DNA of 64,000 nucleotides, taken from assembly GCA_951213105.1 (NCBI GenBank), contig OX578133.1:144722051-144786050 (forward strand), in the 5' to 3' direction. Positions within the stretch are counted from its first letter, which is position 1; each line of letters opens with the position of its first letter. Made by a program: the position numbers and the translations under genes. Of this stretch, positions 1-64,000 are shown piece after piece. The notes under the pieces were generated by a model, which was not told the DNA's origin, searched no databases, and worked only from the letters and a program-made list of their open reading frames with translations. The stretch is from Amaurobius ferox. Its lineage: Eukaryota > Arthropoda > Arachnida > Araneae > Amaurobiidae.

Positions 1-2040
1 TTAAATTAATAACTTTGGAAATTTTTCATATTTTAGCAACTGAGGATTATGTAAAACTAAGTTTTTATACCAAGACTCGACCCCTTCTGATAAAACTCCA
101 TCATTAATAATCTTTAGAGAATGCCACAAAACTTTTAGATAAAGTTATTTAAGTTTTATCTGAACATGCTATACTTAGCATTTTTTCATGTGCTGTAAAA
201 TAATTTAGACTGTAATAGGCTTAAAACACAGTGAAGATTAAGATTTACAATTGTTATGTGTGGTAATGATATTACATTATCTCAGTTATGGAAAATTTCC
301 AAAGTCTTATTACTACTTTAAACTTTTGAATAGGAAAAGCTTAGTAATTTTCAACCGTCTGCGTATTATTCGATCTTCGAAATTCGTTTCTTTCCCATTT
401 AGAAAAAGTTGATATAATATTTATTCATAGTGAACACTGATTGAAATTTTTGTTCGTCATACTTAAAAACCTTTACACTTAATTTAAGAGTTAAATTTTA
501 TTTTATTTCTGACTTGGAAAATCTTTACACTTACTTTAAGTGTTAAATTTTATTTTATTTATGACTTTGTGTGATTTCTAGAAGTGGGAAAATATTTTGC
601 ATTAATCAAAATTGTGAAAATATAAAAAATTTCTCAAGTTATTATTTCATAATAATTAAAAGTAGAAATATTAATTTAATGTATAGTAAAATATTAGACA
701 AACCTTTTTAAGTGGCGTGAAAATTAAGTTAAAATTGAAGTGTCTTCTTTTTCTCTATGTAGGAACTAAAATTTTTGCTTTTACGATTTTCACGGATGTA
801 CAATAATAATACACAAAATGTAATAGACTGAGTTGTCTATCGCGTAAGCAGTTTTCTGTATTCTACAAAAAAATAAGCCTTACACAATCCAAAGTTGGAA
901 TATTCAAGTAACTTTTTCTAAATCCTAAACTTTTTCTGGAAGAGTATGTTTAACGTTTTCTTAAATTGGAAAATAATACCTTGTGTTTTTAAGTAATGAT
1001 AAAAATTTACTCGTAAGTTCTCACGAAGATATACATTAGAAATTTTTCCAAGCATGAAATGAAATTTTGCCTTTACGATTTTCAAAGATGAAAAATACAC
1101 TGAATTTTTCCAAATAAGTACTAAAAATTTATATCTATGAAATGAAATTTTACTTTCAGATTTTCCAAAGATGAAAAATACACTGAATTTTTCGAAGTAT
1201 CCACTAAAATTTCACTTTTAGGATTTTCAAAGATGTAATAATGTACAAAATATTCTCAAGTGCTGATTTAACTATGGTGCAAATTGTTTTTCTTGTAGAA
1301 ACACTAAAATTTACATTATTCAAATTTTGAATATTCAAGTAACTTTTTCAAAGTCCAAACTTTTTCTACAAAGATGTGTTTAGCGTTTTCCAGAACTAGT
1401 ACATATTTTTTGAACTAGTATATAAAATCTTATGTTTAATGATGAAAATGTATTCATATGCTTTCATGAAGGTAATTTTTATTGCGAAGTATGAAATAGC
1501 ATTGCTCTTTTTTAAAGATGGGGTGCATTCAATTTGACAAACTTTGATTCATTTAGTAATTTTATATTCGATATATCTATCACACACGTGTGTGAAACAT
1601 ACGTTTTAGTAGTATTAAATGTAAGATATATCTGATTTTATTGTTATATTTAACTTTTTTTTAATTTTTAATAGAAGTTTGTAAGAAACAGTTGTTTTGA
1701 TTTATTTTAGTCTTCATTAAAAGAAGTTCCTTTATTAGTTTATAGATTTCAGAGTTGAATAAACGCATTCTCTAAAGATAATTTTACGGTTTTTGCCAGC
1801 AAAGTTGTTTTCAAGTGAATGCCTTGATTTCTTTGTATTTTCTTAGGGTCCATGTGGTTGAAAATTTCTGAAAATAATTATCTCTCATTACTTACAGGTG
1901 TGTGACCCTTGGGATTTATTTTTAACAAATATTAAAACTTTTTAAAATATAATATGAATCGAGTTTAATACGGGGATTGTATATGTTTAAAGGTGTCCTA
2001 AATATCTTCGTATTTAGGTGTTTAAGTCCTTTTATATGCA
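1..2040. other. AT-rich non-coding stretch with short diverged duplications
   Basis: I see no convincing gene. The stretch contains several small duplications: about 57 bp repeated at ~466-575 (TTTACACTTA...TTTTATTTTATTT), and a block with AATATTCAAGTAACTTTTTC at ~898 that returns at ~1328. The short open frames here are AT-rich and repeat-derived, so I left them out. Confidence 0.6.
1050..1215. repeat. Two-copy tandem repeat, about 84 bp unit
   Basis: The segment beginning GAAATGAAATTTT at ~1056 is repeated from ~1138. Both copies contain AAAGATGAAAAATACACTGA. A diverged third piece starts near 1205 (CACTTTTAGGATTTTCAAAG). Nothing suggests it is expressed. Confidence 0.7.
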
Positions 2041-2475
2041 ATTTTTTACCAGTTAAGGTGACTTTTAAAATTTTTAGGGTGTTATGCCTGTTCAGGGTGT
2101 CTGTTTAGCGTTCTCTAAGTGTATTTTTCGCTGCTAATGGATTTTTTAGTGGATTTTAGGTGCATATTACTTGTTGATGTGTTTGTTTAGTGGTTTCTAA
2201 GGAATATTTTATCCGTTAAGGGATTTTTAGTAGGCTCTAGGTGTATGTTTACATGTCAATGTGTTTGTTTAGTGGATTCTAAGGATTTTTTTTTATATAT
2301 ATAAGTGTGTGTTTAGTGAATTCCAAAGATATTTTTATTTATAAAAGTGTTTATTTAGTGAAGTCTAAAGATTTTTTTTTTATCTATATAAGTGTGTGTT
2401 TAGTGAATTCTAATGATATTTTTATCTATGAAAGTGTTTATTTAGTGGATTCTAAGCATTTTTTCTCCCTCATAA
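2040..2475 (+). repeat. Short tandem repeat, 45-50 bp unit (GTGTTTAGTGRATTCTAA)
   Basis: Repeats of a unit like GTGTTTAGTGGATTCTAAGG followed by a T-rich segment become more regular toward the 3' end. From ~2300 two alternating versions (TGTGTTTAGTGAATTC and TGTTTATTTAGTG) give a ~95-bp higher-order unit. A 72-codon open frame at 2307-2525 is simply this repeat read through; its first three quarters show the period as recurring L-V-x-S-K/N residues. Confidence 0.75.
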
Positions 2476-2525
2476 TTTGTTCCTGGTGTGAATGTTGCAA
2501 TTTCTTTAGACATTTTGAGGGTTAA
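2476..2525 (+). pseudogene. Possible fragment of a pogo-type transposase C-terminus
   Basis: In frame with the preceding repeat, this stretch encodes CSWCECCNFFRHFE. The decayed pogo-like transposase at 9370-10920 ends with a similar cysteine/histidine motif (CSWCEICFCFMHFF near 10856-10905), and the two DNA stretches share CTGGTGTGAA and a similar 3' part. The match is only ~40 bp, so it may be chance or a tiny transposon relic. Confidence 0.3.
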
Positions 2526-3635
2526 TGGGATATAATGATTTTAAAAATAACTATATTTCTATACTTAGGTATGTAACATTTAGTATTTATTAAAATAAAA
2601 TGCTAAAATTTAAAAAATATATAATATGAATACGGATTAATAGGGTTATACACAAGATTAAAGTTTTTGAGCGCGCACAAACAGACATTCTATAAAATAT
2701 ATCAGAAACATATAAATAATATGTCGTATAAGTCCTGTGCACTTAAAATAAAAGGTATTTCTAATATAACTACATTTTAATACCCCTCTATGTAGGAATA
2801 AATAATATATTTAAATATTACAAAAATTGTGGAAAGATAAAAAAAAATATGGGGAAACACAATTACGGTATATATAAATTTCATTTAAAAATTCAATTGA
2901 ACACTTTTAAAGTAGAAAACGTGTTGTCTGAATCACACTTCTAAACTGAGCATTGAATAATTATACAATATATAATTAATGTCCACAATATTATTTTCAT
3001 AATCTTTTACGAAATAACAATGACGTTGCCACCGGGAATTTTTAAAAAAAAACAATACATTTTAACACGCTCCTCAAAATAACCCTTTTCGGTCTTGGGA
3101 GCATCCAACATGGTGACGGGGCTTCTGTAAGATGCACCCTGCACTGAAACATCGCCTCCTGGGGCAGATCTGCCATTTTTCCCCTACTTCGGTTGCTATA
3201 CGCACAGCCATTCCAAAATGCTGTTAACTGTAGCCGAAAGATTCACGATGCGTTCAAATAATGCTAGAAGTATAGTACCCATTTTTGAAATAAAATGCAG
3301 AACGGGATATGGGAATTGATAGTGTCTTGAACCGATGTTCATTTCAGTTAATTACCCTGTAATTCTGTACAAAAAGGCAATTATGCTCATCTAAAAACAT
3401 CAAAATTTGAATAAGGGTAATATTGATAAAATACAAGAAAAATCATCGTGTCAGTACAGTAAAAAACAACTGAATAATTGAAAAATAAAAAAGGAAAATG
3501 ATTGTAAGAAAAAAATTCCGAAATATTAATCTCCCTCATGTAGAATTGAATCCAAAATTAAACAAACACAGAAATTCTTTGGGTGAATTATTAGTGGGCA
3601 ATATCCATATAACAAAAAGATAGGCGCCTAAATAA
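2526..3635. other. Non-coding stretch with one GC-richer patch
   Basis: This is AT-rich with no supported gene. The patch at ~3085-3270 is clearly more GC-rich than its surroundings (for example GGGAGCATCCAACATGGTGACG), but has no open frame of note and no terminal repeats that I can see. It could be a short relic of a transferred or mobile sequence; I cannot identify it. Confidence 0.5.
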
Positions 3636-3639
3636 ACAT

Positions 3640-4190
3640 TAGCGAAAAGCATTTGATAAAAGTGAAGATCAATATGGGAACAATATGAATATAATGGATA
3701 AAAATACATTGCAGATCAAGTACTTGTGGATAATTTTTGTAGCCCAGAAATGCAACCAACTGTCTATACATGTGTGATAAACATTGAATAATAGCGATAG
3801 TAAAAATGCATTACAAATCAATAATTTGTGGATAATATGTATATGCCAGAAAGGCAATCAACTGTCTACACGTGTGTGATAAACATTGAATAATAGCGAA
3901 AAGGCATCGTGAGAAGAATATGAATACAATTCGTAAGCAGATACATAGCAGATCAATTATTTGTGGATAATATTTATATGCTCGAAAAGTAACCAAATGT
4001 CTATACGTGTGTGATAAACATTGAATAATGAAAAAAGACATTGTGGAAATAAGAAATATGAGTGCAATTAGTAAAAATGCATTGCGGATCTATTTGTAGA
4101 TAATACTTATGTGAGAGAAATCCAACCAAGATAAACATTGAATAATAGCAAAAAGGCAATGTGGGAGCATTATGGATAAAATTAGTAAAA
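3640..4190. repeat. Tandem repeat, four copies of ~100-135 bp
   Basis: The marker ATAAACATTGAATAAT occurs at 3778, 3879, 4013 and 4131 (spacings 101, 134, 118). Each copy also has a TTTGTGGATAATA block and GTCTAYAYGTGTGTG before the marker. Small reverse-strand open frames at 3669-3857 and 3811-4041 are repeat-derived and not supported as genes. Confidence 0.8.
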
Positions 4191-4234
4191 TAGAAATAAC
4201 TGTTTGAATTTTAGTAGATATAAAATGGGGTCCC

Positions 4235-4500
4235 ACCCCAGCAGACGATGACGTCATGAGAAGGAAGTGACCTTTGAACAGATAACTTTATCTGACCTTT
4301 GAACCGATGACGTAGTGAGGGATTATTTGAATGGGTAATCTAATCATATGACCTTTGGACTGAGAAGGAGATAGATAATCTGGGTGAGTGAGTTGAACTT
4401 TGGACGATGACGTAATGAGGAAATTTGAACTTTGGGCGATGGCATCATGAGGTGACCTTAAACTTTGAGCTGTCATGAGGAATCTGAAAGAATATTGGTA
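4235..4500 (+). repeat. Cluster of GAACTTTGGACGATGACG-type repeats (CRE-like)
   Basis: Five or six imperfect copies of a ~26-bp motif resembling ACTTTGGACGATGACGTAAT occur here, including a full TGACGTCA at ~4250. A reverse-complement copy sits at ~11870-11900 inside the right arm of the large inverted repeat. TGACGTCA is the known CREB/ATF recognition sequence; whether it works as one here is inference. A - strand frame at 4288-4527 is made of this repeat. Confidence 0.65.
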
Positions 4501-4579
4501 ATATAAGGAAAATTGGAATGGCGCCATCTATCGGGATTTTTTTTAAAGTTATTCCATTTAGAATGATAAGATTTGCTGT

Positions 4580-4650
4580 GGACGTCAGAGGTTCGAACCC
4601 GAGACTAGTTGATTGCTAGCGAGCACACTATCCACTTTGCCTTGAGGACT
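4580..4650 (-). repeat. tRNA-like sequence (SINE head relic)
   Basis: Read on the reverse strand there is an A-box-like stretch (AAGGCAAAGTGGATAG, complement of 4629-4644), followed 29 nt later by a perfect B-box GGGTTCGAACC (complement of 4590-4600). The spacing fits a tRNA, but the ends do not form an acceptor stem, so it is most likely a tRNA-derived retroposon fragment rather than a functional tRNA gene. Confidence 0.6.
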
Positions 4651-4859
4651 TGATAGGATATTGACAATAGGGAATATCTTTAGTGGGAATCTGAACGGGG
4701 AATTTTTTTTTTTTTTTGTATCATGAATGGCGGAATAATGGAATAAATTTTAAAGAGTCTTATTAAAATAATAACAAATATTTTGCAAAACTGATGTTTA
4801 ATACATTAATTTTACCGAATGTTCGATGAACTATGGGGATGTGTTACAGGGAGCTAAAA

Positions 4860-5960
4860 TTTAATGATGTGAGGGAATGGATTCATACTGAGTGAATTTT
4901 CGCGAATCTATTCAATATTTAAATGAAATATAGCAAATTGCACGATATTTTCTGAATGAATGGGAAATTAAAGATGCGTTTTGAATGTTACAAGAGGTCT
5001 AAGACCCTGCAATTTTGGGAACTCTGGGGTATGCTTTTAACGTTATAGGTAATTTTTTTAATTATATTCATTAAAATGTAATAAAGCATTTACTTTTAGC
5101 AAATGACTTGGCGAATGTTGGAAGCACAGAACATATAAGACTCCACTTTGTTCAATGTTTTTTTTCTTTAATGAAACAATTATTTTTTTAATTAAAATTT
5201 AATTAAATAATCCTATTAAAGAATATTCAATTAACCAGAACGAGGCTTTTCAAAGCTTTCACAACATACCATTCCATGGGACTTCTAAAATTTCATTATT
5301 TTTTTTTTAAATGCACGATATTTTCTGAATGGATGGGAAATTAAAGGTACATTTTTTAATGTAACAAGGGGTTTAAGACCCTGCAAATTTTATTATTGTA
5401 GTGGATTGTATAGCATCGTGTGAATGTTGTAAGCATAGAATATACATGACTCCTCTGTGATCAATTTTTTTTTTGTTTTTTTAATAAAACAATTATTTTT
5501 TAAATTAAAATTTAATTAAATAGTCCTATTAACAAAAATATTCAATATACCAGAACGAGACTTTTCAAGACTTTCACAACTTATCATTCCATGTGGTCCT
5601 TAAAATTTCATTATTTTATTGAAATGTACGATATTTTCTGAATGGATTGGAAATTAAAGGTACATTTTTAATGCAACAAGGGGTTTAAGACCCTGCAATT
5701 TTATTACTGTAGTGGATAGTATAGTATTGTGTGAATGTTGGAACGCATAGAATACAAGATTCCATTGTTTTAATGAAACAGTTAATTTTTAAATTTAAAT
5801 TTAAATAAATGTTCCTATTAACAAAAATTATGAAATAAACAAGAACGTGATTTTTTAAACTTACCACAACGGAGCATTCGATATTCCAAGGCGAATACTC
5901 CAATTTTAGGATTCAGTGTATTGCACGATATCTACTGAATGAAAATTTTGGGAAAACTAT
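4860..5960. repeat. Tandem repeat in left arm, ~300-370 bp unit
   Basis: ACGATATTTTCTGAATG occurs at about 4943, 5313 and 5626, with a fourth diverged version (ACGATATCTACTGAATG) near 5925. Each copy is followed by GGGAAATTAAAG and by a palindrome-like GGTYTAAGACC. The matching block in the right arm has one copy fewer in this part. The reverse frame at 5685-5903 is a by-product. Confidence 0.75.
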
Positions 5961-7705
5961 TCAATATTTAAATGCACTTGGCAAATTACACGACTACGTT
6001 ATACATTAGAATTTGCTTGTTACACATTAGAAAATGCATGTTACACATTAGAAATTGCATGTTATCCAGTAGAAATTGAATTTTAGATTGAAATACTTCC
6101 GAAAATTCTTTTTTTCTAATTAGGTTCATGGTAAGATCAATTTTCATTAAGAATTTTAAAGTAAATTGTACGTTTGAATAAACATCGAAGTGTTTGGTAT
6201 CTCATTGCATAAAAATATAAATATTACAGCTGTAGATACATTGTGAAAAAGCACAGATTTCTATATGAATTACCAAAAGTGTGGATTTTTTTTTAAATCT
6301 GCTCTGAAAAAAGAATATATATTTACATATCTATAAGAATACATATGCGGTATGAATCCAAACCATATGAATGAATAATTAAATAATATTATTTAACCTA
6401 AAATATTTCTTTCCTTCCAAAACTTATAGTGCACAATTTTAACGACTGAACCTTCTTATCGTTTTCAAATTCTTCAGTTTATCGCTCAGACATCGTTATC
6501 ATACGAATGATCTTGCAAAAAAGTGATTAATACACGTTGGATACTGTTATAATCTTGACATTGTTTATTTTACTTAATTATCACTATTTAACAACATGAA
6601 ATTTAGCAAATTGCACAATACTTAGTAGATGATTGGTGACTAAGAGACTCGTTTTTAATGTTACAGGCAATCTATGACCCTCAAATCGGTATATTTTTTA
6701 AAAAAATCACGAATTTTAGGAGAATTGAATAACACTTAGGAATTATCTTTAAGAATATGTCATTGTTAACATTGTATTTAAATGAAAGAGTGACCCTCTG
6801 GTGGTAGCGCAATACATTTTAATAACATTAAAATATGAAAGATACACACAATTACCACTTTAAAAGAAACGTGTAATGACTTCGATACCTCAGTGCGAGA
6901 CATTATTGACATACAAAAAGAAATGTCGAGATGTTGCGGTTGTATGTGCACCATAAATCTATTCCATTCTTAACGAACATAGGCAGACAGCCAATGGTTT
7001 GAATTTTTTTTTTAAAGAATATCTGATTTTCTTTAATGTGGAAATAATTATAGAATTTTTGTTAACATTGTACTTAAATAAAAGTATGGTAAATGCTTAC
7101 CAATCGTAAAGAGGGACGGATAAGTATATGTGAATGTACCCATTTTAACAAAGTGTGGAAAATGACAGAGAGAAATTGAGGTCTACGACAAAATATACAC
7201 TTGTTACAGAATGAATCACAACTTAGCAGATTTTTAGGAAACTAGCGTTCAGTTTTCAATGATCCTTTGATGAGTTTTAAACTCACATTCTTTATGAATA
7301 ATCAAAATTTTTAGAGAATGGACTTAGCATTATTTTTAATGAATAATGGAATACAATTTAAGAATTTTAGCACTAAACATAAATTTATGAATTCAACTCT
7401 GCAAGGTGTAAATATCTTTCATTACGAAAGTTACATTGTAGACATTTGAAATGATTCGAATAAATTTATTTTTAAATGTTTTATCTTTTTTTAAATGAAG
7501 ATTAGTAAATCCAATACATTTGAATGTATTGATACATAACCCACAAAGACATAGCATTTTAAATACCACATGTTAAAAATGAGTCGATGAATGTAAATAA
7601 GGAGTTCAGTTTGAAAGATAGAAAACATTTAATGAATCTATTCTTCTTAATATACACATTAACCATTATTTGCTGTACATTTAAACAAATAACTTAAAAT
7701 AATTT

Positions 7706-8826
7706 TCATATCGCACATTCGTAATCTTGATTTGAAAAACTAAAAAAATTTCGATCATACCAGTAAAAGAATCCTTCTCCACTCAGCAAAACTTTCTTTG
7801 CTATGCTATTAATGTCAAGATTTAGAAGTACTTGTTCATGCACACTGTTGTACATTTCTAATGGAGTACTGTGAAGACATTCATGGTAACTTTGATCTTC
7901 AATTTGGGCAACATAACCAACACATTTAAAAAGTTTTCTTACATGACACATTACACTGTCATGAATACAAGAGTTTAGATGATCGAATGCAAATTTTTTG
8001 ACGCTGATAGCTGATGGTAGAAAGGTTAGAGTGTCCTTCATTTTCAATATTTGAGTAGGAAGCCATTCATTCCAGTTCATTTGAGTAGGTATAAATATAC
8101 TTTCTCGAAGTTTCTTACTAATGTTGTTAACACAATTCTCTATACATGTTATTTGATTTTTATCTAAGGTAATGTAACAATGCTTTAGGCAAACTTCTGA
8201 ATCATATAATTGAATTATTTTCTGTAAATGAAGTTTACCATTGTCATTGAAACAGAACAACTCATTACGACTGATGAAAGAGGTATCTGCATATAGAGCA
8301 TTGAACGACCCCAAGTTTGGGGAAAATTCACTTCTGGTAGCAGGTGACAATGTAACACCTTCACGAGTGGACAATAGTTCATTTTCTTCATTAAGGAGAT
8401 ATTTCCATATATGCACTTTCAGCTTCCCATGGCGAACTTTCAAATATACATACACACCAGAACCTATTCCCACCGACGAAGTGTATCTTGCATTGAAACT
8501 GGAGAAGGAGATTCAGTCGAAACAGATTCTGTAGTGGAGGATAGAACTTCGCTGTGTGCTAGAGTACAAGAAAACAGATCTTGAGTCGAGTTTCCTACCT
8601 CAGTGAGGACTTGTGAATTGGCAGTGGTATGTGTTTCTGCTGGGGCTATGGAAGACATAAGATAGGTGTCTAACCAATCCCCCGCAAACTTTAGTGAGGG
8701 GGAATTTAACACATCTGAGAAATTATCCATGGATTTTGTCTCATCTAAGGCAGGAACCGACAAGTCCACAGTATTTCCACTAGAAATTAGCTGTTCGAGT
8801 GATGGTATACTTTGAATTATAGACAT
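7706..8826 (-). pseudogene. PC4-like domain protein gene, left-arm copy (one frameshift)
   Basis: Two overlapping reverse frames make one gene. The first (8826 to 8464) has 120 codons: acidic and Ser/Thr-rich, no recognised domain. The second (8473 to 7706) has 255 codons. Near its start is a stretch like the C-terminal domain of transcriptional coactivator PC4/p15: SGVYVYLKVRHGKLKVHIWK, then STREGVTLSPATRSEF (second-frame residues ~5-51), matching the family pattern of a basic beta strand followed by a G-hydrophobic-S/T-L turn and helix. The right-arm copy reads straight across the frame junction, so the left copy has a ~1-nt deletion near 8468. The rest (~200 residues, with CIHDSVMCHVRKLFKC and YHECLHSTPLEMY) is unfamiliar. 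Known PC4 domains bind single-stranded DNA; a role in transposition here is inference. Whether it is expressed cannot be told. Confidence 0.6.
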
Positions 8827-9369
8827 TATTTGTAGATAGTAACATCCAAGTATAGCATTTGCAGTATAAGATTTATTTCTAAAACACTAACAAGGAAACG
8901 TTTCCAAGCGAAACTCGTAGAATTCGACGAAAATTTGACAGGCGTTAGTAGATGGCTCAAAATATCGACAGTGAAAAAATTAGTTGCTGAATTGCAAAGG
9001 AACAGATGTAAAAAATTAATAAAAATCAACATCCTTAATGCCAAATACAACCCTACTTGGCGAGTATGCATAGAAAAACGGCAAATTCTGAAATGAACTG
9101 TCCATGTTTTCTCTGTATAACTTGAAATCTGTTGTAAAGCTATTTCTTTATAGTTTGCATTCAAAAGTATTTGAAATTGAGTTTGAATATATACTTTAGT
9201 GTAATCGTGCATTTATCACAGTTTTATTATTTTATGTAAGTGAAACAAATTACTGATCTGCTATAATTTTGTGTTGTTTTGTTTTATGCTCAAAAGTTTG
9301 AATTTTTTTTTAATACCTCGATGTTTTTTAATCTATTTTTTTAAACCAGCATCGGGTTTCAGGTAGAAT

Positions 9370-10920
9370 ATGCCGCCACATATTAATGTGTTCAACGTGG
9401 TGTGGATGCTGTACCACGAATTCTCTGTTCCAGAAATGGAGCTGACTGATTTTACAGAAGCCGAAATAAATGTAAAAAATAAAATAATGGAAATTTTGCA
9501 AGAACCTGAATCTATTTACGAAATGTTTGTTAGTGATGAAGTGGAAGACACTCTGGATTTCAAGTCATCGGTTGCCGAAAGAGATTTTGAGGATTCTGAT
9601 TTTGACATTATATATGAAAATTATGAAATGTTTGTAGATGAGGAGGTAGAAAATGAGGAAGTCCACAGTATTCCATTTGGAACCAAACGAGCAATTGTTG
9701 AATACTGGCGTAGCAGTAAGAAAATGAAACATCCCACACTAGAATATATTCAAAGCAGGTATAGATTTGTAAAAGGTCTGTCCCAAATGTATTTGTGGAC
9801 ATTAGAGTGAGAAAATTTAAGGATACAAGGCGCAGGCGTGTAATCGTGCATGACTCGAATTTAAGAAGCTGGTCTTGTGATAAAGCTATCTCCTTAAAAA
9901 TGCCATTGAAAGCTTCCGGTAAACGGCTCCTGAATTTCAAAAAGAAATATAGAATCGTTAGTTGGAAAATTACTAAAATTGTCTTTCAAAAGCAGATTTA
10001 GGAAGAGGAGCATATTGCAAGTGCTTCACAAGCATTTATAAATGATATACTTTTTTTTTTTTTTAAGATTCGCAGTTGAACGATAACCAGATGGATATTT
10101 AATACTGATCAATCGGGATTTAATAAAGAAATTCATTCGGGAAGAACGCTTGATTTGTTGGGATCAAAACAGATTGAAAATGCTGCACAATCTATCCATG
10201 CTACGACCCATTCATATATTGTAATACCAACAATCAGCAAAGATGGAATGCTGATATCGCCTTTATTTATTGTGTATTCTGAACCTAAAGGACAATTCGG
10301 AACCCAAGTGAGGCAGAAAGTGTTAAAACCTGACAATATTTATACCGTCACTTCAAAATCGGGGGAAATGAGATCAAAAGAACTGCGCAAATATTTATCG
10401 GAAGTGTATTTTAAAAACACACCAGATGAAACCGTACTTTTAGTGGATTCTTGGTCACCCTTCAAAACAACGATTTGATTGATAGTGTTACGCCACCGGG
10501 TAAAATCGTTTATGTGTTTGTCATGCCACCTAAAACCGCTCATTTAATACAACCTCTTGATAGATACGGTTTTCGGATCTGAAAAATTTCGTTCGAAAAT
10601 TTTCAGATTTAGTTATAGCTGCACAAATACAAATAGATTTGTTTCATCTAGACAATATCTTTAAAGTACAATCCATTGCACACAACCAGTTTTTTTCACC
10701 ACGCTACTTTAACATTTGGAAATATTCATGACATGCATGCTCATAGGCAGAAAACCATCCTGGGTATTTAGAAAATCCTGTTGAGTTCATATTTACTGCA
10801 AACAACATACTTGATTGCGGGAAACAAAACTGTACATCCAAATATTCGCTCGGTGCAGCTGGTGTGAAATATGTTTCTGTTTTATGCATTTCTTCAATGA
10901 GCCTCATATCTGTAACACTT
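9370..10920 (+). pseudogene. Pogo/Tigger-like (CENPB HTH, DDE_1) transposase, decayed
   Basis: Pieces in order: an acidic N-terminal part (9370-9700); an HTH region with IVEYWRSSKKMKHPTLEYIQ (~9690-9755); after a frameshift near 9795 a CENPB-type segment with IVHDSNLRSW and GKRLLNFKKKYRI (~9840-9960); the DDE_1 core with first Asp in NTDQSGF (~10101-10121), second in LLVDSW (~10435-10455), and, after another frameshift at ~10462-10475, the third in PPKTAHLIQPLD (~10528-10562). A cysteine-rich end (CSWCEICF...HFF) lies at ~10856-10905. The order and motifs are those of pogo-type transposases. At least two frameshifts, several stops and a T14 tract at ~10051-10064 break it, so it is not functional as read. 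It sits in the unique centre between the inverted arms. Confidence 0.75.
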
Positions 10921-11344
10921 TCTTTAATTTATAAAGAAATTAACACTTTTATTCGACTTCAGTCATTTGTCATCAATTATATCTCTTATAAACTATATAA
11001 CATAGTACTGATGCATGTAATCTGCATTTTCTATTTTTCAAGTGATAGTTTTTAAGAAGCTATTTCTCAAGTATTAACGCCTCTAAATACAGCATAAAAT
11101 GCGTTTTGATAGTATAAACACATTACATGTGTTCGTCAATTTACAAGAATGCAAAGTCGCCAATTGATGCTAACTGTACGGTTTTGGCAACCCAGATCCA
11201 ATTTTCAACATTATTCTACTCCTCCTCTAATGCAATTTAGCAGCTAATTTTCAGAGTATGGATTTTCTATAACTTCTTCTAACACCTGTCAAATTTTCGT
11301 CGAATTCTATCAGTTTAGCTTGGGAACGTTTCCGTGTAAGATCT

Positions 11345-12032
11345 TAAAACATTATAAATTTCTCACACCTATGAATGAACCAAACCTAGCCAAGCAACAG
11401 CCAAGTTCGTAATGTTTTTTCGGTTCACGTCATAAGTATAATCATGTGACCTAAATCGAGTGTCATGTGCAAACAGATTACATAAGATAAGATATGAAGT
11501 AGTTAGAGCTTGTAATTTTCAATGAATTGTACAACATTGTATTCTGCTCAACGCAATTTTTATCCACATGGGAGAATTTCTACATTATTTTATTCATCTT
11601 TGAAATCTAAAGTGAAAATATGTACCAAACATAGGTAAAGTTCATAATTTTTAATCACAGCGACATTAAATACTTAGGAAAATTTTGTATAGTTTTATAT
11701 TTTTAGAGGATATGTTTGCCACATCGCGCGGAATGTATGAAAATAGATAGCAAAAACATGAAAATAACTTGCAAAATGAAGTCTTCATCAGCAGCCATTC
11801 AAATTATAAATAAACGATATGGACACTAATTACAGTACTAAAATGAGGTCTTATCAGTTCTTATCTTATCTAAGATGACGTCATCGGTCCAAAGTTCACA
11901 AGATGGCGTAATTTTCCAAAGCAGATCTTCTTTCTTAATTACTTATTTTTTAATTACTTCTTAATTTTAATTACTTATTTTAATTACTTATTAAATGTTA
12001 TAATTATTATGAATAAGTAATTATAAGTAATT
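11345..12032. other. Segment unique to the right arm, with simple repeats
   Basis: It has no counterpart in the left arm. It includes a reverse-strand copy of the GAACTTTGGACCGATGACG motif (11870-11900, also found at 4235-4500). It ends in a run built from TTAATTACTTA-like units (11935-12032). It sits exactly upstream of the point where the right PC4-like frame resumes matching (TATCTTATGTC), so it looks like an insertion or replacement event. Confidence 0.6.
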
Positions 12033-12037
12033 ATCTT

Positions 12038-12942
12038 ATGTCTTCCATAGCACCAGCAGAAACACATACCACTGCCAATTCACAAGTCCTCATCGAGGTC
12101 GGAAACTCGACTCAAGATCTTCTTTCTTATGCTCTAGCACACAGCGAAGTTTTATCCTCCACTACAGAATCTGTTTCGACTGAATCTCCTTCTCCAGTTT
12201 CAGTGCAAGATACACTTCGTCGGTGGGATTTAAGTTCTGGTGTGTATGCATATTTGAAACTTCGCCATGAGACACTGAAAGTGCATATATGGAAATATCT
12301 CCCTAATGAAAAGAATGAACTATTGTCTACTCGTGAAGGTGTTATATTGTCACCTGCTACATGGAGTGAATTTTCTCAAAAATTGGGGTCGTCCAATGCT
12401 CTATATGCAGATACCTCTTTCATCAGTCGCAATGAGTTGTTCTGTTTCAACGACAATGGTAAACTTCATTTACAGAAAATAATTCAATTATATGATTCAA
12501 AATTTTGCCTAACGCAGTGTTACATTGTCTTAATAAAAATCAAATAACATGTTTCAAAAATTGTGTTCACAACATTAGTAATAAACTTCGAGAAAATATA
12601 TTCATAGGATGGCTTCCTGCTCAAATATTAAAAATAAAGGACACAATAACATTTTTACCTTTAGCTATCTGTGAGAAAGAATTCGCATTCGATCATCTAA
12701 TCTCTTGTATTCACACAGTGTAAAGTATCATATAAGAAAACTTTTTAAATGTGTTGATTGTGTTGCCCAAATTGAAGATCAAAGTGCCCATGAATGTCTT
12801 CACAGTACTCCATTAGAAATGTACAACAGTGTGTACTTCTAAATCTTGACATTAATAGCATAGCAAAGAAAGATTTGCCTTTTCTACTGGTATGATCGAA
12901 TTTTTTTCAAGTCTTTCAAATCAGAGGATTATGAATGTGCGA
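12038..12942 (+). pseudogene. PC4-like domain protein gene, right-arm copy (decayed)
   Basis: This is the second copy of the left-arm gene, also pointing away from the centre. The N-terminal ~55 residues of the left copy are absent (replaced by the upstream unique segment), so the frame begins at an internal Met equivalent to left residue 56. It reads without a break through the PC4-like region (LRHETLKVHIWKYL, STREGVILSPATWSEF). It then frameshifts near 12530, lacks ~8 codons near 12607, has a stop at 12721 and further breaks before the terminal YECAI equivalent near 12930-12942. It shows what the intact reading frame of the family looks like across the left copy's frameshift, but is itself broken. 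Confidence 0.6.
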
Positions 12943-13899
12943 TAAGTAAATTAATTTAAGTTATTTGTTTAAATGTACAACAAATAATGGTTAATGTGTA
13001 TTTTAAGAAGAATAGATTCATTAAATGTTTTCTATCTTTCAAACTGAACTCCTTATTTACATTCATCGACTCATTTTTAACATGTGGTATTTAAAATTGT
13101 ATGTCCTTCTGGGTTACGTATCAATACATTCAAATGTATTGAATTTACTAATCTCCATTTTTAAAAACATATAAAAAATTTAAAGATAAATTTATCCGAA
13201 TCATATCAAATGTCTACAATGTAACTTTCGTAATGAAAGATTCGTAAGAAACACCTTGCAGAGTTGAATTCATAAATTTATGTTTAGAGTTAAATTTCTT
13301 AAATGGTATTTCATTATTCATTAAAAATAAATGCTAAGTTAAGTTCCATTCTCTAAAAAATTTGAAGATTCTTAAAGAATGTGAGTTTAAAACTCTAACT
13401 CTAAGGATCATTGAAAACTGAATCCTAGTTTTCTAAAAGTCTGCTGAGTTGTGATTCATTCTGTAACAAGTGTATATTTTGTCGTAGATCTCAATTTCGC
13501 TATGTCATTTTCCACACTTTGTTAAAATGGATACATTCAAATATGCTGATCCTCCCCTCTCTACGATTGGTACGCATTTACCATACTTTCAGTTAAGTAC
13601 AATGTTAACAAAAATTCTATAATTCTTTCCACATTAAAGAAAATCAGATATTCATAAAAAAAAATTCAAACCATTGGTTGCCTGTCTATGTTCGTTAAGA
13701 ATAGAATGGATTTATAGTGTACCTACAGCCGCAAAATCTCGACATTTCTATTTGTATGTCAGCAAGGTCTGGCAATGAGGTATAGAAGTCATTAAACTTT
13801 TCTTTTAAAGTGGCAATTGTGTATCGTTCATATTAAAATAATTACTAAGTGTCATTCAATTCTCTTAAAATTCGTGATTTTTTTTTAAATATACCGATT

Positions 13900-14400
13900 T
13901 GAGGGTCATAGATTCCCTGTAACATTAAAAACGAGTCTCCTATTCACCAATCATCTACTAAGTATTGTGCAATTATTTAAATTTCATTCAAATATCATAG
14001 TTTTAAACGATAAAGGGATCTTAGGACTCATGTAACATTAAAAAAGCACCCCTAGTTCCCCAAACATTTGCTAAGAACCAAACAATTCAGTAAAATAATT
14101 AAATTTTAGGATCTTAGATCAGTTGGAATATTGAAAACGCATCCCTTACCACTTCAGCAGCAAACATTCGGTAAGTATCAAGCAATTCACTAAAAATAAT
14201 TAAGTTCAAACATATCACTAAAATAATGAAATTTTAGGGTCTTAGACCCCTTGGAAGTATCGTACAATTAGGTAAATTTCATTTAAATATAGAATAGTTT
14301 CCCGAAAATTCATTAAGTATGTTGTACAATTTGGTAAATTTCATTCAAATATTATGATTTTAAGGTCTTAGTCTTCTTGGAAAAATACTCTAGTTCCCTA
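13900..14400 (+). repeat. Expanded ~100-bp repeats with GGTCTTAGACC core, right arm
   Basis: Four or five imperfect repeats carry TTTTAGGGTCTTAGACCCC-like cores, then a TGTAACATTAAAAA-like block and TAAGTATCGTACAATT. Versions of the same unit occur at ~15475 and ~15855 in this arm and at ~4990, ~5370 and ~5690 in the left arm. The core GGTCTTAGACC is nearly self-complementary. Repeats of this kind near transposon ends can be transposase binding sites; that is inference. Confidence 0.65.
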
Positions 14401-16198
14401 AGTGTGCTCTTAATTCCTAGGCATAAGAGAGGGGGGGGGGGATGTTTATTGAAACCTATAAATCTTAATCATTTACACGTTTAGCAGTATCCATGATTTA
14501 AAATGATATCGCCAGAAGATCATATGATGTATTTCTATGAATTTATGTGGTTTAAATATAGTATCTTATTTTTTTCAATTACAAAACACTAATTTTTTTT
14601 ATTAACATGTAATTAAAGCTATGTTGTTAAATAATGGTAATTAAGTAAGAAAACAATGTCCTTTAAGATTATAACAGTATTCAGCGTGTATGAATCCTTT
14701 TTTCGCAAAATCATTCGTATGATAACGATGTCCCAGCGATTAACTAAAGAATTCGAAAGCGATAAGTAAGTTCTGTCGTTAAAATTGTGCACGATAAGTT
14801 TTGGAAAGAAAGAAATATTTTAGGTTAAATAATATTACTTGATTATTCATTCATATATGGTTTGGATTTATACCGCATATGTATACATATGTAAATATAT
14901 ATTCTTTTTTCAGAGCAGATTTAAAAAAAAAAAATCCACACCTTTGTTAATGCATATAGAAATCTGTGCTTTTTTACAATGTATCTACAGCCGTAATATT
15001 TCTATTTGTATGCAATGTATCAAACAAGTTAATGTTTTTTTCAAAACTACAATTTACTTTAAAATTCTTCATGAAAATTGATCTTACCATGAAACCATAA
15101 AGGAAAAAAAATTTTTTGGAAGTATTTCCATTTTAAATTTAATTTCTAATGGGTAACACATAAATTCTAACGTATAACATACTCTTGTAATTTGCTAAAT
15201 GCATTTAAATATTGAATTGCTTTCCCCAAAAATTCATTCAGTTGATATCGTGCAATACACTGAATCCTAAAATTGGAGGATTAGCCTTGGAATATCGAAT
15301 GCTCCGTTGTGGTAAATTTAAAAAATCACGTTCTTGTTTATTTCATAATTTTTGTTAATGGGATCATTTAATTAATTTTAAATTAAAAAAATAAGTGTTT
15401 CATTAAAACATACCTTGTATTCTCTGCGTTCCAACATTCACACAATGCTGTGCAATCCACTACAATAATAAAATTGCAGGGTATCCTTTGTCACATTAAA
15501 AATCGTACCTTTAATTTCCCATTCATTCAGAGAATATCATGCATTTAAAAAAAAGGTAATGAAATTTTAGAAGCTCTATGGAATGGTATGTTGTGAAATC
15601 TTTGAAAAGCCTCGTTCTGGTTTATTGAATATTTTTGTTGATAGGATTATTTAATTAAATTTTAATTTAAAAAATAATTGTTTCATTTAAAAAAAAAACA
15701 GAAAAACATTAAACACAGTGGAGTCTTATATGTTCTGTGCTTCCAACATTCGCCAAATCATTTACTAAATGTAAATGCTCCATTACATTTTAATGAATAT
15801 AATTAAAAAAATTACCTGTAACGTTAAAAATATACCCCATAGTTCCTAAAATTGCAGGGTCTTAGCCCTCTTGTAACATTCAAAATGCATCTTTAATTTC
15901 CCATTCATTCAGAAAATATCGTACAATTTGCTAAATTTCATTTAAATATTGAATAAATTCGCGAAAATTCATTCAATATCGATCCATTCCCTCACATCAT
16001 TAAATTTTAGCCCCCCTGTAACATATCATTCAGTTTTAGCCCCCTGTAACACATCCCCAAATTTCATCGAACATTAGGTAAAATTAATGTATTAAACATC
16101 ATTTTTGCAAAATATGTATTATTTTAACAGGACTCTTTAAAATTTATTCCATCATTCTACCATTCATGATACCAAAAGAACATTCCCCGTTCAGATTC

Positions 16199-16587
16199 AA
16201 TAGGCGTTAATAGCTTAAAATAGGCGTTTCTCGCGTGTTTGGAAAATCGAACATTTTGGTGTGAGCGCACCCCTAAATAAGAAAATATGGAGTAACTGAA
16301 ATTACACACTTTCTTCCTTTCCATATATCTGGCTTCACACCAAATTTAAAGTCTCTATCTCGTAGCTAAGCATATTTTCCTATCATTTCGCATTTCGAAC
16401 ATGTTGGTGTGGCAACCCTTCTAATGAACATTTTGGAAAAATTCGATTCTTTCAGAGGGTTTTATCGGATGTTTGACTCGTGTACCAAATTGCAAGTATA
16501 TAAAAAGTGCCAAAAAAATAGTAACAGGCAGACAGACAGACGGACGGACACTTGGCAATTAGTATATATAGAGAGACATTACAATTA
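16199..16587 (+). mobile_element. Probable 3' end of a non-LTR retroposon
   Basis: The stretch ends with CAGACAGACAGACGGACGGAC (16530-16550), then a short AT-rich simple tail (TTAGTATATATA). A PuY-rich CAGACAGACGGACA block followed by a simple tail is common at 3' ends of arthropod LINE-type and related elements. No reverse transcriptase is present, so this is a weak identification. The 16588 pogo-type element begins right after it. Confidence 0.35.
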
Positions 16588-17757
16588 GGAGACCGGGGTA
16601 AGATGACGAGCTGTGCAAGATGACGAATAACAGTTTTAACGACTTTATTCTTAGATGGCAGCACTTGACGAGTATAGGTACTATCCCCTGTATCAGAACA
16701 AGTAATCGCATGCGGAAGATCCCATTCTTGCTACACGTACAATTTATATTCTTAGTCAAACTTTATTAAGGGCCGTGAAACTATTTTCGACTTGTACTAA
16801 ATAAGCTTGAGATACTTAAAGGTAAGTCATAAAATTCTGATATAATTTATGGTTGCACTTTATAGTATTAAATACTCAGTTAATCTATCATAGTTTTAAT
16901 CTGATTCACAGTTTATCCAACCAACCATGTTGTTTCTTTTAGTCATTCGGGGCAAGATGACGAAGTTCGTCGTCTTCCACAAAGAAAAACACTCCTATTT
17001 CTTTAGGTGCTAATGATAGCAAGACTGAAAGTGTAGATAATCCCAACTGTGAACAAATTCCGAGATCAAGATGCTTCCATCAATATTTAACTTTAATCCC
17101 TTACCACAAGTTAAAAGTTCAACAAGAGAGAGAAGAAAAATGTCAACCGGTGTTTTAACAAGTTCACTAATAAGAAATTTGTTGCTTGAGAAACAAAATT
17201 CAAAGGATGAAATGGAAAAAAAGAAAACACAGAGAAATAAGAAGAAAATTGCTAAACAATTGCGTTTCGAGGTAAGCGCAGATCAAAAGAGCAAGGATAA
17301 TAACTGCCCAGCTTGTGATGAACTTTATATTGATCCATCCGACGAAGACTGGATACTGTGCTTGCTCTCAATGCGTAGCTTGGTGGCATGAAAACTGTAC
17401 TGGATACGAAGGAAGGAAATTCATCTGTGACTTTAGTAAATAATATAATTCATTAATGATTGCACACCTTTAAACTCTATTAGTGTTTTGCACGTTCTTT
17501 AAATACCTCAAAAATCTTGTTAGGTCAGAACTTGCGAGTTGTCATCTTGCCCCAGCACTGGGGCAGATGATTTTTTTTACAATATGTTAAAACATGTTTT
17601 TGTATGGTTTCATTTGGGAGATTATCCGACATAATTTTTTTATTAATAGTGAAACGTATGAAGAATTTATTTATGTTGCAAAAAATATGTATTATAAGTT
17701 TTACGAATTAAAAAAAAATCAAATTCGTTAACATCGTCGTCTTACCCCGGTCTCCCC
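16588..17757 (+). mobile_element. Short pogo-type DNA transposon (internally deleted)
   Basis: Terminal inverted repeats are visible: GGAGACCGGGGTAAGATGAC at 16588-16607 and its complement at 17736-17755, flanked by TA on both sides (16586-16587 and 17758-17759), as expected for the Tc1/mariner/pogo superfamily. Inside are more copies of the AAGATGACGA subterminal motif (16617, 16953) and a reverse copy with TGTCATCTTGCCCC (~17537). The only coding remnant is the transposase tail at 17071-17440, so most of the transposase gene has been deleted. Confidence 0.75.
17071..17440 (+). pseudogene. Transposase C-terminal fragment with PHD-like zinc finger
   Basis: A 106-codon frame has a basic, Lys-rich middle (EMEKKKTQRNKKK) and ends in CPACDELYIDPSDEDW. 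After a ~1-nt frameshift near 17365 the adjacent frame continues with CSQCVAWWHENC and a final Cys. Together the Cys/His spacing resembles the PHD-like finger found at the C-terminus of many pogo-type transposases. There is no DDE core, so it cannot transpose itself. Confidence 0.6.
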
Positions 17758-18960
17758 TACATTTGTTATCCAAATTTACTTGGAAGTGTCTGTTTTGAAA
17801 TTTTCATTATGGTGTTTCTTGGAGCAGTTTCTTATATGTTTACATTTAGCTTGTTAATTTACAATTTTAAATTATTTAATGCTATTCATTTTTCTGTTAA
17901 ACTATCTGTTTTTGAAATATATCTTCGAGTGTAACTTTCTAAATTGCAATAAACGCTGACCGGGCGGGACCGGGCTGCCTCTTCAAACTCCTGTGAGCTG
18001 GGAGGTACTCCTCCCCCTGTCGTCCATCTTATTTCTCTAAACCCTCAGGTCAGTCGCTTTTTAAACGTGCAGTTTCATTGAAATCTCAACTATAAAAATT
18101 ATACTAAAGCTTCGTATTGCACTTACTAAATTAACTTACATGATTCCTTGAAAAAAAACAGGTATATATTGGTTAAGTGACCACCTGGTTTCTTCGTGAA
18201 AATACAAATGATTTAAAATCATTCCAAATTTTATGCCTGTAAATGTTCTTTACGTTTAACCTCCAGGATATCCAAATCTTTATTTCGTACTCATTTGATT
18301 TTTCTCCATGTTGTTATTCAAGATACTCATCTTAAGATTTCTAATATTGAAAAGGAACTTTATGGAACTTATTGAAAAGGAACTTCTTTACTTGTATTCA
18401 GGTAGAAATCTTATTCATTTTCAACGTCAGAACGTCGCAATTCGTCTCCTATTCAAAAGTCTAGTTTCATATTTTCTCCTTAGAAAGCAGTGAATGCATA
18501 AAATATTAGAGATGGGGCGTCGTTCAAAACAAAATAAAACATTTAAACTATTTTATATTAATTTTGCATTAAAAATAGAGTAAATGGATGTTTAGAATTT
18601 TATAAATAGCAGCTCTTACGATATTTCATGATTTCTAAAATATTTGGAGAGTACTTTTGCTTCATGGAGCATCATTCGAAACCGTTCCACATACGGCCAT
18701 TATTAATGTTAACGATTGAGAGGTATCCACAAGTATCCTTCTCTCAGATCCATGGGAACACAATTTATTGTATGTCATAAGGGCGCAAGACAAGAGGAGG
18801 TTCTAGAGTTTCGGACGTACTTGTGAAGGCGTTGGAATGAATAAGCAGGCATCTTTCTTAAAACAAGTTGTTTATTCTTAAACTTAAAAAAACATAACAA
18901 ATAAACTTCATTAACGTAATTTACAGTAATAAATCATTTTAACACATTGTCTACATCGAC
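17758..18960. other. Anonymous AT-rich stretch with a GC-rich patch
   Basis: No gene is supported. At ~17955-18060 a GC-rich patch (GACCGGGCGGGACCGGGCTG) stands out from the AT-rich surroundings; it has no long open frame. The small frame at 18308-18493 is AT-rich and unsupported. Confidence 0.5.
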
Positions 18961-19200
18961 ACACCACACTCTTCCGACCACTCAAACTGCTGCTCATGCC
19001 TCAGGGTGAGTCGAGTTTTCTGGGTTTTCGACATTCGACACCACACTCTCTACCTCGTCCCGACTCAACCGTATTGAACCGTCTCGAACCGTCGTCTTAT
19101 AACTTCGGTTGTCAGCCCCACCTGCCGATCGCAAATCTGCGCGGCTGCTATTTAAATTTGGCTTCTTCCTTTCTCGGGGAAGATGCTGCTTGAAAATAAG
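18961..19200. other. GC-richer unidentified segment
   Basis: About 240 bp with balanced base composition, open in two opposite frames (18996-19193 + and 18994-19302 -). Neither product resembles a family I know. It includes a tandem-like ACCGTNTYGAACCGTC pair at ~19065-19095. It could be part of an LTR or an exon relic; I cannot decide. Confidence 0.3.
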
Positions 19201-19509
19201 ATGTTGAGAATAGAAATTGTTAATCCTTACATACTCTATAATAATATGATTAGTCAATGTCAGTATTTTGAGTTTTATGAGTTGTCTGTTTCTTTTTACC
19301 AAAGTTGTTAAATAAAATTGCAGCTTAAGTGGATACTCTTATCAAACTGAAACTAACAATTACTTGTCAGCGCTCGCAGTGGCAGGGGTTAGAAGGCGTA
19401 CCCAAAATTTGCTTTCCCCTGCGATAAACTATGATTGACAAATCTACCACCATTTGAAGCGATGCGCTAATAGTTTTGCGGAACGTTCTTCGCATTTTCG
19501 CTGACTGTT

Positions 19510-19770
19510 AAGCCCGCCATACACTGCGATATTAATATCGGTAAAATGTTTCGGTCGGGGAGTGAGACAACAAGGGATTCCCGGGAACCAATTGTCTTAC
19601 GGGATCGAAGAGAGTGTGAAATGTGAAATTGGATTTACCAAATTGGCTTGTTATCGCCTGCAATGAAAAATATGTCTTGCCAAATGTCTTGATGTGATGA
19701 ATGACTTTCGTGACATCAAGCCAACCGATAAAAGATTCTTGATGTGACTTTCATTTCGTTTGTCTGTTTG
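19510..19770. other. Possible MITE-like fragment (GCCCGCCATACAC start)
   Basis: The stretch opens with GCCCGCCATACACTGCGATA, a start that resembles ends of small arthropod DNA elements, and contains repeated CTTGATGTGA motifs (19688, 19739). I could not find the opposite terminus, so the call is tentative. Confidence 0.25.
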
Positions 19771-19984
19771 AAAAATGCTATTTGATGGTAAAATTGCTGT
19801 CACCATTCCTATTCGTATTTGATAAAACATAAAACTTAAAACTTATTATGAGAAAATAATCGCTAGCAATTGAATTCAAGTCAGAAAAAAATAAAAAAAA
19901 TTTAAGGAAGTCTTAATTATGAATGTGTTATAACCGGGTGTACAATATATTATAAATGTGTAATAATAATAACTGTACTCAATC

Positions 19985-20045
19985 CGGATTCAAACCACGC
20001 ATTTTCTAATTGGCCAATCGAAGCTCTATCCATTAAGCAACTGGG
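19985..20045 (-). repeat. tRNA-like sequence (SINE head relic)
   Basis: On the reverse strand there is an A-box-like TTGCTTAATGGATAGAGC (complement of 20023-20040) and a B-box-like GGTTTGAATCC (complement of 19986-19996), with tRNA-like spacing. No acceptor stem pairs, so a retroposon relic is more likely than a tRNA gene. Confidence 0.5.
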
Positions 20046-20160
20046 AATAAATTAATATCTCTTATAGGGAAAGCAGATCCTACATTCTCTTCCTTCAGAT
20101 TTCAGATTGAACTGAAACTTTTGATCTGAACGATCTCCTCAAAGACGTTATTTAGGAGTT

Positions 20161-20240
20161 AATTATTCTCAATAGAATTTCTTATCTAAATTATTCTCAA
20201 TAGAATTTCTTATTTAAATTATTTTCAATAATTAATCTTT
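20161..20240 (+). repeat. 28-bp tandem repeat, nearly three copies
   Basis: AATTATTCTCAATAGAATTT plus CTTATCTA is present at 20161-20188, again at 20189-20216 with one change, and a partial third copy follows. Confidence 0.8.
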
Positions 20241-21060
20241 ATAATAATAATTGTCACAGTAAAATCATTTAAAAATTATACATACCATGATCAAAAACTC
20301 TTATCTTTGACTTCAATTCCTAATTAATATGCATCATTATCAGCATGAATAAAACTTTTCATTTATCTTTTTCAAATTGTACACAATTGTACACAATTGT
20401 TTACAATTTGCTCTACTATTATTATTTTTTAAGTTCAAAGAGTTGGTTTTCTTATTTTGTAAGTCGTAAGGAAACGAATGCTTAAAAAGTTTCAATTCAA
20501 CTGAAAATACCTTATAGATCACAAAACATCATAAATAATCAACCAGTTGTTCGATTGAAAATATTAAAACAACATCCAGAACTACTAAGGGATGAATATT
20601 TCTACAAAACTTTTAAATGTTATCTAGAGAAATTCAGAAAACATGGCCAACTCGAGTCATGAAGCCATTTGGGATCTCCTCTCATTTATTCATACTTATT
20701 TAAGATAGTTGCGGTGAATCATGACACAAATTATGTTTTCAATAATATATCATTTGTAAAATTCTTACTGTGATCCTTTAATTTTTTTTATGGAAATATA
20801 TATTAAAAATATATAAAAAATAAAATGAATATAAAAAAATAACATAGAATTAAGCGACGAAAATAAACAAACTTAATGCAAACCTAAAATTTATTTTAAA
20901 ATACACATATTTTTTCAGACTTGTAATTTAAAAGCTATTTTCTGTGTTCGCGATTTTCAAATATTGTATTTTGCCATCTTACTAAGCAATTTTGATCAAT
21001 TTTGCATAGACGTATGTAATTTCCTATTCTTACGCAAGATGTCGGAACAAGATCACGAAA
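20241..21060. other. AT-rich stretch without recognisable features
   Basis: I see nothing beyond AT-rich sequence and a short TACACAATTG duplication at ~20379-20400. The reverse frame at 20340-20522 has an unremarkable Asn/Lys-rich product. Confidence 0.5.
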
Positions 21061-21064
21061 AAAG

Positions 21065-21375
21065 GGGGATTGATAACGATCGAATGGGGTTTACAGTGGT
21101 TGATTTCGTTTTCCAGTATTGACCACATGGAGCAGTAATGTAATTGTTCAGCTAATAAGGGGGCGATCTTCAACCCTCCTGTCCACGCTACTGCATTCTT
21201 AATATATGTTCAATTTATAAACGTAGGCAGGATCTGGTAAAAGGGGTATGTGACCAAATGGAGGTTACAGTGGTGAATTTTTATTTACAATATGGACCCC
21301 TTTGAATAACTAATTTAATTTTTCCACTAATGAGGGTATAACACCCAACAACCCCTCCCTTCCTTTGCCATGCAA
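21065..21375 (+). repeat. Two-copy diverged tandem duplication, ~185 bp period
   Basis: GGTTTACAGTGGTTGATTT...TATTGACCACATG...GCTAATAAGGGGGCG at ~21088-21175 is echoed by GGTTACAGTGGTGAATTT...TATGGACCCC...ACTAATGAGGG at ~21264-21345. Both end near ACAACCCCTCC / TCAACCCTCCT. Confidence 0.6.
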
Positions 21376-21559
21376 AAATACAATTTTTAAGGGGCGTCAT
21401 GAAAATGTATACTTTCAAAATTCGATGGTTAATGTTTGATTTTGCGAAAAAGTTGAATAAAAAAATAATACCCCCAAATAACTGTATAGAAATTAAATAA
21501 GGTCGGATGAAATGATATGCATTCCTCTTAAATTTGTTTTTTATCTTAATCGATAGCTC

Positions 21560-21622
21560 ATAGAATTATAAGTTTTTTTTTTGTTTGTTTGTTTTTTTTT
21601 TTTTTGTTTGTTTGTTTTTTTA
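21560..21622 (+). repeat. Low-complexity T/TTTG tract
   Basis: Poly-T interrupted by TTTG repeats, (TTTG)3 twice. The frames at 21581-21772 and 21541-21816 run through it and are not credible genes. Confidence 0.85.
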
Positions 21623-21629
21623 ATTTCAT

Positions 21630-21830
21630 TCGAAAATTGGGGGAGGGATCTTTCGAACATTCGATTGCGTTTAAAATCAAAAGACTTAAATTTGATACAC
21701 AAATTACAATCAGTGAATACTGATTGTAATTTGTGTATCAAATTCCTTTCGAATCGCACCATTCGTTCGTGAGATATCGTCTCCACAGAATCACGGACAC
21801 ACACACGTGGAGTCAAAAATCGTCGTCCTA
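21630..21830 (+). repeat. Dispersed-repeat fragment containing a perfect 24-bp hairpin
   Basis: The flanks match the repeat copies at 24350-24480 and 56780-56930 (GAACATTCGATTGCGT, then CATTCGTTCGTGAGATATCG and TCTCCACAGA). Inside, 21691-21714 and 21719-21742 are exact reverse complements with a 4-nt loop. The sibling copies lack the left arm of the hairpin, so it arose in this copy. Confidence 0.7.
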
Positions 21831-22830
21831 ATAGGAAATTTGCTCAGTTCGGTTATGTTCAGTGGTCGATACCATAAGTGTGCAAAGTTTCACTCTACTA
21901 GAATTACTTATGAATACTTGCTCTGCATATTTTCGCAGCTAAATACAGAAGCAAATATATTTTTAGCTAAATGAGTATTTTTTTAACCCCGACGAAAAAA
22001 GACAGCAAAGGATTCTGAAAGAAGAGAAGGCGCCAAAAGAAAAATAAATCTGTGCAAACGGTCATTAACGGCGTACTTGAATGAAACGCGGTCAGTATAG
22101 ATTCGATTTAAAAAACATAGATGGCGCAGAAAATCGTCCCTTCAACCACAGACAACCCTTCAACCTCAAAGCTCCTCGCAGAGTACAAAATAACAAGCAG
22201 GAAGAAACAAAATGTTTCCGTAAGGTCACTTGGGACACATGGGACATTTTACGCTCGTTCCCTGATGTAACCCGCTTTCGCGAAATAAAACTCTAGGTAT
22301 ATGGGCAGCTTTATAAGTGATAGAGGCGTGTTACAATGCTAGAGGTGATGCTTGGGGCACAGCTCTTTTCCTGGAACACAATCGCGAAAGTTGAAAACGT
22401 ATCTGGGAGGAATCCGTATAGGAGAGGTCAGCTTCTTTCGGAAAAATATTCGAATGGCCAGTTGTATTGGGAAGATTGCATTGAAAATAAAAATGAACCA
22501 GTGGCGAAAATCAAAGCTGAATTTACTGGCACTTATGTAAAAAAAGACATTTATGTCAATATTTAATATCGAAAGCTGTAATTAAATGTTCTTTTACAGA
22601 CTATTATTTGACGTCAATAGGAATATATATATAAGGTTTTTCAGAAAGATTGCGCTACTAAATACCTCTTGAACAATTAATTGATCGCGGACCTATGGTT
22701 CCAATAGAAATGTTTTAAATAAGATAGACTTTCTGATTACAACAGATCACGCGGCATTTCTTTGTCAAAAGAAAAAGCACAAAATTAAACCTTCATACTA
22801 GCCCGTCTTCGCCTTGCAATAGGTTTATTT
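21831..22830. other. Unidentified stretch with two small open frames
   Basis: Two frames, 22081-22296 (71 codons) and 22336-22566 (76 codons), have less AT bias than their surroundings. The second product contains WNTIAKVENVSGRNPYRRGQ and reads like part of a protein, but I recognise neither. They may be relics of a mobile element. No terminal repeats or splice-supported gene model could be seen. Confidence 0.3.
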
Positions 22831-22834
22831 TTTT

Positions 22835-23060
22835 TATTTCTAGAGAATATCTCGAGAGCCGGAAAAGTTAGAAAACTCAATCGGCACTATATCGATGCTT
22901 TTAGCGGTAACCGGTCCAGCCCATTTTAAGTCTACAGTGTACACGTTTTTGAGGAATAACTCTGGAACCGGAGCAGCTAGAAAGCTTAAATTTGGAATAT
23001 CGTTGCCGTTTGTAGTATATGCTAATTCTTCGGATTTTGAACCTCATCAGCCCTGACCGT
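22835..23060 (+). repeat. Diverged tandem duplication, ~113 bp period
   Basis: TAGAGAATATCTCGAGAGCCGG...AGTTAGAAAACTCAAT...ATATCG (22840-22900) is followed by TGAGGAATAACTCTGGAACCGG...AGCTAGAAAGCTTAAAT...ATATCG (22952-23005). It resembles repeat arrays seen in other parts of the window only loosely. Confidence 0.55.
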
Positions 23061-23099
23061 CTCGGGCCTGCAGTAAGAACTTTTATTTTCTTTATTCTG

Positions 23100-23410
23100 C
23101 AGTCTGTTATTCACCAGTATTTTTATAGTAATTCGATCGAATGGGATTTTAATTCAGTTGATGATGTTAGCTCAGAAGTTTCCGAAATTGATTGAATCCT
23201 TTATTTATTTATTGATTTATTGTCATATTCTTAATTCCGCAGTCTTTCTTCTAATGAAGAAATTAACTTATGTAGCTTTCTGAAACCAGTTATTTTCTTC
23301 CATTTTGAAAACTTTTTAACTTTACTGTCTTTTATTGACTGGTATTTTTTACAGTAATTTATCCTAATGTTATTATTTTCAATTTGGTTGATAGAGTTAG
23401 CTCATATAGG
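23100..23410 (+). repeat. Diverged tandem duplication, ~227 bp period
   Basis: TTATTCACCAGTATTTTTATAGTAATT...GTTGATGATGTTAGCTCA (23107-23172) returns as TTATTGACTGGTATTTTTTACAGTAATT...GTTGATAGAGTTAGCTCA (23333-23403). Confidence 0.6.
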
Positions 23411-24164
23411 TCATATAAAATGACTATTTTTGCAAAAAATTTTAACACAATTATATTTTAAAGTCTTTTTATTGAATTTTGACAACAAATATTCGAAAAA
23501 TAAAGGTGTTCTCTTGAGGATTTCAAAATTTATTGATTAGAAAAATTTATCAAATTTTATTCTATTTGCTGAATTTGGTGGAAAGCGTTACATGTGAGAA
23601 TAAATAAAATTTACAATTTCCCAAGAACGACTCATAATAACTTCTAAACAATGGTGTACATTGACTTCGTGTTAAAAGTATTTACAAAGAATTAACTCAT
23701 TTGATAGTAGATAGTTTATTTTATTGATGACAAAATTTTGCTATAATATTTCTTTAAAAAAAAATTTCTTGAAATATCTGTTTCTCAGGATCTGCAATAG
23801 ATAGAATTAAGAGAATGACTAATTTGAATTCAGCATCGAATTCCAGAAAGGGTAGGGTTTCATAGGGAATTTTTGCTTCTGGTTTTCTCCATTTCCGGTT
23901 CAAAAATTTCCATTTTAAATTAAACTTCTATGTCTCAAAATTGGCTATAGATAAAGATCTTAGATCAGCAGTTTTGAACAGATGGTATAAACGTACCACT
24001 GGTGGTACTTGGATAACATATGCAACACTGAAAGAGGAATTAACATCAAATATAAAAAGTCACTGTTTTCAATTGATTAAAAAAATTGAATTGCACTTCT
24101 TAGAAGATAATGGGAAAGAAAAAAGGATGAGGAATCACTTTTCTTTAGATAAGGTGGCATTTAT
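23411..24164. other. AT-rich stretch, one unassigned open frame
   Basis: The frame at 23941-24231 (96 codons) has a Lys-rich product with NRWYKRTTGGTWITYATLKE. It looks like a fragment of a real protein but I do not know the family, and its 3' end runs into the dispersed repeat that follows. No promoter or splice evidence. Confidence 0.3.
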
Positions 24165-24635
24165 CCCAAAATATTATGTGCATATGAAAAGTGAACATCT
24201 TTCACAACAGTTAATACATTTTTTTTTTTAATTTTATGTGATTTTTATTCAATCTGTTTGAAAAATGTGCAATATCTCAAGAACGGTTCATTCTAGTGGA
24301 TTTTGATTATCTGGTGTTTTTTCAAAATTTCATTTAAAAATATGGAGCTGTTTTGGACATTCGATTGCATTTAAAAACAATAGGCTTCCAGTTTTCACTG
24401 ATAGCAATTTTTGTACAAAATTTCATTCAAATCGCTCCATTCGTTCATGATAGATTGTCTCAACAGGCTTAGTGACACACTGACTCTCGCACACGCACAC
24501 ACACACATACACACAGACATCACTTTAATAACGTTCGATTCGTGTTCAGGGATGCTTGAAATGTGCACTCCCGTCGAAAACTTGAATTCGAATTTTCGAC
24601 GCCGTCGCAATACTTTCCTTGTACATTATACTATG
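24165..24635 (+). mobile_element. Dispersed repeat, copy interrupted by the Gypsy element
   Basis: Contains CATATGAAAAGTGAACATCT, then CAATATCTCAAGAACGGTTC, a CA-rich stretch (24485-24515) and ACAGACATCACTTTAATAA, as in the copies at ~49145-49440 and ~56570-57059. It ends in ATACTTTCCTTGTACATTAT just before the Gypsy LTR at 24636. In the other copies this is the first half of a terminal hairpin, so the LTR element appears to have landed in the hairpin loop. Confidence 0.65.
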
Positions 24636-24812
24636 TGTAATGCCAGAAATCAAAAAATATTAATATTTAATCAAACACGGGGTATAGTCGAATCGCGCAG
24701 ACAAGAAGTCTGCATTCCTAGCCAAAAGCCGGATTAAGAAGATGATTATGGATCGAGAGGAGACGAGAAATTTGCATTCCAGAGAGGTGTGGTACGTGGA
24801 CTGTCTGGAGGA
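24636..24812 (+). repeat. 5' LTR fragment of the Gypsy element
   Basis: The first ~177 bp match the 3' LTR from 27246 (for example AATCAAACACGGGG and CCAGAGAGGTGTGG). The remaining ~340 bp of LTR, primer site and 5' coding part are lost at the deletion junction. Confidence 0.8.
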
Positions 24813-25315
24813 GGAATCCGGCAGAGAAGCGTTATTCGGCGATCAAGCTAGAATTATTAGCGATACAAGCATTACTGCAGCACTTTAGAGAATATCTGTT
24901 TGGAAGGAGTTTTACATTACTAAGGGACGCAAAATCTCTTATGTACTACATAAAATTAGATAAAATGCCAAATATCATATCGAGGTGGATCATTGACATA
25001 AGTCAATATGATTTTAAATTCAAATACCAAAAAGGTGAAAATAACGCAAGTGATTATTGCTCGAGATACGTGTTTGACAACAAGAATCAAATTAAATTTG
25101 TAAATACATTATTCAAAAATGATGAGATTAATGTGGAAAAAATATTAGAGCAACAAATGATAGATGAAAAATTAATGAAAATTAGAGAGGAATTACAAAA
25201 TGGAAGAAACCCATATCACAATGATAAGGTACACTATATTGATAGCCAAAGTAAACTGTTAATGGTAAAGAAGGGAAATAAAATACAATCATATAGGAAA
25301 ATAAATGAAAATTAG
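24813..25315 (+). pseudogene. Gypsy polyprotein remnant: RNase H region
   Basis: The frame is open from the LTR junction to the stop at 25313-25315. It has NPAEKRYSAIKLELLAI, then an HFREYLFGRSFTLL stretch and, ~50 residues on, an ISRWIIDISQYDFKFKYQKG stretch, the usual end of Gypsy RNase H followed by the connection to integrase. The normally conserved Asp of the TDHK-like motif reads RDAK here, so catalysis would be impaired. It is separated from the reverse transcriptase by the deletion at its 5' end. Confidence 0.75.
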
Positions 25316-26425
25316 ATTGTAATACCGCACTCATTAATGGGTAAAATAATTTAAATTGCACATTTCCCTCATTTCGGAGTTAAAAAGACATATCAATTAT
25401 TGTCAAAAAAATATTTTTGGATAGGGGGCTTTCCAAGTTGTGGAAAATTTTTGTAAGTCATGTAATCAATGTTTGTCAGTAAAACATAAGAATATCCCAC
25501 CAGCCAGATTTCAGGCTATGCCAGAAATTTTAAAACCAGGTATATATTTACAACTGGATTGCGTAGGAAAACTACCGCGCAGTAGTAAAGATAATAATTT
25601 TGTAATATAGACACAACTATAGACATGTTTTCAAGATACCTTGAGGCGCATGCAGTCAGAGGCATTACTGCGAAAACAATAGTGTTAATTAACAATTTTC
25701 ATGACAACTTATGGAGTTCCAAATATAATTCAAAGTGATAATGCTCAAATTTTTAGGAGTAAAGAATACATTGATTTTACAAATTCCTTAAATACTGAAA
25801 GACGATACAGTTCAGTTTACTTCCCAAACTCTTTAGGTCGTTGCGAAAGAGTACATAGAGACATGAAATAATGTATAATGTGTTTATAAAAGACTACGTT
25901 TGAATGGGATGATTCCTTACAATAGTTTAAATTTTATGTAAATAACACTATTAACAGTTATACAGGATTTAAGCTTTCATTCCTGTTCTATCTCAGAGAT
26001 TTATCAGTGCCATTTGAGAATATTAAACAAACAAACATGCCAAGTAAGGAAAAAATTGATATAATGTATGATGATATAAGTAATTCTAAAAATTATGTGG
26101 CACAGCATTTAAAAAATATAGACAAAATCGTGAAAGACGCATCCGAACAACAAAAGATTATAAATTACAAGCAAATAAAGAAATATAAAATAGTGAGAAA
26201 ATATTATATATATTAATAGGAGCTACAGTCTACCTCTCTAAAAAAGTTCTTAAAACTAAAGGTATTAGAGGATTGATATGAAGGACCATTCAGAATTACG
26301 AAATTGGTCCGAAATAATAATGTTATAATATGTCTTAAAAGTGATGAAAATAAAACTTATAAAGTGCACGTAAATAAACTAATAAACTATACATGGCAGC
26401 TGAGTGAAAACAATATTTAAAAAAT
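25316..26425 (+). pseudogene. Gypsy integrase and GPY/F-like region, multiply broken
   Basis: Following two in-frame stops, a zinc-binding HHCC region (HFPHFG near 25365-25382, CKSCNQC near 25455-25475) leads to a DDE core. The core Asp motifs (LQLDC near 25549, QSDNAQ near 25733) and the final Glu (GRCERVH near 25834) lie in different frames. A short open frame at 26007-26216 covers the spacer after the core, and a GPY/F-like patch (GPFRITKL near 26285, KVHVNKLIN near 26360-26385) ends the region. The family is clear; function is lost. Confidence 0.75.
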
Positions 26426-27227
26426 AGTGAAGAAGCGATGCAAACCAGGACAAAGAAATAAATCAAAATGAGAAAGCGATTAGAAATATGTACCAAAATG
26501 AGGATATCGAAGGGAATGTAACTAGAAGAAAACAATTGTACTATGAAGATGATAGAAATGATGAGGAAGCTGTTTATAATAAAGGGCCCATTGGAAAAGC
26601 TTATCTATGTAAGTAGACAATTAAATCTTAATATCTGCAGGCAGATAATAAGCAATTCTATTGTAAACTTATAAAAAATAGTTTTTAATTTCAATTAACT
26701 GTTAAATAAACGAAATAGCAAGATTAAGGAAAATGAGGAATTTAATTAATAAATAATATGAGTGATATATAATTCAAACATAAAAAAAAATCAGAAGTTT
26801 TAATTGCACTACAGTATGTATAAAGTGAAATGATAAACAAGAAAATGTATGATAATAATAAAGCAATGAATGATATTATGTAATTTTATTTTGTTTAAAA
26901 TAATTCTGTGAAAGGAGAAACGAAAATTATACATGACTAATAATGTATCAAAATTTATAATTTTAATATTACATAAAAGACTATGTTAATAATCCTCATA
27001 TAGTTTACGGTACAGTATGAGTCTAAAGGACATTCTCATGCACAGTATGTCAAGTATGAAATATGGAGTAACTTGACAATGAACTAGCTGTCAGCTGTAC
27101 TTTTACGAGTGTGAAAGAGTAACTCTCGGTTTCCTTAGCAATGTTGATGAACTTGTGTATTTTCCATGATGAACTCAATGTCTTAGCGCTGTGATGAACT
27201 TTTGGAAGAATAACTTTCGGGATTTTT

Positions 27228-27245
27228 TTTGCGGCGGAGTGAGAA
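27228..27245 (+). other. Polypurine-tract-like site before the 3' LTR
   Basis: GGCGGAGTGAGAA sits immediately upstream of the LTR start TGTAATGCC, the expected position for the plus-strand primer of an LTR element. Confidence 0.55.
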
Positions 27246-27765
27246 TGTAATGCCAGAAATCAAAAAATATTAATATTTAATCAAACACGGGGATAGTTGA
27301 ATCGCACAGACAAGAAGTATGCATCCCAAACCAAAAGCCGGATTAAGAAGAGGATTATGGATCCAGCGGAGATGAGAAGTCTGCATTCCAGAGAGGTGTG
27401 GCACTTGGACTGTCTGAAGGAGGAAAAGTATATATATAACCACGGTAACAAAAAAGAAAACATTCATATATTGAGAGTGATGGATGTGAGAGAGGTTTAA
27501 GAGCCAGCAATAGTTGGTTTTCAGTTGGATTTTGTATGAGTGCCTTGTACGATGAGGAGAACTTCAAAATTACATCTTGTGATCCAGATGTGGAAATATG
27601 TATGGAGATTATTTATGCTTTTGACTCGGCATGGTGAAAAGATCTCATCAAGTACTGTACTATTAATGACTATGTGAGGATCATACAATTATCCTAAATT
27701 TACCAATAATGATTAAATTGTCCCACCAAGTGTTCCAACCAAATATTACAAAGTCTGGCATTACT
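27246..27765 (+). repeat. 3' LTR of the Gypsy element
   Basis: Starts TGTAATGCCAGA and ends TCTGGCATTACT, a terminal inverted repeat with one mismatch, giving ~520 bp. The right end cannot be checked against the 5' LTR because that copy is truncated. I found no clear target-site duplication. Confidence 0.6.
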
Positions 27766-28190
27766 TCTCGCTAATTACTTTTAATATGTGTCAGAAGACG
27801 AAACATATTCTTTATAATGTTAAATATAACGCTGTAAACTGATAATGTGTAATTGAATAAAATTGAAGACCTTTCTATTTACCTTTAAATCTAACTTTGG
27901 ATTTCTGTAAAATTATTACAATTATTAATCATCCCGATATGCTGATAATAGGTGGGTTTTGCGGCCACCAAAGCAATGTACTAAACTACTAATGGCTGTG
28001 GTTAATAAACTTAACTGCACTTTAAAGAGGTGCATGCATTATTAAGATTTTAGAATTAAGTATAAAATGAAATCGGCATACTATGCATGTAAGGGAAGTA
28101 ATAATTCTAAACTTGAGTAAAGTAGTAAAAGGCTTACTGACTGTTATTTTTTCACAATGAAAATTTAAATTATTCTATTTTCAGTTAATA
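27766..28190. other. Non-coding spacer, nothing recognised
   Basis: AT-rich sequence between the Gypsy LTR and the first tRNA-like module. No supported feature. Confidence 0.5.
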
Positions 28191-30110
28191 TCTAGTGGTT
28201 AAAGACTTGCGCAAGTCTGTTGATAGAAGGTTCTGTTCTCTTATCAAAGGCAATGTTTTCAATTACAGTTTCAAATACTAAATGAACAATGTTCTCAGGG
28301 TAAAATATTTTGTGAGTTCTGTCCCAGATTTCTTCTAATCGCCTATCTAGTGAAAGCTTGATATAGTTAAAGAAATATAAAATTGAAACGCTTGCCGTAG
28401 CGCCGTGGTAAAGTTCCGCGGTAAGAGCGTGAAACGAACATTTTCTTCGAAGATTCTGTCCCCCGCGAAATTTAGCCCTATTTTTTCAGATTATTTAAAC
28501 AGACACGTTAACATGTTAGTTCGGGTTCAAGTCAGATGATGATTGAGCATTTCCCGTTCGGATATTGCTCAACATTAATAAAGGAAAAAGTTATCCAAAT
28601 CATTAATAGAAGAAGTCCTTGAATGCTGCATTTCAATTTAGAATTTTATATGTACAAAAAAGATATCAAAATCTTATGTAATATTTTCAATTTTTAATTA
28701 CAAAATATAATGGAAATTGGATATAACATCTAATTTTATACTCAGTATATAATTCTAAACTAAAATGTTGCATTCAAGGGCTTCCTAGCTCAGTTCTTAG
28801 TTTCAGTCAATTTTGTATTTCAAACAATCTAGTGGTTATAGGCATGGTCAACGAACACGAAGGTCTGCTGATAGCGAGCTCTGTCCTCACATAAAATGTA
28901 ATACTTTACTTTTATTACAGTTTTTAATAAATGAACAATGTTTTCAGGATAGAAGATTTTCTGGGTTCTGCCCTCGATTTATTCTAATCGTCTATCCAGT
29001 GAAAACTGGTTATATGTAAAGTAATGTAAAATTACAACTCCATTTGTAGCGCCATCGTAAAGTGCGCCGTAACAGCTTGAATCAAATGTTTTCGTCGAGG
29101 ATTATTTTAGCCGCATTTTTTCAGAATATTTAAACCGACAGATATTAGTTCGGGTTCAAATCAGAAGATAATCGAGCATTTCCCGTACGGATGTTGCTCA
29201 TCATTAACGAAGGGGGGAAATGATCCAGGTAGTCCTTGAATGCTACATTTCAATTTAGAATTTTATATGTAAAACGTCAAAATCTCATGTACTATTTTCA
29301 AATTTCAATTACAAAATAAAGGGAAATTGGATATAACATCTAATTTTATCCCCTTTATATAATTCTAAACTAAAATGTAGCATTCAAGCGCTTCCAGGCT
29401 CTTTCTTTTATTTTTCATAATGAAAACTTAAATAGTTCTTAGTTTCAATCAATCGCGTATTTCAAACGGTCTAGCGATTATAGGCTAGATCAACGAACAC
29501 GAACGTCTGTCTCAATAATCCCTAGTTACTTATAATTTTATGACTTAAACGGTCTATTGGTTATGGACTTGATGATCAAGTGCACGGGTGTATTGATAGT
29601 GAGTTCTGTCCTAAGATCAACTGCAATGGCTTTTTGTTTTATCGAATAGAGTTTCTGAGCTTTTATTAATCAGACGCTTATAAAAGTTTAATTAAAAATA
29701 TTTATGATCGCCAGCGTGTGAACTGGCTGACTCAGTGGTCGTATTGTATAATTCCAATTCAAGAGGCTGTTGTTCGAGTCCGTTAATTCCACTCGCGTTA
29801 GGTGTAGGGTTGTTTATGTGCATTTTTAAAACAATTTCTCCTGTAAGTTTGAATAGATTAATAAGGGTCTCTCTAACGTGAACTGGATGATCAAATGGTC
29901 ATATTGTCTGTTCCAAATTCAAAAGCTAGGGTTCGAGTCCGTACCCTGGTATAGCTATTAGATTCATTTTGGTTTCTGTACATTTACTGATCAACTTATT
30001 TAAACGAACATGTTAAAATGTTAGTTCAGATTCAAATCAGAAGATAATCGAGCATTTTCCGTCCGGTTATTGCTCATCATTAATAAAGGAATAAAATGAT
30101 CCAGGAAATC
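28191..30110 (+). repeat. Diverged modules left of the tRNA-like array
   Basis: These are relatives of the parts used in the array. M2-type on + : 28191-28250, 28829-28900, 29466-29520, 29545-29612 (TCTAGTGGTTAWAG ... GAGTTCTGTCC). M1-type on + : 28390-28480 (TAGCGCCGTGGTAAAG ... GATTCTGTCCCC) and 29046-29110. T1-type on + : 29714-29800 (GACTCAGTGGTC ... TGTTCGAGTCC) and 29878-29950. Palindromes: ~28612-28790 and ~29230-29395. The M modules are on + here but on - inside the array. The 28813-29019 frame is a by-product. Confidence 0.7.
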
Positions 30111-30265
30111 CTTGAATGCTACATTTCAATTTAGAATTGTGTATGTAAGAAGTCAAAATATTTTGTAATATTTGCAATTTTCTATTATAAAATATAATGG
30201 AAATTGGGTATATCATCTTATTTTATCCTCTTTATATGATTCTAAATTAAAATTTAGCATTCAAG
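30111..30265. repeat. Module P: 155-bp imperfect palindrome (unit 1)
   Basis: Starts CTTGAATGCTACATTTCAAT and ends ATTTAGCATTCAAG; the two ends are near-complements over ~45 bp, with a second nested pairing around CAATTTTC/GGAAATTG. The same palindrome occurs in every unit, in the left flank (~28612, ~29230), and as halves at ~47450, ~48000, ~48190 and ~53425. It looks like a MITE-type or fold-back unit captured by the satellite. The recurrent + frame at 30172-30393 and its equivalents just cross it. Confidence 0.7.
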
Positions 30266-30337
30266 TGATTCCTCGATCTTTTTTTTTTATTTTCCATGTT
30301 AAGTTAAGTTTAAATAAGTCAATAAAGGTTCCCATTA

Positions 30338-30415
30338 TGTGTCCTGGCTGGCTCAGTGGTTACGTTGTCTGTATAGAAATCCGGAGGCTGTGAGTTCGAG
30401 TCTATCCTCTCTCGT
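30338..30415 (+). repeat. Module T2: tRNA-like (unit 1)
   Basis: A-box TGGCTCAGTGG at 30349-30359 and B-box GTTCGAGTC at 30394-30402 both match the tRNA consensus. The ends do not form an acceptor stem, so it is a tRNA-derived module and not a tRNA gene. Confidence 0.7.
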
Positions 30416-30507
30416 TGAGAATAGCGATTTCCGTCGTTTTGGTTTCTATGCTTTTACTGATCAGTCTCTCCTTTAAGTTTAAATAGATTAATTAGAATCT
30501 TCTGTTT

Positions 30508-30580
30508 GTGAGCTACCTGGCCTAGTGCTCATGTTGTTCTTGTCCGGCTGCATAGACCGTGGGTTCGAGCCCATTGCTTC
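30508..30580 (+). repeat. Module T3: tRNA-like (unit 1)
   Basis: A-box TGGCCTAGTGC at 30518-30528 and B-box GTTCGAGCC at 30563-30571. It is followed by a T-rich run (TTCTTTTTCTG) that could stop RNA polymerase III. Confidence 0.7.
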
Positions 30581-30651
30581 GTTTTCGTATCTGTTCTTTT
30601 TCTGATTGGTCTCTCCGTTAAGTTTAAATAGATTAATTTGGAGTTACTTTT

Positions 30652-30726
30652 CGTTAGCTGGCTGGCTTAGTGGTCATGTTGCATGTTTTCAATTTCAGCT
30701 GCAGTTGGTTCGAGCCCGTCCACCCG
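30652..30726 (+). repeat. Module T4: tRNA-like (unit 1)
   Basis: A-box TGGCTTAGTGG at 30663-30673 and B-box GTTCGAGCC at 30708-30716. The 64-codon + frame that recurs in most units (30606-30800 here) runs across this module and is not a supported gene. Confidence 0.7.
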
Positions 30727-30790
30727 CAATGAGACGTTTGTGGTTTTCTGGATTTTGCATTAATAAAATTTATTTATTGCTGTTACTCGA

Positions 30791-30820
30791 CCGGAAGTGA
30801 CGTGCCGGAAGTGACGTCAC
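30791..30820 (+). promoter_or_regulatory. ETS/CRE-type composite site (unit 1), with a partial duplicate
   Basis: CCGGAAGTGACGTCAC at 30805-30820, preceded by CCGGAAGTGACGTG. CCGGAAGT is the ETS-family core and TGACGTCA the CREB/ATF core; fused sites of this type are known strong promoter elements in animals. The site recurs at 32744, 34684, 36652, 38584, 40568, 42562, 44516 and 46485 without change. A role here is inference. Confidence 0.5.
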
Positions 30821-30883
30821 TTTTTGTTCACCTATGAAAGAGTGAAGAAAAGAGATGTGTTGAATTAAAAAATACATAACATT

Positions 30884-31231
30884 TTATGACTTCGTTGACG
30901 GAGTCACGTGGGGCAAAACAAGCCCTGCACGAACTTTAGACGAGGAAGGGTGGAAGCGCGACACCGAAGCCAGCAGGCCCGTAGAGAAACCCCACCAGCA
31001 ACGGTGAAGCTCAACCACCGCTCGTCCTCCATCTCGTGCAGATAATTTAGTAAGAAATAAGAAAGTTAAGAGAGGAAAGACAAAGACGAGAAAATCTAAT
31101 CCCCTGCCGCAAAGCCCTACACTATAACACCACAATCGTATTTTTTTATTTCCCAAGTGGGAAACGAACTCCGAACCTACACCCCCGCAACTCGACGCCC
31201 CAAGTCTCTCGGCCAAGAGGGCGACGACCAA
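30884..31231 (-). repeat. Module S: tRNA-like head plus ~250-bp body; 115-codon frame (unit 1)
   Basis: On the reverse strand the head has an A-box-like TTGGCCGAGAGAC (complement of 31204-31216) as in Leu/Ser tRNAs, then GGTTCGGAGTTCGTTTC as a weak B-box. A GC-rich body follows down to the TCACGTGG near 30902. This is the layout of a tRNA-derived SINE. A 115-codon frame stays open in units 1-8 (32823, 34763, 36731, 38663, 42641 and 44595 onward; 155 codons at 40647-41114 after an indel). Its product (N-terminal LLAERLGASSCGGVGSEF, a hydrophobic FLVFVFPLLTFLFLT stretch) resembles no family I know. Because the head is tRNA-like and units are homogenised, I think it is not a protein gene. Confidence 0.55.
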
Positions 31232-31304
31232 CTCTTCGATTTTGGAGTATTTAAGTTTAACATTTTAACATGTCTTCTTAAATAAAACTGAAGAAACACG
31301 GCTA

Positions 31305-31390
31305 AAATTGCCGGGGATAGAACCCTGGACAAAACTTTTGCTTTACGCAATTACCGCAGCACTTTACCGCTGTGCTACGAACGGCGTTGC
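31305..31390 (-). repeat. Module M1: tRNA-like (unit 1)
   Basis: On the reverse strand: A-box TAGCACAGCGGTAAAG (complement of 31362-31377; TAGCGCAGCGGTAAAG in most other units) and B-box GGTTCTATCCC (complement of ~31313-31323). Relatives lie on + at 28390 and 29046. Confidence 0.7.
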
Positions 31391-31529
31391 AAGACTATTT
31401 TATTTTAACTATCTAAATTTTTCATTGGAATGGCGATCAGAATAAATCTGAACAGAAAACCCTCAAAAGCTATTATCCTGACAGCATTGCTTATTAAAAA
31501 TTGTAATCGAAATATGCACCGCGTTTGTC

Positions 31530-31600
31530 TTGAGGACAGAACTCACTATCTACAGGTCTGCGCGTTCTCTGTCGAACACTTTAACCACTAGACCGTTTAA
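31530..31600 (-). repeat. Module M2: tRNA-like (unit 1)
   Basis: On the reverse strand: A-box-like TCTAGTGGTTAAAG (complement of 31579-31592) and B-box-like GAGTTCTGTCC (complement of ~31534-31544). In units 2-5 a 9-nt deletion removes most of this A-box (CACTTGACCG instead of CACTTTAACCACTAGACCG). Confidence 0.65.
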
Positions 31601-31749
31601 ACCACGAGTTAAACAGAAATTGCGAACTATTTAGGTTTTCATTGTTAAAAAATAAAATAAAAGAGCCAGGAACCCCTTGAATGCCATATTTTAGTTTAAA
31701 AATATATAAAAAGTATAGAAGCAGATGTTATATTCAATTTCCTTAAATT

Positions 31750-31812
31750 TTGAATAGATTAGTAAGGGATTAACAAGAGATTAAAAAGTTTGAATAGATT
31801 AATAAGGGTCTC
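31750..31812 (+). repeat. Nested VNTR, ~40-bp unit (unit 1, two copies)
   Basis: GAATAGATTARTAAGGGATT then a RAGAGATTAAAAAGTTT tail. There are two copies here and in units 2, 4, 7 and 8, and three in units 3, 5 and 6. The extra copy accounts for most of the longer unit lengths. Confidence 0.8.
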
Positions 31813-31814
31813 TC

Positions 31815-31890
31815 TCACGTGAACTGGATGGTGAAGTGGTCATATTGTCTGTTCCAATTTCAGAAACTAGGGTTCGAATCCGTCCACTCG
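31815..31890 (+). repeat. Module T1: tRNA-like (unit 1)
   Basis: A-box-like TGGATGGTGAAGTGG at ~31826-31840 and B-box GGTTCGAATCC at 31871-31881. After it come a spacer with TTTTGGTTTCTGTACTTTTAC and a small hairpin (GAGCATTTT...ATTGCTC, ~32003-32030) before the next palindrome. Confidence 0.7.
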
Positions 31891-32064
31891 CAGTGATTAT
31901 AGCTGTTAGACTAGATTCGTTTTGGTTTCTGTACTTTTACTGATCAACATATTTAAACGGACATGTTAAAATGTTAGTTCGGGTTCAAATCAGAAGATAA
32001 TCGAGCATTTTCCCTGCGGATATTGCTCATCATTAATAAAGGAATAAAAATGATCCAGGAAATC

Positions 32065-33993
32065 CTTGAATGCTACATTTCAATTTAGAATTGTGTATGT
32101 AAGAAGTCAAAATATTTTGTAATATTTGCAATTTTCTATTATAAAATATAATGGAAATTGGGTATATCATCTTATTTTATCCTCTTTATATGATTCTAAA
32201 TTAAAATTTAGCATTCAAGTGATTCCTCGATCTTTTTTTTTTAATTTCCATGTTAAGTTAAGTTTAAATAAGTCAATAAAGGTTCCCATTATGTGTCCTG
32301 GCTGGCTCAGTGGTTACGTTGTCTGTATAGAATTCCGGAGGCTGTGAGTTCGAGTCTATCCTCTCTCGTTGAGAATAGCGATTTCCGTCGTTTTGGTTTC
32401 TATGCTTTTACTGATCAGTCTCTCCTTTAAGTTTAAATAGATAAATTAGAATCTTCTGTTTGTGAGCTACCTGGCCTAGTGCTCATGTTGTTCTTGTCCG
32501 GCTGCATAGACTGTGGGTTCGAACCCATTGCTTCGTTTTCGTATCTGTTCTTTTTCTGATTGGTCTCTCCGTTAAGTTTAAATAGATTAATTTGGAGTTA
32601 CTTTTCGTTAGCTGGCTGGCTTAGTGGTCATGTTGCATGCTTTCAATTTCAGCTGCAGTTGGTTCGAGCCAGTCCACCCGCAATGAGACGTTTGTGGTTT
32701 TCTAGATTTTGCATTAATAAAATTTATTATTGCTGTTGCTCGACCGGAAGTGACGTCACTTTTTGTTCACCTATGAAAGAGTGAAGAAAAGAGATGTGTT
32801 GAATTAAAAAATACATGATATTTTATGACTTCGTTGACGGAGTCACGTGGGGCAAAACAAGCCCTGCACGAACTTTAGACGAGGAAGGGTGGAAGCGCGA
32901 CACCGAAGCCAGCAGGCCCGAAGAGAAACCCCACCAGCAACGGTGAAGCTCAACCACCGCTCGTCCTCCATCTCGTGCAGATAATTTAGTAAGAAATAAG
33001 AAAGTTAAGAGAGGAAAGACAAAGACGAGAAAATCTAATCCCCTGCCGCAAAGCCCTACACTATAACACCACAATCGTATTTTTTTATTTCCCAAGTGGG
33101 AAACGAACTCCGAACCTACACCCCCGCAACTGGACGCCCGAAGCCTCTCGGCCAAGAGGGCGACGACCAACTCTTCGATTTTGGAGTATTTAAGTTTAAC
33201 ATTTTAACATGTCTTCTTAAATAAAACTGAAGAAACACGGCTAAAATTGCCGGGGATAGAACCCTGGACAAAACTTTTGCTTTACGCAATTACCGCAGCA
33301 CTTTACCGCTGCGCTACGAACGGCGTTGAAAGACTATTTTATTTTAACTATCTAAATTTTTCATTGGAATGGCGATCAGAATAAATCTGAACAGAAAACC
33401 CTCAAAAGCTATTATCTGACAGCATTGCTTATTAAAAATTGTAATCGAAATATGCACCGCGTTTGTCTTGAGGACAGAACTCACTATCTACAGGTCTGCG
33501 CGTTCGCTGTCGAACACTTGACCGTTTAAACCACGAGTTAAACGGAAATTGCGAACTATTTAGGTTTTCATTGTTAAAAAATAAAAAAAAAGAGCCAGGA
33601 ACCCCTTGAATGCCATATTTAAGTTTAAAAATATATAAAAAGTATAGAAGCAGATGTTATATTCAATTTCCTTAAATTTTGAATAGATTAATAAGGGATT
33701 AACAAGATATTAAAAAGTTTGAATAGATTAATAAGGGTCTCTCTCACGTGAACTGGATGGTGAAGTGGTCATATTGTCTGTTCCAATTTCAGAAACTAGG
33801 GTTCGAATCCGTCCACTCGCAGTGATTATAGCTATTCGACTCGATTCGTTTTGGTTTCTGTACTTTTACTGATCAACTTATTTAAACGGACATGTTAAAA
33901 GGTTAGTTCGGGTTCAAATCAGAAGATAATCGAGCATTTTCCGTGCGGATATTGCTCATCATTAATAAAGGAATAAAAATGATCCAAGAAATC
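32065..33993. repeat. Array unit 2 (1929 bp)
   Basis: Same module order as unit 1. It lacks the partial ETS duplicate (single site at 32744-32759), has the 9-nt deletion in M2 (~33510-33520) and two VNTR copies. These two losses (about 16 + 9 nt) explain its being 25 bp shorter than unit 1. Confidence 0.85.
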
Positions 33994-35972
33994 CTTGAAT
34001 GCTACATTTCAATTTAGAATTGTGTAAGAAGTCAAAATATTTTGTAATATTTGCAATTTTCTATTATAAAATATAATGGAAATTGGGTATATCATCTTAT
34101 TTTATCCTCTTTATATGATTCTAAATTAAAATTTAGCATTCAAGTGATTCCTCGATCTTTTTTTTTAATTTTCCATGTTAAGTTAAGTTTAAATAAGTCA
34201 ATAAAGGTCCCCATTATGTGTCCTGGCTGGCTCAGTGGTTACGTTGTCTGTATAGAATTCCGGAGGCTGTGAGTTCGAGTCTATCCTCTCTCGTTGAGAA
34301 TAGCGATTTCCGTCGTTTTGGTTTCTATGCTTTTACTGATCAGTCTCTCCTTTAAGTTTAAATAGATTAATTAGAATCTTCTGTTTGTGAGCTACCTGGC
34401 CTAGTGCTCATGTTGTTCTTGTCCAGCTGCATAGACTGTGGGTTCGAGCCCATTGCTTCGTTTTCGTATCTGTTCTTTTTCTGATTGGTCTCTCCGTTAA
34501 GTTTAAATAGATTAATTTGGAGTTACTTTTCGTTAGCTGGCTGGCTTAGTGGTCATGTTGCATGTCTTCAATTTCAGCTGCAGTTGGTTCGAGCCCGTCC
34601 ACCCGCAATGAGACGTTTGTGGTTTTCTGGATTTTGCATTAATAAAATTTATTTATTGCAGTTACTCGACCGGAAGTGACGTGCCGGAAGTGACGTCACT
34701 TTTTGTTCACCTATGAAAGAGTGAAGAAAAAAGATGTGTTGAATTAAAAAATACATGATATTTTATGACTTCGTTGACGGAGTCACGTGGGGCAAAACAA
34801 GCCCTGCACGAACTTTAGACGAGGAAGGGTGGAAGCGCGACACCGAAGCCAGCAGGCCCGAAGAGAAACCCCACCAGCAACGGTGAAGCTCAACCACCGC
34901 TCGTCCTCCATCTCGTGCAGATAATTTAGTAAGAAATAAGAAAGTTAAGAGAGGAAAGACAAAGACGAGAAAATCTAATCCCCTGCCGCAAAGCCCTACA
35001 CTATAACACCACAATCGTATTTTTTTATTTCCCAAGTGGGAAACGAACTCCGAACCTACACCCCCGCAACTGGACGCCCCAAGCCTCTCGGCCAAGAGGG
35101 CGACGACCAACTCTTCGATTTTGGAGTATTTAAGTTTAACATTTTAACATGTCTTCTTAAATAAAACTGAAGAAACACGGCTAAAATTGCCGGGGATAGA
35201 ACCCTGGACAAAACTTTTGCTTTACGCAATTACCGCAGCACTTTACCGCTGCGCTACGAACGGCGTTGCAAGACTATTTTATTTTAACTATCTAAATTTT
35301 TCATTGGAATGGCGATCAGAATAAATCTGAACAGAAAACCCTCAAAAGCTATTATCTGACAGCATTGCTTATTAAAAATTGTAATCGAAATATGCACCGC
35401 GTTTGTCTTGCGGACAGAACTCACTATCTACAGGTCTGCGCGTTCGCTGTCGAACACTTGACCGTTTAAACCACGAGTTAAACGGAAATTGCGAACTATT
35501 TAGGTTTTCATTGTTAAAAAATAAAAAAAAGAGCCAGGAACCCCTTGAATGCCATATTTAAGTTTTAAAATATATAAAAAGTATAGAAGCAGATGTTATA
35601 TTCAATTTCCTTAAATTTTGAATAGATTAATAAGGGATTAATAAGAGATTGAAAAGTTTGAATAGATTAATAAGGGATTAATAAGAGATTAAAAAGTTTG
35701 AATAGATTAATAAGGGTCTCTCTCACGTGAACTGGATGGTGAAGTGGTCATATTGTCTGTTCCAATTTCAGAAACTAGGGTTCGAATCCGTCCACTCGCA
35801 GTGATTATAGCTATTCGACTCGATTCGTTTTGGTTTCTGTACTTTTACTGATCAACTTATTTAAACGGACATGTTAAAATGTTAGTTCGGGTTCAAATCA
35901 GAAGATAATCGAGCATTTTCCGTGCGGATATTGCTCATCATTAATAAAGGGAAAAAAATGATCCAGGAAATC
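33994..35972. repeat. Array unit 3 (1979 bp)
   Basis: ETS/CRE site at 34684-34699 with the upstream duplicate, M2 deletion present (~35451-35462), three VNTR copies (~35620-35715), and a 4-nt deletion in the palindrome (GTGTAAGAAG at ~34021). Confidence 0.85.
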
Positions 35973-37903
35973 CTTGAATGCTACATTTCAATTTAGAATT
36001 GTGTATGTAAGAAGTCAAAATATTTTGTAATATTTGCAATTTTCTATTATAAAATATAATGGAAATTGGGTATATCATCTTATTTTATCCTCTTTATATG
36101 ATTCTAAATTAAAATTTAGCATTCAAGTGATTCCTCGAACTTTTTTTTTTATTTTCCATGTTAAGTTAAATTTAAATAAGTCAATAAAGGTTCCCATTAT
36201 GTGTCCTGGCTGGCTCAGTGGTTACGTTGTCTGTATAGAATTCCGGAGGCTGTGAGTTCGAGTCTATCCCCTCTCGTTGAGAATAGCGATTTCTGTCGTT
36301 TTGGTTTCTATGCTTTACTGATCAGTCTCTCCTTTAAGTTTAAATAGATTAATTAGAATCTTCTGTTTGTGAGCTACCTGGCCTAGTGCTCATGTTGTTC
36401 TTGTCCGGCTGCATAGACTGTGGGTTCGAGCCCATTGCTTCGTTTTCGTATCTGTTCTTTTTCTGATTGGTCTCTCCGTTAAGTTTAAATAGATTAATTT
36501 GGAGTTGCACTTCGTTAGCTGGCTGGCTTAGTGGTCATGTTGCATGTTTTCAATTTCAGCTGCAGTTGGTTCGAGCCCGTCCACCCGCAATGAGACGTTT
36601 GCGGTTTTCTGGATTTTGCATTAATAAAATTTATTTATTGCTGTTACTCAACCGGAAGTGACGTCACTTTTTGTTCACCTACGAAAGAGTGAAGAAAAGA
36701 GATGTCTTGAAATAAAAAATACATGATATTTTATGACTTCGTTGACGGAGTCACGTGGGGCAAAACAAGCCCTGCACGAACTTTAGACGAGGAAGGGTGG
36801 AAGCGCGACACCGAAGCCAGCAGGCCCGAAGAGAAACCCCACCAGCAACGGTGAAGCTCAACCACCGCTCGTCCTCCATCTCGTGCAGATAATTTAGTAA
36901 GAAATAAGAAAGTTAAGAGAGGAAAGACAAAGACGAGAAAATCTAATCCCCTGCCGCAAAGCCCTACACTATAACACCACAATCGTATTTTTTTATTTCC
37001 CAAGTGGGAAACGAACTCCGAACCTACACCCCCGCAACTTGACGCCTCAAGCCTCTCGGCCAAGAGGGCGACGACCAACTCTTCGATTTTGGAGTATTTA
37101 AGTTTAACATTTTAACATGTCTTCTTAAATAAAACTGAAGAAACACGGCTAAAATTGCCGGGGATAGAACCCTGGACAAAACTTTTGCTTTACGCAATTA
37201 CCGCAGCACTTTACCGCTGCGCTACGAACGGCGTTGCAAGACTATTTTATTTTAACTATCTAAATTTTTCATTGGAATGGCGATCAGAATAAATCTGAAC
37301 AGAAAACCCTCAAAAGCTGTTATCCTGACAGCATTGCTTATTAAAAATTGTAATCGTAATATGCACCGCGTTTGTCTTGAGGACAGAACTCACTATCTAC
37401 AGGTCTGCGCGTTCGCTGTCGAACACTTGACCGTTTAAACCACGAGTTAAACGGAAATTGCGAACTATTTAGGTTTTCATTGTTAAAAAATAAAAAAAAA
37501 AGAGCCAGGAACCCCTTGAATGCCATATTTTAGTTTAAAAATATATAAAAAGTATAGAAGCAGATGTTATATTCAAATTCCTTAAATTTTGAATAGATTA
37601 ATAAGGGATTAACAAGATATTAAAAAGTTTGAATAGATTAATAAGGGTCTCTCTCACGTGAACTGGATGGTGAAGTGGTCATATTGTCTGTTCCAATTTC
37701 AGAAACTAGGGTTCGAATCCGTCCACTCGCAGTGATTATAGCTATTCGACTCGATTCGTTTTGGTTTCTGTACTTTTACTGATCAACTTATTTAAACGGA
37801 CATGTTAAAAGGTTAGTTCGGGTTCAAATCAGAAGATAATCGAGCATTTTCCGTGCGGATATTGCTCATCATTAATAAAGGAATAAAAATGATCCAAGAA
37901 ATC
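35973..37903. repeat. Array unit 4 (1931 bp)
   Basis: Single ETS/CRE site (36652-36667), M2 deletion (~37421-37432), two VNTR copies. It shares with unit 5 the variants CAACCGG before the ETS site and AGATGTCTTGAAATAAAA after it, so units 4 and 5 are sister copies. Confidence 0.85.
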
Positions 37904-39874
37904 CTTGAATGCTACATTTCAATTTAGAATTGTGTATGTAAGAAGTCAAAATATTTTGTAATATTTGCAATTTTCTATTATAAAATATAATGGAAATTGG
38001 GTATATCATCTTATTTTATCCTCTTTATATGATTCTAAATTAAAATTTAGCATTCAAGTGATTCCTCGATCTTTTTTTTTTATTTTCCATGTTAAGTTAA
38101 GTTTAAATAAGTCAATAAAGGTTCCCATTATGTGCCCTGGCTGGCTCAGTGGTTACGTTGTCTGTATAGAATTCCGGAGGCTGTGAGTTCGAGTCTATCC
38201 CCTCTCGTTGAGAATAGCGATTTCTGTCGTTTTGGTTTCTATGCTTTTACTGATCAGTCTCTCCTTTAAGTTTAAATAGATTAATTAGAATCTTCTGTTT
38301 GTGAGCTACCTGGCCTAGTGCTCATGTTGTTCTTGTCCGGCTGCATAGACTGTGGGTTCGAGCCCATTGCTTCGTTTTCGTATCTGTTCTTTTTCTGATT
38401 GGTCTCTCCGTTAAGTTTAAATAGATTAATTTGGAGTTATACTTCGTTAGCTGGCTGGCTTAGTGGTCATGTTGCATGTTTTCAATTTCAGCTGCAGTTG
38501 GTTCGAGCCCGTCCACCCGCAATGAGACGTTTGCGGTTTTCTGGATTTTGCATTAATAAAATTTATTTATTGCTGTTACTCAACCGGAAGTGACGTCACT
38601 TTTTGTTCACCTACGAAAGAGTGAAGAAAAGAGATGTCTTGAAATAAAAAATACATGATATTTTATGACTTCGTTGACGGAGTCACGTGGGGCAAAACAA
38701 GCACTGCACGAACTTTAGACGAGGAAGGGTGGAAGCGCGACACCGAAGCCAGCAGGCCCGAAGAGAAACCCCACCAGCAACGGTGAAGCTCAACCACCGC
38801 TCGTCCTCCATCTCGTGCAGATAATTTAGTAAGAAATAAGAAAGTTAAGAGAGGAAAGACAAAGACGAGAAAATATAATCCCCTGCCGCAAAGCCCTACA
38901 CTATAACACCACAATCGTATTTTTTTATTTCCCAAGTGGGAAACGAACTCCGAACCTACACCCCCGCAACTTGACGCCCCAAGCCTCTCGGCCAAGAGGG
39001 CGACGACCAACTCTTCGATTTTGGAGTATTTAAGTTTAACATTTTAACATGTCTTCTTAAATAAAACTGAAGAAACACGGCTAAAATTGCCGGGGATAGA
39101 ACCCTGGACAAAACTTTTGCTTTACACAATTACCGCAGCACTTTACCGCTGCGCTACGAACGGCGTTGCGAGACTATTTTATTTTAACTATCTAAATTTT
39201 TCATTGGAATGGCGATCAGAATAAATCTGAACAGAAAACACTCAAAAGCTATTATCCTGACAGCATTGCTTATTAAAAATTGTAATCGAAATATGCACCG
39301 CGTTTGTCTTGAGGACAGAACTCACTATCTACACGTCTGCGCGTTCGCTGTCGAACACTTGACCGTTTAAACCACGAGTTAAACGGAAATTGCGAACTAT
39401 TTAGGTTTTCATTGTTAAAAAATAAAAAAAAAGAGCCAGGAACCCCTTGAATGCCATATTTTAGTTTAAAAATATATAAAAAGTATAGAAGCAGATGTTA
39501 TATTCAATTTCCTTAAATTTTGAATAGATTAATAAGGGATTAATAAGAGATTAAAAAGTTTGAATAGATTAATAAGGGATTAATAAGAGATTAAAAAGTT
39601 TGAATAGATTAATAAGGGTCTCTCTCACGTGAACTGGATGGTGAAGTGGTCATATTGTCTGTTCCAATTTCAGAAACTAGGGTTCGAATCCGTCCACTCG
39701 CAGTGATTATAGCTATTCGACTCGATTCGTTTTGGTTTCTGTACTTTTACTGATCAACTTATTTAAACGGACATGTTAAAATGTTAGTTCGAGTTCAAAT
39801 CAGAAGATAATCGAGCATTTTCCGTGCGGATATTTCTCATCATTAATAAAGGAAAAAAAATGATCCAGGAAATC
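37904..39874. repeat. Array unit 5 (1971 bp)
   Basis: Sister of unit 4 by shared variants. Single ETS/CRE site at 38584-38599, M2 deletion at ~39354-39364, three VNTR copies (~39525-39620). Confidence 0.85.
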
Positions 39875-41868
39875 CTTGAATGCTACATTTCAATTTAGAA
39901 TTGTGTATGTAAGAAGTCAAAATATTTTGTAATATTTGCAATTTTCTATAATAAAATATAATGGAAATTGGGTATATCATCTTATTTTATCCTCTTTATA
40001 TGATTCTAAATTAAAATTTAGCATTCAAGTGATTCCTCGATCTTTTTTTTTATTTTCCATGTTAAGTTAAGTTTAAATAAGTCAATAAAGGTTCCCATTA
40101 TGTGTCCTGGCTGGCTCAGTGGTTACGTTGTCTGTATAGAATTCCGGAGGCTGTGAGTTCGAGTCTATCCCCTCTCGTTGAGAATAGCGATTTCCGTCGT
40201 TTTGGTTTCTATGCTTTTACTGATCAGTCTCTCCTTTAAGTTTAAATAGATTAATTAGAATCTTCTGTTTGTGAGCTACCTGGCCTAGTGCTCATGTTGT
40301 TCTTGTCCGGCTGCATAGACTGTGGGTTCGAGCCCATTGCTTCGTTTTCGTATCTGTTCTTTTTCTGATTGGTCTCTCCGTTAAGTTTAAATAGATTAAT
40401 TTGGAGTTACTTTTCGTTAGCTGGCTGGCTTAGTGGTCATGTTGCATGTTTTCAATTTCAGCTGCAGTTGGTTCGAGCCCGTCCACCCGCAATGAGACGT
40501 TTGTGGTTTTCTGGATTTTGCATTAATAAAATTTATTTATTGCAGTTACTCGACCGGAGATGACGTGCCGGAAGTGACGTCACTTTTTGTTCACTTATGA
40601 AAGAGTGAAGAAAAGAGATGTGTTGAATTAAAAAATACATGATATTTTATGACTTCGTTGACGGAGTCACGTGGGGCAAAACAAGCCCTGCACGAACTTT
40701 AGACGAGGAAGGGTGGAAGCGCGACACCGAAGCCAGCAGGCCCGAAGAGAAACCCCACCAGCAACGGTGAAGCTCAACCACCGCTCGTCCTCCATCTCGT
40801 GCAGATAATTTAGTAAGAAATAAGAAAGTTAAGAGAGGAAAGACAAAGACGAGAAAATCTAATCCCCTGCCGCAAAGCCCTACACTATAACACCACAATC
40901 GTATTTTTTTATTTTCCAAGTGGGAAACGAACTCCGAACCTACACCCCCGCAACTCGACGCCCCAAGCCTCTCGGCCAAGAGGGTGACGACATAACTCTT
41001 CGATTTTGGAGTATTTAAGTTTAACATTTTAACATGTCTTCTTAAATAAAACTGAAGAAACACGGCTAAAATTGCCGGGGATAGAACCCTGGACAAAACA
41101 TTTGCTTTACGCAATTACCGCAGCACTTTACCGCTGTGCTACGAACGGCGTTGCAAGACTGTTTTATTTTAACTATCTAAATTTTTCATTGGAATGGCGA
41201 TCGGAATAAATCTGAACAGAAAACCCTCAAAAGCTATTATCCGGACAGCATTGCTTATTTAAAATTGTAATCGAAATATGCACCGCGTTTGTCTTGAGGA
41301 CAGAACTCACTATCTACAGGTCTGCGCGTTCGCTGTCGAACACTTTAACCACTAGACCGTTTAAACCACGAGTTAAACGGAAATTGCGAACTATTTAGGT
41401 TTTCATTGTTAAAAAATAAAAAAAAAGAGCCAGGAACCCCTTGAATGCCATATTTTAGTTTAAAAATATATAAAAAGTATAGAAGCAGATGTTATATTCA
41501 ATTTCCTTAAATTTTGAATAGATTAATAAGGGATTAATAAGAGATTAAAAAGTTTGAATAGATTAATAAGGGATTAATAAGAGATTAAAAAGTTTGAATA
41601 GATTAATAAGGGTCTCTCTCACGTGAACTGGATGGTGAAGTGGTCATATTGTCTGTTCCAATTTCAGAAACTAGGGTTCGAATCCGTCCACTCGCAGTGA
41701 TTATAGCTATTCGACTCGATTCGTTTTGGTTTCTGTACTTTTACTGATCAACTTATTTAAACGGACATGTTAAAATGTTAGTTCGAGTTCAAATCAGAAG
41801 ATAATCGAGCATTTTCCGTGCGGATATTGCTCATCATTAATAAAGGAAAAAAAATGATTCAGGAAATC
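39875..41868. repeat. Array unit 6 (1994 bp)
   Basis: The longest unit: intact M2, three VNTR copies (~41515-41612), and an ETS duplicate in altered form (CCGGAGATGACGTG) before 40568. The - frame of module S is extended to 155 codons (40647-41114) by an indel at ~40990 (GACGACATAACTC). Confidence 0.85.
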
Positions 41869-43821
41869 CTTGAATGCTACATTTCAATTTAGAATTGTGT
41901 ATGTAAGAAGTCAAAATATTTTGTAATATTTGCAATTTTCTATAATAAAATATAATGGAAATTGGGTATATCATCTTATTTTATCCTCTTTTTATGATTC
42001 TAAATTAAAATTTAGCATTCAAGTGATTCCTCGATCTTTTTTTTTATTTTCCATGTTAAGTTAAGTTTAAATAAGTCAATAAAGGTTCCCATTATGTGTC
42101 CTGGCTGGCTCAGTGGTTACGTTGTCTGTATAGAATTCCGGAGGCTGTGAGTTCGAGTCTATCCCCTCTCGTTGAGAATAGCGATTTCCGTCGTTTTGGT
42201 TTCTATGCTTTTACTGATCAGTCTCTCCTTTAAGTTTAAATAGATTAATTAGAATCTTCTGTTTGTGAGCTACCTGGCCTAGTGCTCATGTTGTTCTTGT
42301 CCGGCTGCATAGACTGTGGGTTCGAGCCCATTGCTTCGTTTTCGTATCTGTTCTTTTTCTGATTGGTCTCTCCGTTAAGTTTAAATAGATTAATTTGGAG
42401 TTACTTTTCGTTAGCTGGCTGGCTTAGTGGTCATGTTGCATGTTTTCAATTTCAGCTGCAGTTGGTTCGAGCCCGTCCACCCGCAATGAGACGTTTGTGG
42501 TTTTCTGGATTTTGCATTAATAAAATTTATTTATTGCAGTTACTCGACCGGAGATGACGTGCCGGAAGTGACGTCACTTTTTGTTCACTTATGAAAGAGT
42601 GAAGAAAAGAGATGTGTTGAATTAAAAAATACATGATATTTTATGACTTCGTTGACGGAGTCACGTGGGGCAAAACAAGCCCTGCACGAACTTTAGACGA
42701 GGAAGGGTGGAAGCGCGACACCGAAGCCAGCAGGCCCGAAGAGAAACCCCACCAGCAACGGTGAAGCTCAACCACCGCTCGTCCTCCATCTCGTGCAGAT
42801 AATTTAGTAAGAAATAAGAAAGTTAAGAGAGGAAAGACAAAGACGAGTAAATCTAATCCCCTGTCGCAAAGCCCTACACTATAACACCGCAATCGTATTT
42901 TTTTATTTCCCAAGTGGGAAACGAACTCCGAACCTACACCCCCGCAACTTGACGCCCCAAGCCTCTCGGCCAAGAGGGCGACGACCAACTCTTCGATTTT
43001 GGAGTATTTAAGTTTAACATTTTAACATGTCTTCTTAAATAAAACTGAAGAAACACGGCTAAAATTGCCGGGGATAGAACCCTGGACAAAACTTTTGCTT
43101 TACGCAATTACCGCAGCACTTTACCGCTGCGCTACGAACGGCGTTGCAAGACTATTTTATTTTAACTATCTAAATTTTTCATTGGAATGGCGTTCAGAAT
43201 AAATCTGAACAGAAAACCCTCAAAAGCTATTATCCTGACAGCATTGCTTATTAAAAATTGTAATCGAAATATGCACCGCGTTTGTCTTGAGGACAGAACT
43301 CTTTATCTACAGGACTGCGCGTTCGCTGTGGAACACTTTAACCACTAGACCGTTTAAACTACGAGTTAAACGGAAATTGCGAACTATTTAGGTTTTCATT
43401 GTTAAAAAATAAAAAAAAAGAGCCAGGAACCCCTTGAATGCCATATTTTAGTTTAAAAATATATAAAAAGTATAGAAGCAGATGTTATATTCAATTTCCT
43501 TAAATTTTGAATAGAGTAATAAGGGATTAATAAGAGATTAAAAAGTTTGAATAGATTAATAAGGGTCTCTCTCACGTGAACTGGATGGTGAAGTGGTCAT
43601 ATTGTCTGTTCCAATTTCAGAAACTAGGGTTCGAATCCGTCCACTCGCAGTGATTATAGCTATTCGACTCGATTCGTTTTGGTTTCTGTACTTTTACTGA
43701 TCAACTTATTTAAACGGACATGTTAAAATGTTAGTTCGGGTTCAAATCAGAAGATAATCGAGCATTTTCCGTGCGGATATTGCTCATCATTAATAAAGGG
43801 GAAAAAATGATCCAGGAAATC
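41869..43821. repeat. Array unit 7 (1953 bp)
   Basis: Shares the altered ETS duplicate CCGGAGATGACGTG with unit 6 (site at 42562-42577), so units 6 and 7 are sisters. Intact M2 (~43330-43350) and two VNTR copies. Confidence 0.85.
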
Positions 43822-45775
43822 CTTGAATGCTACATTTCAATTTAGAATTGTGTATGTAAGAAGTCAAAATATCTTGTAATATTTGCAATTTTCTATAATA
43901 AAATATAATGGAAATTGGGTATATCATCTTATTTTATCCTCTTTATATGATTCTAAATTAAAATTTAGCATTCAAGTGATTCCTCGATCTTTTTTTCTTA
44001 TTTTCCATGTTAAGTTAAGTTTAAATAAGTCAATAAAGGTTCCCATTATGTGTCCTGGCTGGCTCAGTGGTTACGTTGTCTGTATAGAATTCCGGAGGCT
44101 GTGAGTTCGAGTCTATCCCCTCTCGTTGAGAATAGCGATTTCCGTCGTTTTGGTTTCTATGCTTTTACTGATCAGTCTCTCCTTTAAGTTTAAATAGATT
44201 AATTAGAATCTTCTGTTTGTGAGCTACCTGGCCTAGTGCTCATGTTGTTCTTGTCCGGCTGCATAGACTGTGGGTTCGAGCCCATTGCTTCGTTTTCGTA
44301 TCTGTTCTTTTTGTGATTGGTCTCTCCGTTAAGTTTAAATAGATTAATTTGGAGTTACTTTTCGTTAGCTGGCTGGCTTAGTGGTCATATTGCATGTTTT
44401 CAATTTCAGCTGCAGTTGGTTCGAGCCCGTCCACCCGCAATGAGAAGTTTGTGGTTTTCTGGATTTTGCATTAATAAAATTTATTTATTGCTGTTACTCG
44501 ACCGGAAGTGACGTGCCGGAAGTGACGTCACTTTTTGTTCACCTATGAAAGAGTGAAGAAAAGAGATGTGTTGAATTAAAAAATACATGATATTTTATGA
44601 CTTCGTTGACGGAGTCACGTGGGGCAAAACAAGCCCTGCACGAACTTTAGACGAGGAAGGGTGGAAGCGCGACACCGAAGCCAGCAGGCCCGAAGAGAAA
44701 CCCCACCAGCAACGGTGAAGCTCAACCACCGCTCGTCCTCCATCTCGTGCAGATAATTTAGTAAGAAATAAGAAAGTTAAGAGAGGAAAGACAAAGACGA
44801 GAAAATCTAATCCCCTGTCGCAAAGCCCTACACTATAACACCACAATCGTATTTTTTTATTTCCCAAGTGGGAAACGAACTCCGAACCTACACCCCCGCA
44901 ACTCGACGCCCCAAGCCTCTCGGCCAAGAGGGTGACGACCAACTCTTCGATTTTGGAGTATTTAAGTTTAACATTTTAACATGTCTTCTTAAATAAAACT
45001 GAAGAAACACGGCTAAAATTGCCGGGGATAGAACCCTGGACAAAACATTTGCTTTACGCAATTACCGCAGCACTTTACCGCTGTGCTACGAACGGCGTTG
45101 CAAGACTGTTTTATTTTAACTATCTAAATTTTTCATTGGAATGGCGATCGGAATAAATCTGAACAGAAAACCCTCAAAAGCTATTATCCTGACAGCATTG
45201 CTTATTTAAAATTGTAATCGAAATATGCACCGCGTTTGTCTTGAGGACAGAACTCACTAGCTACAGGTCTGCGCGTTCGCTGTCGAACACTTTAACCACT
45301 AGACCGTTTAAACCACGAGTTAAACGGAAATTGCGAACTATTTAGGTTTTCATTGTTAAAAAATAAAAAAAAAGAGCCAGGAACCCCTTGAATGCCATAT
45401 TTTAGTTTACAAATATATAAAAAGTATAGAAGCAGATGTTATATTCAATTTCCTTAAATTTTGAATAGATTGATAAGGGATTAATAAGAGATTAAAAAGT
45501 TTGAATAGATTAATAAGGGTCTCTCTCACGTGAACTGGATGGTGAAGTGGTCATATTGTCTGTTTAAATTTCAGAAACTAGTTTTCGAATCCGTCCACTC
45601 GCAGTGATTATAGCTATTCGACTCGATTCGTTTTGGTTTCTGTACTTTTACTGATCAACTTATTTAAACGGACATGTTAAAATGTTAGTTCGGGTTCAAA
45701 TCAGAAGATAATCGAGCATTTTCCGTGCGGATATTGCTCATCATTAATAAAGGAAAAAAAATGATCCAGGAAATC
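43822..45775. repeat. Array unit 8 (1954 bp)
   Basis: Same composition as unit 1: duplicated ETS site (44516-44531), intact M2, two VNTR copies. It shares GGGTGACGAC (module S) and CAAAACATTTGC with unit 6. Confidence 0.85.
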
Positions 45776-47410
45776 CTTGAATGCTACATTTCAATTTAGA
45801 ATTGTGTATGTAAGAAGTCAAAATATTTTGTAATATTTGCAATTTTTTATTATAAAATATAATGGAAATTGGGTATATCATCCTATTTTATCCTCTTTAT
45901 ATGATTCTAAATTGAAATTTAGCATTCAAATGATTCCTCGATCTTTTTTTTTTATTTTCCATATTAAGTTAAGTTTAAATAAGTCAATAAAGGTTCCCAT
46001 TATGTGTCCTGGCTGGCTCAGTGGTTACGTTGTCTGTATAGAATTCCGGAGGCTGTGAGTTCGAGTCTATCCCCTCTCGTTGAGAATAGCGATTTCCGTC
46101 GTTTTGGTTTCTATGCTTTTACTGATCAGTCTCTCTTTTAAGTTTAAATAGATTAATTAAAATCTTCTGTTTGTGAGCTGCCTGGCCTAGTGCTCATGTT
46201 GTTCTTGTCCGACTGCATAGAGTTTGGGTTCGAACCCATTGCTTCGTTTTCGTATCTGTTCTTTTTCTGATTGGTCTCTCCGTTAAGTTTAAATAGATTA
46301 ATTTGGAGTCACTTTACGTGAGCTGGCTGGCTTAGTGGTCATGTTGCATATTTTCAATTTCAGCTGCTGTTGGTTCGAGCCCGTCCACCCGCAATGAGAC
46401 GCTTGTGGTTTTCTGGATTTTGCATTAATAAAATTTATTTATTGCTGTTACTCGACCGGAAGTGACGTCGCAGGAAATGGCGTGCCGGAAGTGACGTCAC
46501 TTTTTGTTCACCTATGGATGAGTGAAGAAAAGAGATGTGTTGAATTAAAAAATACATAACATTTTATGACTTCGTTGACGGAGTCACGTGGGGCAAAACA
46601 AGCCCTGCGCGAACTTTAGACGAGGAAGGGGGGGAGCGCGACACCGAAGCCAGCAGGCCCGAAGAGAAACCCCACCAGCAACGGTGAAGCTCAACCACCG
46701 CTCGTCCTTCATCTCGTGCAGATAATTTAGTAAGAAATAAGAAAGTTAAGACAAAGACGTAAATCGAGAAAATCCAATCCCCTGCCGCAAAGCGCTACAC
46801 TTCAACACCACAATCGTATTATTTTTTTTTACCCAAGTGGGAGACGAACTCCGAACCTACACCCCCGCAACTCGACGCCCCAAGCCTCTCGGCCAAGAGG
46901 GCGACGACCAAATCTTCTATTTTGGCGTATTTAATTTTAACATTTTAACATGTCTTCTTAAATAAAACTGAAGAAACGCGGCTAAAATTGTCGGGGATAG
47001 AACCCTGGACAAAACTTTTGCTTTACGCTATTACCGTGGCACTTAACCGCTGTGCTACGAAAGACGTTGCAAGTTTGTTTTATTTTAACTATCTAAAGTT
47101 TCATTGGAATGACGATCGGAATAAATCTGAGCAGAACCCTAGAAAGCTATTATCCTGACAGCTTTGCTTATTTAATATTGTAATCGAAATATGCACCGCG
47201 TTTGAGTTGCGGACAGAACTCACTACCTACAGGTCTGCGCGTTTGCTTTAGAACACTTTAACCACTAGACCGTTTAAACCACGAGTTAAACGGAAATTGC
47301 GAACTATTTAGGTTTTCATTGTTAAAAAACATATTGTTAAAATGCCATATTGTAGTTTAAAAATATATAAAAAGTATAAAGGCAGATGTTATATTCAATT
47401 TCCTTAAATT
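45776..47410. repeat. Array unit 9, diverged and truncated
   Basis: Palindrome, T2-T4, ETS/CRE site (46485-46500, with two degenerate upstream copies), S, M1 and M2 are all present but carry many more substitutions than units 1-8, and the 115-codon frame is closed. After M2 the unit loses register. Greater divergence at the edge is typical of tandem arrays kept similar by unequal exchange. Confidence 0.8.
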
Positions 47411-48340
47411 TTGAAATAGAAAATTGCAAATATTATATAAGATTTTGATCTCTTACATATAAAATTCTAAATTGAAATGTAGCATTCATGAACTTTCTGG
47501 CGCATTTTCCCCTTTATTAATGATGAGCAATCACCGCACGAGAAATGCTCAATCATCATTTGAACCTATACTGACGATTTAATATGTTCGTTTAAACAAT
47601 CTGAAAAAATGCGACTATAATATGCGGAGGGCCGAATCCTCGACGAAAACGCTTGTTTCATGCAGTTTCCGCGAAACTTTATCACTGCGTAACGACTGAC
47701 GTTGCAGTTTTATATTACTTTATCACTATAAGGCTTTCATTGGATTGACGATTAGAATATATGTGGAGCAGAACTCACAAAATGAGCAGTGTTCCCTGAG
47801 AACGTTGTCCATTTATTATTTAAAACTGTAATCGAAAAAAAGAATTGTGTTTGATGTGAGGACAGAACTCACCATCACCAGACATACGGGTCTACTGCCC
47901 AAGACTTTAACCACTGTACTATTCGAATCACGAAATTTACTGAAATTAGAAACTATATAAATACTCATAATTAAAAATTAAAAGAAGAACCAGGAAACCC
48001 TTGAATGCTATATTTTCGTTTATACGAAGCACTTGAATGCTATATTTTAGTTTAGAATTATATAAAGAGGATTAATCAGATGTTATATGCAATTTCCATT
48101 ACATTTTACAATTGAAAATGTCAAATAGTACATAAGGTTTTACCCTCTTACCTATAATCAATACGAGTACTGCAGAAAGTTTTAGATGATAAGAAGTTCT
48201 TGAAAACTATATTTCAATTCATCATTTTGTATGTAAGAAGTGAATACCATTATGTAGTATTTGCAATTTTTTATTATAAAAATAAATGGAAATTGGATAT
48301 AACATCTGGTTTTCTCCTCTTTAAAATATATGGTATGGAT
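47411..48340 (-). repeat. Diverged modules right of the array
   Basis: Continues with degenerate parts: half palindrome (~47450-47500), reverse-strand GATGAGCAAT hairpin piece (~47520-47550), M1-type (~47630-47700, -), M2-type (~47862-47930, -), palindrome-related stretches (~48000-48130 and ~48190-48330). The small frames at 48200-48391 and 48274-48468 are incidental. Confidence 0.65.
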
Positions 48341-48344
48341 AGCT

Positions 48345-49700
48345 TATGCTTTTCCTTGTATAATGCAATGAATTTACTTCTTTTACAGTGAAACAATGAA
48401 GAAAATATCGACGTTACTGTATGCGCAACGCTGAATTGTACATTTGACACTTTTCCGGATGACAACACCTACAAATATGTCGTACCCAATTAACTGATAT
48501 TTTACGCAACTCTAAATCTACAGTTATTAATATTGATAGCATCCTCAATAAGCAATATACTTGTGATATTAAAATTTTTGTATAATAAATTCATCATTTT
48601 TGCAATTTTGACGATATTTCGTCAATCTGGGGAAAATATCGCAAAGTTGCCTATATGTCCCTAGTCTAGTTGCAAAATTCGTTAAATGTATCGCCAAGTG
48701 TTACAATTAAACGGAGAGAAGAGCATTTCTTATATACTAGAAGGTATGTCATATGATGGAATTAAAATTTTTCAAAACATAACCCTCCCACTTAACGTTA
48801 TTTTCATCAATTTAATGACATCTTCGTCAATTTGACAACATTAAAAAAAGTCGCCAAACTGGCATTATTCCGCCAAAATTCGTCGCCATTATTTTTCCAA
48901 ACCTTGCGGACGAAGAAATATGTTAATAGATTCGTATATTTTTTCCGAGATATTGAATTTTCTTCAATTAATCGTCATTTTATTTGATTTAGCGTCATTT
49001 TTATCAATTAGGCAAAAATTTTATCCATTTTCGACAATTTCGTCAATTTGAATAAATTTAAAAAAGTCGTCAAGTTGGGGATATTCCGACATATTCATCT
49101 CTAAAATTTCTCCAATAATTTTAACGCATTTATCCCAAAATATTACATATGAAAAGTGAACATCTTTCACGATAGTTAATACATTTTTTTTCATTTTATG
49201 TGATTTTCTATTAAATCTAATTGAAAAATATGCAATATCTCAAGAACGGTTCATGCTAGCATTCCAAAGTTTAAAAGAAATAATTAATTAAAATTCTAAA
49301 GAAATAATTATTTACGTAACTTTATTGAAGGTTTTGATTATCTGATGATTTTCTCAAAATTTCATTTCAAAATCTGGGGCTGTTCTCGATTGCGGTTTAA
49401 AAACAATAGGCTTCCAGTATTCACTCATTGCTACTTTTGTTGTTTTAGAAAAACTACACATGCATATTTATCTAAACATTTAATTTTCCTGATTTGTACC
49501 AATTTAGTAGAAAGAGGTGATTTTACTAGAGGAATTCGAATATGAAGTTGGCTTTAGTTTCTTCCCATGACTATACATATTCAACAAAATGAATTTTTAA
49601 GTCAAGGCATTTTTATCCCTTTTATTTTATCTATCTTCACACAAATATCGACGCCCGCGCACACATACATACTCACACGAAATATATAAATAATCTTTCT
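48345..49700 (+). mobile_element. Dispersed repeat copy (long, diverged)
   Basis: Begins CTTTTCCTTGTATAATGCAA like the copy at 56191. It is rich in CGTCAATTT/GTCGCCAA-type motifs (48600-49120), then has CATATGAAAAGTGAACATCT (~49147) and CAATATCTCAAGAACGGTTC (~49232). The 3' end is degenerate. I see no transposase or reverse transcriptase, so it is non-autonomous. Confidence 0.6.
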
Positions 49701-50275
49701 TGAACATATTTTAATGGATTCTGATCACAAGTTATTCGGATTAAAGTGTGTAATCTATTCGCTGCGATTTCCTGGTGTTCATTTATCTGAATCATTATAG
49801 GAGGCAGTTAGATACTGAAATTCAATAACAAAATATAATACTGTGCGAAAATGCTTCTTACCGTACTACTTGAACAAGTAAAATTAACTTGAGTGTGGCC
49901 CAGAATCCATTTCTGTTCCATTTCTGTTTCATTCAAATTTTACAAGAAAATTTTGAAAAATCGGTACATGGTTCTAAATGATTACAATTATAGCATGTTA
50001 CCCTTTCTACAAAGGACTTTAAAAAGCTTTCCATTTATACCATACTTGCCAATGTATCCACCGAGAGCGGGTAACTTGGCCCCCGAAGCGGCTAATGACG
50101 CCGCGAACAAAGAATTGTATCGCGGGTATTTTTCCCAACAATGATTCAAAGATTTATAAAATCTCGTGATCATTGATCCGTAAATAAACCCTTTTATGCA
50201 TGAATATGTCATATTTTGTCCTATGTTGCCATGTTAAATAAATATGAATTTTAAAATAAATTTTCAAATTTTCGC
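49701..50275. other. Anonymous stretch with an unsupported open frame
   Basis: The + frame at 49893-50144 (83 codons) has a distinctive second half (MYPPRAGNLAPEAANDAANK) in a locally GC-richer patch at ~50050-50115. I do not recognise it, and an overlapping - frame is also open. Confidence 0.3.
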
Positions 50276-50279
50276 TCGA

Positions 50280-50535
50280 ATTTTAAAAAAAGTCCATCTA
50301 GTTCTAGATTTTTTTTTATAATAAAGACGGATACAAAATTTCGTGAAAATCCATTAACATTTGTGGCCGATTTCGTGCACACAAGAAATCGACAGGAAAC
50401 ATACAGACGGACATCACTCCAAAAATAGTCAAAACGTGTTCAGGAGGTCTTAAAACATATTTTCGTCAAAATCTCGATATCGAAAATTTTCGTGAAAACA
50501 ATACTTTCTCAATACTACGTATGAGAAAGTTATAC
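50280..50535 (+). mobile_element. 3' end of a related dispersed repeat with terminal hairpin
   Basis: ACAGACGGACATCACTCCAA (50413-) and a final hairpin: ACTTTCTCAATAC at 50503-50515 pairs with GTATGAGAAAGT at 50519-50530. The same architecture ends the copies at 24635 (interrupted) and 57059. Confidence 0.6.
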
Positions 50536-50783
50536 TTTGTCTTTTTGAGTGTATTTACGTTACGTTTAAGGAAATCGCAGGTAATCTGCATTAGAATTAA
50601 ATCTAATTGTAGCTGGAATCTCCTAGCGTTCAGCGTTAGTTAAAAGTGACAAATTTTGTAAATTATAATAGCGAGAACCTTTACTTTTAGCGATCCTAAT
50701 CCAAATAACTCTTCTTTTAATTAGTTCAATCAGTGGAATTCCAAAGCATGTCTCATTATAAAACCCTTAAAATCGCTTCTGAC

Positions 50784-51914
50784 CAGTGGCGCACCTAGAA
50801 TATTCCTAGGGGGGGGGGGGGGCAGTGATGCACAAAATTTTTATGAAGGAGGATGACTACTCGATAAATTTTCCGAGAAAATATGGTCAGAGGCCATATC
50901 AATTAACAAGGCGGTTGTCTTTTTTTGTACATTTATTTTTATCAAATTACTAACAATTCTGCAGTGCAGTGCAAGATAATTAAATGATTAGAAGAAGTAG
51001 TAGATATTTATCCAATACAACACAAATTAAGAAATAGATGAAGATAAAATTATTTGTTCTGGTCTGTTTATGCTGTATACTTGTTTTCAACCACTCTATT
51101 ATGATTACATATTGTTATATTATTCAATTATGATCTATACATATTCATAAAACGAAGTCCAGCCTCCTGTTCTTGTTTGTAGCCAGAGCATTTATTATCT
51201 GGTCTGGATCAATTTCCACTTCACGGTGAATGTTCATTTACGCAAGTCCATTCAGTCTGGTTTCTCTCATACTTTTTCTCAAGTAAGTTTTCAACCTCTT
51301 CATTGTGGAGGATGACCTCTCAGCACTGCTTGTTGATACTGGGAGGGTGGCATACACTTTTAAAAGTTCAAACACAGTAGGATAAGTCCTTTGGTCACAA
51401 AAATTAAGCAGTTCGATTGGGGTTTTAGTTTCCTTGTTCAATGCAGAGACCTTCATGTACCACAGATGTAGTTCAGCTTTCAGAGTATTATCTGATCTAG
51501 GTCTTAAATCATCGGCAAATTTCCTTGATAAGGCAACAAATATCTCGTTTTCCTCCAGTGTCGGTTGCCTTCCATTCGGAACGACAGATGCAAAACTTTG
51601 TAGAAATTCCTTATGTTTGAGAAATTTTTCATGGAGGTGAGTGATGAAATTATCAATCCATGGAATGAAAACAGTAAGTCTGTAGTATTCTTCAGGAGTC
51701 TGTACGTTGAAATTTGATCTGTAAATTTATCTGGTGGCACGGCGTGGTAGAGTAATGTTTTCTCTCTACCCCCTCGTGCATTCAATTGTGATCCAGTATC
51801 AATTCAAGTTTTGGTCAAGTTTAGTTAGTTTTTTTCAAACTTTTTTTTGGATTGAAAGTTCACGATACTTTGGACCCCTCCCCCCCGAAATGAAATTTCT
51901 GGATACGTCCTTGA
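50784..51914 (-). mobile_element. hAT-family DNA transposon remnant
   Basis: The left end CAGTGGCGCACCTAGAAT and the right end, complement TCAAGGACGTATCCAGAAAT, are hAT-like terminal repeats, each followed inward by a long G run (50810-50822; complement of 51878-51887). The transposase remnant between them is on the reverse strand. No 8-bp duplication can be checked because a Tc1-like element begins right at the right end. Confidence 0.65.
51140..51785 (-). pseudogene. hAT transposase C-terminal part, broken
   Basis: The 51456-51238 frame has YPTVFELLKVYATLPVSTSS, then ERSSSTMKRLKTYLR: the hAT C-terminal dimerisation domain (hATC), of the ZMYM1-like type. After the stop at 51238 the frame continues with MNIHREVEIDPDQI, so the stop interrupts the gene. 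Upstream (51785-51504 and neighbouring frames) stretches such as VFIPWIDNFITHLHEKF fit the same protein. Frameshifts and the stop make it non-functional; the zinc finger and most of the catalytic core are missing. Confidence 0.7.
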
Positions 51915-53318
51915 CCCGACACAGAAAATGCAACACCATGAAACAGGGAATAGAGTGTGATGATAAAGGACACACTGACAGAGATGGCATATATAAATAA
52001 GCGATGTTAATTCTAAAAGGATAATGCAATACTGTAATGGCATAGACAGGGTGATCAGTAGGCAGTAGGATCACCTCTTACGGCGATACAAACAGAAACC
52101 CTTCGAGGAACAGATGCAATGAGCATGCGGATACTTTCCTGAGGGATGGATAACCATATGCCTTCAACCATCCTCCACAGATCGCCCTCTGTTTGAGGAG
52201 AGGGAAGGGCAATCTAACGACGGTCAATCACGTTTCATACACATGCTCGATGGGTGAGAGATCTGAAGACAGCGGCGACCAAGAAAGCACCAGGATATCT
52301 TGCAGGGCTTGTCTGCTGATGGTTGCCGTGTACGGTAGCTTGGTATCTTGCTGGAAAACAGCATTTTGCAACCGCTGATGACAGGGCAGTGCAACCGGCC
52401 GCAGTACCTCATTCACATATCGTCGTGCCGCCAATGTGCCGCTGATACGAACGAGAGGTAACCGACTATCGAAGCCGATGACACCTCAAACCATGATGCC
52501 GCGTTGTCGAGCAGTATAGTGTTCAAAAGTCACAGCAGGATTGGATCTGTTTCCACGTCGCCACTAGACTCTCACACGGTGACTGTCATTCGACAAGCAG
52601 AAGCGAAACTCGTTGCTGAACACTACCCTTCCCATTTAGTCGTCCAAGAGGCTCGGACCCGGCACCATTGCAATCTCTCACATTGGCGTCTTTTTGTCAA
52701 TGTCAGTCTTCGTAAAGGACGATTTGAGTGCAAGCCGCTTTCGGCCAATCGTCGAGAAACTGTTCTCGCTGTTATTGGAACATATAATGTACTCTGCAAA
52801 TTCTGCAGAATGTCGACAGTTGTCGTTTGTGGGGCCGCCACCACATGCCTTCGAATGCGTCGATCAACGCGTGCTGACGTACGTCTGGATGGACCTGTAC
52901 CACTGCGACGATTCACATGCTCTTCTTCAATCTATCTTCTCCAAAGACTTTCCACGGTGGACGCATCTAAACCTGTTTCAGCGGCGATACGCCGGTACGA
53001 CCATCCATCCGTACATAGGCCTAAAATAAATTCCCTCGCACGATCGTCCAAATGCTGAAACGGACTTCGGCGTTGTCGGCCAGGCATCTCTTCAACATGT
53101 GTCTTCTGAAACGAAAAACTGCTCGGAAAACGGGTTTCGGTAGGCAACAGACATTACCAACTGTTGGCTCATTTGCCGTTTCCATCCCTTTTATCCCGCG
53201 CTCTAATCACGTGACTTACTTACATTTCAGATCATTTGCATATATCGGCCAGCTGCATTTATCTCGCAATTTACATAATTATACGGCCAAAGCTTAATGG
53301 TGTTGCATTTTCAATGTC
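51915..53318 (-). mobile_element. Tc1-like transposon remnant
   Basis: Terminal repeats share GAAAATGCAACACCAT (51924-51939; complement at ~53297-53312). The reverse strand encodes a decayed Tc1-type transposase. The left end directly touches the hAT terminus, so one element likely inserted at or near the end of the other. Confidence 0.65.
52228..53147 (-). pseudogene. Tc1-like transposase, decayed, catalytic Asp replaced by Asn
   Basis: From the N-terminus (reverse strand): a helix-turn-helix with WSYRRIAAETGLDASTVE (within 53147-52932); a second DNA-binding part with GPSRRTSARVDRRIRRHV and ITARTVSRRLAESG (52916-52623); then, in another frame, FSNEFRF where the first catalytic residue should be Asp (Asn codon at 52612-52614), a stop shortly after, QQDTKLPYTA for the second Asp, and WSPLSSDLSPIEHV for the third (52434-52228). 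Known family members transpose by cut-and-paste into TA; this copy has at least one stop, frameshifts and the lost Asp. Plus-strand frames here (52504-53058, 52694-53029) are shadows. Confidence 0.75.
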
Positions 53319-53329
53319 AAAAAGTGTAT

Positions 53330-53480
53330 ATAAATTTTAATTTTGGTTTGAATTAGATGATAATTCAGCTTTTCCCGTATGCATATTGCCCATCATCTGA
53401 AAAGGAAATAAAGGAGCCAGAAAGTCCATGAATGCTGAATTTCAATTTAGAATTTTATATGTTTGAGTTTAAAATATAAT
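53330..53480 (+). repeat. Stray copy of satellite spacer and palindrome start
   Basis: TTCAGCTTTTCCCGTATGCATATTGCCCATCATC...GGAAATAAAGGAGCCAGAAAGTCCATGAATGCTGAATTTCAATTTAGAATTTTATATG parallels the spacer plus palindrome arm of the array units, ~6 kb outside the array (key anchors at ~53365, ~53395 and ~53425). Confidence 0.6.
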
Positions 53481-53484
53481 GACC

Positions 53485-53680
53485 AAGCCCGCCAATAAGG
53501 AGGGAGGGACGCGACTAGATTGAGGGCCCGAGCTCCAGAGGGGCCCAGACCGCAAACATTTTCTTTTTGATGTTAGGGAAGACATGAAATATTCACAAAA
53601 ATGAGAATATCCGGTATAGATAGAGGCCGGTGATAAATGTTAGGAGCTACTAAAGGCCGAGAAATTAAAATGGGTAGCCC
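53485..53680 (+). mobile_element. Fragment with hAT-like MITE character
   Basis: CAAGCCCGCCAATAAGGAGG followed by GGGCCCGAGCTCCAGAGGGG is the kind of end seen in small hAT-derived elements and resembles the reverse strand of 55752-55906. No second terminus found. Confidence 0.3.
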
Positions 53681-53684
53681 TTCC

Positions 53685-53950
53685 TAAACGACCAAATAAG
53701 CGCAAGACTATGTCAGCCAAACTGAAATGGCTAAAAACCATCTCAATATAGTAACGCTACCTAATGGCACGAAATGGAAGTAAAACAAAAGAAATAAAAA
53801 AAAAACAATGTTCATATTTCTTTGCTTTTTCTATTTTTCTTGTTTTATTTCCATTTCGTGCTACTAGGCCATGCCATTATATTGAAATGTCGTTTAGCCG
53901 TTTGGATTTGGCCGACATAGCCTTGCGCTTATTTAGGCGTTCAGGTCTAG
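53685..53950. mobile_element. Fold-back (MITE-like) element, ~100-bp arms
   Basis: 53690-53788 (ACCAAATAAGCGCAAGACTA...GCACGAAATGGAAGTAAAAC) is the imperfect reverse complement of 53838-53945 (GTTTTATTTCCATTTCGTGC...TAGCCTTGCGCTTATTTAGG). The ~50-nt loop is A/T-rich. There is no coding capacity; the 53764-53964 frame spans loop and arm. Confidence 0.75.
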
Positions 53951-55295
53951 ATTTTTTGCACTAATGAAGAAAATTCCATTGATTTCCGAAACGTACGTAT
54001 ACTTATTTATCTTGATTTGAGCTCCCTTTTACGTTGTAAACCAATTCATTATCGATTGTGAGCAAAGTCACGTACTTTATTTAATGAATGATATACTTTT
54101 AATTCAAAAAATTTGTTGAAATATTTAGCTTGAAAATTATATTTTTTTTTTGTGTGTGTGAAAGAATAACTTTTTGTAGAATATATGATTTTTCCATATA
54201 ATCAAAGAATAGAACACTTTTATAATAATAAAACCATAAAAAAATAAATGATTTTTTATCTATATAGTAAGCATCAAGTGGACTAGGAATTTTAATATGA
54301 AGGAGATAAAAAATGATCGGGTTTTTTTTTTTTATGTCCGATTACAGAAGTCACACTGTAATAAGTCCATTCTGCTGATTGTCAAATTTAGTAAAACATT
54401 TCTTAATAATTTAACTGTTTCATTACATGCAGCAATAATGAGCATATATTTCATTCACTGATCTAGATCAGTGATTTCACTAGAAGTTTTTCTTCTGGAT
54501 ATTAACCACATATCAAGATCATTTTCTCGAGGTCCCGTTATAGTATACAGATTTCCCTGCAAGTGAATGATATTTTTTATTGTTATTATTATTATTTAAA
54601 TATAACAGGGTGGTATTATTTAGCCTTCACCAGTGTACTTTGTTCTTTGAGAACAATACAATTAATTTATTTTTATATCATCTTCGTATATGAGTTTCAT
54701 TTTATTATATTTCAAAGTTAGCAAAAACATTATTTTTCATTTCACGACGCCATAAAGTTACTTAAAACAATTAATTGAAATATCTGTAAGGATTGACATA
54801 TTCTGTAAAAGATATATTTCCTCACAACTATCGTTCCAGAGAGAACAAAAGGAAGACAAAATTAGAGTAAAATGATATCACTATTTGATAGATTATTATA
54901 TTTTGGAAGTGGCTATCGAGGATGTTTACAGTGTACGTTAAAATGTGTTATGGTCTAGCTAAAGTGTGATGCGCAGTGATACGTCACGACTGTCCTGATT
55001 CAATTTAAATGTATGTATATAAACAACCATTATATTTTAATTAATTATTCTAAGCTGATCATGTTGTGTGTATCGCTTCATTTCTCCATCCGATGTACAT
55101 AATTCATAAACGATGAACCAGAAAATTTTCTTGAATTTGAATCTGACTTCGACCCTCCTAAAATATATATATATATATATATATATTGGAACGCATTTTA
55201 TTGTATGTCTTAAAAAGTGTTGATCATTTTTTAAGATATTCTTAGAAATAAAAAATAGCGACCTGCCCGCAACAAAATTTGAATATTTTTAAATA
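53951..55295. other. AT-rich stretch, nothing recognised apart from a TA microsatellite
   Basis: A (TA)n run at 55163-55187 and short ATT repeats near 54575-54595 are the only clear features. No gene is supported. Confidence 0.55.
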
Positions 55296-55299
55296 TGTC

Positions 55300-55640
55300 A
55301 TATAAATAGTCATTTTATGCATATTCCAGCACAAAATAAATTAGACGATTTTTAGAATGCTGCACCTATCTCTTTTCTAAAAAATACACATTTATAAACT
55401 TTTTACTAGAGTTTAAGAAATGAAAGTCTTAAAGTTCTTGAAATATCGTCGTAAGCCGGAAAGACTGGGGCTCCACACCCGTGATCCTTGGGACTATTAC
55501 TAATACACAAACTATGCTGCAAAGTCTATAAATCTGGAATTTCTTAAAAATAATTCTAATATTAGTTCTAGCATTCTAAAAATCGGCTAATTCATTTGCT
55601 CGTTTAAAAAAAAAATGCATAAAATGACTATTCAAGTAGA
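55300..55640. mobile_element. Fold-back (MITE-like) element, ~70-bp arms
   Basis: ATAGTCATTTTATGCAT...GACGATTTTTAGAATGCTG (55305-55365) is the imperfect reverse complement of TAGCATTCTAAAAATCGGC...ATGCATAAAATGACTATTC (55570-55636). The ~200-bp interior is non-coding. Confidence 0.7.
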
Positions 55641-55751
55641 ATATTTACACATAATCAAATTTTCTAATTTTGCTGCGGACACGCAAAAACTGCCACCATC
55701 TTTGTAATACAGTCATTATTTTTTCCTGAAAACATCTTAAAAAAGATGACA

Positions 55752-55906
55752 AGGCCGCCCATACAAATTGTGGGTCCCCTTTATATTTGATTTCCCCCTT
55801 TTGTAAATTTTTCATGCTTTCTCCTTGCTCAAAAAAATTATTAGGGGTCCGGGCCTCCTCTGGGGTCTCACCCCCCCCCCCCCCCCTCCTATAGGCGGCC
55901 CTGTCT
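55752..55906. mobile_element. Small element with GGCCGCC inverted ends and a poly-C run
   Basis: CAAGGCCGCCCATA at the left is matched by the complement of TATAGGCGGCCCTG at the right. The C run at ~55870-55886 is a homopolymer of uncertain length. Such ends are typical of small hAT-like elements. The reverse frame 55645-56073 passes through it and is not credible. Confidence 0.5.
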
Positions 55907-56190
55907 AAAACATACAATAAAATCTGTTCACACGAATTTGAGGCACGTGTAAATACCTCTCGATAGAAGGTGTTTGGAGCACTTTTGAATGTTGCGCGAT
56001 AGCACAAAGTATACAACAAATATTTATAAGGCAGTGGAATATGAAGAACTGCTATATATATGATCCTGAACAATTATTTACTCGGTTTCAAATGTAAAAT
56101 TAATATGAAGTAGTTCAAATATTTTATTTTGCTTTAAAAAACATCCCATTCTAATATATTTTTTAAAAAATCTGACGTGGGCAGCACATG

Positions 56191-57059
56191 ACTTTCCTTA
56201 TATAATGCAATGAATTTACTAATTTTACAGTAAAGAAAATAAATGATTTTTATAGTAGATATTTATATTCTTTCCAAGATCGAACTTTCGTCAATGAGTC
56301 GTCATTTTCATTGATTTAGTGTCATTTTTATCCATTTGGCGAGTTTTTCGTTAATTTCGCAACATTTTAAAAAGTCGCCGACATTCCACCAAATTCGTCG
56401 CGAAAATCTCGCCAAGCATTATGGGCGAAGAAATAAGTTATTCTTACAGCAGATAAATGACTATTGGCGTTCAAATACAAAAGTATTACTCAAAGTATCT
56501 TTTTTCATAAATGGAACGTGCTAGATCCACGAGAATGATGTCACCAAATTTATCGCATGGTATTACGTATGAAAAGTGATCATGTTTCTCAATAAGAAAT
56601 ATTTTTTTTTACTTTATATGACTTTTTGATAATTTTTTTGAAAAATGTGCAATATCTCAAGAACGGTTCATGTTAGCGTTCTAAAATTTAGGTCAATCGT
56701 TTTTAATGAACAATTATATAAGAAATGTCTATTTGCGTAACTTTATTAGTGGTTTTGATTTTTTTCAAAATTTCACTCGAAAATTTAGGGGGGTTCTGAA
56801 CATTCGATTGCGTATGAAAACAAAATAGGCTTCCAGTGCTTACGGATTGTGATTTTTGTACCAGATTTCGTTCGAATCGGTCCATTCGTTCGTCAGTTAT
56901 CGTCTCCACAGACTCACTGACACACACACAGACATCACTTCAAAAATGTTTGATTCGTGATCAGGGATGCTTGAAACGTGCTTTCCCGTCGAAAACTCGA
57001 ATTCGAATTTTCGACCCCGTCACAATACTTTCTCTATACATTATGTATATAAGGAAAGT
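56191..57059 (+). mobile_element. Dispersed repeat, most complete copy (869 bp, TIR and 3' hairpin)
   Basis: Starts ACTTTCCTTATATAATG and ends CATTATGTATATAAGGAAAGT: the ends are inverted repeats, and the last ~35 bp also form a hairpin (ACTTTCTCTATACAT with the terminal stretch). It contains the family markers GTCGCC motifs (56340-56420), GAAAAGTGATCATG (~56572), CAATATCTCAAGAACGGTTC (~56650) and ACAGACATCACTTCAAAAAT. No protein is encoded, so it is non-autonomous; its class is uncertain. Confidence 0.65.
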
Positions 57060-57129
57060 AAAAATACTAAAAACAGCGAGTAATTCAAAAACAGTTCATT
57101 TTAACAACTTGAAAACTGTTTCATTCACA

Positions 57130-57417
57130 TTGTTGTTGTTGAAACCCAGACCGTCCGACCTACCAGAAAGGTGTAAGGTAACTGTTTGGACGGTCGGGAA
57201 GTGCCACCCAATTTAGACCGGAACCCAGTGGGGGAGGCATCCACAGGGACCGTACCCTCCTTCCCCTACCACCAACCTCTCGGAAGGACTTTCGGACCCA
57301 CATATTTAACGTGATCGTACTCCGCATGAACACGGCGGCAGTTTTGGCAGTGGCTGGAATCGAACCCGGGCCTACCGAGTGCAACTCCAGCGCGCTAACC
57401 AATGGGCTACCGCGCCC
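57130..57417 (-). mobile_element. tRNA-derived SINE, copy A (intact A- and B-box)
   Basis: On the reverse strand: A-box GGTAGCCCATTGGTTAGCGC (complement of 57391-57410), B-box CGGGTTCGATTCC (complement of 57357-57369), a ~200-bp body and a (CAA)n tail (complement of TTGTTGTTGTTG at 57130-57141). A 10-bp duplication TTCATTCACA flanks it (57120-57129 and 57418-57427). Head, body, tail and duplication are all as expected for a SINE mobilised by a LINE. Confidence 0.85.
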
Positions 57418-57427
57418 TTCATTCACA

Positions 57428-57735
57428 TTGTTGTTGTTGAGACCCAGACCGTCCGACCTACCAGAAAGGTGTAAGGTAACTGTATGGACGGTCGGGAAGT
57501 GCCACCCAATTTAGACCGGAACCCAGTGGGGGAGGCATCCACAGGGACCGTACCCTCCTTCCCCTACCACCAACCTCTCGGAAGGACTTACGGACCCACA
57601 TGTTTAACGTGATCGTACTCCGCATGAACACGGCGGCATTTGTGGCAGCGTACAAATCTAGCGCGCAAACCACGGGGATACCGCACCCGAGATGGCCAAC
57701 AGCACGCGGTGTTCCGCGTGCTGTTGTATTTCTCG
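57428..57735 (-). mobile_element. tRNA-derived SINE, copy B (B-box deleted)
   Basis: Same body and tail as copy A, directly next to copy A's target duplication. Between GTACAAATC and the A-box remnant, the part with the B-box is missing (GCGTACAAATCTAGCGCGC at ~57648). The 5' end adds CAACAGCACGCGG TGTT CCGCGTGCTGTTG (57698-57727), a perfect 13-bp hairpin. Confidence 0.75.
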
Positions 57736-57767
57736 AGAATGACGAGAGTTATCTTTATTTATTTTAA

Positions 57768-58602
57768 TACAGCTGCATGGGGCACCCCTATGACGCTACC
57801 CGACAAGACAACTTTAAGGGACTGACCCACCTTCTAATGGGGGGGGGGGGGGAGGGCTATCACGCTCGTTTTTAGAGCTAGAGAAAAAGTCAATTACCTC
57901 AAAAGTCAATTGTCTTAAGTTGCAGAGCGTTACCAAATTAGTATACAAATGTGTTTGTCGGATAGAAAAAACTGAAAAGAACTCCGATTACTGGGGGATA
58001 GACTCTAAATCATCCCCATATGAAACAACATTAACGTATTCAGACGATTGGGATACCTTATATTAGGAAATACTAAACGTACAATCGTTCGGCTGCACCG
58101 ACATTCCAGTTACATTTTTCAACAATAAGGATCATTTCGTAATATTCTTCATTAGTAATCATGGCTCATAAAATCGAAATAAAAATAGGACATACGCATA
58201 GCATAAGGATACAATACTTCAGATGAATTTTCTTTCAACCTCATATTAGTTTACTTATTTTTCTGGCTTCGATTACGATAATGTTTACCGACAAATTGTC
58301 TGTCAAATAAAACAGTTACTACTTTTCAACTAAATTTATTAAATAGTTTGTTATACAACTGTCGCCAGACGAATTTCAGTTTAAAGAATCGCATGCGCTT
58401 AAAAATATTTTTGGACAATTATTTGCAGCTTTTTTGTCGATCAAACACATTTTTATTCTAATTTGGCAACGCTTTACAAGTTTGGAATTGGCTTTTTTTT
58501 CTTTATCTGTAAAAGAGAGCAAGATGTCCCCCCCCCCCCCCCCTCAAAGTAGTCTCGTCGTGTAGTGCCACAGGGTTTTCCTGTGCAGCTGCATGCATTA
58601 AA
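57768..58602. mobile_element. Element with ~200-bp inverted arms and mirrored G/C runs
   Basis: AGCTGCATGGGGCACCCC...CGACAAGACAACTTTAAGGG, a G run (57839-57852), ...GCGTTACCAAATTAG...AAATGTGTTTG (to ~57980) is mirrored by the complement of 58415-58602 (CAAACACATTTTTATTCTAA, GGCAACGC, C run at 58527-58543, CTCAAAGTAGTCTCGTCG, TGCAGCTGCATGC). The interior (~430 bp) has no long frame. It is probably a non-autonomous DNA transposon. Confidence 0.7.
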
Positions 58603-58689
58603 AGAAAATAAACTCTCTTCGTTCTCAAGAAATTTCCTATGATGCAGACTTTTCTAGACACCCTGTAATAGGAAAGGGGCATGTACTAT

Positions 58690-59420
58690 ATTAAGGGTAC
58701 CTACTCGTTTCCCGGTCGTCCCGTGTAACTGCACTACACGCTTTGGGTGAGCTAGACGGCCAGGGTAATAAATAAATATGGAAAACTCGTGTGAGCAAAT
58801 TAAGCATTTTTAATTTTTTATTTATGTAAATTAAAAAAAAATTAAACTGCCGCTGTTTCCGTACCACAGCTGGGTTTTTTCCCCACTGGGAACATCTTAA
58901 AAAAGTTCTTATAGCATCGTAAATGCGTGCATGTGGAGCCCTTCTGGCCCCTGGGCTATTAAAAATGTGTAAAATTTCAGCTTTCTGGGTCACCGAGGAG
59001 GCTTTTGAGGGGACTGGAATGTCTTTCGAACCCATCCATTTTGTTCATATCCGTCGAAAAAACTGATTATCCAGTTAGTCTATGCTTGAGAGATTCTGGA
59101 AAGACTTTTTAAACACCTATTTTTCTGAATATGTGAGGAGGATCGGAATTCTGGCTCTGTTAGGATCTGTGCCATGTTTGATACTATAAGTATGTAAAGA
59201 TTCAGTCTTCCAAGTCTCCTGAGAGAATCTGAATGTACTCTTCAAAAGACTCCTCATTTTCTCCAACTCTGGGACAGGGGGACCGAAAAACCTTCTCACT
59301 TAGTATTGGCATCAGGTCAGAACCTAATCTATGAGTGTGCAAATATTCAGTCGTTTACGTCACTCAGAGGCATCTGCAGGATCCGTAAAAACAAAAACAC
59401 ATTGAACACTTATTATATAA
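58690..59420. repeat. Diverged repeated segments
   Basis: AAACTGCCGCTGTTTCC...AACATCTTAAAAAAG (58845-58905) resembles 55688-55748 (AAACTGCCACCATCTTTG...AACATCTTAAAAAAG). Within the stretch, phrases of the type GTGTGCAAATATTCAGTC / ATGTAAAGATTCAGTCTTCC / GTGTAAAATTTCAGCTTTC recur at ~58967, ~59197 and ~59334, suggesting an old tandem repeat. The - frames here are not credible genes. Confidence 0.45.
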
Positions 59421-59669
59421 TTATATACATTTTTCTATAAACTTCTTATCTTGGAACAACTCAAACTCTTGATGTGTAGAGATAAGTGACTTACCAACAA
59501 AGCTATCCGCACTTTTACTCTTAATTCCAATGCCAAGGTACTTGACTTCAACAAATTCATTTTTTACTTGTCTATGCTCTATTTTGCATCAAAGACCACC
59601 TATGGCTCAATAGTTCACACTCTAACCTTAAGATTCGTAACCTGCATCTAGGATCTGAAGTACAAGTGT

Positions 59670-59960
59670 TGTTGTTGAGACCCAGACCGTCCGACCTACC
59701 AGAAAAGGTGTAAGGTAACCATTTGGACGGCCGGGAAGTGCCACCCAATTTAGACCGGAACCCAGTGGGGGAGGCATCCATAGGGACCGTACCATCCTTC
59801 TCCTACCACCAACCTCTCGGAAGGACTTACGGTCCCACATGTTTAACGTGATCGTACTCCGCATGAACACCGCGGCAGTTGTGGCAGCGTGCAAATCCAG
59901 CGCGCAAAACACCAGGCTACCGCGCCCGAAATGTACCAACAGCACGCGGTGTTCCCTTAG
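59670..59960 (-). mobile_element. tRNA-derived SINE, copy C (B-box deleted)
   Basis: Same family as copies A and B, with the same B-box loss as copy B (GCGTGCAAATCCAGCGCGC at ~59887) and the same 5' extension CAACAGCACGCGGTGTT. It is flanked by a perfect 10-bp duplication GTACAAGTGT (59660-59669 and 59961-59970), so the B-box-less form itself was inserted here. Reverse frames 59572-59781 and 59628-59999 are by-products. Confidence 0.85.
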
Positions 59961-59970
59961 GTACAAGTGT

Positions 59971-60725
59971 GGAAGTCCTGAGTACACAAACATGCTCATA
60001 GTGATTTGAAATTCACTTAAAACCGTATCCCCTGATCAAGCTAATTCATGTGTGTGCAAAATATATGGTGCCAAAATAATTCAATCAATCCAAGAACCGG
60101 AAGTCAAAACAGAGACATAAATTCCTTAATTAACAAGAAATTTTCTTCATTCTACAGGGCGGCTAGGATTTCAGAATGAACTTTTGTGACAAGCTCTCAA
60201 GAGTAAATCTACTTTTCAACATGATAGACAAGAAAATAGTTATGTTTGCCATTTTAAAAAAAAGCACACAAGAATAAAAAGCAACAAAGTAATTTAATCA
60301 AATTCGATACAAGAGCTGCATGTGATCAACCAAAGCATAAATTCTGTAGCAAAGAAACTTTTTTCATGTTATAAGGATGCTGGGATTTTTTTATAAAACA
60401 GGATAGCTGGGTGCATATTTTTTACAGTGAGCTAGTTAACCATTAAATAATTTTATTTGCACCTATGCGTATTTATAGTAAACAATTATTTTTTTTTAAT
60501 TCAATGCTATTTTAAAAGAAATGTTTTTTAAAACGTATATCCACTGCTGCAACAATCGGGAACTTTTAGTTTCAAAAACTTTGCTACTGCACTTTTCTGA
60601 AAAAGTTTCAGAATGTATACTTGGTGTTTCACCTTGTTGATAGAGACCAAAATGATGCGTGTTTCTAGTTAAAGAAGTACACATTAAAACAAAATAGGAA
60701 CAAGGAATTTATGAAGAAGACTTCA
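59971..60725. other. AT-rich stretch, no supported feature
   Basis: No gene or clear repeat was recognised. The reverse frame 60496-60684 is short and unremarkable. Confidence 0.5.
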
Positions 60726-60729
60726 TATG

Positions 60730-61680
60730 GTAGCAAGTGCCATGTACATTTCAATTTTGACAGAACTATTAAGCATTTTTATACTCTTCTGTACACTTAT
60801 TTCGTAGTCATACAAAATCTAGGAAAACTGAAAGTGAACCTGAAGTGGAAACCCAGTGAACCTCCCATTTTCAAATCTATATTAGCCGTCATCTAAAATC
60901 TATTAATAACCAATCCTGAGAAATAGATTGTGCAAGGGAAATGTACATTTTGAATTAGAAGTAACATCTCTATAACCCGAAGAGGAAATCCTTACCGAGT
61001 CCCACACCCTACCTTCAACAAAATAAGATGCTGAATTCATATCAGTAATTTAAACTCTACCTATACACTATCCTGAAAAAATAAATAAATAAATAAACGT
61101 TTCAAGGAAATTTTTTTAACTGGAAGTAGAAAAGAACTGAAAGTTGAAATTCGTACTGTATCCTCCAACCCCTAAAGAACTTTAGATGACGACTTATATG
61201 CATTGAGCATAAACACTATATTGTAAATTTTGATCCAGACATAAAGATCCGTAGTAAAGCCCCCCCTACTCCCTCTGAAATTGGATACTGAATTCATATC
61301 AGACATCATTTAAGCCAATATATAGCCAATCCTGAGAAATAGATGTTTAGAGGAAAATTTTTGAGCCAGAAGACGAAAAAAATACATGCGGAAATCCTTG
61401 GTGAAGCACCTACACCCTCCAGAGTTTGTTGCCGAATTCATATTAGCCATCATCTAGGCTCTATTTATAGCTGATCCCAAAAAATAGATGTTTCAAAGAA
61501 AATGTAAATTTATGAATTGAAAGTGGCATTTCTAGAACTAAAAATCAGAGTTCTTTTGCCTATCTGGAATTTGATGCTAAATCCCCATACCAGTTATCAT
61601 CTAATAAGCTCTATCTATAGCACATCCTGAGAAATAGATGTTTCAAAGAGAAAATTTTAGTAAAAACAATAGTATGGCAA
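60730..61680 (+). repeat. Degenerate tandem repeat, about five copies of 145-250 bp
   Basis: Copies are marked by TGAATTCATATYAG..CATCATYTAAGCTCTATCTATAGC, then CCTGAGAAATAGATGTTTCAAAGGAAAAT. Markers fall at ~60880, ~61034, ~61283, ~61430 and ~61572, and AAATCCTT..CACCCTCCA phrases recur between them. The + frame 60711-60896 overlaps the first copy. Confidence 0.7.
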
Positions 61681-61689
61681 AATTTTTAC

Positions 61690-62362
61690 TACCAATGAAT
61701 TCAATCAATCATTGACTAGCTTTAAGATGCTATTACACAGAGCAATTCCTTCCAGCAATCTTTCAGCAACACCATACATTTCAATAGTAAGAACACTTGC
61801 CACCGAATTACCACAATTTTTTCATGTATAGCAAGAAAAATTAATTATTTCCTGAATATGATCCAATTAGATGACAACATTTAACATCGCACTACTCTGC
61901 CTTCAAAGATTGCAACTATATAATGAACAGCAGATATAAAATGACAATTCCACAAACTTTTATCTAATTGTGTGAATATATAGTACATTAAATATCACAA
62001 TCATACTATCAATTAAAAATACTTCATGATGAGAAATTGGTGAGATTTTAGCATTTATATGGCCTAATGCTAAACGTATTTAATACAAATAAGTGTGATA
62101 AAGTACTAGCAGGCCTATGATCAGCTATTCAAAAGTCCTGAGAAAGAGAGAGAGGATCCTAAAACAGGATTGACAGCCTGAATTGCCAAAATTCTGGCAA
62201 AAATTGCCGAAGTTCCAGCAATAAAAATTATTCTGCATAATAGCACCTTCAGGTACGAGTGAAATTCAAGACTACTAACCTCTAAGTAATTCTGAAAAAA
62301 TGCTATACTGGAAACAATAACTATTGCAGATAACAGTAATCATGGGTCAGTTTTGCCCTTAT
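61690..62362. other. AT-rich non-coding stretch
   Basis: No recognisable gene or repeat. It separates the degenerate tandem repeat from the Tc3-like element. Confidence 0.5.
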
Positions 62363-62364
62363 TA

Positions 62365-63888
62365 CAGTCCATCTCAAAAGTTTACACACAGAATAAAGAT
62401 GCTCATAAAATTAAAAAGAAAAATATGAAATAAAATTCAACACTAAATAATCAAAATGTAATTGAAATGAAATAAACCCATTTTATCGTGTACACTAAAA
62501 ATGTTAAGAATTACACGTTTTGAAAAGTTTGATGAAAAAACAGTGTCTCAAAAGTTTAAGCACTTTATGCAAAATTTTACAAATGCGTGATGATGACGTT
62601 GAAATGACGTTTCTCCTAAGTGGTAGGAAAGCAAAGAGATAACTTCTGCTCATGAACCAAAATGCCGAAGTCTTTGGAATTTACAAAAGTAGAGATTTCA
62701 AGAATTTTAAAGTTAAAATCTGAAGGTAAGACTGTTAGTGAAATTGCTATTACTTTAGATCAATCAAAGCATGGTATATATCAAGTACTTGCCAGGGATT
62801 ACCATTTCGATAGAAAACTAAGATGTGAACGGCCTCATGTAATGAGTGTGCAGACAGATCGAAGTATTCAGAGATTGGTGTCAACACAAAACATGTCATT
62901 ACATAAACTAAAAAATAACCTTGGCTTAAAGATCTCAAAGGACACAATACATAGATGTATCAGGGAATGCAGCAACATTGTTCTGAAGAAAATAGCTCAC
63001 AAACCATGTTTAAAACTACGTCATAAGGGCAGAATGGAATAGGCTCGAAAGTACGTCTTCGAGACAAATGGATCTCAGTAATATTCAGCAACGAGAAAAA
63101 ATGGAATTTGGATGGCCTTGATGGCTGGAATTCTTATTGGTATGACCTCAGGAAAGAGGAAAGGACCCTATTCAGCTGTCAACAAGGCGGTAAATCTGTG
63201 ATGGTTTGGAGGGCATTTGATTTTAATGGTCCAATCTCCTTTGACATTGTTCAAGGAAGATAAAATTCAATGAAGTATCAAGAAACACATTCAGCAACAT
63301 TTGCTTCCATTTGGTGAGCTTCTTTGTGGGTCTGAATAGGAATTTCAGCACAATGCCTCCATACACACCTGCAGTTCTACCAAACAATGGTTTTCTGAGC
63401 AAAATATCAGAGTTTTGGACTGGCCGTCTTTGAGCTCAGACTTGAACCTTATTGAGAATGTCTGGGTTATCTTAACATGTCAAATATACAACAATGAAAA
63501 GCAATATGACTCTGTTAAGGAGTTTACATTGGCTATTGAGGAAGCATGGTACTCTCTGCAACCAGAAATATTTCAAAAATTGATTTTATCAATGGGAACA
63601 CGTTTGTTTGAAGCGATACGAAATCATATCAATAAGTAACTTCATTATGTATGTTTTATACCAGAATTTTTTTGTACTGTGCTTAAACTTTTGAGACAGT
63701 CTATAACCGGCTATTTTTTTTATTTTGTATCATAGCCATGATAAAAAAAATTATTTATACATTTTGATATGGATCATATAAAAGAATTTGCTGTATCTAA
63801 TGAATGAATAATGTCACTTTGTATTATTTTATATTGTTCTCTAGTAATCCCCATTTTCCAGTTGTGCTTAAACTTATGAGACAGACTT
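62365..63888 (+). mobile_element. Tc3-like transposon with doubled terminal repeats
   Basis: Outer ends: CAGTCCATCTCAAAAGTTTA at 62365 and the complement of TAAACTTATGAGACAGACTT ending at 63888, flanked by TA. Inner repeats: CAGTGTCTCAAAAGTTTAAG at 62541 and the complement of CTTAAACTTTTGAGACAG (63682-63699). Two binding-site-like repeats per end is the arrangement known for C. elegans Tc3. The single gene between them is a broken transposase. Confidence 0.75.
62662..63639 (+). pseudogene. Tc3-like transposase, broken
   Basis: The 62662-63042 frame carries two helix-turn-helix parts (KSEGKTVSEIAITLDQSKHG; NLGLKISKDTIHRCI), then a stop. Following frames hold IFSNEKKW where the first catalytic Asp should be (Asn instead, ~63092-63115), GGKSVMVWRAFDFNG, a disturbed FQHNASIHT where the second Asp is missing (~63345), and WPSLSSDLNLIENVW with the final acidic residue (63415-63639 frame). 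Several stops and frameshifts are present. The helix-turn-helix and C-terminal parts are well preserved, so decay is moderate. Confidence 0.8.
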
Positions 63889-64000
63889 TATATGCTTATC
63901 AGCACAGAATAGTTGATATTGCTATATGTCACAACTTTAAGAATGCTTCATACGGGCAGATTCTATGAATATAAATAGTAAGATATTATATTTGTAAGCC
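63889..64000. other. Right edge, no supported feature
   Basis: Short AT-rich sequence after the TA flank of the Tc3-like element. Confidence 0.5.

Follow-up and report, generated by a model that had tools for sequence, protein, structure and literature searches.

A tandem array of tRNA-like A- and B-box modules in Amaurobius ferox appears to be the amplified core of a dispersed composite repeat

Results

The 64-kb window of the Amaurobius ferox genome that we analysed contains a tandem array of nine units, each of 1918–1994 bp, which alignment of the units places at 29855–47420 (unit starts at 29855, 31792, 33721, 35700, 37631, 39602, 41596, 43549 and 45503). Pairwise identity between units is 97–99%, with unit 9 lower at 94–95%. 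Each unit is composed of plus-strand modules T1A, T1B, T1C and T1D and minus-strand modules S, T2 and T3, which bears out the repeat of about 1.95 kb with four plus-strand and three minus-strand A/B-box modules proposed in a preliminary description of this DNA; the start of 30,111 given there cuts off the T1A module of unit 1 (A box at 29,888). T1A–T1D, S and T2 were found in all nine units, whereas T3 retains an intact A box in five of the nine and was not found in units 2–5, where a deletion is visible in the sequence. Because the T3 A box is lost from four units, the array carries 59 A boxes in 17.5 kb; the clustering reported earlier stands, but the count of "more than 60" sites in 17 kb does not. 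The common spacers described between the plus-strand modules are real (75–80% identity at 145 bp).

In unit 5, T1A occupies 37628–37720 on the plus strand, with TTTGAATA at 37628–37635, the A box from 37668 and the B box from 37710; T1B lies at 38102–38196 (A box from 38142, B box from 38186), T1C at 38271–38365 (A box from 38311, B box from 38355) and T1D at 38416–38510 (A box from 38456, B box from 38500), all three on the plus strand and bearing TTTAAATA. Across units 1–9 the plus-strand A boxes start at 29888, 31829, 33758, 35737, 37668, 39639, 41633, 43586 and 45540 for T1A (whose B box is damaged in unit 9), at 30349, 32303, 34228, 36211, 38142, 40112, 42106, 44060 and 46014 for T1B, at 30518, 32472, 34397, 36379, 38311, 40281, 42275, 44229 and 46183 for T1C, and at 30663, 32617, 34542, 36524, 38456, 40426, 42420, 44374 and 46328 for T1D. 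On the minus strand of unit 5, S occupies 38939–39034 (CTTAAATA at 39034–39027, A box from 38994, B box from 38949) and T2 occupies 39093–39196 (TTTAGATA, A box from 39156, B box GGTTCTATCCC from 39103), the first A-box bases in units 1–9 being 31215, 33154, 35094, 37062, 38994, 40978, 42972, 44926 and 46895 for S and 31377, 33316, 35256, 37224, 39156, 41141, 43134, 45088 and 47057 for T2. T3 in unit 6 spans 41298–41399 on the minus strand (CCTAAATA, A box from 41359, variant B box GAGTTCTGTCC from 41308), and its intact minus-strand A boxes begin at 31595, 41359, 43352, 45306 and 47272.

Self-comparison revealed an imperfect palindrome, pal, between T1A and T1B (37882–38080 in unit 5, ends approximate), and a half copy of pal closes the unit. 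To the left of the array, at 28144–29640 on the plus strand, lie older divergent copies (about 64–90%) of T3, T2, ins and pal, and a divergent T1 module with TGACTCAGTGG and TGTTCGAGTCC adjoins the array at 29717–29800 (plus strand). To its right, older divergent copies of pal, ins, T2 and T3 lie in the opposite orientation (47421–48323, minus strand). No T1 copies were found in the 64-kb window away from the array and its immediate flank.

Among the checks named in the preliminary description were comparison of the A and B boxes with shuffled sequence, which came out in favour of the modules, and a tRNA model search, which gave no match. Counting A/B pairs with at most one mismatch in the A box and two in the B box to the consensuses used, and a gap of 25–60, we found 35 pairs on the plus and 18 on the minus strand in 30,111–47,410, compared with a mean of 2.27 and a maximum of 6 in 30 dinucleotide shuffles. 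A strict class (0,1 mismatches) comprised 15 pairs, every one on the plus strand, against 0.03 in shuffles. The left flank (28,000–30,110) held 3 pairs (0.17 shuffled), while positions 1–28,000 and 49,000–64,000 held 2 each (2.27 and 1.17 shuffled, respectively). By this consensus the B boxes are weaker in the minus-strand modules, with two mismatches in S and T2 and more in T3. The A-to-B gaps are 31–33 on the plus strand and 34, 42 and 40 on the minus strand; A and B boxes thus lie 30–60 bp apart beyond chance, as in type-2 RNA polymerase III (Pol III) promoters, for which a spacing of 30–60 bp is reported as optimal (PMC11346459). With a tandem repeat and a tRNA-like segment, the array falls among tRNA-like Pol III tandem satellites of the OAX/PolIII-TAN kind.

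The Rfam tRNA model (RF00005) was run at E≤10 over 7.1 kb and over four stretches of one module each, and at E≤1 over 15 dispersed loci, and matched in none of them, whereas the genome's own tRNA matches reach 44–76 bits (56 scored). We therefore rejected the modules as genuine tRNA. T2 weakly matched mascRNA-menRNA (13 bits, E 2.4), and there was one match to isrK (E 0.063); both were taken as chance. T1 is not supported as a structured RNA, since it folds more weakly than shuffles (z +0.8 to +1.5), and a search for the T1 pattern in viral contigs found none. TTTT follows all seven consensus modules, although such runs are common in AT-rich DNA anyway, and in the window unit consensus it also lies between the A and B boxes of T1D and T2.

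A motif resembling TTTAAATA is present in every module type, 32 nt 5′ of the A box. When the motif was learnt from T1, its presence at −40 in S, T2 and T3 exceeded shuffles (P 0.0028, 0.0035 and 0.029, respectively), and the motif-to-A spacing is exactly 32 nt in 133 of 148 T1, 19 of 21 S, 24 of 32 T2 and 33 of 44 T3 copies. Among T1 instances less than 85% alike pairwise (56 of 148), motif positions are 82.1% conserved as opposed to 61.3% for the rest (P 0.0002). For the other modules we used copies under 93% alike: T3 shows the same pattern (84.3% against 66.2%, P 0.0005; 35 of 44 copies), S reaches only P 0.07 (18 of 21) and T2 shows no excess conservation (P 0.23; 25 of 32). Between window units, 1 of 56 upstream-motif sites is variable, fewer than expected (P 0.03), as are 12 of 210 sites of the whole promoter set against 21.3 expected (P 0.032). 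Variability of the A and B boxes alone is not reduced (P 0.23 and 0.38; two of the three runs omitted the divergent unit-1 T1A and one omitted the flanking copy). The units are young, being 97–99% alike, and identity between them therefore says little.

The motif is absent at −40 from 20 genuine tRNA genes (mean 2.35 of 8 matches, versus 2.82 over all offsets), drawn from the 56 scored in the genome and mostly of one lysine type. The idea that it is the normal tRNA promoter of this genome failed in that comparison; it does not serve those genes as their usual promoter, and the modules may simply have inherited it. In silkworm and Drosophila, TATA-like elements upstream of tRNA genes are important for them (PMC11346459).

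Downstream of S on the minus strand, the GC block encodes a hairpin of 105–122 nt followed by TTTT. The 120-nt hairpin domain of unit 5 lies at 38702–38821 (z −4.9); its minus-strand counterparts lie at 30923–31042 (unit 1, z −5.3), 32862–32981 (unit 2, −5.6), 34802–34921 (unit 3, −4.8), 36770–36889 (unit 4, −4.8), 40686–40805 (unit 6, −6.5), 42680–42799 (unit 7, −5.0), 44634–44753 (unit 8, −5.9) and 46603–46722 (unit 9, −3.1). Folding is thus stronger than in shuffles in all nine window units (z −3.1 to −6.5) and in 16 of 17 dispersed copies (z −3.0 to −6.5), and the structured domain is the most conserved part of the element. In 8 of 15 loci the first TTTT met when scanning from 60 nt after the S start coincides with the end of the hairpin; in the other 7, as in the S module of the window, an earlier TTTT precedes the hairpin. 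Covariation within the hairpin showed no excess over shuffles. In the alignment, 21 cells differ on one or both sides yet pair, and 9 cells are unpaired. Neither the hairpin domain nor the fixed upstream motif was mentioned in the preliminary description. A minus-strand frame in the GC block looked coding in the window and is not open throughout in dispersed copies.

Elsewhere in the genome, the order T3, T2, S, GC block, opposed by a convergent T1 array, recurs in 11 of 12 loci on ten contigs, as well as in both C9 arrays and at C2:150.58 Mb. The dispersed loci were chosen by similarity to T2/T3 of the window (12 loci) or to ins (4 loci), and so do not sample the genome at random; of 970 first-look candidates, 40 were scored. 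In eight neighbourhoods, 85 complete modules fell in about 36 kb of element and none in about 124 kb around it, a split that is partly by construction since the element spans were drawn, before counting, from shared similarity and T1 positions. By comparison, the number of T1 modules per locus ranges from 4 to 40, and on C9 a 173-bp T1 repeat is present in an array of 37 copies. In C3a, C4 and C10 the T1 array lies between inverted pal-T3 parts (70–77% over 254–437 bp); the similarity continues past these parts and no duplication was found there, and the tested stretches of C20, C9 and C3b contain no such inverted pair. Element ends, target-site duplications and a mode of spread were sought in the dispersed copies and not found. 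No shared open reading frame was encountered, the longest frames being short and different in the copies looked at, and a 155-aa frame in the window has no Pfam match and no relatives at E≤10 in a protein search. These comparisons indicate that the array arose by nine-fold tandem amplification, the amplified part being the core of a composite, non-coding repeat that is dispersed in the genome. The higher-order satellite previously proposed is borne out, with the correction that its unit is not private to this array; our own plain satellite view (old units of about 640 bp plus 145-bp monomers) was dropped after the dispersed loci were seen. Among the papers listed by full-text literature searches we recognised none as describing this composite element, which is no proof of absence.

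Discussion

We consider it fairly probable that the array is the amplified core of a dispersed repeat whose modules are, or were, type-2 Pol III promoters, and that it has no selected local role. The promoter-like character assigned to the modules in the preliminary description agrees with their excess over shuffles and with the conserved positions in divergent T1 and T3 copies. The modules share the layout YTTAAATA-like motif, 32 nt, A box, 31–43 nt, B box. TFIIIC would bind the A and B boxes, and the upstream motif, which falls near −33 to −26 relative to the tRNA-like start, would hold TBP/TFIIIB. S would drive an RNA of roughly 310–355 nt with the hairpin and TTTT at its end, and the T1 modules would yield unstructured RNAs of about 80–105 nt. 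The element may have spread at the DNA level as a non-autonomous repeat, upstream parts included, with T1 arrays and whole cores growing by unequal exchange. Most likely, the window array has come about as a by-product, with many potential TFIIIC sites but without a selected local role.

A rather unlikely competitor is that the promoter motifs are inherited relics of ancient tRNA-derived repeats, never transcribed in the array or its dispersed relatives, which tandem growth alone would keep alike. The youth of the units, the lack of motif-specific conservation in T2, TTTT between the boxes of T1D and T2, and the motif's absence from the 20 tRNA genes are all consistent with such neutrality; yet T1 copies less than 85% alike, and likewise T3, keep the motif and the A and B boxes above the rest, the motif-to-A spacing is kept and the structured domain is the most conserved part. 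We also regard as unlikely a more far-reaching reading, in which the element would be a mobile non-coding locus of a new kind: a battery of dispersed Pol III genes with a −40 element and an S-driven hairpin RNA of about 330 nt. In such a locus T3, T2 and S would face the convergent T1 array, the upstream promoter element would be family-specific, and the main product would be the S-driven RNA with its conserved hairpin of about 120 nt, which might act as a precursor of small RNAs or help the element itself to spread.

It seems improbable that the array serves a selected local function as a chromatin boundary, as proposed earlier, or as a platform of clustered TFIIIC binding sites: 59 A boxes in 17.5 kb would suit it, and a human tRNA tandem repeat of 9–43 units has been implicated as a boundary on CTCF evidence (PMC4041453), but the modules also occur in dispersed elements on many contigs, unlike placement at one border. 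It is no easier to credit a composite of SINEs, in which S would be the tRNA head and the GC block the conserved central domain of one, and T1, T2 and T3 the inserted heads of other families. S followed by a conserved structured block and TTTT does have the head-plus-domain layout of a SINE; against this, retroposed copies would leave behind the matching upstream motif at its fixed distance, the modules keep order and orientation in 11 of 12 loci, and no tail or duplication was found. The earlier suggestion that the array could be a SINE birthplace is not favoured either, because the copies read bring the upstream motif and neighbours along, as in DNA-level duplication, and because no T1 copy was found in the window beyond the array and its immediate flank. 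Least credible, and already disfavoured, is the decay of once genuine tRNA genes arranged in tandem, like those of Entamoeba and human 1q23.3; a kilobase unit with A/B boxes on both strands recalls such arrays, but no tRNA match was obtained in window or dispersed copies and the 20 tRNA genes read lack the −40 motif.

If transcribed, the dispersed element would represent a repeat family spreading whole Pol III promoter sets through the genome. It would offer many natural replicates for the effect of clustered TFIIIC sites on chromatin, and would allow tests of whether an upstream TATA-like element can define a Pol III gene class and of how dispersed repeats become higher-order satellites.

The array resembles amphibian Pol III tandem families described in PMC10702118 (newt PolIII/TAN, Xenopus OAX satellite I, Rana/polIII and Hydromantes Hy/polIII), which likewise repeat a tRNA-like segment in tandem; in vitro transcription is reported for PolIII/TAN, and a tRNA origin of Hy/polIII is called questionable there. 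One tRNA-like segment per repeat is mentioned in that account, whereas the units here hold as many as seven modules, belonging to four types and lying on both strands, and add an upstream motif at a fixed position and a hairpin domain; the same composite is also dispersed. Squamates have SINE-derived satellites (PMC10702118) that likewise consist of tandem units, some with a tRNA-like promoter box, and have similar unit sizes (67–215 nt); unlike them, our element has no parent SINE shown, includes the upstream motif and holds several module types in fixed order. The tRNA arrays of human 1q23.3 (PMC4041453; both strands, 9–43 units, 98% alike) and Entamoeba (PMC2652664) share repeat units with Pol III promoters, but hold genuine tRNA genes, whereas no module here matched as tRNA. 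In certain gammaherpesvirus RNAs, a tRNA-like Pol III promoter is followed by a hairpin. The likeness is one of layout only, the element here being a dispersed genomic repeat with one predicted hairpin of about 120 nt.

An array of modules with A and B boxes that are not tRNAs

Nine tandem units of 1918-1994 bp each, as delimited by unit alignment, occupy positions 29,855-47,420 of the window (C2:144,722,051-144,786,050, 64 kb out of a genome of 3.56 Gb), and all except the last are 97-99% identical. Each unit carries four modules on the plus strand (T1A, T1B, T1C and T1D) and three on the minus strand (S, T2 and T3). The preliminary description of a ~1.95-kb unit with seven modules, four plus and three minus, thus holds overall, except that the T3 A box is gone in units 2-5; because of this loss the array contains 59 A boxes rather than the "more than 60 potential TFIIIC sites" first counted. 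On either side the array is flanked by older, divergent versions of T3 and T2, together with versions of a spacer (ins) and an imperfect palindrome (pal); the left and right sets have opposite orientations. The array is most plausibly one element core amplified locally in tandem. We note that CCGGAAGTGACGTG is duplicated in units 1, 3 and 8 (30791-30817, 34670-34696 and 44502-44528), and that in units 4, 6 and 7 a 40-bp tandem duplication directly upstream of T1A multiplies the TTTGAATA motif (35613-35716, 39515-39618 and 41509-41612).

With TRGYNNARNNG as the A-box consensus (at most 1 mismatch) and GGTTCGANTCC as the B-box consensus (at most 2), we found 53 A/B pairs in the stretch first described, 30111-47410, compared with a shuffle mean of 2.27, so that the boxes do exceed shuffled sequence, a check that had been proposed earlier. 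The left flank of the array has 3 pairs (0.17 in shuffles), and the outer parts of the window, 1-28,000 and 49,000-64,000, have 2 each, close to their own shuffles. None of the modules appears to be a tRNA by these searches: the Rfam tRNA model gave no match even at E<=10 in modules searched singly, and ARAGORN reported no tRNA, while the 56 tRNA matches scored in the same genome reach 44-76 bits. Nineteen of those 56 matches lie within 0.56 Mb (C17:18640198-19202214), those read being lysine-type tRNAs, and further clusters occur on contigs C9 and C3. Genome-wide there are 428,777 first-look tRNA-family candidates, 63 of them scored, a number that may stem from a great abundance of tRNA-like repeats.

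A TATA-like motif at a fixed distance from the A box

In all four plus-strand module types, the sequence TTTRAATA precedes the A box by exactly 32 nt. Applied at the same offset to S, T2 and T3, the motif is found with 1, 1 and 2 mismatches (shuffle P 0.0028, 0.0035 and 0.029), and this offset gives the best match in 7/7 module types, tied with other offsets for T2 and T3. Outside the motif and boxes the types have little in common (6-13 of 32 spacer positions alike). A scan for the complete layout (motif, 32 nt, A box, 28-45 nt, B box) returned 53 matches in the array (36 plus, 17 minus; one, the T1A of unit 1, precedes position 30111) and none elsewhere in the window; shuffling the entire 64 kb gave a mean of 0.4 and a maximum of 3. 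No such motif occurs at that distance in 20 genuine tRNA genes of the same genome, most of one lysine type, and the motif therefore marks the repeat family, as far as tested. Either the modules inherited it from their common ancestor, or it is a promoter part specific to this family. For tRNA genes, TATA-like upstream elements matter in silkworm, Drosophila, fission yeast and Arabidopsis (PMC11346459).

Among 56 T1 copies pairwise <85% alike, conservation was 87.8% in the motif, 82.1% in the A box and 77.3% in the B box versus 61.3% at other positions (P 0.0002, from random blocks), P values here and below being only guides because the tests are family-level and made on related sequences. T3 behaves similarly (motif 85.4, A 78.3, B 87.5, rest 66.2; P 0.0005), its B box being a conserved variant, GAGTTCTGTCC. 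For S the values are 92.4, 92.3 and 70.7 versus 69.1 (P 0.07), and T2 has no excess conservation (83.4, 76.8 and 78.3 versus 76.1; P 0.23). The 32-nt spacing is kept in 133/148 T1, 19/21 S, 24/32 T2 and 33/44 T3 modules. Among the nine window units, variation is below expectation for the motif (1/56 sites, P 0.03) and for the whole set of motif and boxes (12/210 sites, P 0.032), and not below expectation for the A box alone or the B box alone.

The array unit belongs to a dispersed element

Among the 40 places scored, T2/T3 sequence occurs on 11 contigs; away from the two array loci it is 73-79% identical. In 11 of the 12 such loci read, on ten contigs, the order T3>T2>S>GC block (the conserved block that separates S from the T1 array) faces a convergent T1 array; the twelfth, L024, has no T1 within the sequence read. 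On this comparison of loci, the array unit forms part of an element that is dispersed in the genome. The same neighbours accompany two T1 "satellites" on C9, with 40 and 17 T1 modules by comparison, and at a second locus, C2:150.58 Mb, the units are 93-96% similar. Counted by comparison, the loci contain between 4 and 40 T1 modules, some being cut at the ends of the sequence read, and a strict scan of eight 20-kb neighbourhoods gave 3 to 25. In these neighbourhoods the ~36 kb of element contain 85 complete modules of any type and the ~124 kb outside contain 0, a split that is partly by construction, the element spans having been delimited beforehand on the basis of T1 positions and shared similarity. 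Four loci were chosen by similarity to ins instead: L027 shows the complete order, a second has a single T1, and the remaining two have only the older units. Two element copies have common pieces across at least 5.8 kb. At locus L029, in the C3a neighbourhood, a tRNA-like stretch, GGAGTTCGCTCC, lies on the minus strand left of ins at about 8700 and may be a fifth module type.

A hairpin between S and the T1 array

The GC block is the most conserved part of the element. It folds into a 105-122-nt hairpin (-51 to -68 kcal/mol, z -3.0 to -6.5) in 16/17 dispersed copies, the exception being L024 (-40 kcal/mol, z +0.5), and in 9/9 window units (z -3.1 to -6.5). TTTT follows immediately 3' of the hairpin in 16/16 aligned sequences; its distance from S is 309-362 nt. 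Scanning from 60 nt past the S start, it is the first TTTT in 8/15 loci, and an earlier one intervenes in 7/15 and in the window consensus. The open frame of the block does not stay open along its full length in the copies, and the hairpin sequence varies too little for a covariation test to be decisive. TGACGT, an ETS/CRE-like site, is present in 15/17 sequences in the block adjoining the T1 array.

We suggest that the modules are present or former Pol III promoters and that S would drive a hairpin RNA. The element itself is probably a non-autonomous, DNA-level repeat, since its copies retain what lies upstream of and next to them.

Pol III-type tandem repeats as such are already known. PMC10702118 describes repeats with a tRNA-like segment in newt, Xenopus and Rana (Hydromantes being doubtful) and SINE-derived satellites in squamates, and genuine tRNA genes are tandemly arrayed in human (PMC4041453) and Entamoeba (PMC2652664). 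Compared with the amphibian repeats and squamate satellites as described there, the element here differs in the fixed, convergent order of its several types of module, its upstream motif, its hairpin and its dispersal; the same features set it apart from the human and Entamoeba arrays, where, unlike here, the repeated modules are real tRNA genes.

Other repeats in the window

Two related open frames in opposite orientation (7706-8886, minus; 12017-12547, plus) are probably a mobile element. At 24746-25315, 51238-51726, 52626-52931 and 62656-63639 there are relics of a Ty3-type RNase H, a hAT transposase and Tc1/Tc3-type transposases, and a lone ins and pal fragment (74-80%) lies outside the array at 53332-53477, close to a relic of a Tc3-like transposase. 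Open frames that resemble one another (WMPPPLGSGLNWVALP...) recur at 57160-60035 and suggest another interspersed repeat.
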